Below are positions 1 through 38,107 of a stretch of 38,107 nucleotides of DNA, piece after piece; the stretch's first letter is position 1, and every line of letters starts with the position of its first letter. The stretch is from NCBI RefSeq assembly GCF_030692605.1, contig NZ_JAUYUD010000125.1:1-38107 (forward strand). Reading direction: 5' to 3'. This DNA comes from Lutibacter sp. (GTDB lineage Bacteria; Bacteroidota; Bacteroidia; Flavobacteriales; Flavobacteriaceae). The notes under the pieces were generated by a model. It saw nothing but the letters and a program-made list of their open reading frames with translations, did no database searches and had not been told where the DNA came from. The translations under genes and the position numbers were made by a program.

Positions 1-108
1 CATGAAAAACTTAAAGAAAATTTAGAAAACCATATGCAAATGTTAGTTCAAAATCCAGATAGAGTTCAAAAATATTTCAATCATAAAGACATCAAATATG
101 CAGCTTGA
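1..108 (-). other. see plus-strand partial CDS 1-108 (no minus-strand gene here)
   Basis: I see no minus-strand coding capacity at this edge; the coding signal is on the plus strand. Confidence 0.1.
1..108 (+). CDS. C-terminal end of an unidentified protein (partial)
   Basis: An open frame enters from the left edge in frame 1 and stops with TGA at 106-108, giving 35 residues that are charged and mostly helical in character (HEKLKENLEN at the start, ending KYAA). Too little is present to identify the family. By position in a mobile element it could be the end of a mobilization or replication protein, but this is only a guess. A small ORF starts inside its last codons. Confidence 0.5.
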   Translation, partial: HEKLKENLENHMQMLVQNPDRVQKYFNHKDIKYAA

Positions 109-250
109 TAAAATTCCGTTAAATAACCGTCAGGTTAATAGTACAAACCGACAAACATTCAACAAAGGATTTGCTACGTCCGAAAAATCTAGTTTTTTTT
201 TAGTAGATTATATATATCCGTCTACAAGAAATTATATGGATACCTATTAG
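98..250 (+). CDS. small hypothetical protein, 50 aa
   Basis: An ATG at 98-100 opens a 50-codon frame that ends with TAG at 248-250. The start overlaps the stop of the upstream gene by 11 bases, an arrangement typical of translationally coupled genes. The product begins MQLDKIPLNN and ends MDTY; it has no membrane segment or motif I recognise. A run of nine T residues at 193-201 lies in frame. The coupling supports a real gene, but a chance ORF of this length is possible. Confidence 0.35.
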   Translation: MQLDKIPLNNRQVNSTNRQTFNKGFATSEKSSFFLVDYIYPSTRNYMDTY

Positions 251-299
251 ATGAAAAAAACTCTAAAAAGAAGTAACTACAATTAAATTTCAACTCATT

Positions 300-350
300 T
301 ATTTTTGTAAATTGTCCTGTCCTTTATATATAATTAAATTGGGACAATTT
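300..350 (+). promoter_or_regulatory. -7 element and inverted-repeat operator before the RepA-like gene
   Basis: TATTTTTG at 300-307 fits the Bacteroidota -7 consensus TAnnTTTG; no good TTG lies 19 bases upstream. Directly after it is an inverted repeat, AAATTGTCC (309-317) and GGACAATTT (342-350), separated by 24 bases and ending six bases before the start codon at 356. The repeat would span the transcript start and leader, so it could be a repressor site or a hairpin controlling translation. Function is inferred. Confidence 0.4.
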
Positions 351-355
351 TATTT

Positions 356-1471
356 ATGAAGGATGATTTTAATACTAATGACATTCCCGAAGAGGAATTA
401 GTAGGTAAGACACGAATTGACTTAAGTAAGTTTGATATACCTGAAGTTACAGTGACTAAAAAAACTCAGGAGCCTTCTACTAAAAAAACAGAATCAAATA
501 ATGACTTTAAGAAGAAAAAAGTTGACAAGATTATTAATATTGACAAAACGACATTTAATGCTTATGAATTATATAATTTTTCTGTAGGAGAAATACCTAA
601 ACTTCTAAATCCATTCTTACAAACTGTTGGGTTAGCATCTTTGGTAGGAACATCAGATAGTGGTAAATCTACATTTTTAAGACAATTAAGTATTGCTATT
701 ACCCTTAATTTAAAGGAATTCTCAGGGTTTAAATTGAATTGCAAGCATAATAGAGTAATATATGTAAGTACTGAAGATGATTCTTCCTCAGTAAGTTATT
801 CAATAAGAAAACAAATTGAATATCTAAAAAAAGCACATAGCATAGAGAATTTAGAAGGATTAAAAAATCTTGAATTTATATTTGACTCAGATGAATTGTA
901 TACAAACTTATCTAAGAAATTAGATAAAAGCCCTGTTGATTTAATTATCATAGATGCTTTTGCTGATGTGTTTTCAAAAGAAATAAATGCTAATACACAA
1001 GTTAGAAATTTTCTTAATTCTTACGATAAATTGGCTAAAAAACATCAGTGTTTAATTCTATTTCTTCATCATATAGGTAAAAGAACCAATCAAAAAGCCC
1101 CTTCAAAAGATAGTATAATTGGTTCACAAGGCTTTGAAGCTAAAATGAGAGTTGTTTTAGAGATAAGACCAAACTATAGTAATGATAAACAAAAGGATTT
1201 ATGGGTTTTAAAATCTAACTTTTTAGATTCAAAATATAAAAAACAAAGTTATATTCTTGATTTTAATAAAGATTTCATTTTTAATAACACTGGACGTAGA
1301 GGAAGTAAAGCAATTAATGCAAAATCCAACAATACTGAATTAGTAGAAAAGGTTATCTCTCTTAACAAAGAAGGTGTGTCTTATAGAAAAATTGAAGCAG
1401 AATTAAAAAATACTGAATTTCAAGTCAGCAAGTCTGTAATTGCTGAAATCATAAAGAAGAATACTGATTAA
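356..1471 (+). CDS. RepA-like AAA ATPase (AAA_25 type) with C-terminal helix-turn-helix
   Basis: Probable hexameric RecA-fold ATPase of the RepA/AAA_25 type, linked in plasmids and mobile elements to replication. Seen: a polar, lysine-rich N-terminus (1-60), Walker A GTSDSGKST at 98-106, an acidic strand VIYVSTEDD near 134-142, Walker B LIIID at 196-200, a double histidine at 238-239 after a hydrophobic strand, and GSQ at 257-259. The last 45 residues look like a helix-turn-helix (NKEGVSYRKIEAEL). At 371 aa it is slightly longer than plasmid RepA helicases. It converges with the GIY-YIG gene across a shared terminator. Assignment to replication is by family; the partner primase is not visible. 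Confidence 0.75.
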   Translation: MKDDFNTNDIPEEELVGKTRIDLSKFDIPEVTVTKKTQEPSTKKTESNNDFKKKKVDKIINIDKTTFNAYELYNFSVGEIPKLLNPFLQTVGLASLVGTSDSGKSTFLRQLSIAITLNLKEFSGFKLNCKHNRVIYVSTEDDSSSVSYSIRKQIEYLKKAHSIENLEGLKNLEFIFDSDELYTNLSKKLDKSPVDLIIIDAFADVFSKEINANTQVRNFLNSYDKLAKKHQCLILFLHHIGKRTNQKAPSKDSIIGSQGFEAKMRVVLEIRPNYSNDKQKDLWVLKSNFLDSKYKKQSYILDFNKDFIFNNTGRRGSKAINAKSNNTELVEKVISLNKEGVSYRKIEAELKNTEFQVSKSVIAEIIKKNTD

Positions 1472-1587
1472 ATTATACTAAAAATAAACTCCTTCATTTT
1501 CATAATTGAACTATTCAACAAAACAAATTGTAACATAAATAACTAGAGTTTCTAATTTCTTTATTTTGTGAAGTATTGGCATATAAA

Positions 1588-1618
1588 AAACCCAACTCTA
1601 ATTAAAGAAGTTGGGTTT
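1588..1618. terminator. bidirectional intrinsic terminator
   Basis: A perfect 10-bp stem AAACCCAACT (1588-1597) / AGTTGGGTTT (1609-1618) with an 11-base loop lies between two convergent genes. On the minus strand it is followed by a T-rich tract (1582-1590 read in reverse), so it can end the GIY-YIG transcript; on the plus strand it is followed by TTTAAAAA and can end the RepA-like transcript. Confidence 0.8.
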
Positions 1619-1646
1619 AAAAATTATTAAATACTTAATTGCTAAG

Positions 1647-2318
1647 TTACGAATACTTCCAAATATAACCCCCACTATTGGCTCTTTCCCCTCTACAAGA
1701 TCTAGAAATACACGTCTTACTCAATCCTATTTGTCTTGATGCATCTGCAACTGAAACAAATTTAGAAATAAAAGAACCTTCAAGGGAATATTGTAATACT
1801 TCCTTTTTTCTTGTATCTAAATCTGGCTTAAAAGGTTCAGTAAAATTATAACTCCAATAAAACCCATTATATGCTTTATTTACACTTAAACAAGCTCTAC
1901 TAATGCATTGTTTAGTTGCATTCACTGCATTGCCTGCATCCGTTAAACAATTATAAGAATTAACTAAAATTCCATCTATCAAATTATATTGATAAACAGT
2001 TTTCTTAAAATCTCCACCTATTGAACTATTGTAACCAGCATCTTTGGAATTAAATTCATTGATATATTTCTGTTCCATTTGTGCTAATTCATCTGCACAT
2101 GATGCAGTGTCAACTTGCTCCCATTTAAAAGCCTCAGCACCATAAGTGCCGATTGCTTCTTGAAATTTTCCTTCTTCACCTCTGGCTGCTCTTTCCAAAT
2201 GATCTAACTTACGTTGATGTATTGAATTTGTTGTTGCTCCAATGTAAAGCTCTCCATTTACTGTATTTTGAGCTTTATATATAATATAATTATACTCTTC
2301 TTTCATCATCTCCTTCAT
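1647..2318 (-). CDS. GIY-YIG homing-type endonuclease with NUMOD1 repeats
   Basis: Free-standing homing-endonuclease-like protein, 223 aa. Seen: GIY-YIG core with YIIY at 11-14 and YIGAT at 25-29, a conserved-looking Arg at 36, Glu at 82 in MEQKYINEF, and Asn97 in GYNSSIGG. Two NUMOD1-type DNA-binding repeats follow (about 107-157 and 173-222), each with a hydrophobic YQYN/LQYS start, a helix-turn-helix (ATKQCISRAC; LSKTCISRSC) and an aromatic end (GFYWSY; GYIWKY). Known: this architecture is typical of phage and intron homing nucleases. Its start overlaps the end of the upstream ATPase gene by 29 bases; in-frame Met codons at residues 4 and 5 are alternative starts. No intron or intein is visible nearby. 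Confidence 0.88.
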   Translation of the reverse strand: MKEMMKEEYNYIIYKAQNTVNGELYIGATTNSIHQRKLDHLERAARGEEGKFQEAIGTYGAEAFKWEQVDTASCADELAQMEQKYINEFNSKDAGYNSSIGGDFKKTVYQYNLIDGILVNSYNCLTDAGNAVNATKQCISRACLSVNKAYNGFYWSYNFTEPFKPDLDTRKKEVLQYSLEGSFISKFVSVADASRQIGLSKTCISRSCRGERANSGGYIWKYS

Positions 2319-3360
2319 TTTTAATGTATTTATAATTAACAGAAGCGTAATTACCTAAACTTGGGCTAAATATTTTACGTTCCTTTTCTAAATTTTGTAA
2401 ATAACTCCCATATTGCCTCTCCTTTATTCCTAAATCATTTGATAGGATATTATATAGTTCTTTTTTAGTATAAGTACAGGTACTGTTATTGTCTAAATAA
2501 CTACTAATTATTTCAGGTTTTTCAGTTGCTCTTCTCTTATCAGTTCTTGCTAATAATTCATCCTCATCAACATCATTTAAGTGATTTAACCAACAGCTAT
2601 TATCAATTTCAAATTCTTTAACTATATCGCTATCATCAGGTGCATACCTAAAGAAAACATTTTTTACATATCTATGATTTTTACTGGTCCTACTTACTCC
2701 AATTGCGAAATCAGATTCTTGAGCAAATACAGCACTTCCTTTAATCTTATCCATTGTAATTGGACAATCAAACATTTTAGTAGTATGATGTATACAAATT
2801 AGTGTGATTTTCAAATCATAACATACTTCCCTTAATTTTTGCATCAACTTTTCAGAATCAGCACTATTTTCTAATTGCCCTAAATTCATTCTGGTAATAC
2901 TATCAATAAAAACAACTTCAGCTTCGGAATCCATAATCGTATTAATCAAATTATCATAATCAGATTCTCTAACTATTCTTTTCGAAAAATCAATTGGTTG
3001 AAATCTGTAATTCTCACCAATTAGCAGTTGTTCTTCTTCATTTAATACTTCAAACTGCATTCGATTTCTTTCGATTCTACTTAACCAAAATTCTTCCAAA
3101 CCAACAAATAATACCTTTTTAGGAATTCCATCTAGAGGATATTCAAAAAACTCATCCTTACCCATAGCAATGCTCATTGCTAAATTTTCACAAAAAATTG
3201 TTTTGCCACTTTTACTTGGACCAAAAACCAATCCAAATGATTTTTCTTTAATCCCACTCCATAAAAAATTTGTTTTAGGTGCGGTCTCATACTTCACCAG
3301 CATTTCATTCAACGTAAGGAATCTTTTCTCACTTACTTCTTCATTTTTAATATTTTCCAT
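2290..3360 (-). CDS. RepA-like AAA ATPase (AAA_25 type)
   Basis: Second RecA-fold ATPase of the element, 356 aa. Seen: Walker A GPSKSGKT at 47-54, a LFVGLEE strand at 84-90, Walker B VVFID at 149-153 followed by SITRM, a double histidine at 191-192 and GSA at 208-210; the last 90 residues look like a winged-helix region (TKKELYNILSNDLG). The order of motifs matches the plus-strand ATPase at 356-1471, but the sequences are clearly different. It probably acts in element replication or initiation. Its 3' end is overlapped by the GIY-YIG gene, so both are probably on one transcript. The likely control region is the long stretch 3361-3660. Confidence 0.75.
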   Translation of the reverse strand: MENIKNEEVSEKRFLTLNEMLVKYETAPKTNFLWSGIKEKSFGLVFGPSKSGKTIFCENLAMSIAMGKDEFFEYPLDGIPKKVLFVGLEEFWLSRIERNRMQFEVLNEEEQLLIGENYRFQPIDFSKRIVRESDYDNLINTIMDSEAEVVFIDSITRMNLGQLENSADSEKLMQKLREVCYDLKITLICIHHTTKMFDCPITMDKIKGSAVFAQESDFAIGVSRTSKNHRYVKNVFFRYAPDDSDIVKEFEIDNSCWLNHLNDVDEDELLARTDKRRATEKPEIISSYLDNNSTCTYTKKELYNILSNDLGIKERQYGSYLQNLEKERKIFSPSLGNYASVNYKYIKNEGDDERRV

Positions 3361-3582
3361 ATTATCTAATATTTTACTCTTGCAATATTCAACAACAGTA
3401 TTTATAATTATTAAAAGGATTGGAATATTATACCATCAAAAAAGCCATATTCCTAATTAATGGATATAGCTCAATACAATATATTAGATTCTATTTTTGG
3501 TTTCTTTTTTTTCTCTTTAGTTTCTTATTTTTATCTATTTTTCTCCCTAATAATGACAGTATCAACCCTCACTAAACAAATA

Positions 3583-3590
3583 CAAAGATA
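3583..3590 (-). promoter_or_regulatory. candidate -7 promoter element for the minus-strand ATPase gene
   Basis: On the minus strand, TATCTTTG (plus-strand 3583-3590) matches the Bacteroidota -7 consensus TAnnTTTG. No clear TTG is found 19 bases upstream, and the site would leave a leader of over 200 bases before the gene at 3360. A short inverted repeat, GGAATAT (3422-3428) / ATATTCC (3447-3453), lies in that leader. Confidence 0.35.
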
Positions 3591-3695
3591 CGAAAAAAAA
3601 ACGAGATTTCCTAATTTATATTCAATTATTTTCACTTATTATGTTAATTTTTTATAATATTCATAATTATATTGTATAATATTTATAATTACATC

Positions 3696-3731
3696 CTGCA
3701 TTAATATGTCAAATCAATGCAATTAATGCAG
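3696..3731. repeat. perfect 10-bp inverted repeat
   Basis: CTGCATTAAT (3696-3705) and ATTAATGCAG (3722-3731) are exact reverse complements separated by 16 bases. The right arm lies within the tandem 9-mer array at 3717-3743. It could be a protein-binding site or part of a replication or transfer origin. Confidence 0.7.
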
Positions 3732-3743
3732 TAGATGCAATTA
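3717..3743 (+). repeat. three tandem 9-bp repeats headed ATGCA (array A)
   Basis: ATGCAATTA, ATGCAGTAG and ATGCAATTA follow one another without gaps at 3717, 3726 and 3735. The same pattern occurs at 14727-14753 beside the integrase. Tandem short repeats at close to a helical turn are typical of iterons or of arm-type or excisionase sites. The binding protein is unknown. Confidence 0.65.
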
Positions 3744-3830
3744 TTAAACTAGTTAAGGCATTTTCAGTGGCTTTGATAGAGGAGTGCCGTCTCAAAAGTT
3801 GGTTATCAAAATACAGTATCTCCTAATTAT

Positions 3831-4088
3831 TTACTTATCTTCTACTATGAAATCAAAGTAATGATAATAATAAGCTTGTCCATTTATTATATAAACGGTT
3901 TTTAATTCTTGTGTAATTTTAATTCTATCTACCCAAACTACTTGCCCTTTCTTTAATGTTCCAACATCAGTCAAGACGAGAACTTCGAAAGGACAAAATA
4001 GTATTTTGAGTAAATTATTATAAGTAACAATCCAGAGTTCTTTAGGATTACTAAATTGTAATAATTTCAATAATTCTTTTTCATTCAT
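3831..4088 (-). CDS. hypothetical protein, 85 aa
   Basis: Compact open frame with an acidic N-terminus (MNEKELLKLLQ) and a middle and C-terminal half rich in beta-strand-like stretches, such as EVLVLTDVGTLKKGQVVWVDRIKI and AYYYHYFDFIVE. The KKGQVVWVDRIK part could be a small beta-barrel. There is no signal peptide and no family I recognise. It lies 63 bases downstream of the DUF3871-like gene on the same strand and may be the last gene of that unit. Confidence 0.6.
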   Translation of the reverse strand: MNEKELLKLLQFSNPKELWIVTYNNLLKILFCPFEVLVLTDVGTLKKGQVVWVDRIKITQELKTVYIINGQAYYYHYFDFIVEDK

Positions 4089-4151
4089 ATTTTATTTGTA
4101 GGTGAATAATTACAACTTGAACTTCATCAAATTGAAAAAATAGCTATAATA

Positions 4152-5156
4152 TTAATTAGACAGTAGCCAGTTTGGAACGTTGTTTTGTATTGAATTACCT
4201 AGGTTATTGATTAACTCGTATGCATTTACATTACGCTCAAAATTTGAATCTATGTAACTGCTCTTGTTGGCTTCAGTAAAAAGATTGTATAAACTCCATA
4301 AATTAATAGAGCCATCTTTATTTCTACTGAAGTTTGGACAGTTATAATAATCCTTTACCACATTGTTTATCTGGCTGTCATTTAGTGTAATTGGAAATAC
4401 GCTTTTTTGCGCATTCTTTTCCAAATGCTGATACATTCTGGCTTTTCCAATAAAGTGTGCAAATTGCTTTTCAGACAACTGATATCTACTCATTTTTTCC
4501 ATATTACCTAAATGCTTTTCTGAATTATAACCTGAAAACAATTGAGTCATTTGTTGTTCTAATTCTAAAATAGATCCTATTCTTATTTCATTTGAAAAAC
4601 CATCTGTAGAAATACAGAGATTTGTGCAAACCTTGTTTTTAAACCCTATAAAAACTTTAAATTTTTCCAATGATTTTCTGCTATACAAATTCTCTTGGTT
4701 GTAGGCTCTTACACCGCCAACACTTAACGTAAGCTCGTTACCATTCACAATTTGTTTCACACCAGGAATATCAATAATAAAAGCACATCGTTCATAATAC
4801 ACTGTCTTTTCAAAATCCCTCAATTCTTTAGCTGGTTTCCCAATAGCTGAGGGAATTCTCCCCTTCACAATATGGCTCACTCTTATATCTGGCTCATTTA
4901 CTTGCATCTCAGGAAATAACTTTTGAACCACTTCACTTGCTTTATCTATAAACTGATAATGACTTAAAGTTGATTCATTATCTTTTGAAAACACAGGTAT
5001 GATGCAATCCTTTTGTAGGTGGTTTAAAGTCACCTGTTCTGTGTTTGCTTCAATAAAATTTCCTTTACTTACAGTATTAATTACTTGTTCTTTTGGGATT
5101 ATTTGCGTATTACTTGCTATCAATTCCATTTGATGTGTTTTTAGACGGTTGAACAA
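4152..5156 (-). CDS. DUF3871-like protein
   Basis: A 334-aa soluble protein that I match by appearance to the DUF3871 family, found in Bacteroidota mobile elements and of unknown function. Seen: a NFIEANTE stretch near residues 33-40, IRVSHIVKGRIPSAIGKPAKELRDFEKT near 91-118 (typical of the family as I recall it), and a helical C-terminus ending NWLLSN. Its start overlaps the end of the Sak4-like gene by 47 bases; Met10 (start at 5129) would reduce the overlap to 20 and is a fair alternative. The fixed linkage with the ATPase upstream suggests a role in DNA processing. Confidence 0.7.
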   Translation of the reverse strand: MFNRLKTHQMELIASNTQIIPKEQVINTVSKGNFIEANTEQVTLNHLQKDCIIPVFSKDNESTLSHYQFIDKASEVVQKLFPEMQVNEPDIRVSHIVKGRIPSAIGKPAKELRDFEKTVYYERCAFIIDIPGVKQIVNGNELTLSVGGVRAYNQENLYSRKSLEKFKVFIGFKNKVCTNLCISTDGFSNEIRIGSILELEQQMTQLFSGYNSEKHLGNMEKMSRYQLSEKQFAHFIGKARMYQHLEKNAQKSVFPITLNDSQINNVVKDYYNCPNFSRNKDGSINLWSLYNLFTEANKSSYIDSNFERNVNAYELINNLGNSIQNNVPNWLLSN

Positions 5157-6015
5157 TTTGATTATTAGGTATTATTTGAGAAGTTACATTTTCAATTTCT
5201 GCCTTTCTTTGAATGACACTATCCTTGATTTTTATTTGGTAGGTTGGATATTTAGAATAGATGTGTCGTAACCCTTCTAATGTTGTACATTGATTTATTT
5301 CAGAAAAGATATTTTGAAGTAGTTCCTGCTCTGACTTCCCATCATTACACCATTCCTTTAAAATCTTTCCTGTTCCTTTTGAGATTACAAACTCTGGTTT
5401 ATTCATAAATAAGCCTGTTCTATCTTTTGAAGCTACTGCTAAATGCTTGTCATTTATGAGTTCAAAATTGGTGGTTAATTCATATTCAAATCCTTCTCTG
5501 GTTATCTCCTTGGTTCCGTGTTTAATTACTTTGGTTCTACCGTTTGAATCACTATCCAATGAATAGTCAATTTTTCTTCTAGCAGTTGTAATTACGTGAC
5601 ATTTCGATTGTAAAATAGCATCAATAAAAGCTTGATGCCTTGGACTTATTCTTGCCCAGTCCTGAAACCTACCACCTAACTGCTCGTGTAACTGCAAACA
5701 ACCTCCTTTACCATTCCATTCGTGTGTAATGCTATCAATGATAATAACTTCTAATTTAGCCTTTTCACACATTTTAATGGCTTCTATATACCTTTCTGGA
5801 CTATAAGGTTCCTCTAGTGACAATACGTTAAACTCTCCTAAATGTGCATACAAACTTGCACTGTTATTTTCAGTATCAATAATGGCTATTTTTGACCAGT
5901 CATTGGTAATTCCATAGGCTAATAATAAAGCAGAATAGCTTTTGCCAAATCCACTTGCACCACTTAATCCAAGTCGTAATTTTACTTGATTTCTTTGCGC
6001 TTGTTCTAATTTCAT
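5110..6015 (-). CDS. phage-type AAA ATPase (AAA_24; Sak4-like recombination protein)
   Basis: Compact RecA-fold ATPase, 301 aa. Seen: Walker A GASGFGKS at 19-26, a strand with IIDTENNSA (46-54), Walker B VIIIDS at 90-95 followed by ITHEWNGKGG, and TTARRK (about 144-149), with a polar, flexible C-terminus. Known: proteins with this motif order in phages act in homologous recombination or single-strand annealing (Sak4 group) and work with an SSB. It lies between a DUF3871-like gene and a small possible SSB gene. Recombination or repair of the element is the likely role; a direct annealing function is not proven by sequence. Confidence 0.7.
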   Translation of the reverse strand: MKLEQAQRNQVKLRLGLSGASGFGKSYSALLLAYGITNDWSKIAIIDTENNSASLYAHLGEFNVLSLEEPYSPERYIEAIKMCEKAKLEVIIIDSITHEWNGKGGCLQLHEQLGGRFQDWARISPRHQAFIDAILQSKCHVITTARRKIDYSLDSDSNGRTKVIKHGTKEITREGFEYELTTNFELINDKHLAVASKDRTGLFMNKPEFVISKGTGKILKEWCNDGKSEQELLQNIFSEINQCTTLEGLRHIYSKYPTYQIKIKDSVIQRKAEIENVTSQIIPNNQIVQPSKNTSNGIDSK

Positions 6016-6085
6016 AATAATAGTATTTAGTGTTTATAATTAATTTTGTGATTGCTACTAATTGTCTAAAAAAAAGACAAAAAAA

Positions 6086-6107
6086 GGAGCTACATTGCTG
6101 TAACTCC
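6086..6107 (-). terminator. intrinsic terminator
   Basis: On the minus strand a stem GGAGTTACA/TGTAGCTCC (plus 6086-6107, one mismatch, loop of four) is followed by a long T tract (plus A run 6080-6085 and more beyond). It lies just after the stop of the 114-aa gene, so transcription of that gene can end here and the ATPase gene may have its own promoter in 6016-6080. Confidence 0.7.
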
Positions 6108-6133
6108 TCATTCTAATTGATACTGTTTGAAGT

Positions 6134-6478
6134 TTAAAATACTTCTTCTTTCATAATAACATTCTCTTTCAAAATGCTTTCTTCCTCACCAACATACTCG
6201 AATTTATGCGTTAAGGTTATTATTTCTCCTGAATTTGGAATTGCGTACTCATAAGGTTCAGAATCTACCCTTTTTACTTGTCCAGGTAATTGTGTTCCTT
6301 TTAAAGTTTCACAAATTAATTCATTAAAAGTACAGGAAACTCTAGCTGTTCTAGCAGTTAAATAAGTACTTCCTGTTTCTTGACTTTTTACAGCTTCTAT
6401 CCCACCTTGTACTATAAGTGAATTAAAAGTTGTTCCATCCTCTCTTTGATACGTTTTGTAATCTACAATTGTTACCAT
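6134..6478 (-). CDS. small beta-rich protein, possible single-strand DNA-binding protein
   Basis: A 114-aa protein with alternating strand-like segments (VTIVDYKTYQREDGTTFNSLIVQGG, STYLTARTARVSCTF, GQVKRVDSEPYEYAIP, ITLTHKFEYVG) and an acidic, flexible tail. The N-terminal pattern of a strand, a turn with a modified-residue-like YQREDG and a second strand is like an OB fold. Its position next to a Sak4-like ATPase fits an SSB partner, since Sak4 proteins are known to work with one. The OB-fold call is inferred; I do not recognise the family by name. Confidence 0.55.
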   Translation of the reverse strand: MVTIVDYKTYQREDGTTFNSLIVQGGIEAVKSQETGSTYLTARTARVSCTFNELICETLKGTQLPGQVKRVDSEPYEYAIPNSGEIITLTHKFEYVGEEESILKENVIMKEEVF

Positions 6479-6509
6479 AGTTTTTAAAATTTTAAGATTA
6501 TTTAAGGCA

Positions 6510-6522
6510 CGGGGGTATCCCG
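6510..6522. repeat. GC-rich short palindrome in an intergenic region
   Basis: CGGGGGTATCCCG is a CGGG/CCCG inverted repeat inside otherwise AT-rich DNA, followed within 20 bases by GAGAGTGGGGGTTG. The intergenic stretch 6479-6610 otherwise holds A/T tracts. The G-rich block is unusual for this genome; a control or processing site is possible. Confidence 0.4.
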
Positions 6523-6610
6523 CAAAACCAAAAGAGAGTGGGGGTTGAAGACTAGATTAAGTCGCTTTCACTTTTCTAAAAAAAATTGAAAAAAATTTTG
6601 GCAAAAAAAA

Positions 6611-7390
6611 TTAATATGTAAAAACAGCCTTACCCGTTTCCCCATTTGAAACTCTTACATAAGTAACTTGGATTGGATAATTATCCGAATTATATTGATA
6701 ATTAGCTGTATATACTAATGTCCCATCTCTATAAATCTTTGTCGCATTATTTATGTAATAAAAGTCAAAGAAATAATCAAAAACTTGAATATTAATATAT
6801 TCAACATATCCAAATTTTCTAAACAATATATTCATTGGATTAATACCATCGTCAAATTCAAATGTATATATACTTTGGTAGGATTTTCCTTCATTATAAA
6901 TTACCTTGTCAATTTGATTATTCTTATAATAAATATTTACAGATTCACAATCAGAATCAGAACATTCTACACTTTGAACCAACCCTTTACTATCAAAATT
7001 ATATTGCTTACTTCTACTTTTAAATGCATTGTTATTTAACCAAACATATTCTATCAAATATTCATTATCATTAAAATTACTAGCATAATTAAAATTTAGT
7101 GCTACCGAATTATTTGGCACATTACTATTGTCATAATACTGCTTGATTTTGCTAATCTTATTATTTGAATTATATGTATAAACTTCATAATTACCCCTAT
7201 TTAACACACTGCTTTTTGTTAGCTTATTATCTTCATAATAAAAATGACTGCCACTTTCAGAACCACTATACAAAATATCTTTTATAAGTTTAACACTATT
7301 AGGTTCCTCAATAATATTAATATCATCTTTAGATTCATCACCACACGAATATTGTAGTAGAATTATGGTTAAAACAGTAAATAATTTCAT
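6611..7390 (-). CDS. predicted lipoprotein with YD-like repeats
   Basis: Probable surface or periplasmic lipoprotein. The start at 7390 is chosen because it places a signal peptide at the N-terminus (MKLFTVLTIILLQYSCG) with a lipobox ending in Cys16; the longer frame from 7417 adds nine polar residues before it. The mature part contains repeated strand-turn-strand units (YYEDNKLTKS, YNSNNKISKIKQYYD, YNFDSKGLVQSV, YKNNQIDKVIYNEG, YQYNSDNYPIQVTY) like the YD-type repeats of Bacteroidota lipoproteins. The function is unknown. It is the last gene of the cargo run; no strong terminator is visible after it. Confidence 0.75.
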   Translation of the reverse strand: MKLFTVLTIILLQYSCGDESKDDINIIEEPNSVKLIKDILYSGSESGSHFYYEDNKLTKSSVLNRGNYEVYTYNSNNKISKIKQYYDNSNVPNNSVALNFNYASNFNDNEYLIEYVWLNNNAFKSRSKQYNFDSKGLVQSVECSDSDCESVNIYYKNNQIDKVIYNEGKSYQSIYTFEFDDGINPMNILFRKFGYVEYINIQVFDYFFDFYYINNATKIYRDGTLVYTANYQYNSDNYPIQVTYVRVSNGETGKAVFTY

Positions 7391-7433
7391 CTTGTTAATT
7401 TTTTCATAGAATTTCATAATAATTGATTTTTAA

Positions 7434-8030
7434 TTAATTTGTGATTTTTATGGATTTATGTTTAATCGTTTTAAGAAGTACTAGTTCAAACCCTGAAACT
7501 TGATACAATTCCTGTTCGCTTTCATCGGCATTACCATCTAATATGGTAACAAATTGTTTTGTTTTTTTATTCAATTTTTGAATTCTGATATAATCCCAAT
7601 CTTCGATATGTTTATATTTTTTTTGTTCTATATCATATAAGTAATATTTAGACCAAATTACCTTTCCAGAATCAATTGGTAATGAGAAATCTATATATCC
7701 ATCCATATTATAATCAAAGAAAGATATTCCAATTTCACCTAAAGCTATAACATCTTCTATCTTTTCAATTGTATTTATCAAGAGGTTTTTCTTGAATATT
7801 TTTAAGGTTTTTATTCCTCCATAATATCCAATATTATCTGAATAAAATAATTTATCATCCCAAATTACATCAAATCTAAATTCATCTATGGTAAAACTTT
7901 TGGTTTTCTTCGTTACTGTAAAATGTTTTAGGTCATTATCTTTTAATACCAACCATTCCTTATTTTTTATATTTTGTGAATAGGATATTAAGTTGATGAA
8001 GACTAATAAAATAATTAGAATTTTTTTCAT
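7434..8030 (-). CDS. secreted protein with a DxDG-type segment
   Basis: Hypothetical exported protein. The start at 8030 is preferred to 8072 because MKKILIILLVFINLISYSQ is then a clean signal peptide. The mature part is beta-rich and holds FFDYNMDGYIDFSLP, which resembles the calcium-binding-like DxNxDGxxD segments of XAC2610-like proteins. The end of the protein is lysine rich. There are 16 bases to the downstream lipoprotein gene, so the two are probably cotranscribed. Role unknown. Confidence 0.7.
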   Translation of the reverse strand: MKKILIILLVFINLISYSQNIKNKEWLVLKDNDLKHFTVTKKTKSFTIDEFRFDVIWDDKLFYSDNIGYYGGIKTLKIFKKNLLINTIEKIEDVIALGEIGISFFDYNMDGYIDFSLPIDSGKVIWSKYYLYDIEQKKYKHIEDWDYIRIQKLNKKTKQFVTILDGNADESEQELYQVSGFELVLLKTIKHKSIKITN

Positions 8031-8137
8031 TTTGTTTATTCTTAAAGTTGAATTAATTATATAAATATTCATTTTGATAAACTAGATGTATTTTACAACT
8101 GAATTTACACAAAACATTTTATAGAGCATAGTTATTA

Positions 8138-8494
8138 TTAATCCCAATATAAATCCCCCATACTAAAACGTAGGTTTTGAGTATTGCATTTAGGACATTT
8201 ATATGTCCCATTTGTCAATAAAAGTTCCCTTCCCAATTCAAAAGCATGCCAACTTTCAATAACTTGTTTTCCTTTCTCACCAATTAATAACCTGTTGTCA
8301 AATGCAATAATATTTTCCTCTCCACATTCAGGACATTTTGGATTTAAATCCAGAAGATTCACTTCAACTACATCAGAACAATTTTTACAAAAACAAGGGA
8401 AAAAACACTCATAAGAAGATGACTCCATTCCACCTCCTATTAAAATGCTTTTATTTAAACCACACTTACAACTAACTTTGACTTGTGAACCCAT
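8138..8494 (-). CDS. zinc-ribbon protein, 118 aa
   Basis: Cytoplasmic protein with three probable zinc-binding knuckle pairs: CxC at 9-11, a cluster of cysteines at 30, 34, 36 and 39, CPEC at 54-57 and CPKC at 100-103. There is no signal peptide. The pattern suggests metal-stabilised rubredoxin-like ribbons, seen in DNA-, RNA- or protein-binding factors, but no named family is recognised. It starts 5 bases after the stop of the upstream membrane-protein gene, so coexpression is likely. Confidence 0.7.
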   Translation of the reverse strand: MGSQVKVSCKCGLNKSILIGGGMESSSYECFFPCFCKNCSDVVEVNLLDLNPKCPECGEENIIAFDNRLLIGEKGKQVIESWHAFELGRELLLTNGTYKCPKCNTQNLRFSMGDLYWD

Positions 8495-8499
8495 AATAT

Positions 8500-8706
8500 C
8501 TAAGAATTACATTTAGAAAAGATAAATAATAAAACAATTCCAATAATCAATCCAATAATTAAAGTCTTGGTATTACTTTGTTTATTGTCTTTTACATTAT
8601 TGGTTCCTTCATTCCATTCTCTAAATCCTCTTCCTGCTAGAAAACTAAATATTACAAAAAAAACCAAAGCAATTACACCTGCAAATACTATAAATAAAGA
8701 ATCCAT
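8500..8706 (-). CDS. two-TM membrane protein, 68 aa
   Basis: The open frame extends to 8763, but I place the start at the ATG 8704-8706, which lies four bases after the stop of the upstream gene and begins directly with a membrane helix (MDSLFIVFAGVIALVFFVIFS). A polar loop with GRGFREWNEG and a lysine/asparagine stretch follows, then a second helix (TLIIGLIIGIVLLFIFS) and a CNS end. Function unknown; inner-membrane location inferred. Confidence 0.65.
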   Translation of the reverse strand: MDSLFIVFAGVIALVFFVIFSFLAGRGFREWNEGTNNVKDNKQSNTKTLIIGLIIGIVLLFIFSKCNS

Positions 8707-8710
8707 AATA

Positions 8711-9142
8711 CTATATTTTTGGTATGAAACGGTATTTACCTGAAAAAGAACCCTCAGATTCAAAATGAAAAATTATATTTAAAATATTTTCACTGTCCCA
8801 ACAAAAACTTCCATTAAAGGGATTCTTATCATCTAATGCTTTAAAATATTCTCCATCAATTACAACCTCTCTATCAAAATAGCCAGAATTTGAACTGAAG
8901 TTATCCACAATATCTAACAATTCCCCTTCGGTATAATAATTACCAACCAAAAGTTCAACCTTATCATTAAATTTAGAGAACCTAATATCATTTTTTTTAA
9001 AATAAACTAAATGATATCTTGGTTTTTCATCTTTATCCATTAACGCAACATTAAACATTCTTTCAAGCCTGCTTGGTTTCTCATAATCGCTTTTGGTACA
9101 TTTTTTAATATATAAACCCTTATCGTATGTTTTTAAATTCAT
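8711..9142 (-). CDS. hypothetical protein, 143 aa
   Basis: Soluble protein with no signal peptide or membrane helix, beginning MNLKTYDKGLYIKK. The middle is strand-rich with charged turns and a short helix (YTEGELLDIVDNF), and the end has a strand-like FHFESEGSFSGKYRF. No family is recognised. It resembles the small, variable proteins of effector or immunity islands in general appearance only. It is separated from its neighbours by 14 and 4 bases in the cargo run. Confidence 0.6.
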   Translation of the reverse strand: MNLKTYDKGLYIKKCTKSDYEKPSRLERMFNVALMDKDEKPRYHLVYFKKNDIRFSKFNDKVELLVGNYYTEGELLDIVDNFSSNSGYFDREVVIDGEYFKALDDKNPFNGSFCWDSENILNIIFHFESEGSFSGKYRFIPKI

Positions 9143-9156
9143 TGAGTACTTTTTTA

Positions 9157-9579
9157 TTAATTAAAAATTCCTATTAGCATAAACACAAAAATTAATGATA
9201 GCAGTGCACTCACAAGACAACCTCCTGATTTTTTCTTTACATACCCTTTTTTAAGTGCTACGTATTCTTCCTTACTAAAATGATTTAAACTGGTTTCATA
9301 TATTACACTTTGCCATTCTGATTCAGATATATCAGAACTAATAGCTTTTGTATCACTTTGGACAATTGATTTAAATCCTAACATAGTGACAATGCTAAAA
9401 TAAACTAATCCATTTTTTAACCTTGTCAATTCATAATAATCAAAGCCCTTGTCAAAATTTCGAAGGGGAATATAATACGATATTTTAATAGAATCATCTG
9501 ACACAAGTTTTGGATTTTTATCTCCAATATAAAACAACAATGCATTCTTAAAATTTGGATATTCATCTTTAATTTTCAT
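9157..9579 (-). CDS. tail-anchored hypothetical protein, 140 aa
   Basis: The N-terminal 110 residues are soluble and mixed alpha/beta (ISYYIPLRNFDKGFDYYELTRL), followed by a basic YVKKKSGG and one membrane helix near the C-terminus (CLVSALLSLIFVFMLIGIFN). This is a C-terminally anchored layout. Its start codon lies inside the end of the small upstream gene by 11 bases, which points to translational coupling. Function unknown. Confidence 0.6.
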   Translation of the reverse strand: MKIKDEYPNFKNALLFYIGDKNPKLVSDDSIKISYYIPLRNFDKGFDYYELTRLKNGLVYFSIVTMLGFKSIVQSDTKAISSDISESEWQSVIYETSLNHFSKEEYVALKKGYVKKKSGGCLVSALLSLIFVFMLIGIFN

Positions 9580-9736
9580 CTTTTTTACTTTTTTTGTTAT
9601 TCCTAAAGCTACTTAATATTATAATTACGACCCCCGCTAATGCCATTACTAACATTTTAGCTTGCTCCGCACCAGTACTAGCAAATAAATTGGTTATTGA
9701 AAAAATTAATAGTCCTAATGTTAGTTTTGTTTTCAT
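9569..9736 (-). CDS. small membrane protein, 55 aa
   Basis: ATG at 9734-9736 and TAA at 9569-9571. The product starts with a signal-like segment (MKTKLTLGLLIFSITNLFAS), then EQAKMLVMALAGVVIIILSS as a membrane helix, and ends in a basic RNNKKSKKDEN. It overlaps the start of the downstream gene by 11 bases, which argues that it is a real gene. A plus-strand frame over the same bases (9594-9785) looks like a shadow. Function unknown. Confidence 0.6.
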   Translation of the reverse strand: MKTKLTLGLLIFSITNLFASTGAEQAKMLVMALAGVVIIILSSFRNNKKSKKDEN

Positions 9737-9792
9737 AATCTATTCTTATATTATTTATTTTAAATTTTACACCTATTACAATTAGTATCAAC

Positions 9793-10278
9793 TTAAAAAC
9801 AATTAAGCTCATCTTTTAAAACAAATTTATTTTCAGTAACTGTTGAGCCTTTTAAATGGCCTTCCAAATAAAAAAACACACTTTTAAGAGGGTATTTTTT
9901 TAATTCCTCAAAATCAACTTTTCCAATTTTATACAAGCCCATTGATACATCCCTTCCGTTCATAACTATAGTTTCCGACATTAATGGAACTAAATCAATT
10001 CCCTTAATATTTGTTGTTTGAATTATTGCATTTTTGGTTAATTTTTTAGGAACCATTGATTTAAACAACACAGAAATATTCAACATTAACTCATCAGTAG
10101 TAATATTTTTGTAGATGGAAATGCCAACTTCATATTCAGATTGACGTATTACTGGCTGAGGATTAAAGTATTTAATCACATTGCCATCAGGTCTAACAGT
10201 AGTTTTTAAATTACATTGACTTATTGAAGGTGTAATTATTAAAATAATAAATGAAATTGTTATAATTATTTTTTTCAT
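9793..10278 (-). CDS. secreted hypothetical protein, 161 aa
   Basis: Signal peptide MKKIIITISFIILIITPSISQ, then a beta-rich mature part with a conserved-looking YFNPQPVIRQSEYEVGISIYKN and two cysteines (about residues 22 and 160) that could form a disulfide. No catalytic motif is recognised. It starts one base after the stop of the 59-aa gene, so it is cotranscribed. Function unknown. Confidence 0.65.
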   Translation of the reverse strand: MKKIIITISFIILIITPSISQCNLKTTVRPDGNVIKYFNPQPVIRQSEYEVGISIYKNITTDELMLNISVLFKSMVPKKLTKNAIIQTTNIKGIDLVPLMSETIVMNGRDVSMGLYKIGKVDFEELKKYPLKSVFFYLEGHLKGSTVTENKFVLKDELNCF

Positions 10279-10279
10279 T

Positions 10280-10459
10280 TTATGCTTTTTTTGATGGCTT
10301 TAGCAATAGGTATGCAAACCAAGATATTAATACAATTGCTAATAAATGTCCAATTAATTCAGGAGCTTCATATGAACTAACTTGTTTAAAAAAACTCATT
10401 AACGAACCAAGTGTACCAATAATTAATAATACACCGGCAATAATTTTAATTGCTTTCAT
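10280..10459 (-). CDS. small two-TM membrane protein, 59 aa
   Basis: ATG at 10457-10459 and TAA at 10280-10282. Two membrane helices (KIIAGVLLIIGTLGSLMSFF and ELIGHLLAIVLISWFAYLLL) are joined by a short loop with SSYEAP, and the end is basic (KPSKKA). The stop is one base before the start of the next gene and 23 bases separate it from the gene upstream, so it belongs to the cargo run. Function unknown. Confidence 0.65.
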   Translation of the reverse strand: MKAIKIIAGVLLIIGTLGSLMSFFKQVSSYEAPELIGHLLAIVLISWFAYLLLKPSKKA

Positions 10460-10482
10460 ATTTTTAATTTACAGTTGAATAT

Positions 10483-10905
10483 TTATGTGATTGTCATCGA
10501 ATACAATATTTTTCCGTTAGATGGGTTTATTATTTCTGAAATAAAAATTGTACTATCACCTTTCATATAAGAATCAACTTGTAAATTATTTTTAGTTGAT
10601 TTTCCCATATATTTATAAGAAGATTTTTTAATCTCATTGATAATATTTTTTTGCAATGAACTTTTAAATGTCATAAACAAAACAAGACCTTTCCCATTAA
10701 AACCAATTATTCCACTCCCATCATTAGCTTTCCATTGGGCACCTCCATTAATAGTTTTAAAATATGAATAGTCTTTACCTTTTAAAATTAGTTGTGTATC
10801 CTTTATAGACTTTGTTTTAAATGAAATAAGTTCATTTAGTGTAATATTTTGAGTGAATACTATTGTGGTAAATAGAATTAATAACAATGATATAGGTTTT
10901 CTCAT
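10483..10905 (-). CDS. secreted hypothetical protein, 140 aa
   Basis: First gene of the cargo run. It has a clear signal peptide (MRKPISLLLILFTTIVFTQ) and a small mature domain with YSYFKTINGGAQWKANDGSG near 46-65 and a strand-rich end. No named family is recognised. Its start is 84 bases from the divergent XRE regulator gene, and the space between holds a 16-bp palindrome, so the regulator may control this run. Confidence 0.6.
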   Translation of the reverse strand: MRKPISLLLILFTTIVFTQNITLNELISFKTKSIKDTQLILKGKDYSYFKTINGGAQWKANDGSGIIGFNGKGLVLFMTFKSSLQKNIINEIKKSSYKYMGKSTKNNLQVDSYMKGDSTIFISEIINPSNGKILYSMTIT

Positions 10906-10939
10906 AGCTTATTTATTTTTATTAAATAAAAGTTAAATA

Positions 10940-10955
10940 TAGGCATATTTGCCTA
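10940..10955. promoter_or_regulatory. 16-bp palindromic operator candidate
   Basis: TAGGCATATTTGCCTA is a perfect 6-bp inverted repeat with a 4-base spacer. It lies between two divergent genes, 35 bases before the start of the XRE regulator and 35 bases before the first cargo gene. XRE regulators commonly bind such palindromes and repress both sides. The link to this regulator is inferred. Confidence 0.55.
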
Positions 10956-10989
10956 CTAATTAATACTAATACTCTACGAATTTTGCCTT

Positions 10990-11214
10990 GTGGAGTATTT
11001 AAATGATTCAGCGTTTTTAATAGCCTTTGGTAAGAACCTTAGAAAACACAGAAAAGCAAATGGTTTTTCCCAAGAACAACTTGCTTTTGATTTAGGTGTT
11101 GAAATTTCCCAAATAAGCAGAATTGAAAGAGGTATAATAAATACTTCAATTGTTAACATTAATTCTATTGCGAACGCCTTAAAAATTGACATAAAAATTT
11201 TATTTGATTTTTAG
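10990..11214 (+). CDS. XRE-family helix-turn-helix regulator
   Basis: A 74-aa single-domain DNA-binding protein. The HTH_3 fold spans about residues 11-72, with RKHRKANGFSQEQLAFDLGV as the first helices and ISQISRIERG as the recognition region. The start is a GTG at 10990; no ATG is available upstream in frame before a stop and none downstream keeps the domain whole. It is divergent from the cargo run, and a 16-bp palindrome lies between. It probably controls itself and the cargo genes. Confidence 0.85.
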   Translation: MEYLNDSAFLIAFGKNLRKHRKANGFSQEQLAFDLGVEISQISRIERGIINTSIVNINSIANALKIDIKILFDF

Positions 11215-11271
11215 ACAATATTTTTTTCAAACGCCATCACTCAAAACTACTTTCATTTACTAAATTTAGTA

Positions 11272-11285
11272 TACGGATATCCGTA
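11272..11285. repeat. perfect 14-bp palindrome between convergent genes
   Basis: TACGGATATCCGTA is fully self-complementary and lies between the stop of the XRE gene and the stop of the minus-strand 89-aa gene. It is not a usual terminator (no T tract). It may be a protein-binding or nuclease site. Confidence 0.45.
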
Positions 11286-11291
11286 ATGACT

Positions 11292-11561
11292 TCAAAAGAA
11301 TGAGTCTTCTATCAACTCCTTTTTAAGACTTTCTTGAATTTCATCCCAGAAATACAAAAACTCTTCATTACCTTTCTTTTCATATATCATAATAACTTTT
11401 GAATGCTTATCCATCACAAGAATTGTATTCATTCCGCCAAGACATCCAACCAAAGAGTTTCTATAAAACGAATCTTTAAATACTCTTTCTACTTGGTTTT
11501 TTTTAAATTTGAGATTTTTTTTTGTTAAAAATTGTTTGCATAATTTTATTATATTTATCAT
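11292..11561 (-). CDS. hypothetical protein, 89 aa
   Basis: Small basic protein with a lysine-rich N-terminus (KLCKQFLTKKNLKFKKNQVERVF), a central GCLGGMNTILVMDKHSKVIMIYEKK that looks like a beta-hairpin core, and an acidic helical tail. No membrane helix and no family that I recognise. It is divergent from the WYL-like regulator, sharing an intergenic region full of ATGCA sites, so it may be controlled by that regulator. Confidence 0.55.
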   Translation of the reverse strand: MINIIKLCKQFLTKKNLKFKKNQVERVFKDSFYRNSLVGCLGGMNTILVMDKHSKVIMIYEKKGNEEFLYFWDEIQESLKKELIEDSFF

Positions 11562-11640
11562 TAATTATTATGCAATAATAAACACATCGAATGCAGCCTA
11601 TCTGCATTGAAAAAATAAAATGCCCGTAAATTTAAATGCA
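11538..11640. promoter_or_regulatory. cluster of ATGCA sites with AATGCAG palindrome
   Basis: Five ATGCA sequences on either strand occur at 11538, 11570, 11591, 11603 and 11636. Two of them form the inverted repeat AATGCAG-CCTAT-CTGCATT (11590-11608), whose centre is about 20 bases before the start of the regulator at 11620. The same AATGCAG word occurs in the inverted repeat at 3696-3731. A shared binding protein, probably the adjacent regulator, is inferred. Confidence 0.5.
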
Positions 11641-12288
11641 CTACTTCGATACAAAACTTTAGATGCTTGTCTTAGAAATAGGCAAATCAAATGCACAATT
11701 GATTTATTAATAGATAAATGCTCAGAAACTCTAAGTGAAAGTGTTGGCATTAATATTGGTATTTCAGAAAGAACAATCCGAAATGATATTAGAATTATGC
11801 GTAGTGATATTCTTGATTTTAATGCTCCAATAGTTTTTGAAAATGGATATTACAAATATAGTAATAATGATTATTCTATTTTTGACAGACCTATTCAAGA
11901 AATGGATTTATTAAAAGATGTTCAAAGCGTATTAGTTGAAAATTTTGATACTATAAATAATGAAAACATTCAACATTTAATAGTTGAATTAGCAAAAATT
12001 ACCAAAATAAAAGTGCCAAAAAAATGTGTTCCAGAGGGGTATGGGATTTATGAAAGTGTTGAACCTGGAGCTATTAGAGAAATTAATCTTTATGAGGAAA
12101 AATTGAGAAAATATATTAATGACAAGTACCGTAGAACTAATAAAATAAAAAGATATTATTGGCCATTTTCACTATTTAAAAAACCTAAATTAATAGTTAA
12201 TAAAAAAATGGAGAAGGAAAAATTTAATTGGGGAATTTTATTAGAATCCTTAAATAAGGATGAATATAAAACTATTACTTATAATTGA
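11620..12288 (+). CDS. HTH regulator like the N-terminal part of WYL regulators, lacking WYL
   Basis: A 222-aa protein whose first 95 residues match by eye the winged-helix domain at the front of Bacteroidota WYL-type regulators: MPVNLNALLRYKTLDACLRN, a helix ending LIDKCSETLSE, then ISERTIRNDIRIMRS as the recognition helix and NAPIVFENGYYKY as the wing. The usual C-terminal WYL ligand-binding domain is absent; instead a basic tail with YYWPFSLFKKPK is found. Known: BrxR/CapW-type WYL regulators control defence genes. Inferred: it regulates this island, perhaps itself via the palindrome at 11590-11608. It could be a truncated remnant, but the frame is intact. Confidence 0.7.
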   Translation: MPVNLNALLRYKTLDACLRNRQIKCTIDLLIDKCSETLSESVGINIGISERTIRNDIRIMRSDILDFNAPIVFENGYYKYSNNDYSIFDRPIQEMDLLKDVQSVLVENFDTINNENIQHLIVELAKITKIKVPKKCVPEGYGIYESVEPGAIREINLYEEKLRKYINDKYRRTNKIKRYYWPFSLFKKPKLIVNKKMEKEKFNWGILLESLNKDEYKTITYN

Positions 12289-12300
12289 TTTTTATAAAAA

Positions 12301-12323
12301 ACCACCCCCAAGTAGGAGGTGGT
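12301..12323. terminator. hairpin terminator after the WYL-like regulator
   Basis: Stem ACCACCCCC (12301-12309) / GGAGGTGGT (12315-12323), one mismatch, loop of five. On the plus strand it ends the regulator gene, although the T tract is weak there. On the minus strand the stem is followed by a good T tract (plus 12290-12300). A second short hairpin TGTAGG/CCTACA lies at 12342-12361. Confidence 0.6.
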
Positions 12324-12429
12324 AAATTGCTATGAAAAAGATGTAGGAAAAATAACCTACAATTCAAATATAGCTAATTAAAATATAATTTCTACAAACT
12401 AAATCTAATATCGTAAATTAGCTTTATCT

Positions 12430-13407
12430 ATGGATGAGAATTTTAATTACTATTTAAATGTATTAAAGAAGCTAAACAGAGCCTACAATAAAGGATTAGG
12501 TAAAGCTCCTCATAAACCAATATTACTAATTTCAGTAATTCAACTTATAAGAAACAATGTAATAACTACCAATAGAATTTTTATAACTCCTGAATTGGTT
12601 TTATCATTTAAATCAAATTGGAATAACCTAGTAAATACAGGTCATACACCAAATTTTTCACTTCCTTTTTTTCATTTAAAAAATGAAAGTTTTTGGACTT
12701 TAACAGCCAATTTAGGATTTCAAGAATCCTTATTGAAATTAAAAAGCACCAATACCTTTAAAAAATTAAAAGATACTATTGCTTTCGCAGAAATAAACAA
12801 ACAACTTTTTCTTTTACTTAAAAATAATGAAACCAATTTATTGCTAGAACAGTTTCTTATAAAAGAATATTTTGGGATTGCTAATTATGATTATTTAACA
12901 ATAGACTCATCTAAGTTTGAACTAAAAATAGAAGATGAAATTTTAAATGAAGACAAAACAACCTATCAGTCAAGAATTAATGAACTTCATTCCACTTTAG
13001 ATGAAAATGAATTTGAAGAAGAGATATTTATACGTGGTGGATTATTCAAAAAAACGATTCCAAAAATTTACAATTATCAATGTTGTATTTCAGGAATGAA
13101 AATTGATACCACTACAAATGCCCAAATGGTAGACGCTTGTCATATTATTCCTTTCAGTATTTCTCACGATGATACTATTCCAAATGGGCTTAGCTTATCT
13201 CCCAATTTGCACCGAGCATTTGATAGGGGACTAATCACAATTAACAAGGATTATATAGTTAGAATTTCTCCAACTGTAACTGACAATAAATCAGTTTATT
13301 CAATTTCTCAGTTTAATGGAAATCAAATTATTCTTCCAATAAAAACCAATTGGTATCCCTCTACAGAATCTTTAATTTGGCATACTAAAGAAGTTTTTCA
13401 GCTATAA
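12430..13407 (+). CDS. HNH endonuclease with probable sulfur-binding (ScoMcrA-SBD-like) domain
   Basis: Probable type IV restriction endonuclease, 325 aa. C-terminal HNH domain: QCCISG near 217-222, DACHIIPF at 235-242, then NGLSLSPNLHRAFDRGL at 252-268, the layout of HNH_2-type McrA nucleases. N-terminal domain (about 1-150): GKAPHKPILL at 24-33 and NFSLPFFHL followed by Trp89, as in the sulfur-binding domain of ScoMcrA-like enzymes, which recognise phosphorothioate-modified DNA. The SBD call is by motif recall and should be treated as likely, not certain. No dnd modification genes are visible here. The gene converges with, and overlaps by six bases, the integrase gene. Confidence 0.78.
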   Translation: MDENFNYYLNVLKKLNRAYNKGLGKAPHKPILLISVIQLIRNNVITTNRIFITPELVLSFKSNWNNLVNTGHTPNFSLPFFHLKNESFWTLTANLGFQESLLKLKSTNTFKKLKDTIAFAEINKQLFLLLKNNETNLLLEQFLIKEYFGIANYDYLTIDSSKFELKIEDEILNEDKTTYQSRINELHSTLDENEFEEEIFIRGGLFKKTIPKIYNYQCCISGMKIDTTTNAQMVDACHIIPFSISHDDTIPNGLSLSPNLHRAFDRGLITINKDYIVRISPTVTDNKSVYSISQFNGNQIILPIKTNWYPSTESLIWHTKEVFQL

Positions 13408-14598
13408 ATTTTTAGTCAACCTTATCATTTCTTCACTTACTTTCTTTTGAACTATTTTACCATAACTATCTTCTGTTATAGTAATACTGCTATGCCCAAG
13501 AAGTTGGGATACAATTTCCATAGGAACATCATTATATAATAAAACTGTAGATGCAAATGTTTTCCTTGCTGTATGTGTCGTCAATCTTTTATCTATTCCT
13601 AAGATACTTGCTATTTCTTTTAAATAAGAATTATAACGTTGGTTACTGCAAATCTTAAATATAAACCCAGAATTTGCATCAGCATATTTATCAATCAGTT
13701 GTTGTGCCTTCGGTAAAATTGGCACTGCTATATTTTTTTGGGTTTTCTCTCTTACCACTTCAATCCAAAACTCACCATCAAAACCCTTTGAAATATGTTT
13801 CTTTTGTAGCTTGCTAATTTCATTGTATGCCAATCCTGTATAACAACTAAACACAAACCAGTCTTTAACTTGCGTTAATCTAGTTTGCTTAAATTCAAAT
13901 GATTCAAATTGTTTTAATTCATCTACAGATAAAAATACAATCTCTGTTTTCACCTTTTTTGCTTTATACAACATAAATGGGTCTCTTTCCAAATAACCTT
14001 TAGATAATGCAACTTTAATAGGGTTTCTAAACCTTTGTATAGTTTTATTAATAGTAATTTGTTTTTGTTTCTTTTCAACTTTTAAGTAGTATTCAAAATC
14101 AACCAAAAACTGTAATTTTAAACTTTTCAATGGCAAATCATTGGTTTTAAATTTCCATCTTATAAAGGATTTTACATTATTCTTCACATAGTACAACTTA
14201 TTCCAAGTTGCTTGTTTTATATCTATCCCCACAAGCTTTTTAAGCATGTTTAAGTGACTTTCAAACTGTTCAACTACATTGTGTTCTTTAGTTGGTTTTT
14301 TGCCTTTATACAGCATGTGGATATCATCTACAGTAAAATTCCCCTCCTGAACTTGAAGCAATAAAAAAGCCCTATTAATTTTACTTTTAATAAGGCTTAG
14401 TTGAGTGTTGATGTAGTCATTTTCATCATTAGGAGGTTTAGCTACTTGGTGTTGGCTATCCCAGAAAATTGAATTTATAAATATTCCTGTTGAAAATTCT
14501 TTTCTTTCTTTTTTGTAGGTGATTCTGCATTTTATAATAGAATTCCTTTTTTTATTGATTTTAGATTTTTCTATAAATAATCTTAAAGTAAGTTTCAT
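13402..14598 (-). CDS. tyrosine site-specific integrase
   Basis: Integrase/recombinase of the Bacteroidota type, 398 aa. The N-terminal region (1-60) has the beta-sheet look of the Arm_DNA-bind_5 domain; a SAM-like core-binding domain follows (about 105-205) and the catalytic domain is C-terminal. Catalytic residues: Lys285, His342 and Arg345 in THTARKTF, His369 in LGHSS, and nucleophile Tyr379. The first catalytic arginine is missing: TGLAYNEIS has Ala257 there, as in the IntDOT-related group where this position is also not Arg. It lies 235 bases from the tRNA-Asn 3' end, its likely target. Confidence 0.93.
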   Translation of the reverse strand: MKLTLRLFIEKSKINKKRNSIIKCRITYKKERKEFSTGIFINSIFWDSQHQVAKPPNDENDYINTQLSLIKSKINRAFLLLQVQEGNFTVDDIHMLYKGKKPTKEHNVVEQFESHLNMLKKLVGIDIKQATWNKLYYVKNNVKSFIRWKFKTNDLPLKSLKLQFLVDFEYYLKVEKKQKQITINKTIQRFRNPIKVALSKGYLERDPFMLYKAKKVKTEIVFLSVDELKQFESFEFKQTRLTQVKDWFVFSCYTGLAYNEISKLQKKHISKGFDGEFWIEVVREKTQKNIAVPILPKAQQLIDKYADANSGFIFKICSNQRYNSYLKEIASILGIDKRLTTHTARKTFASTVLLYNDVPMEIVSQLLGHSSITITEDSYGKIVQKKVSEEMIRLTKNL

Positions 14599-14629
14599 AA
14601 TTTTAAATTTTGGTGGTTATTTAAAAGAG

Positions 14630-14659
14630 GTGCCCCTTTTAAAAATTGAAGTACCCCTT
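14630..14659. repeat. direct repeat GTRCCCCTT, 21-bp period, upstream of integrase
   Basis: GTGCCCCTT (14630-14638) and GTACCCCTT (14651-14659) are spaced by 21 bases, two helical turns, in the leader of the integrase gene. They may bind a regulator or the integrase itself. The GC-rich words stand out in an AT-rich region. Confidence 0.4.
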
Positions 14660-14726
14660 ATATCACACCTTTTTCTCATCTAAAAAAGTTGACAAGTTGG
14701 CAATTTAATGAGTTTGGAAATATTGG

Positions 14727-14753
14727 ATGCAATGAATGCACACAATGCAATAA
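14727..14753 (+). repeat. three tandem 9-bp repeats headed ATGCA (array B)
   Basis: ATGCAATGA, ATGCACACA and ATGCAATAA follow one another at 14727, 14736 and 14745, between the integrase gene and tRNA-Asn. The same period and core word are found at 3717-3743. They are good candidates for arm-type integrase or excisionase sites, or iterons. Confidence 0.65.
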
Positions 14754-14797
14754 AATCAAGTAGAATGGAGTATTTGGTACTGTTTAAAATGAAAAAA

Positions 14798-14819
14798 ACC
14801 ACTCAATTTCTTGAATGGT
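14798..14819 (-). terminator. intrinsic terminator downstream of tRNA-Asn
   Basis: Stem ACCACTCAA (14798-14806) / TTGAATGGT (14811-14819), loop of four, one G-U pair, with T tracts on both strands. On the minus strand it ends the tRNA-Asn transcript 14 bases after the gene. It may be supplied by the element, restoring a terminator after insertion. Confidence 0.65.
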
Positions 14820-14832
14820 TTTATCAAAAAAG

Positions 14833-14906
14833 CTCCCCCTCTTGGACTCGAACCAAGGACCCTCTGATTAACAGTCAGATGCTCTAACCAACTGAGCTAA
14901 GGAGGA
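14833..14906 (-). tRNA. tRNA-Asn (GTT)
   Basis: Read on the minus strand the 74-nt gene folds as a standard cloverleaf: acceptor stem TCCTCCT / AGGGGGA with one G-U pair, discriminator G at 14833, D-arm with AGCTCAGTTGGTTAGAGC, anticodon loop CTGTTAATC with anticodon GTT, and a T-arm with GGTTCGAGTCC. The CCA end is not encoded. Its 3' end faces the integrase, so it is the probable attachment site. Confidence 0.97.
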
Positions 14907-14927
14907 ATTTATTCTCTTTTGCGAGTG

Positions 14928-14957
14928 CAAATATACAAGGTTTTATAATTTTTGCAA
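14928..14957 (-). promoter_or_regulatory. promoter of tRNA-Asn
   Basis: On the minus strand TTG (plus 14955-14957) and TATATTTG (plus 14928-14935) are separated by exactly 19 bases, matching the Bacteroidota housekeeping promoter TTG-N19-TAnnTTTG. The -7 element is 21 bases before the tRNA. Confidence 0.8.
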
Positions 14958-15190
14958 TATTTTTTTAAAAAAAAACTTATGTTTTAGCTTATTTTTATAA
15001 TTACAACTCTAACTTGTTGAAAATTAGATTCTATTTTATTAAATCAGTCTTCTAAAATTATGGTATTTCTAGTATATTAAGAATTTTTGATAACAATTGA
15101 AACATTTCAACGCATATCATCACTATTTTTAATAAATATGTAAAAATTCTAAAAAATCACCTTAACTTAACGTGCTTTTAGTAAAAATTG
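14958..15190. other. intergenic stretch between tRNA-Asn and odhA
   Basis: No gene is seen in this part of the 327-base gap. It holds A/T tracts (a T7/A9 block near 14960-14978) and AT-rich leader sequence. The odhA promoter lies at its right end. Confidence 0.5.
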
Positions 15191-15198
15191 TATTTTTG
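15191..15198 (+). promoter_or_regulatory. candidate -7 element for the odhAB operon
   Basis: TATTTTTG fits the TAnnTTTG consensus and is 36 bases before the odhA start codon. No clear TTG lies 19 bases upstream, so the -33 element is weak or different. Confidence 0.45.
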
Positions 15199-15233
15199 CT
15201 CGTTTAATAAAACATAAGACTACTAACTATAAT

Positions 15234-17969
15234 ATGGATAAATATTCATTTTTAAATGCAGTACATTCAGGCTTTATAGCCGATTTGTATGATACGTATT
15301 TAATAAATCCTGATGCTGTTGAACCAAGTTGGAGAAGTTTTTTTCAAGGGTACGACTTTGCTTCAGAAAAATATTCGCTAACTGAAGATCATTCAATCTT
15401 TGAAGTACCAGAAAATGTTTTAAAGGAATTTAAAGTTATAGATCTTATTAATGGCTATAGAACTCGTGGTCATTTGTTTACCAAAACCAATCCAGTTCGT
15501 GAACGCAGAAAATATACTCCAACACTTGCTATTGAAAACTTTGGATTATCTGAAAAAGATTTAGATACTGTTTTTGATGCTGGTCAAATTATTGGTACAG
15601 GAATAGCCACACTGCGTGAAATTATAAAGCATTTAGAGACTATTTATTGTGATTCTATAGGTGTAGAATATATGTACATCAGAAATCCTGAAGAGATAAA
15701 GTGGATTCAAAAGAAATTAAATAAAAACTCAAATCACCCTGATTATATTAAAGAAACTAAAATTTATATTTTAAAAAAATTAAATCAGGCAGTTACTTTT
15801 GAAAATTTCTTACAAACAAAATATGTTGGACAAAAACGCTTTTCATTAGAAGGTGGAGAAGCTTTAATTCCTGCAATTAGTGCCATTATTTGGAATGCAA
15901 CAGAATATTATGATGTTAAAGAATTTGTATTTGGTATGGCGCATAGAGGCCGATTAAGTACGCTTGTAAATATTTTTAGAAAACCTATTAAAGACCTTTT
16001 TAGCGAATTTGATGGAAAAGATTTTGAAGACGAATCTATTGATGGTGATGTAAAGTACCATTTAGGTTTAACCACAAAAAAAACATTGAAAAACAACAAG
16101 GAACTTATTATGAATTTAGTTCCCAACCCATCACATTTAGAAACAGTTGGGCCAGTTGTTGAGGGAATAGCACGCGCCAAAATTGATAAAACATATGAAG
16201 GAGATAATTCAAAATTAATTCCAATTATTGTTCATGGTGATGCAGCAATTTCTGGTCAAGGTTTAGTTTACGAAGTAACCCAAATGAGTCAATTAAATGG
16301 ATACTCAACAGGGGGAACCATTCATATTGTTATAAATAACCAAATCGGATTTACAACTAATTATTTAGATGGTAGATCTAGTACTTATTGCACCGATGTT
16401 GCAAAGGTAACACTGTCTCCTGTTTTACACGTAAATGCCGATGATGTTGAAGCTGTTGTACACGCTATTGAAATGGCTTTGGCTTTTAGAATGGAGTTCA
16501 AACGAGATATTTTTATAGATTTATTGGGTTATCGAAAATATGGACATAATGAAGGTGACGAACCTCGATTTACGCAACCTAAACTTTACAAAGCTATTGC
16601 TAAACATGAAAATCCTAGAGATATTTATGCTAAAAAATTAATTGATGATGGTGTTATTGACACTCCATTTCTAAATGGAATTATTGATGAGTTTAAAAAC
16701 CTGTTGGAAGAAGAATACGAAGAAGCAAAAAAAATAGAAAAGTCTAAGGTACGAGAGTTTATGGAAGATACTTGGGATGGTTTCACTAGAAGAGGTGAAG
16801 ATGCTATGTTGCTTTCTACAAACACAAAATATCCGATTAAAAAATTAAAAGACATCGCAAAAATTGTATCTACCGTGCCTGCTGGCATTAAATTTTTGCG
16901 AAAAGCTGAAAAAATTCTAAAAGATAGAAACTCAATGGTTTTTGAAACCAATCAAATTGATTGGGGAATGGGAGAAACATTAGCCTATGGCACCTTATTA
17001 CAAGAAGGGTTTGATGTTCGAATTTCTGGACAAGATGTTGAAAGAGGAACTTTTAGCCATAGACACGCTATTTTAAGAGACGAAATCTCTGAAGAACGGA
17101 TTAATTTATTGAATTCCGTAAGTGAAACACAAGGAAAAATGACAATTTATAATTCATTATTGTCTGAATATGGTGTTCTTGGTTTCGATTATGGTTATGC
17201 TATGGCAAACCCTAATGCATTAACTATCTGGGAAGCTCAATTTGGTGATTTTAGCAATGGAGCTCAAATAATTTTTGATCAATATTTATCTGCAGCCGAA
17301 GATAAATGGAAATTGCAAAACGGGATTGTTGTTTTATTACCTCACGGTTATGAAGGACAAGGATCCGAACATTCATCGGCTCGTATGGAACGTTTTTTAC
17401 AAATGTGTGCCTACGATAATATGATTATTGCAGATTGCACAACTCCTGCTAATTTATATCATTTGTTACGCAGACAAATGAAGCGCGATTTCAGAAAACC
17501 ATTAATTGTTTTTACGCCCAAAAGTTTATTACGCCATCCATTAGCTGTTTCAACATTAGAAGACTTTGCAGATGGTGAATTTCAAGAGATTATTGACGAT
17601 ACAATCAATCCTTTAAATGTTACTAAATTGGTGTTTTGTACTGGTAAATTTTATTACGATTTATTAGCTGAACGAACCATATTAGAAAGAAAAGATGTTG
17701 CTTTAATAAGAATAGAGCAACTCTTTCCGCTTCATCTAGAAAAACTACAACAAGTAATTAAAAAGTATCCAAATGCAACCAATTATATTTGGACTCAGGA
17801 AGAGCCAGGAAATATGGGCGCAGCAAGTTTTATAATGCAACGTTTTAATTTTGTTAAATTAGACATTATTTCTCAACCTTATCATGCGGTACCAGCTCCT
17901 GGTTCTGCGGCAAGATTTAAGGCTAGGCACCAAAACGTTATAAATAGAGTATTTAACACAACTAACTAA
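15234..17969 (+). CDS. odhA: 2-oxoglutarate dehydrogenase E1 component
   Basis: Thiamine-diphosphate enzyme that decarboxylates 2-oxoglutarate and passes the succinyl group to E2, in the TCA cycle. Seen: N-terminal docking helix with [33 protein letters not shown] near 232, the thiamine-diphosphate segment GDAAISGQG with INNQIGFTT at about 335-373, [17 protein letters not shown] near 434, and [11 protein letters not shown] near 607. Length 911 aa is usual for this family. The E2 gene follows 59 bases downstream. E3 (lipoamide dehydrogenase) is not in the window. Confidence 0.97.
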
Positions 17970-18028
17970 AGAAACTTTATCCATTATATTACAATGGATT
18001 TAGAAAAAATAGACTAAAAAATAGTACG

Positions 18029-19255
18029 ATGATTTTAGAAATGAAAGTCCCATCTCCGGGAGAATCTATTACAGAAGTAGAAATTGCAGCTTGGCTTGTA
18101 AAAGATGGTGATTATGTAGAAAAAGACCAACCAATTGCTGAAGTTGATTCAGACAAAGCAACTTTGGAATTACCCGCAGAAGAAAGTGGTATTATTACTT
18201 TAAAGGCTGAAGAAGGTGATGCTGTAGCTGTTGGCGCTATTGTTTGCTTAATTGATATGGATGCCAAAAAACCTGTTGGCAGTGAACAGTCTTCAGTAAA
18301 CAGTGAAAAAGCTTCAGAAAAGATTGAAGAAAAGCAAGCTGAAAAACCTATTGCGTCAAGTGTTGTTGAGAAAACCTACGCAAGTGGCGCAGCTTCCCCT
18401 GCGGCAAAGAAAATATTGACCGAAAAGGGAATTGTTCCATCAGAAATTAAAGGAACAGGTCGTGATGGTAGAATTACAAAAGATGATGCGGTAAAAGCAG
18501 TTCCAAGTATGGGATCTTCTGCTGGTGAAAAACGAAATTCTGAAAAAATAAAACTTTCAATGCTTCGTAGAAAAGTAGCGGAAAGATTGGTTTCCGTTAA
18601 AAATGAAACTGCGATGCTTACTACTTTTAATGAAGTAGATATGAAACCGATTTTCGATTTACGCAATGAATACAAAGAAGAATTCAAAGCTAAACACAAC
18701 GTTGGTTTAGGATTTATGAGCTTCTTTACTTTAGCCGTTGTACGAGCATTAAAAATGTATCCTGATGTAAATTCTATGATGGATGGGGATTATAAAATAG
18801 CGCATGATTTTCAAGATATTTCAATAGCGGTTTCGGGACCAAAAGGATTAATGGTTCCTGTAATTAGAAATGCTGAAAATTTAACTTTTAAAGGCGTTGA
18901 AAACGAAGTGAAACGTTTGGCTATTAGAGCTCGTGACGGTCAAATTACGATTGATGAAATGACTGGAGGCACTTTTACAATTACCAATGGTGGTGTTTTT
19001 GGCTCCATGTTATCTACACCAATAATTAACCCTCCTCAAAGTGGTATTTTAGGAATGCACAATATTGTTGAAAGACCAGTTGCTATTAATGGAGAAGTGG
19101 TAATTAGACCTATTATGTATGTTGCCTTGTCTTATGATCATAGAATAATTGACGGACGAGAATCTGTCGGTTTTTTAGTTGCTGTAAAAGAAGCATTGGA
19201 AAATCCAATAGAAATTTTAATGGATAACAATCCTAAAAAAGCATTGGAATTATAA
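18029..19255 (+). CDS. odhB: dihydrolipoyllysine-residue succinyltransferase (E2 of 2-oxoglutarate dehydrogenase)
   Basis: E2 core of the complex, moving the succinyl group from lipoate to CoA. Domains: lipoyl domain 1-77 with lipoyl-lysine K43 in [10 protein letters not shown]; a flexible acidic linker (80-118); peripheral-subunit binding domain about 122-157 ([24 protein letters not shown]); catalytic domain about 170-408 with the active-site motif DHRIIDG at 370-376 (His371, Asp375). Length 408 aa is normal for one lipoyl domain. It directly follows the E1 gene and ends at a strong hairpin. Confidence 0.97.
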
Positions 19256-19272
19256 CATTTCCAAATTAAAAC

Positions 19273-19312
19273 AGGCTGTTTGAAGGGTGAAATTTCACCT
19301 TTTAAACAGCCT
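19273..19312. terminator. long hairpin terminator after odhB
   Basis: Outer stem AGGCTGTTT / AAACAGCCT and inner stem GGTGAAATTTCACC form a 40-base hairpin between odhB and the convergent outer-membrane protein gene. It probably ends transcription from both sides. Confidence 0.8.
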
Positions 19313-19333
19313 TTGTATTAAACTTAAAAGTCT

Positions 19334-20398
19334 TTATTCCATATCAAATCGTACTCCTAAAGATATATTGTTTTGTTCTATTGTTTGATTCTTAAAAATT
19401 GGTGACAAATCATATTTTATATACAAAGCAGTAGTATTAAAAGCAATATATGAACTTAAACCATACACTAAGTCACTCGTGTTATAATCTTTTTTAAATT
19501 TGTCTTTTACGCTATCGCCATCAAGAGTGTATTTTAATTTTTGACGTGTGCCAATATTAAATCCTGCATAGCCTCCAAGTCCTATTTTAAACTGTTTAGA
19601 AGTGCTATATCTAAAATAATTATCTTTTTCTATCTTTTTTGAAGGACCAAATTCAAAATGAATTGGAATTACTAAATTGGTAATACTTAATTTTGATTTT
19701 TTTAAATCGGATGAAAAGAGTTCGAGTGTTGTTTGGTTTCCATTTTCAACAAAATAACGATTATCAGTAGGTTTTAATCCATTTATATGAAGAGATACTC
19801 CATATTTTAAGCGCATAAAATTTGATTCATTAAACACTCTTGTTTTCCAAGCCCAGCCAAGTTCAAAAAATCGAGAGCCCCCAAATTCATAGGGTGAATT
19901 ATCTAATTTTTCACCATCAATAATAGCATTATTTAATCCGACTGCTATAACCATTTCACTTAAAGTTCTTCTGTCATATTTAATTGGTTCATTATTTCCT
20001 TTAATTTTAAGACCAACATAACTTCCTTTTTTTCCACCAATACTCAAACCTGCCACCGAAAATTCTCCATCATTGTCTAAATAACCATCGTCATTGCGTT
20101 CTAAAAGAGCTATTTTATGATCAATAATCGAAGTTCTATTTTCAATATTTAACGCTCTTTTTTTTGCTGCATCTAGTTTTAATTCATCCGCTTTTTCTTG
20201 TGTAATTTCTCCTTTTTCTAAACGTTGTATAATAAATTCTACTTCTGTTTTTAAAAAATCACGTTCTTCAATTTTTATTGCTTCTTTTTGCTCAGTTAAA
20301 ATTTTAATTCTATTACTATTATTACCGGTTTGGGCATTTAGCATATGTGTGCTTATAATTATTGCAATAAGCGCTATGTATTTAGTTGTATTTCGCAT
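19334..20398 (-). CDS. outer-membrane beta-barrel protein with N-terminal coiled coil
   Basis: Exported protein, 354 aa: signal peptide MRNTTKYIALIAIIISTHMLNAQ; a highly charged helical region at about 27-95 (KTEVEFIIQRLEKGEITQEKADELKLDAAKK) that is probably a coiled coil; a short acidic NDDGYLDNDGEF; and a C-terminal part with alternating strands ending in the aromatic-type VRFDME, as in outer-membrane barrels. Cargo or partner unknown. It is the last gene of a unit with an ECF sigma factor, so it may be the target of a surface-stress response. It ends opposite the odhB terminator. Confidence 0.75.
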   Translation of the reverse strand: MRNTTKYIALIAIIISTHMLNAQTGNNSNRIKILTEQKEAIKIEERDFLKTEVEFIIQRLEKGEITQEKADELKLDAAKKRALNIENRTSIIDHKIALLERNDDGYLDNDGEFSVAGLSIGGKKGSYVGLKIKGNNEPIKYDRRTLSEMVIAVGLNNAIIDGEKLDNSPYEFGGSRFFELGWAWKTRVFNESNFMRLKYGVSLHINGLKPTDNRYFVENGNQTTLELFSSDLKKSKLSITNLVIPIHFEFGPSKKIEKDNYFRYSTSKQFKIGLGGYAGFNIGTRQKLKYTLDGDSVKDKFKKDYNTSDLVYGLSSYIAFNTTALYIKYDLSPIFKNQTIEQNNISLGVRFDME

Positions 20399-20427
20399 GA
20401 TAATTTTTTTTATTTATTATTAATTAT

Positions 20428-21186
20428 TCAATCATTACGTTGAGAAACTGCAGTTATCATTGTATCGTAATTTATTTTTAATGCTTCTAAAAACTTTACT
20501 CGAAACGATTTATCCAAATCAACTTCAACGTCTTGAAGTAATAGATTTGCATCAACCATTTTGGTGTTGTCAATATATATTTTACTAAGTGCTATTTCTT
20601 TTTGAGCCTTAATTAAAAGTGTTTCAATTTCTGCAGCACTAACTGTATGTTTTTTAGTTTTTAAATTTTTAATTTCAGTTAACATCTCTGCAATTTTCTG
20701 CTCTTCAAAAGATAATTGATTTAACCTTTCTTGATTTACAGCAATTTCAATTAGCATACTTAAGTTGTCCTTTTCACTATTTTGATTATGAATATCGGTA
20801 GCTTTTATAGAAGCAAATTGTTCTTTTTTTGTATTATTACTATTGCTTTTTTTAGTTGAAATTTCACTTGCTATGGCCGTATTAGATACTTTTTTAGGTT
20901 TAAAATTTTCTTCATTGGTTTTTTTAATTCCTTCATTTTTATCAGTTTTTGTTGTAACAATTATAGGTGTTTCCATTTCAATTTTATTATTAATGAATAT
21001 TGGAACCACTAACAAAATACCAACAATACTTGCAGCAATACCTATAAACCAATAAAACGAATTACTTTTTTTAGTTTCAATAGTTGATAATCTACTCTCT
21101 AATTTATCCCATGCGTTCGCCGATGGATTTATAGTTCTATTTTCAAGTTTCTTTTTTATGTCTTTTTCAAATTTATGAAGTGCCAT
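20428..21186 (-). CDS. one-TM protein, possible anti-sigma factor
   Basis: A 252-aa protein with a cytoplasmic, conserved-looking N-terminus (LHKFEKDIKKKLENRTINPSANAWDKLESRL), one membrane helix at about 42-64 (FYWFIGIAASIVGILLVVPIFI) and a long, lysine-rich periplasmic part with helical stretches. This layout and the 14-base overlap with an upstream ECF sigma gene suggest an anti-sigma factor, although no classic zinc motif is present. Sequestration of the sigma factor is inferred. Confidence 0.6.
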   Translation of the reverse strand: MALHKFEKDIKKKLENRTINPSANAWDKLESRLSTIETKKSNSFYWFIGIAASIVGILLVVPIFINNKIEMETPIIVTTKTDKNEGIKKTNEENFKPKKVSNTAIASEISTKKSNSNNTKKEQFASIKATDIHNQNSEKDNLSMLIEIAVNQERLNQLSFEEQKIAEMLTEIKNLKTKKHTVSAAEIETLLIKAQKEIALSKIYIDNTKMVDANLLLQDVEVDLDKSFRVKFLEALKINYDTMITAVSQRND

Positions 21187-21736
21187 AATTTGTCTTATTT
21201 TGTTTAATAATTTTTTGTTGAAGCATTTTTCTTGCTTTAAATAATTGTGATTTTGAGGTGCCTTCAGAAATATTTAACATGGTAGCAATCTCTTGATGTT
21301 TGTATCCTTCAATTGCATACATAACAAAAATTATTCTATAGCCATCTGGAAGCGAATCAATAAAATATTGTATTTGAGCAACGTCCATTTCACAATTAAT
21401 AGTATCAGTCACATCACTTTGAATTTCTTTATCTGTAACCACAAATTCAATATTCTTTTGTTTTCTTAAAAAAGAAATTGATTCTCGTACCATAATCCTA
21501 CGAATCCATCCTTCAAAACTTCCATTATTTTGAAAGTTTTTTAAATTAGAAAACACTTTGAAAAAACCGTTTAGCATTGCTTCTTCAGCAAATTGCATAT
21601 CTTTAATATAATACCTACAAACACTTAACATTTTTGGAGAATGCAACTTAAACAACATATGTTGTGCTTCGCGATTATTTTGAATAGCTTTTTTTATAAG
21701 CTTTTCATCGTTTTTAAAAAGTTGAATAATTTTCAA
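21173..21736 (-). CDS. ECF-family RNA polymerase sigma factor
   Basis: A 187-aa sigma-70 family protein with region 2 at about 25-95 (AQHMLFKLHSPKMLSVCRYY, AEEAMLNGFFKVFSNLKNF, WIRRIMVRESISFLRK) and region 4 at about 125-178 (LPDGYRIIFVMYAIEGYKHQEIATMLNIS, SKSQLFKARKML). It overlaps the downstream one-TM gene by 14 bases. A matching ECF promoter lies 30 bases upstream, so it probably controls its own operon. Confidence 0.92.
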   Translation of the reverse strand: MKIIQLFKNDEKLIKKAIQNNREAQHMLFKLHSPKMLSVCRYYIKDMQFAEEAMLNGFFKVFSNLKNFQNNGSFEGWIRRIMVRESISFLRKQKNIEFVVTDKEIQSDVTDTINCEMDVAQIQYFIDSLPDGYRIIFVMYAIEGYKHQEIATMLNISEGTSKSQLFKARKMLQQKIIKQNKTNYGTS

Positions 21737-21765
21737 AAGGTTAATGATTTTCTAATCTATTTATA

Positions 21766-21793
21766 TAGACGCAAATTTTATGCAAAAGGTTGC
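21766..21793 (-). promoter_or_regulatory. ECF-type autoregulatory promoter
   Basis: On the minus strand GCAACC (plus 21788-21793) and CGTCTA (plus 21766-21771) are 16 bases apart. AAC at -35 and CGTC at -10 are the general signature of ECF-sigma promoters. The -10 element is 30 bases before the sigma-factor start. I see no second good match elsewhere in the window. Confidence 0.65.
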
Positions 21794-21867
21794 CTGAATA
21801 TAATTTTTATGAACAATTATTTTGTAATTGATGAAATGGTAAACTAAAAAATGGGGTCAGAAAATAA

Positions 21868-22320
21868 TTAATGTTTATAAACGAGTTTCTTTAAATACAA
21901 ACACTGTTGTTTATAATCAATAATTGCTTCTCCTTTTTCTAATATATCTGCTCCAATAATTCCATGAACTGTTCTTGAACTATGCTCAATTAATGCAGCA
22001 TTAACATGATTTAAATCTAGAAGAACAATAGAAAATTGATTAAAAGTCCACTCGTTTATTTCTAACAAATTCCTATTTGCGATTTTTGTTTCCATGCCAA
22101 TAGCCCCTGCCCCTGCAGCTTTTGTTTCAGAGTCTTTTACTTCGAGTTTAAACTTCTTGGATTTTTGGGTGTCTAAACAAGAATTAGAAGCTCCTGTATC
22201 TACAATAAAACGACCTTTAACTCCATTTATAATTGCTCCTAATACAAAATGATTGGTTTCAATTCTTTTAAGTTTTATTTTAACAAAACCCTTTCTTTTA
22301 AGAATCTGATTTAAATACAT
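21868..22320 (-). CDS. retropepsin-like aspartic protease
   Basis: A 150-aa single-domain clan AA protease. Seen: the active-site motif DTGAS at 41-45 in GRFIVDTGASNSCLD, and a C-terminal segment with VHGIIGADILEKGEAIIDY, which is the usual second conserved part (GIIGADIL) of these proteins. Such small proteases act as homodimers. No signal peptide is evident, so a cytoplasmic place is likely. The target protein is unknown. Confidence 0.85.
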   Translation of the reverse strand: MYLNQILKRKGFVKIKLKRIETNHFVLGAIINGVKGRFIVDTGASNSCLDTQKSKKFKLEVKDSETKAAGAGAIGMETKIANRNLLEINEWTFNQFSIVLLDLNHVNAALIEHSSRTVHGIIGADILEKGEAIIDYKQQCLYLKKLVYKH

Positions 22321-22410
22321 TTTTTTTAATTTAAAGTAAATCTAATACTATTTATCATAAAATAAATCGTTTATCCATAAAGGTGAATAACCTTGTTTTT
22401 TTTCAAAAAA

Positions 22411-22435
22411 AAACTGCCTCTTTAGAAGGCAGTTT
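22411..22435 (-). terminator. intrinsic terminator of the tonB gene
   Basis: Stem AAACTGCCT (22411-22419) / AGGCAGTTT (22427-22435), loop of seven. Read on the minus strand it is followed by a run of T residues (plus A run 22405-22411). It lies just after the stop of the TonB gene. Confidence 0.75.
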
Positions 22436-22454
22436 TACATATAATTTTTAACTA

Positions 22455-23174
22455 TTACTCAACTTTAAAAGCAATTGGTAAACTGTATTTTACACCTACT
22501 GCACGTCCCCGTTGTTTACCTGGAGTCATTTTTGGTAAAGAGGATACTACTCTAATCGCTTCATCCTCTAATCTCTTATGAGGAGCTCTAGCTTGAATGT
22601 CTGTGATATCTCCATTTTTATCAATTTTAAACATAACAATAATACGTTTAACACCTGGGGCTAATCCTAAATCAGATGCCAATTCAGAATTAAACTTTCT
22701 ACTTACGTGCTTTGTTATACTTTCTTGTAAACATTCTCTTAATTGATCTTTATTTCCTTTACAACCTGGGTAAACTGGAACATCTTCAATAATTGCAAAA
22801 GGAACATCTTCAATAACGTCTTCTTCAACTCTTACATCTTTAATTCTATCAACCTTCACTGCTTGCTTTTCATCAGACTCTGTAGACTCAATAATGGTTT
22901 CTTCAACCTGTTTTTCGTCCTCAACTACTTTTATAACATCTGGTGCTGGTGGTGGTGGTGCTTGTTGCTCAGGTGGTTTAATTTGTTCTATTTCAATAAC
23001 CTGCTCATCATCTTGCATATTATAACTAGCAGGACCAAGATCAGCTATCACCCTGTCATAGGTTTTTTTCTCAATGGCTAAATAAACTACCAATAGCGCT
23101 AATACTAACCCTAATTGCATAAATAACTTGCTGTAGTTTTCTAAATTTGCTTTTGAACTTTTTTTAACTTGCAT
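22455..23174 (-). CDS. tonB: energy transducer TonB-like protein
   Basis: Inner-membrane protein passing energy to outer-membrane receptors. Seen: a short N-terminal cytoplasmic segment, membrane helix at about 18-36 (LFMQLGLVLALLVVYLAIE), a proline-rich stretch near 66-80 (PPEQQAPPPPAPD), an acidic linker, and a C-terminal TonB domain at about 130-239 with YPGCKG and IIVMFKIDKNGDI. It lies 71 bases downstream of the vanZ-like gene. The partners ExbB and ExbD are not in the window. Confidence 0.92.
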   Translation of the reverse strand: MQVKKSSKANLENYSKLFMQLGLVLALLVVYLAIEKKTYDRVIADLGPASYNMQDDEQVIEIEQIKPPEQQAPPPPAPDVIKVVEDEKQVEETIIESTESDEKQAVKVDRIKDVRVEEDVIEDVPFAIIEDVPVYPGCKGNKDQLRECLQESITKHVSRKFNSELASDLGLAPGVKRIIVMFKIDKNGDITDIQARAPHKRLEDEAIRVVSSLPKMTPGKQRGRAVGVKYSLPIAFKVE

Positions 23175-23245
23175 CTGTAAAATTTTTATAGGTTGCTAAT
23201 TTAATAATTTTCTTATATTATACAAGCATATTTTTTAGAATGACC

Positions 23246-23605
23246 TTAATTTCTTTTGTAAAAATATTGAAATGCCAAAAATGCCAGAATTATTCCCACA
23301 AAATTGGCAACAATATCTAAAAAATCAAACTGCCTTAATGTAGTGAGTGTTCCTTGAAAAACTTCAATAATTATGCCAAAAGAAAAAACTAAGGTTGTAA
23401 TGAACAACCTTAGTTTTTTTGTATTAATTTTTAAATTAAACGACAAAAACCATAAACTTGTAAGCATAAAATAAGCCACAACATGTATTAATTTATCGCT
23501 CCACTTAAATTCAATATTAGCAATATTATCTAATGGAATTATACTTCCAATGATAATAACAACTGTTAGAAATAGCGCTAGATATAAAAACCCTTTATGC
23601 CCCAA
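23246..23605 (-). CDS. VanZ-family membrane protein
   Basis: A 119-aa membrane protein with four hydrophobic helices: [52 protein letters not shown] and [11 protein letters not shown]. The segments [12 protein letters not shown] and IIIEVFQ are typical of VanZ-like proteins. The function is not established. Its start overlaps the end of gcvH by 11 bases. A perfect 16-bp hairpin with T tracts lies inside the coding region at 23383-23419. Confidence 0.82.
23383..23419. terminator. perfect 16-bp hairpin with T tracts inside the vanZ-like gene
   Basis: Left arm AAAAAACTAAGGTTGT (23383-23398), loop AATGA, right arm 23404-23419 as its exact reverse complement. The T tracts on both strands (plus 23414-23420; minus from 23383-23388) make it look like a bidirectional intrinsic terminator, but it is in the coding sequence. 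It encodes [11 protein letters not shown] in the protein. Confidence 0.6.
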
Positions 23606-23975
23606 CCAAAGCTTTATAATCTTGAGCGTTTAAAAGTTCATCTACTTCTGATAAATCATTTATTGAAATTTTAATCATCCAGCCTTCTCCATAAGGATCT
23701 GAATTTACCTTTTCAGGCTCGTTTTCTAATATTTCATTAAATTCTAAAACCTCTCCCGACAAGGGCATTATTAAATCAGAAACTGTTTTTACAGCTTCAA
23801 CAGATCCAAAAATATCATCTTTTGAAACTTCATCTCCAATGGTATCAACATCAACATATACAATATCGCCCAATTCTCCTTGAGCAAATTCTGTAATACC
23901 TATGGTTGCTTTTTCTCCATCAATTCTAATCCATTCGTGGTCTTTTGTGTATTTTAATTCTTGTGGAATATTCAT
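23595..23975 (-). CDS. gcvH: glycine cleavage system H protein
   Basis: Lipoyl carrier that shuttles the aminomethyl group among the P, T and L proteins of glycine cleavage. Length 126 aa is normal for GcvH. Seen: [13 protein letters not shown] at the N-terminus and lipoyl Lys63 in [13 protein letters not shown], then [20 protein letters not shown]. It starts 18 bases after the stop of sprA and overlaps the vanZ-like gene by 11 bases. The P and T genes are not nearby. Confidence 0.97.
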
Positions 23976-23993
23976 TTTAATATAATTGTTTAA

Positions 23994-26900
23994 TTAATTT
24001 CCTAAAACATACCTAACACTAAATCCGGAGCTAAAAGACTGCCTTGGAAATGTGGTAGAAATTGCATAATTAGAAGAACTTTGATCAAAGTAAAAAGAAG
24101 CTGTTAAACTTTTACTCAAGGCATAATCCGCCGCAAACTTTATTGAAAGCAATCGTTGACCTCCAGTTACTTGATTATTATCTTCATCTATGGCTCTAAT
24201 TATGGTTTCATTATCTCTTAATGTAATGTCTGCACGCATATTCAAATCTCCTTTCAATTTGGTCAAATCTCCTCCAAATCTAAATCTCATTTGTAAATCT
24301 TTTATCCTGTACCCTAACCCAATTACATATTCAATTCCTTTTATTTGGGTAATGGTATTGTTATTAAAGTTCAATGTTAAACCTCTATCTTTATTAATTC
24401 GACCGGCGAAAGATACAGAATTTTTCATTTTTACATCCACTTTTATCAATGGAGAAAATTCTTCCAATAAATTAACATTGGTAAACAATGTTTTGTTGAA
24501 ATAATTACCTGCAATATCTGAAGTTGAATAAGGACTATTTACTTTGAATTCCAGATTATTAGTAAAACTAGTTAACGAATATAACGAGTTGTAATTATGT
24601 GATACTGAAAAGCTTCTAAAATGTTTTTTAAACCAATTTAGCTTCATAAACCCTTTATAATTTATATCCCAACCTGGAATTGGAATATCTCTAAAAGCAC
24701 TTAATTTAATTCCGTTTGCTTCCTTTCCTGAATAGGCTGCAATAAATGCTGGAAGCATCACTTGCTGACTTGTTACCCCAAAACCACTTATTGGCTGTCC
24801 TGTTTCATCTGCCAATCGTTGAGCAATTATCGCTCTATTATTTTTGAATTCATTAAAATTTGTATCGCTATTATCAAAAGCAGTTTTAAACATATTGTAG
24901 CTTATACTAAAATTTCCAAATTCGGAAGATGGAGAATCTGTAATTAAAACTCCGTTTATAACATCAATTTGTTGTGAAACACTTTTTGTGAAGGTTTTAT
25001 TTCCTCTCAATTCAATATCCAAATCTTTAAATGGTTCAACGGTAACGGAGAGGTCCGTTTTATTAAAATGGGTTTGACTAAATGTTTTATTGTAATACGG
25101 ATCTGAAACATCTCTAGAAATTAACCACCCATTTTCAATTGCGCGTTGCCTAATATCAATCTGACTACCAAAAACAAACCCTAATGTTGGAGCCAAGCTC
25201 CCATTTAAATTGTCTCTACCTAAAAATCCAATTTCAGGAACATATCCTGGTAAAAAAGTACCATTATTTTCTGAGTAGTTAATTCGTGCTTTCTTAATGG
25301 AAGTTAATAAACCATAAATATTTTGACCTAATATATTTTTTGAAGAAGTGCTCTTATTTGCAATTGCTCGAGGTGGTTGCAGTTCCTCGTTTGTAAGGTT
25401 GGAACTTTCACGTTGTTTCTTTTGAAAAAGTTGTTCCAAACGAATATTTTTATAAAATTTATTGAAATCAACATCAAAACCTATGGTGTGAGTATTTGCA
25501 TTTTGAATTACATTTCCAACTTGAGCTACATATGATCTGGAAGATGCCTGCCAATCAAAATCTGCATTATAAGCATAATTTGCTCTAATAAAATCTAAAT
25601 ACGGTATTTTATCTATTGGAATTTTATAGGTTCCGTTTAATGTTTGGTGATAATGGTCCGGTCTTCCCATAGCAAAGAAATTATCCATCAAGCCAATATC
25701 ATCATTTCTATCAAAATCATCATAAATGTAATTATTGGATGCCCTAAAATTAAATTGTAACGATTTTGTTATATTATAACCAATGCCATAATCCCAATCG
25801 AATATAAAATGACGTTGAGTTAGCGTTGGCAATTGTGGTAAACCTTCAATTAAACTTCTCGATAATTGCTCATTGTACCTTCTAATAATATTTGAATTTA
25901 TTGAAACTTGAGATGGAATTGGATTTAAATTAATGTCTTTTATTAATTTTAAAAACTTTCCACTTAGTGCCTCTATATTTTTAAATGGTTCAATATTTAG
26001 AGGTTCAAAACTATAATTATAATTTGCTGAAGCCCTTACATTTTGATCTAAAAAATTTTGAACATTGTAATCTTTATGAAACGTTTCATTATAAGCATAA
26101 GAAACTGACAAGTTTTCAACACTATAAAAATGTTGTTTTGCATCACTGTTTGGATTAATATCTTTTCTTACATTTATAAAACTAAAACTTCTTCTTTTTG
26201 TATAATCCCTTGCTTTATCACTATTTGGATTAATATCTTTCGCATCGTCAAACAAAACATCTTGATATTGTGGATCGTATTTTGGGTCTTTAAATTCTTC
26301 CGAAATACTATAATTAAACGGAATTTTAATTCCCCAATCTTTTGGTAATAGTTGACCCACATTTACATTTGTTACCAAATCATACAATTGTGTATCATCT
26401 TGTGTGCGTTCATTTACACGCTGCTCTATGCCACCAAAACCCTGTGTTTCCTTTCTGCCAGTAACGGCAACATTGGCGAAATCTGCAAAATTAGCATCGG
26501 CACTTACCACGGCAGCCCAACCACCTTCATTATCAAATTCAGCAACACGCATTTCATTAAACCAAATCTCTGCACTTTGGTTGGTAGTAGTGGTGTTTTT
26601 TACACCTAACATTATAGTTTTAATATTGGCCAAGTTCGGATTTCCTTTTACTCTAATTTCATAGCCCTCAATATTAGGTATAGGAGACAAAACTCCTTCC
26701 GCTGGATATAAAATATTAGGAGCAATACCTTCTTCAAAACGCAATAATTTTAGCTTTCCTAAATGTTCTAAAATAACATTTAAATTATTTTCTTCTGGCC
26801 AAATTTCAAGCGGAGATCTAGCGCTGTAATCAGAAATTACTATCATTTTTTCTAACTGGTAATAATTATCATCTAAATCGCTTCCAATTCGTACAATAAC

Positions 26901-29900
26901 TTTCATTTCATTATCTTGAACTTGAGGTTTTGATTGAATTCCTTCAGCGTGAATAAATAATTTTAACTTTTTATACATTCTTAAATCTACTCGAACATTT
27001 TTAAAAATTGCTCTTGTTTCTTTTGGCTCAAGATCAGTTACTTTTAACGATAATGATTGCTCGTTTTGTTTCTGTAAGGTTGTACTTCCTCGTAATATTT
27101 CGCGTTCAATTCCTGGAGGTAATATATAAGGAATTGGATTTCTATCTTCATTTTCCTGAATATTAACAACTCCAACTTCAAAATTTTGTAATTCAATATT
27201 TGTTAAGTTTTGAGGAGGAGTTATATTTTCCTCTAATGTTTTAGTATACCGTCTCCAATCTCCTCTAACCAATTGCAATTCTCCAAATCGAAGAACTACC
27301 GGCATTTTAAATTTGGTTAAAAACAAACGCATAAATCGTATAGAATTAAACCCTGTAATATTATTTACAACCTCATCTGGACTACTAACTTGAATTCTAA
27401 ATTGTAACCATCGGAATTGTTTGGTACTTCCATCATCTAATTTAACCTGAACTGTTTTTTCATCAACAATATGATTTTGTCCAACAATTAAATCGTTTTT
27501 ATTTAAAGACACTTTGTACTGATAATAGCTTTCAACAGAATTCATTGTTTGATCTTTATCAATATCTTCGGTGTCTGGGAAGGTTGTAGCAGATGTTGGA
27601 TAGCTTTCTGTTGAAAGATTATTAGTAGGTGAATTTCCTTGTGTGTTATTAAATCTTTTATATCGAGAAATTATGGATGAATTATTAGCATCGTATTCTG
27701 AACTTCTAAAATATTTATAGTTATCATGAGCTGGATCTGGCCCAAAGGTGCTTCCAAATAATTGAGTTTCCTCTTCATCATTTAACCCATCTAAACCAAT
27801 ATCTTGATTTTTACGCTCATTATCTTTATCGCTAAAAGCATATAACAACGATTGGTTTGTAGGTATTTTACCCCAAATGGTTGGTGCTGTATTGGTGTTG
27901 GATAAGGCAGTTGCAGGCAATCCATTTTCATACATTTTTCTACCATCTTTTAATACATCTTCCGATATATTACCTAAATCAAAATACAAATCTCCAACTT
28001 GATTTGCAGGATCATTTGGATTAATACCCGTTGGTAACCCTTCTGCATTAGTAATAGAATAGTGATCGTATGGATCCATTAACCAAAACTGAATATACTC
28101 AACGTTTGATTGTTCAAAATTGGTTGTTGTTAAAGCTCTGGTAATACCTGCCCAACGGTCTTCAGGATTGGTAAACAAACCATTACCTCCAACATTATTG
28201 GTGTCGTAATTATAACTTCCTCTTTCGTTTGGGAAGTATGCTAAATCTAGTGTTCTAACTATAGTAGACTGCGTTAAATCTAAATCTTGTTCCGGAAATA
28301 ATTCTTCATATCGAATTCTTCTAACTTCAGCTCGAGATAAATCAACATTACTAATGTTATCTGGTTTTAAAGATGAACCTCCATAAAAAAGTGGGTCAAT
28401 TATGTACCAAGCTAATTTTGCTCTTTTGTAACCATAACTTAAATCAGAGGCATTTCCTCCAAAATTAAATTGTGATTGATATTGTGGCGTGCTTGACATA
28501 TGCCATTGTTGTATCGTTTTAATTTCAAGTGGAATTTGAGACCCTTCAAAATCATCTACATACGAAGTAGCCTCACCTCCTTGTTCAATTCTTTTTGGAG
28601 ATCCAGGAGCTAAATATGCGAAATCACCTCTAATTGAAAAATTAGAAACAACATCGGTATCAATATTTGGTAATTTATTCACCCATTTTGTAAAGGCTGG
28701 AACCTCCGTGCCATAACTTGCATTTAATCCAAAAATAGTATTATTAATTGGCTCTTGTCCAAAAATGGCCTTTTGAGTAATTGGTTTTTCATTTAAATTT
28801 AAAAACGTGGCTCCAGCTATAAAATTATCTGAAAATTTATGTTCAATATCTACTCCTAAAAATCGTTTTGTTTGTAAATTAAAAGCCGCATTATTTTCTA
28901 CTGAAACTTGAATTGGGGCATTAGAGGCTTCTAAACTAGGATTGATAATTTGAACTCTTCCCATTTGATAATCTACCACATAATCAATTCCTTCAACTAA
29001 TTCTCTTCCGCCTGTAGTTACTCTAACCGAACCTTGAGGCACATTAAATGCCCCCAAAGGTATTCCATTCGCACTTTCAGATTTATGATATCCTTTGATT
29101 AAATATTTATCTTTTTGCTGAAAATTATTACGAGCTTCAGATTGAGTTATATCATATAATTCATTAAATACATATATCGCATCAGCAGTATTCGTAAGTT
29201 TTTGTTGTAAATTTTCTCCAAATGGCTCTACGGTTGGGAAAATTATAAATCCTTTATCAGAATTTACGGTAGCACCTTCTACATAATCGAAATATCCATC
29301 ACCTTCAGGCACACTAAACTGACTTTGATCTAACCTATCTATATCCATTAAATTTAACAAGGTTCTATCTGCAATACCAGCAGTTTTTGCATTTTGTAAC
29401 ATATTAATTGGCACTCCAGTTGCATCATCGGCATACAATAATTCCAATCTAAATCCTTCTGGTTGCATTCTGTAAGTTTGAAGCGAGTACACATTTTTCA
29501 TCATTAAATCCCACATCGGAATTTGCGTGCTAATAATTTCACTTCGCAATAATTTAACAACAATGTTCGCAGGAGCAACAATACCGTCGGTTGTAAACTC
29601 TCCAACTTTATAAACTTCAGAGCTTCCACTCACTGTATATTCAAATGAAACTGCTAACACATCAGAATCTGCCAATCTTCGATTTAAAGAAATAAAACCT
29701 AATTGTGGGTGTACTTTAAATTCATCGGCTCTTAATTTTATTGCATTTTCTAACACCGAATAATCTCTACCTTGCTGCATTGAAAAAGGAGCCAAACCAT
29801 CACCTACCGTTGCAATATTTCTTAGTGCATTGGTGGTTGTTAATACTGTTGAAATGTTGTTAGCCTTATTTGAAGGATAAATAATTCCTGGAGTTGGAAT

Positions 29901-31028
29901 AACATTTGCTGGTCCAATATTGGTAGGGTCACTTTCACCTATATCTGCAACAGCAACAATATTTCTAATATCAATTGTTGTCGCATTTCTGTTGGTAACC
30001 CAAACTTCAACTTTGGTTATATTTACTGGACTATTTATTAGAGGGAAATCTTTAAGCGCTAAATTATATCGATCTCTAAAATATTGTGAGATAAAAAAAT
30101 GACGATTTTCATCATAATCGGTCGCTTGCAATTCAAATTCTTGTATGGTTGAACCACCTTGAGCAGCAACAGAACGTGTTTGAGATTTTTGTTCGGCAAA
30201 AACTCCGGTAACTGATGTTTTACCAAATTTTAATTGTGTTTTAACTCCAAAAAGGCTCTGAGCTCCAACAATCAAAGAATTTTTTACGGGCATACTTACA
30301 TTCCCAACTTCAACTTTTTGAAGAATATCATCTTCAGTTGGAGTATATTCTAATTTTATCTGATTTTGAAAATTGAATGTAGATTGAGTATCATATTGGG
30401 CTCCCACTTTTAATCGACTCCCAACTTTTGCCATTATACTAGCACTAATTTCTTGATTAAAATCGAAGGTAAAACTACTTCTATTTCGCTCTGATAATTG
30501 AGGATTATCCACTTTCTGATACAACATTCCCATTTTAACCAAAACAGATCCTTGTGGATTAACTTCAATAGTGTTTCCTCCAAAAACAGATTGAAAAAAA
30601 TCGGAATTTACATAATACGTTGGTAATAAATTTTTTTGTGCCTCTGCACTCCCTATTTTTTTACTGTTAGTGGCGCTAATTTTTCCTTTATAATACTCCG
30701 CCATATCTTTTTGAAGTTTGTACTTTTTGTACTCTTCTAGCGTCATATATATAGGCCTCCTTATAATTTGATTACCAATTTTTTCAATAATTACATACCT
30801 ACCTATATCAGAATCAAAAATTACTTCGGTTTGGGATGGATCGGCTAAATAAAGGCTACCTAATTTTTCTGCTTTAAAAGGATATTTTAATGTATCCGTT
30901 TTTGAGATTACAATAGAAGAATCCATAGTCTGAGGAAGTGGTAAATTTTGAGACCACAACACAGAACTAACGATTAGAAAAATCAATAATAAACAAGTAG
31001 TTTTATAACTAATTTTAAATCTATTCAA
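23994..31028 (-). CDS. sprA: SprA, outer-membrane translocon of type IX secretion
   Basis: Giant outer-membrane beta-barrel that forms the protein-conducting pore of the type IX secretion system; needed for gliding motility in relatives. Seen: 2344 aa, close to the usual length (about 2,300-2,500); signal peptide (MNRFKISYKTTCLLLIFLIVSSVLWSQ); plug and barrel features such as SFTFDFNQEISASIMAKVGSRLKVGAQYDTQSTFNFQNQIKLEY near 180-223, and a C-terminal strand ending SVRYVLGN. A local duplication KDINPNSD occurs at about 1597 and 1622. It is in the run maeB-ruvA-sprA-gcvH. Its start is 3 bases after ruvA. Confidence 0.97.
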   Translation of the reverse strand: MNRFKISYKTTCLLLIFLIVSSVLWSQNLPLPQTMDSSIVISKTDTLKYPFKAEKLGSLYLADPSQTEVIFDSDIGRYVIIEKIGNQIIRRPIYMTLEEYKKYKLQKDMAEYYKGKISATNSKKIGSAEAQKNLLPTYYVNSDFFQSVFGGNTIEVNPQGSVLVKMGMLYQKVDNPQLSERNRSSFTFDFNQEISASIMAKVGSRLKVGAQYDTQSTFNFQNQIKLEYTPTEDDILQKVEVGNVSMPVKNSLIVGAQSLFGVKTQLKFGKTSVTGVFAEQKSQTRSVAAQGGSTIQEFELQATDYDENRHFFISQYFRDRYNLALKDFPLINSPVNITKVEVWVTNRNATTIDIRNIVAVADIGESDPTNIGPANVIPTPGIIYPSNKANNISTVLTTTNALRNIATVGDGLAPFSMQQGRDYSVLENAIKLRADEFKVHPQLGFISLNRRLADSDVLAVSFEYTVSGSSEVYKVGEFTTDGIVAPANIVVKLLRSEIISTQIPMWDLMMKNVYSLQTYRMQPEGFRLELLYADDATGVPINMLQNAKTAGIADRTLLNLMDIDRLDQSQFSVPEGDGYFDYVEGATVNSDKGFIIFPTVEPFGENLQQKLTNTADAIYVFNELYDITQSEARNNFQQKDKYLIKGYHKSESANGIPLGAFNVPQGSVRVTTGGRELVEGIDYVVDYQMGRVQIINPSLEASNAPIQVSVENNAAFNLQTKRFLGVDIEHKFSDNFIAGATFLNLNEKPITQKAIFGQEPINNTIFGLNASYGTEVPAFTKWVNKLPNIDTDVVSNFSIRGDFAYLAPGSPKRIEQGGEATSYVDDFEGSQIPLEIKTIQQWHMSSTPQYQSQFNFGGNASDLSYGYKRAKLAWYIIDPLFYGGSSLKPDNISNVDLSRAEVRRIRYEELFPEQDLDLTQSTIVRTLDLAYFPNERGSYNYDTNNVGGNGLFTNPEDRWAGITRALTTTNFEQSNVEYIQFWLMDPYDHYSITNAEGLPTGINPNDPANQVGDLYFDLGNISEDVLKDGRKMYENGLPATALSNTNTAPTIWGKIPTNQSLLYAFSDKDNERKNQDIGLDGLNDEEETQLFGSTFGPDPAHDNYKYFRSSEYDANNSSIISRYKRFNNTQGNSPTNNLSTESYPTSATTFPDTEDIDKDQTMNSVESYYQYKVSLNKNDLIVGQNHIVDEKTVQVKLDDGSTKQFRWLQFRIQVSSPDEVVNNITGFNSIRFMRLFLTKFKMPVVLRFGELQLVRGDWRRYTKTLEENITPPQNLTNIELQNFEVGVVNIQENEDRNPIPYILPPGIEREILRGSTTLQKQNEQSLSLKVTDLEPKETRAIFKNVRVDLRMYKKLKLFIHAEGIQSKPQVQDNEMKVIVRIGSDLDDNYYQLEKMIVISDYSARSPLEIWPEENNLNVILEHLGKLKLLRFEEGIAPNILYPAEGVLSPIPNIEGYEIRVKGNPNLANIKTIMLGVKNTTTTNQSAEIWFNEMRVAEFDNEGGWAAVVSADANFADFANVAVTGRKETQGFGGIEQRVNERTQDDTQLYDLVTNVNVGQLLPKDWGIKIPFNYSISEEFKDPKYDPQYQDVLFDDAKDINPNSDKARDYTKRRSFSFINVRKDINPNSDAKQHFYSVENLSVSYAYNETFHKDYNVQNFLDQNVRASANYNYSFEPLNIEPFKNIEALSGKFLKLIKDINLNPIPSQVSINSNIIRRYNEQLSRSLIEGLPQLPTLTQRHFIFDWDYGIGYNITKSLQFNFRASNNYIYDDFDRNDDIGLMDNFFAMGRPDHYHQTLNGTYKIPIDKIPYLDFIRANYAYNADFDWQASSRSYVAQVGNVIQNANTHTIGFDVDFNKFYKNIRLEQLFQKKQRESSNLTNEELQPPRAIANKSTSSKNILGQNIYGLLTSIKKARINYSENNGTFLPGYVPEIGFLGRDNLNGSLAPTLGFVFGSQIDIRQRAIENGWLISRDVSDPYYNKTFSQTHFNKTDLSVTVEPFKDLDIELRGNKTFTKSVSQQIDVINGVLITDSPSSEFGNFSISYNMFKTAFDNSDTNFNEFKNNRAIIAQRLADETGQPISGFGVTSQQVMLPAFIAAYSGKEANGIKLSAFRDIPIPGWDINYKGFMKLNWFKKHFRSFSVSHNYNSLYSLTSFTNNLEFKVNSPYSTSDIAGNYFNKTLFTNVNLLEEFSPLIKVDVKMKNSVSFAGRINKDRGLTLNFNNNTITQIKGIEYVIGLGYRIKDLQMRFRFGGDLTKLKGDLNMRADITLRDNETIIRAIDEDNNQVTGGQRLLSIKFAADYALSKSLTASFYFDQSSSNYAISTTFPRQSFSSGFSVRYVLGN

Positions 31029-31031
31029 ACC

Positions 31032-31613
31032 TTATAAATTTTTAAGCGCTTTTTTTATGAGAGTTTCAACACTTGCGTTAATGTCATCCAATAAAATTTT
31101 ATCTAAAACTTTTTCTGATTGTTTTTTGTTAAAACCTAAAACCTCTAATGCTGATAACGCTTCATTTTTAGTTGTATTGCTTTCATTTCCAGAAAGCTCA
31201 TCAATTGCATACGTTTTGGTAATTTTATCTCTTAAATCTATAATAACTCTTTGTGCCGTTTTTACACCAATTCCTTTAACCGATTGAATTACTCCAACAT
31301 TACCTGAAGCAATTGCATGTTGTATTTCATCTGTAGTCATTGAAGATAACATCATACGTGCTATACTTGGTCCAACACCAGATACTGAAATTAACAATCT
31401 AAAAATTTCGCGTTCAATTTTAGTTATAAAACCAAACAATGTATGAGAATCTTCTTTTATGTATAAATATGTATATAAAAACGCATTTTCATTTTGAGGT
31501 AATTGTGTATAAGTATTTAACGAAATATGTAATAAATAACCAACCCCGCTTGTCTCTATTACTAGATAAGTAGGGTTAGTTTCTACTAATTTACCTCTTA
31601 AATGAGTTATCAT
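31032..31613 (-). CDS. ruvA: Holliday junction branch migration complex subunit RuvA
   Basis: Binds Holliday junctions and loads the RuvB motor. Length 193 aa is normal. Seen: N-terminal OB-like domain (MITHLRGKLVETNPTYLVIETSGVGYLLHIS), helix-hairpin-helix segments with SVSGVGPSIARMMLS and SVKGIGVKTAQRVIIDLRDK at about 72-130, and a C-terminal domain with ALEVLGFNKKQSEKVLDKIL that contacts RuvB. It lies between maeB (39 bases) and sprA (3 bases). Confidence 0.98.
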   Translation of the reverse strand: MITHLRGKLVETNPTYLVIETSGVGYLLHISLNTYTQLPQNENAFLYTYLYIKEDSHTLFGFITKIEREIFRLLISVSGVGPSIARMMLSSMTTDEIQHAIASGNVGVIQSVKGIGVKTAQRVIIDLRDKITKTYAIDELSGNESNTTKNEALSALEVLGFNKKQSEKVLDKILLDDINASVETLIKKALKNL

Positions 31614-31652
31614 ATTTTACTTTTTGGATCGAAAATCAAATGTAGTAAAATA

Positions 31653-33929
31653 TTAGTTATTCTTCTCAATTTCTTGGGCGTGAACAATTGTAACTGTTGC
31701 AATATTTACAATTTCATCAACACTTGCTCCTAACTGAATAATATGAACAGGTTTCTTAAGTCCCATAATTATTGGACCTATCGTTACGCTTTGATAAAAT
31801 TCTTTCATTAGTTTATAACCTATGTTCGCTGACTCTAAATTAGGAAAAACCAAACCATTTACTTTTTTACCAACTAATTTAGAAAATGGAAACTTCTCTT
31901 TTAATAATATAGGGTTTAGAGCAAAGTCGGCTTGTAAATCACCATCAACGCATAAATCTGGATATTTTGCATGTAATAACTCTACTGCTTCTTTTACTTT
32001 TTTAGTTGTTATAGATTTGGTTGACCCAAAATTAGAATAAGAAAGCATTGCAATATTTGCTTCAAAACCAAACATTTTCATCCCTATGCTAGTCATATAA
32101 CAAATATTGGCTAACTCATCTGCAGAAGGATTGATATTTATTGCTGTATCTGCTAAAAATATAGGTCCTTTTTCAGTTATCATAATATTCATTGCTGCAA
32201 TTCTGGGAACGCCATCTTGCTTACCAATTAACTCAATCATTGGTTTTACAGCTGTTGGGTAACTGCGAGAATAGCCAGTAACTAAAGAATCTGCTTCACC
32301 TTCATTTACCATCATGGCAGCAAAGTAATTAACTTCCTTCATCATTAATTGAGCATCAACAAGAGTAATCCCGTTACGCTGTCTTTTTTCCCAATAAATT
32401 CTAGCAAACCTATCTCTTCTTTCTTTTTCTTTTTTTGATTTTGGGTCAGAAATTAATAAATCTGCTTCAAAATTAATCTCTTTCATTAACTCTTTAATAA
32501 CATCTTTTTTACCTAATAGAATTGGTATCCCAATTCCTTCTTCAAAAACTATTTGAGCAGCTTTTAGTACATTTAAGTGATCTGCTTCTGCAAAAATGAT
32601 GGTTTTTGGATTAGATTTAGCTTTTGCTGAAAGCATTCTCATTAACTTACTTCCAGTACCTAGTCTTTCCGCTAGTGATTCCTTATAAGCATCCCAATCA
32701 GTAATTGGTACTCTTGCTACTCCAGATTCCATGGCTGCTTTTGCAACCGCTGGTGGTACTTCCGTTATTAACCTATGATCAAAAGGTTTAGGAATAATAT
32801 ATTCTTTACCAAATTGAATATTTGTTTCTCCATAAGTAATATTTACTTTTTCTGGCACCGTTTCTTTAGCTAAATTTGCTAATGCATGTACGGCAGCCAT
32901 TTTCATTTCTTCATTTATTGCAGTTGCTCTTACATCTAAAGCTCCTCTAAAGATAAAAGGAAAACCTAAAACATTATTTACTTGGTTAGGATGATCAGAC
33001 CGTCCTGTCGCCATTATAATATCTTTACGCGTTTTTACAGCCAAATTATAATCAATTTCTGGTGTTGGATTTGCCATTGCAAAAACTATAGGATCTTTGG
33101 CCATAGTTAATAACATTTCTGGCGTTACAACATCACCAATTGACAGACCTATAAAAACATCTGCATCAATCATTGCTTCCTCCAATGCATATATATCTCT
33201 ACTTGTAGCAAATTCAGCTTTTTGTTCGTTTAAATTTGGAGCGTCTTTTCGAATCACCCCTTTGCTATCGCACATGACTAAATTTTCTTTTTTAGCCCCT
33301 AATCGTAGGTATAAAAGTGAGCAAGAAATTGCAGCAGCTCCAGCTCCATTAACAACAATCTTAACTTTAGAAATATCTTTTCCTGTTATTTCAATTGCAT
33401 TTTTTAATGCTGCCGCTGAAATAATTGCAGTACCATGTTGATCATCATGCATTACTGGAATATCTAATTCAGCTTTTAACCTTCTTTCTATTTCAAATGC
33501 TTCAGGCGCTTTAATATCTTCTAAATTAATACCTCCAAAAGTAGGTGCTATATTTTTTACAGTTTCAATAAATTTTTCAACATCTTTTGTGTCAACTTCA
33601 ATATCAAAAACGTCTATATCTGCAAATATTTTAAACAAAAGTCCTTTTCCTTCCATAACAGGTTTACTTGCCAAAGCTCCAATATCTCCTAGGCCTAAAA
33701 CGGCTGTTCCATTAGATATAACTGCTACTAAATTACCTTTTGAAGTATATTTATAGGCGTCATCTGGATTTTTTTCAATTGCTAAACAAGGTTCAGCAAC
33801 TCCTGGTGAATATGCCAACGATAAATCACGTTGAGTTGAATGCTTTTTGGTTGGTACTACTTTTATTTTTCCTGGTGTAGGGTATTGGTGATACATTAAA
33901 GCATCGCTTTTCTTATTGCTTGTGCTCAT
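31653..33929 (-). CDS. maeB: NADP-dependent malic enzyme with phosphate-acetyltransferase-like C-terminus
   Basis: Oxidative decarboxylation of malate to pyruvate with NADPH formation. Length 758 aa is the usual large form. Seen: malic domain with YSPGVAEPCLAI and VLGLGDIGALASKPVMEGKG (residues 40-95), HDDQHGTAII near 161, the Rossmann segment VVNGAGAAAISCSLLYLRLGA near 190, and a C-terminal phosphotransacetylase-like domain (about 430-758) with VTGYSRSYPTAVKP. The C-terminal part usually acts in allosteric control. It begins the block with ruvA and sprA. Confidence 0.96.
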   Translation of the reverse strand: MSTSNKKSDALMYHQYPTPGKIKVVPTKKHSTQRDLSLAYSPGVAEPCLAIEKNPDDAYKYTSKGNLVAVISNGTAVLGLGDIGALASKPVMEGKGLLFKIFADIDVFDIEVDTKDVEKFIETVKNIAPTFGGINLEDIKAPEAFEIERRLKAELDIPVMHDDQHGTAIISAAALKNAIEITGKDISKVKIVVNGAGAAAISCSLLYLRLGAKKENLVMCDSKGVIRKDAPNLNEQKAEFATSRDIYALEEAMIDADVFIGLSIGDVVTPEMLLTMAKDPIVFAMANPTPEIDYNLAVKTRKDIIMATGRSDHPNQVNNVLGFPFIFRGALDVRATAINEEMKMAAVHALANLAKETVPEKVNITYGETNIQFGKEYIIPKPFDHRLITEVPPAVAKAAMESGVARVPITDWDAYKESLAERLGTGSKLMRMLSAKAKSNPKTIIFAEADHLNVLKAAQIVFEEGIGIPILLGKKDVIKELMKEINFEADLLISDPKSKKEKERRDRFARIYWEKRQRNGITLVDAQLMMKEVNYFAAMMVNEGEADSLVTGYSRSYPTAVKPMIELIGKQDGVPRIAAMNIMITEKGPIFLADTAININPSADELANICYMTSIGMKMFGFEANIAMLSYSNFGSTKSITTKKVKEAVELLHAKYPDLCVDGDLQADFALNPILLKEKFPFSKLVGKKVNGLVFPNLESANIGYKLMKEFYQSVTIGPIIMGLKKPVHIIQLGASVDEIVNIATVTIVHAQEIEKNN

Positions 33930-33957
33930 AACTTTCAGTTTATTTTTTAGAATACAA

Positions 33958-33965
33958 CAAATTTA
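33958..33965 (-). promoter_or_regulatory. candidate -7 promoter element for maeB
   Basis: On the minus strand TAAATTTG (plus 33958-33965) fits the TAnnTTTG consensus and would give a short leader before the start codon at 33927-33929. No exact TTG is found 19 bases upstream. Confidence 0.45.
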
Positions 33966-34392
33966 CTCTATTTAGATGTAAATAAAGAAACTTAAATAGC
34001 GCAAATACATTGTTTTTAACTAGGTTTTAAAATTGCATATTCATAATCAAACTTGTAAGTCTTATTCTTTTTATAACATATTTTTTAAATAATATTTCGA
34101 TTACTTCTTCCCATTCAATTTTTGATATGTTTAGTGTTGCTAAATTAGAGTGAAACTTAAATTATTTGAAGTACTAATGAATTTTTCCCACACCAACTTA
34201 TTTCACTTTTTCAGCCAAGGGATGTTCCATATATAGGGCTGAACCTTCAAAAGCTCTTCCATTTACCTTTCCAAATGTTGTTTGAATAAAAAAAATTAGG
34301 TATAAAAACTTTTACCACTTGATAAGACGCTAATTAAAAAAAAATAAAATTTAATTTCACTATAATTGATAATCAACTAACCTGAAAAAATA
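33966..34392. other. gene-free stretch between maeB and the sucrose operon
   Basis: No complete gene is seen in these 427 bases. The right half holds a short minus-strand coding-like remnant (34198-34311). A second open minus-strand stretch at about 34030-34160 could be chance. Near the right end there is a small TTGAT-A-ATCAA palindrome (about 34366-34376). No strong terminator is evident after the fructokinase gene. Confidence 0.4.
34198..34311 (-). pseudogene. possible gene remnant, 37 codons
   Basis: A minus-strand open stretch ending in TAA at 34198-34200 encodes a protein-like tail with FGKVNGRAFEGSALYMEHP near its end and AEKVK at the C-terminus, but there is no start codon at a sensible place and an in-frame stop lies directly upstream (34312-34314). 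The amino-acid mix is unlike random AT-rich translation. It may be the relic of a deleted gene of the sugar locus. Identity unknown. Confidence 0.25.
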
Positions 34393-35250
34393 CTATAAAA
34401 TTGGAGTTCCTCCTTTATACATACACACCTTTGACGCATGTTCTGTTGCGGCTAAATGAGTTTGCTTAAGCGGTTTTTCACTAAGCATCCCCATTATCAT
34501 TGCGGCAGTAAAGGAATCTCCTGCGCCAATGGTATCAATAACTTTTACTTTTGGAACCGAGAGTTGTGAAATTTCATTTTTAGTATATAAAATGCTTCCT
34601 TTTGAGCCATTTGTTAATGCAACAAGTTTTAAATTAAACTGATTTAACAATTGCATACAAGCTTCATCTTCAGTATTTTTCAAGTCAAACATTTTTCTTA
34701 AAACAATCAGTTCTTCATCATTCAACTTTAAAACATTGGCATATTTTAACGAATCTTCAATTAATTTTTTATTGAAATAGGACTGCCTTAAATTAATGTC
34801 AAAAACTTTTAAAGCCGCTTCTGGAACTGTACTTAATGCATTATGAATTGCCTTATACGAAGTTTTAGAACGTTGGGAAAGCGAACCAAAACAAATGGCA
34901 TCTGCTATTTTTAACGCTTCAATTCCATCATTTTTAAGTTCGATAAAATCCCAAGCAACATTTTCGTGTATATGATAGGACGGAATTCCATTAGCTAATT
35001 TTACCGAAACAAAACCAGTTGGTTTTTCTACATAATTTATAGAATAATTTAACTTTTTCTCTTTTAAAATTGAACTAATTTCCTCTCCATGTTCATCATT
35101 CCCCAAGGCGCTAATAATAATGGAATTTGCTCCAAAATAATTACAATGATAGCTGAAATTTGCAGGTGCTCCACCTAATTCTTTACCATCGGGTAACATG
35201 TCCCAAAGTAACTCACCAATACCAACAATATTAAATTTTTTATTCGTCAT
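34393..35250 (-). CDS. fructokinase (PfkB family carbohydrate kinase)
   Basis: Phosphorylates fructose, here released by sucrose phosphorylase. Length 285 aa. Seen: N-terminal GELLWDMLPDGKELGGAPANF (residues 12-32), a fructokinase-like sugar-binding start; DINLRQSYF near 151-159; and the PfkB C-terminal signature DTIGAGDSFTAA at 239-250 with the catalytic base Asp245. The start ATG overlaps the stop of the transporter gene by one base (35250), so translation is coupled. Specificity for fructose is inferred from context and motif. Confidence 0.88.
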   Translation of the reverse strand: MTNKKFNIVGIGELLWDMLPDGKELGGAPANFSYHCNYFGANSIIISALGNDEHGEEISSILKEKKLNYSINYVEKPTGFVSVKLANGIPSYHIHENVAWDFIELKNDGIEALKIADAICFGSLSQRSKTSYKAIHNALSTVPEAALKVFDINLRQSYFNKKLIEDSLKYANVLKLNDEELIVLRKMFDLKNTEDEACMQLLNQFNLKLVALTNGSKGSILYTKNEISQLSVPKVKVIDTIGAGDSFTAAMIMGMLSEKPLKQTHLAATEHASKVCMYKGGTPIL

Positions 35251-36479
35251 TAATATTCACTTTTGTTTATTAACTCAAGTCTTTTTAGTGTAGGTTTAAA
35301 TATCATATTTAATAAAAAACCAACAAATAATAATGCTGCTAAAACGGTTGCAAGCATAAAACCATATATTGCATTTGAACCAAATATATCACTTACAACA
35401 CCCATAGACAAAGGACCTATGGCTGCTCCTGCAGCTGTAAAAAACAAGATTATTCCAGCAACAGAACCGTGACTCGATTTTGGAAAACAGCTTATACCTT
35501 TTGAATTTATGGTTGGATAAATGACTGACATAAATAAGCCAGACAACGGCAATAAAACTACTGTTGCGGATTCATTTACAAAACTAAAAACATAACATAA
35601 TAAAATAAGAAAACTTGATATTGTTAACACAACTGTCCAATCAAAATGATCCATCATCCAAGCGCCTAAAAATCTTCCTCCAGCACGCAATACAAAAAAT
35701 ATTGGTAATGCATAAATTGCAATAAACATCAAACTACCATCATAATCAGCAATTAAAGTGGGCATCCAAACATAAATTGCTGCCTCCACAGCAACATATA
35801 AAAAGGCTGCCATCGAAAATCCAAAGGCATATTTATCTTTAACCATTTTTAACGTTCGACCAATATTTATTGGTTCTTCAGTAGATTTTTTAGTTTCGGG
35901 ATATTTTGCAAAAAAAGCAATAATTATTAAAATCACACACAAAGTTGCTGCAACTACATAGAGCCATTTCCAGTCCACATTTTTAGTTAAAAAATAACTT
36001 ACCAAAAAAGGTCCAATAATAGCTCCCACTCCAAAAAATCCTTCAACAACATTCATTGTTGAAGTATGTTCTTTGGTTGATTTTGACATATCGCCAATAA
36101 GAGCCAATGCCCCTGTTTTGAAAACACCAATGGCAGCACCAGAAATTATTAACAACACAAGAAAAAATCCAAATGTATTCCCTAATAAAAATAAATAAGA
36201 ATTAATAGCAAACAAGGCTAAACCTATAATTATGGTTTTTTTACGCCCAATTTTGTCTGCAAGAAATCCAAGAAAAATACCAGCCAAGGCAATAGCAGTC
36301 ATAGGCCCATAATGCAAAAGTCCAGCCGCTGTCATTGATAAATTAAACGTTTTCATTACTTCAGGAATAATAACTCCTACCGCATCGGTTGTCATGGCAA
36401 ACATCATAAACATAAGATATGTAAGCCATTTTATGTTTTTCTGATTGTACGCTGCTTGATTTGTTTCTATATGTGTCAT
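35250..36479 (-). CDS. MFS transporter, probable sucrose or fructo-oligosaccharide permease
   Basis: A 409-aa major facilitator protein with about 12 membrane helices. Seen: the MFS signature GFLADKIGRKKTIIIG between helices 2 and 3 (about 71-86) and a second-half copy GGRFLGAWMMDHFDW. Located in the inner membrane. It lies 23 bases downstream of sucrose phosphorylase and is followed by the fructokinase, so import of sucrose is a reasonable inference from context. The true substrate cannot be read from the sequence. Confidence 0.85.
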   Translation of the reverse strand: MTHIETNQAAYNQKNIKWLTYLMFMMFAMTTDAVGVIIPEVMKTFNLSMTAAGLLHYGPMTAIALAGIFLGFLADKIGRKKTIIIGLALFAINSYLFLLGNTFGFFLVLLIISGAAIGVFKTGALALIGDMSKSTKEHTSTMNVVEGFFGVGAIIGPFLVSYFLTKNVDWKWLYVVAATLCVILIIIAFFAKYPETKKSTEEPINIGRTLKMVKDKYAFGFSMAAFLYVAVEAAIYVWMPTLIADYDGSLMFIAIYALPIFFVLRAGGRFLGAWMMDHFDWTVVLTISSFLILLCYVFSFVNESATVVLLPLSGLFMSVIYPTINSKGISCFPKSSHGSVAGIILFFTAAGAAIGPLSMGVVSDIFGSNAIYGFMLATVLAALLFVGFLLNMIFKPTLKRLELINKSEY

Positions 36480-36502
36480 TCTTTATAATTTTATTGTATG
36501 TT

Positions 36503-37963
36503 TTAATCTATTATTAATTTGGTTTTATTATTGAACGCTGAAAATTTAATCTCCATGTTCATTTTTTCTAAATCGATAAAGAGTTCTGCCCATTCATTAT
36601 TCAAGGTCCATTCAATATTTAAAATATTGTCAGATATTTCAATTAACTTAAATTCACCATTAAAAGCTGGGTGATTATTTCTTAACAACATTAATTCAAA
36701 TAACTTTTTAACAATAGGTTTTTCTAAATTTGAATTGATTTCATTTTTCGTATAATAGTGCCTATTAATATCTCTTCCAACTTTATTTTTCTCTAGTAAA
36801 TCCATATCATTTTCTCCTGCAAACAAACCAACATAATAAACTTGTGGAACGCCAGGAACAAAAAACTGAATTGCTCTAGCCATAAAATATGCTTTTTCGT
36901 CTTTCCCTAAAGCATCAAAATAGGTGCAATTAACCTGATATAAATCTAAGTTAGAGGCCGCAGCTCCTGTTGCTTTTAGACTTTCTTTTTTACTATTGTT
37001 ATGAATTTTATTTACAATTTCATTTAAAATAGCGTCGTCAATTAATCCTGGTTTTCCGTTTTCTGAACCTACGTCAACTATACCTATTCCATCATGCGTA
37101 TCTAAAACCGTAATTGCATTTCGCGGACTAACAGCTAACCATTTTTTTAAACTGGAAGTGTTTTTGTTAAATAATGTATCTAAAACCAACACTGGAAGCG
37201 CAAAATCGTATACGTAATCTACTCTTTTTGCGATTTCTATTTGAGTTTGGTAATAGGAATGGATTTCAACCAAAACATCAATACCTTTTGCTTTTGCCTG
37301 ATTGCTTAATTTTGAAATAAATTCAAACGTTTCATCAATCATAAAACACGATGTTCCTTGTTTTTTTATGGCATAACCTGCTGCATCTAAGCGAATCATT
37401 GTAATTCCTGCTTTTTGAAACGTATTCAAAATACTTTCTAAATATTTTGTGCCCAGTTTACTATTTACATCAATGTCTATTTGATTGCTGGTAAATGTTG
37501 TCCAAATAAGTTTGCTAGAACCATCGTTTAGTTTAAAAGTAGTAAACGGAAAACTTGGTCGTGGTCTGTAAACATTTAGTAAATCTGCTTCTGATGCTCC
37601 ATTTGGAAACACGGTTTCGTAACTTAAAAATAAGGAAGCGTATTCAGAATTTTTCCCTTTTTGAAGATAATCTTGAAACGCAGTTGATTTTGCCGAAACG
37701 TGATTTACAATTAAATCGGCCATAATATCAACCTCATCACTCAACAATTTTAAATCGTCCCAGTTTCCTAATCTTGGATCAATTAATTGATGATCTATGG
37801 GATCAAACCCAGCATCTTCTCCATCTATTGGATAAAAAAATGGCAAAATATGAAGTCCCCCAAACAATCCTTTAAATTCATTTTGAAATAATGATTTTAA
37901 ATCTGATAGGTTTTTACAACCTAATCTATCTACATATGTAATTAACTGAATTTTGTTTTTCAT
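36503..37963 (-). CDS. sucrose phosphorylase (GH13)
   Basis: Converts sucrose and phosphate to alpha-glucose-1-phosphate and fructose. Length 486 aa. Seen: N-terminal MKNKIQLITYVDRLGCKNL, FYPIDGEDAGFDPIDH near 43-58, VNHVS near 86-90, nucleophile Asp193 in RLDAAGY, acid/base Glu233 in LVEIHSYY, and the stabilising Asp291 in LDTHDGIG. These positions are one residue off those known for the Bifidobacterium adolescentis enzyme (192, 232, 290). Cytoplasmic. It is in an operon with a transporter and fructokinase; the next gene upstream starts 18 bases away from it. Confidence 0.93.
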   Translation of the reverse strand: MKNKIQLITYVDRLGCKNLSDLKSLFQNEFKGLFGGLHILPFFYPIDGEDAGFDPIDHQLIDPRLGNWDDLKLLSDEVDIMADLIVNHVSAKSTAFQDYLQKGKNSEYASLFLSYETVFPNGASEADLLNVYRPRPSFPFTTFKLNDGSSKLIWTTFTSNQIDIDVNSKLGTKYLESILNTFQKAGITMIRLDAAGYAIKKQGTSCFMIDETFEFISKLSNQAKAKGIDVLVEIHSYYQTQIEIAKRVDYVYDFALPVLVLDTLFNKNTSSLKKWLAVSPRNAITVLDTHDGIGIVDVGSENGKPGLIDDAILNEIVNKIHNNSKKESLKATGAAASNLDLYQVNCTYFDALGKDEKAYFMARAIQFFVPGVPQVYYVGLFAGENDMDLLEKNKVGRDINRHYYTKNEINSNLEKPIVKKLFELMLLRNNHPAFNGEFKLIEISDNILNIEWTLNNEWAELFIDLEKMNMEIKFSAFNNKTKLIID

Positions 37964-37981
37964 AAAATTATATAAAGTCTA

Positions 37982-38107
37982 TTAAATATTTACAATTAAA
38001 TTGGATAGATTTTTCCCTAATTGGTTTTCAGACTTGAATGTATTCATTAATTCATTGAATTTCGTTAATCTATCTTCCATTTTTTCTAAATATCTATTAT
38101 GTGAAAT
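37982..38107 (-). CDS. C-terminal end of an unidentified protein (partial)
   Basis: A minus-strand frame enters from the right edge and stops with TAA at 37982-37984, giving 41 residues that are charged and helical (MEDRLTKFNELMNTF; ending SNLIVNI). The product cannot be named from this tail. It stops 18 bases before the sucrose phosphorylase start, so it is probably the upstream gene of the sucrose operon. Confidence 0.6.
   Translation of the reverse strand: MSHNRYLEKMEDRLTKFNELMNTFKSENQLGKNLSNLIVNI

Follow-up and report, generated by a model that had tools for sequence, protein, structure and literature searches.

The window, the whole 38,107-base stretch of Lutibacter DNA analysed here, carries an island integrated at a tRNA-Asn gene (14832..14906, minus strand), an integration site at which att repeats were detected in relatives. 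Beside the tRNA lies a gene for a tyrosine integrase with an Arm-DNA-bind_5 domain (13402..14598, minus strand). Further into the island, on the same strand, are a replication/recombination-type module (4152..6478) consisting of genes for a 114-aa protein (6134-6478), a Sak4-like AAA_24 protein (5110-6015), and a DUF3871 protein (4152-5156); a gene for a conserved 85-aa protein (3831..4088); a RepA-like hexameric helicase gene of the AAA_25 type (2290..3360); and a GIY-YIG/NUMOD1 endonuclease-like gene (1647..2318). The 85-aa protein gene is followed on its 3' side by a conserved pseudoknot-like motif, perhaps an RNA (3757..3831, minus strand), and Rfam gave no match in the window. The RepA-like protein is predicted to possess a C-terminal winged-helix-like segment, with the order H-E-H-H-E-E after residue 281 of the structural model, whose best fold match is RSF1010 RepA. 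Among the 20 element proteins scanned there was no transfer or capsid family. The left end of the element is unseen, because contig C63, which carries the window, starts at window base 1 and the tRNA-Asn 3' end (21 bases, at most 3 mismatches) is present as a single copy in the genome; no att repeat of 14 bp was found at the left side of the window.

Tandem ATGCA arrays in the window and in relatives

A pattern search of the window for strict ATGCAN4ATGCAN4ATGCA arrays yielded three matches. Array P (14727..14749, plus strand) lies between the integrase gene and tRNA-Asn and reads TGCATN4TGCATN4TGCAT in the sense of int, array D (3717..3739, plus strand) lies upstream of the RepA-like gene, and array G (1917..1939, minus strand) is inverted and falls inside the coding region of the GIY-YIG gene, on the downstream side of repA. 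The first-pass annotation had described P and D as two non-coding arrays, and both are real and intergenic where it placed them; it overlooked G, and the confirmed observation is thus larger than first described. It was also right that three units in a row are unlikely by chance, as no strict triple array appeared over 100 dinucleotide shuffles. Across the 3.1-Mb genome the strict pattern has three matches, all within the window's contig, and a reversed control pattern has none. The annotation's frequency of roughly one ATGCA per 600 bases needs correction to about one per 390 (41 on the plus and 56 on the minus strand of the window), which leaves its conclusion unaffected.

The arrays of related elements conform to TRCAY with a 9-bp period. 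In part of the relatives only, they recur at three locations, each in a constant orientation: P, with the tRNA att core on one side and the integrase gene on the other; D, upstream of a RepA helicase gene and mostly just 3' of the pseudoknot-like motif; and G, which is inverted and falls within the GIY-YIG gene that lies downstream of repA. Strict TRCAY arrays are present in 12 of 80 P regions and 6 of 31 D regions, all of them in the int sense and none antisense, with a background rate of 0.0017 per 300 bp. Alternative spacings of 7, 8, 10, 11, and 12, as well as control patterns, gave no match in the P and D regions. A PWM scan detected sense arrays in 19 of 80 P regions and a similarly high number antisense (17), since TGCA is palindromic, and we therefore relied on strict patterns. 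Scanning 299 genomes of the family revealed 19 array places, ten of which fall at P (5), D (1), G (2), beside a RepA remnant (1), and in another ICE (1); three of these ten are the window's own.

Judged by these comparisons, the att region and the replication module carry these arrays as conserved, site-like features, and the distribution is patchy. The first-pass annotation had held that relatives with the same integrase and RepA genes and no arrays would speak against its proposal, and such relatives are numerous, as 68 of 80 P regions are without a strict array. L014, with an integrase 76% identical, has none; L065 and L076 have near-identical integrases and a common P region, and D and G are found in L076 alone. 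D/G arrays occur without P in L051, L064, and L076, L040 has D only, L013 and L023 have P without D/G, and L097 has G without D and without a RepA of the type encoded at 2290. The presence of the P array clusters on the integrase tree, requiring 14 changes compared with a shuffled mean of 18.9 (1 of 500 shuffles as low).

Array P, the att core and the probable integrase arm sites

The P array lies some 61, 72, or 83 bp away from the end of the tRNA, that is, on one helical face. The individual distances of 57-63, 71-73, and 81-84 bp (16 cases) give R=0.74 at an 11-bp period, a value reached by 4 of 20,000 uniform sets, in a test that ignores relatedness and whose period was picked after the distances were seen; a period of 10.5 bp gives R=0.71, also with 4 of 20,000. 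For the strict arrays alone (12 cases) R is 0.69, with 82 of 20,000 sets as high. In L018 the array lies 63 bp from the tRNA although int is 1.1 kb away, and here and in G097 the distance is kept to the att core and not to int, which fits a role in recombination better than a role at the int promoter. Direct repeats at a fixed helical phase between the core and the arm sites are also the arrangement of Xis/RDF sites, a correspondence in which relatedness is uncorrected and the arm sites are themselves inferred.

Those candidate arm sites are three heptamers spaced 0/12/33 on the minus strand (14630..14669; individually 14663-14669, 14651-14657, and 14630-14636). They are degenerate in the window, whose triple scores only 5.7 and was left out of the 54 loci used for covariation. 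Across these loci, variation in the heptamer triple tracks that of the integrase arm domain (partial r 0.235, 0/2000 permutations), and the corresponding values are 0.107 (114/2000) for the core-binding domain and -0.035 (1447/2000) for the catalytic domain. By comparison with relatives, the heptamers are probably the arm-type sites of the integrase. The TRCAY array has the same consensus across integrases and is missing beside close ones, and no strict array was found in the last 1000 bp at the far ends of L013, L023, G245, and G097, the last of which may be a composite of two elements. A tandem 8-bp repeat (GCCAACTTGTCAACTT in the int sense; 14687..14702) is also frequent in P regions; CAACTTGNCAA occurs in 28 of 80 of them (1 antisense), compared with 7 occurrences in 617,963 background bases, both strands counted.

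Arrays D and G flank repA

Array D is located 14-19 bp past the pseudoknot-like motif in 6 of 7 measured elements; G319 is without the motif. Within array G, GCA is the alanine codon in 21 of 22 cases, versus 48 of 111 elsewhere in the same genes (p=3e-6), a bias that places this array under synonymous constraint. In L051 all three D units and two of the three G units read TACAY, and the GCA bias together with these variants speaks against the array at 1917 being a coincidence of chance or coding. Array G offers a case of a putative DNA operator conserved inside a coding sequence. Both arrays are linked to the RepA subtype encoded at 2290: a strict G is present in 7 of 8 elements whose RepA is at least 42% identical to it versus 1 of 19 without it, and a strict D is present in 5 of 5 D regions having the subtype. 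Direct repeats beside a rep gene and tied to its type are what plasmid iterons would look like, with L040, L097, and G097 as exceptions, and the short repeats next to a RepA-fold helicase gene recall RSF1010-like RepA replicons. Unlike plasmid iterons, one array is inverted inside a downstream coding sequence, and a like array is found at att in an island, L023, where no rep gene was found.

A proposed protein on 9-bp repeats and its alternatives

We favor, at a probability of about one half, a reading in which the arrays are conserved binding sites along which a protein would assemble head to tail on three adjoining 9-bp units (consensus TRCAYTNNN), as an accessory to the integrase complex at P and as a controller or helper of RepA at D and G. 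Array P would be an accessory att site, with the att core to one side of it, the probable arm-type sites of the integrase to the other, and its helical face kept constant, and a filament bound there would bend the DNA such that integrase could bridge core and arm sites in excision or integration. D and G, which flank the repA helicase gene and point inward, would control or assist replication, for example by looping of the intervening 1.6-2.5 kb or as origin iterons. Such a protein would come from the host or from another element, and we infer a winged helix-turn-helix of Xis- or BldC-like nature. BldC protomers occupy direct repeats of 9 bp in head-to-tail fashion and bend the DNA (PMC5859096), and, in lambda, bending proteins including Xis are located between core and arm sites (PMC4880445). 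BldC-type MerR-like regulators would thus be similar in placing one protomer on each repeat, directionally and with variable repeat number; they differ in consensus (AATTNNNN(C) versus TRCAYTNNN), and BldC is a Streptomyces developmental regulator for which the accessible portion of the text mentions no att role (PMC5859096). Xis/RDF sites, such as lambda X1-X1.5-X2 and those of RdfS of ICEMlSym-R7A, share head-to-tail binding beside arm sites and core, and RdfS also affects transcription beyond att (PMC11963761, PMC4880445, as far as the parts available go). In contrast to these systems, no RDF gene was found in the element, and the array is placed to the int side of the core; a further difference is that no single base of the RdfS att site is essential, according to the portion available (PMC11963761). 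Our search of titles and abstract openings retrieved nothing on these arrays, which is no proof of absence in print; DUF3871 is named in one of the papers covered. The arrays would represent a concrete site code by which small flavobacterial islands may link excision with replication, and they distinguish accessory sites from the probable arm sites of a Bacteroidota integrase family that is widespread.

That the same arrays stand at the integration site and on either side of repA, in some relatives as well, suggests a single DNA-binding protein that could serve the integration as well as the copying of such islands. P and D arrays, although picked by one pattern, are as alike across the two classes as within each, which makes a single binder possible. 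When each element's own arrays are paired, 1 of 24 pairings was as high for P-D (four elements), the D-G signal is weak (340/5040), and a P-G signal is absent (6/24). Of the earlier proposal that one element protein binds P and D, the single binder stands as a possibility and its encoding by the element is unsupported. HTH_17 (PF12728) genes number six in the genome, with none in the window's contig, so that a binder would probably act in trans; no cognate RDF gene was found in that contig, although an unrecognised one is possible. Island L023, which has a P array, carries an integrase and a polysaccharide-use cluster, with no replication or regulator family among its 10 other proteins scanned; neither these 10 nor the small frames listed close to its ends include an RDF gene. 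Apart from the integrase cluster, no gene family showed positive enrichment in elements with a P array, in a search of ATG-start frames of at least 40 aa reaching 11.5 kb downstream of int, with families counted when present in 4 or more of 86 views. We regard as possible, and as less probable than the favored reading, the fuller proposal that one trans-supplied, filament-forming DNA bender reads att and both sides of repA, including one operator in a coding gene, and conveys a single signal for excision and replication across many otherwise different flavobacterial islands. If one protein does read all sites, it would serve as a switch common to a family of islands.

A possible but less favored alternative is that similar-looking arrays serve two proteins, P being read by an att accessory factor, and D and G, as origin iterons and autoregulatory sites, by RepA through its C-terminal winged helix. 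The association of D and G with RepA subtype, the L065/L076 pair, the predicted RepA fold, and L023, which has a P array and no RepA found, all agree with this. Against it, P and D share consensus, period, unit number, and tolerated changes (both being picked by one pattern), L040 has D beside another downstream protein, and L097 has G without this RepA. It is improbable, in our estimation, that the arrays are arm-type sites of an integrase that also binds D and G, as the first-pass annotation had entertained for P and D. Lambda-type integrases use tandem arm sites, and a row of three sites close to the core, toward int, resembles that arrangement; the integrase is, in addition, the only protein seen in all P-array elements, and array presence clusters on its tree. 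The difference is that here another repeat set covaries with the arm domain. We reject an arm-site role on that covariation and on the far ends without a strict array, close integrases without an array also count against it, and the TRCAY arrays are probably not integrase arm sites. An equally slim chance attaches to operators of a helper phage or conjugative-element regulator that would switch int, repA, and the downstream gene of a satellite-like island, with the phasing of P incidental. IncC AcaCD acting on SGI1 is a precedent, several sites adjoin int and rep genes, and the lack of transfer, capsid, and HTH_17 genes described above would fit; the fixed distance of P to the att core rather than to int in L018 and G097 fits less well. 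The array that the 299-genome scan placed in another ICE sits in that ICE's replication region, and the primase-like gene of the same ICE is present in 1 of 60 genomes.

Three-unit arrays in the window and its relatives

The first-pass annotation described two arrays of three direct 9-bp ATGCAN4 units, starting at 3717 and 14727, and both are found there. A pattern search of the window revealed a third that had been overlooked, at 1917-1939 on the minus strand. A set of 100 dinucleotide shuffles yielded 0 matches. These three are the only strict matches across the 3.1-Mb genome, in which a reversed control pattern gave none. The array at 14727 (P) lies between the tRNA att core and the tyrosine integrase gene (13402-14598), which adjoins tRNA-Asn, and the array at 3717 (D) lies upstream of a RepA-like helicase gene. 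The third (G) is inverted within a GIY-YIG/NUMOD1 gene downstream of repA. The replication-type module of the window comprises a 114-aa protein, a Sak4-like AAA_24 protein, DUF3871, an 85-aa protein and the RepA-like helicase. The order integrase, cargo, 114-aa, AAA_24, DUF3871, 85-aa, D, RepA or another protein, and GIY-YIG is common to many of the 80 relatives of the integrase that were fetched, some of which lack one or more of these genes. Judging by the integrase's named relatives, the genus is probably Lutibacter. Because the contig begins at window base 1, the far end of the element lies outside the sequence seen. A second RepA-like AAA_25 gene close to the contig start (356-1471, plus strand) may be part of a second element.

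Such arrays are present in part of the relatives. Of the 80 P regions (the 300 bp ahead of the integrase gene; the window plus 79 loci, L060 being omitted because its integrase gene starts the contig), 12 contain TRCAY N4 TRCAY N4 TRCAY in the sense of the integrase, as do 6 of the 31 D regions (L014 and L097 being identical DNA); the strict array is absent from the rest. No antisense triples, no triples at spacings of 7, 8, 10, 11 or 12, and no matches to reversed or complemented control patterns were found in these P and D regions. The background, 777,656 bases of the same loci, contained five sense matches, all D regions by their coordinates, and four antisense matches, of which three are array G (L051, L064 and L076) and the fourth is an array directly 3' of the integrase gene in L031. 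In a wider survey of 1.76 Mb of partly overlapping locus views, all strict arrays fell at P, D or G with four exceptions: that of L031, a P-like array in L018 whose integrase gene is displaced, an array after a RepA remnant in G162, and the inverted arrays of L167 (9400-9480), which DUF3987 and DUF6371 flank in another ICE. This ICE is otherwise different and carries an HTH_17 gene. An unbiased scan of 299 family genomes with TTGCATN4TGCAYN4TGCAT found the pattern at 19 places spread over 17 genomes: five at P, one at D, two at G, one at a RepA remnant, one in the DUF3987/DUF6371 region and nine elsewhere, three of the first ten being the window's own. Eight of the nine others lie within open frames that range from 100 to 930 codons; two of the ten (L139 and L146) likewise fall in open frames, short ones of 119 and 72 codons.

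Array P, the att site and the probable integrase arm sites

The 16 measured cases, four of which have one imperfect unit, place array P at 57-63, 71-73 or 81-84 bp from the tRNA 3' end; G245, with a duplicated tRNA tail (158 bp), was excluded. With kinship ignored, phasing at an 11-bp period, the best of ten tried, has a resultant of 0.74, equalled in 4 of 20,000 uniform sets (0.71 and 4 of 20,000 at 10.5), and the 12 strict arrays alone give 0.69 (82 of 20,000). L018, measured separately, has a distance of 63 bp, and L024, L029 and L031, all of one genus, have 73 bp each as derived from mapped positions. In L018 and G097 the integrase gene has moved away from att and the array stays; array P belongs to the att site. 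L024 itself apparently holds a tandem pair of related elements, separated by what remains of a tRNA-Met 3' end.

The P block also contains three heptamers at 0/12/33 spacing, alike within an element and unlike between elements (window copy 14630-14669, minus strand, score 5.7). Scores of at least 8.2 occur in 22 of 84 P regions versus 0 of 400 random windows, and scores of at least 6.6 in 55 of 84 versus 1 of 400. Among 54 loci with a score of at least 6.6 and an initial G, a set that leaves out the window, heptamer similarity follows the arm domain of the integrase with a partial r of 0.235 once core-binding and catalytic identity are removed (0 of 2000 permutations), versus 0.107 for the core-binding domain (114 of 2000) and -0.035 for the catalytic domain (1447 of 2000). 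The 1321 pairs with catalytic identity below 0.75 give an unpermuted arm-domain value of 0.161. This correlation is modest but specific. The heptamers are thus likely arm-type sites, possibly the arm-site code of the window's integrase family, which would place the TRCAY array between core and arm sites. The arrays themselves, for which arm sites were one of the earlier proposals, are probably not such sites, as it is the heptamer triple that covaries with the arm domain instead. In the four elements whose far ends were placed by att repeats (G097, G245, L013 and L023), the last 1000 bp contain no strict TRCAY array; in G245, AAGTTGTC repeats and AAAGGCATA are common to the far end and the P region. 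L073 and L087 carry several extra AGGTACAC copies upstream of the integrase gene, exceeding the usual three heptamers.

The 9-bp geometry and the place of array P fit a bending-type protein. BldC is an example of a MerR-like winged-helix protein that can line up head to tail on direct repeats of 9 bp and bend DNA (PMC5859096). RdfS, an RDF of the winged-helix type that forms oligomers, has a bearing on transfer as well (PMC11963761), and lambda places bending proteins between core and arm sites (PMC4880445). Array P could resemble these systems in being bound head to tail by a DNA-bending, winged-helix-type protein, with which its geometry and position are compatible.

Arrays D and G, the RepA type and the possible binding protein

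Nine elements have a RepA that shares 42% identity or more with that of the window, and eight of them carry strict D (the window's own, L051, L052, L064, L076, G122, G245 and G319; the exception is G097); elements with RepA at 32-35% identity (L046, L053, L056, L058 and G258) lack it. L040 has array D with a different protein instead of RepA. Neither L065 nor L076, whose integrases are nearly identical, has a P array, and only L076 has the window's RepA type, RepA(2290), and D/G. Among elements of this type 7 of 8 have strict G, versus 1 of 19 others (L097; p=7e-5). D and G are oriented towards one another with repA between them, at a distance of 1.6-2.5 kb, and in G122 and G319 region D itself contains an inverted partner array. 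In the eight elements of the RepA(2290) type, GCA accounts for 21 of 22 alanine codons at the three array positions of G, versus 48 of 111 in the remainder of these genes (p=3e-6); in elements without RepA(2290) the same test gives 15 of 29 versus 92 of 251 (p=0.16). In L051 every D unit reads TACAY, as do two of the three units of G, where the protein shows Ala to Val. Array G is thus a DNA signal within a coding gene.

The annotation held that one element protein binds both of its arrays. P-D likeness is 0.69 between classes versus 0.68 and 0.69 within them, all arrays having been selected with one pattern, and own-element pairing, in a test of which three rows were non-strict arrays, is best for P-D (1/24, four elements), weak for D-G (340/5040) and absent for P-G (6/24). 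The presence of P is only loosely linked to that of D/G, and a positive association with P arrays is seen for no gene family beyond the integrase cluster. Of the six HTH_17 genes in the genome, none lies on the window's contig. The RepA model (mean pLDDT 81.5) has RSF1010 RepA as its best fold match and its C-terminal elements follow a winged-helix-like order (H281-291, E296-298, H299-310, H314-326, E330-334, E337-340), and together these features suggest that RepA could read D and G.

A motif beside D and an island among the relatives

A conserved pseudoknot-like motif, perhaps RNA, lies after the 85-aa gene (3757-3831, minus strand); the window has no Rfam match. Of 31 D regions, 26 have it downstream of this gene, and array D follows 14-19 bp after it in six of seven measured cases (58 bp in L051); G319 has array D without a recognisable motif, and the G245 motif is diverged. 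Most of the 24 distinct copies can form two interleaved helices, as indicated by longer own stems and many differing yet matching stems: at least four Watson-Crick pairs form in helix a in 22 of 24 own versus 413 of 552 swapped partners, and at least four pairs in helix b in 19 of 24 versus 313 of 552, with own stems of 5.21 versus 4.28 and 4.54 versus 3.50 for swapped ones. In L022, L030 and G258 the scripted stem is possibly not the homologous one.

The L023 island (L023 plus L095; L023x 9775-30196) is 20.4 kb long and flanked by 49-bp att repeats. It carries an integrase together with a cluster for polysaccharide use (SusC-, SusD- and SusE-like proteins, GH66, GH31 and a sugar transporter) and is probably a mobile polysaccharide-use locus. 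Apart from the integrase, none of the 10 other proteins scanned belongs to a replication or regulator family, two matching nothing.
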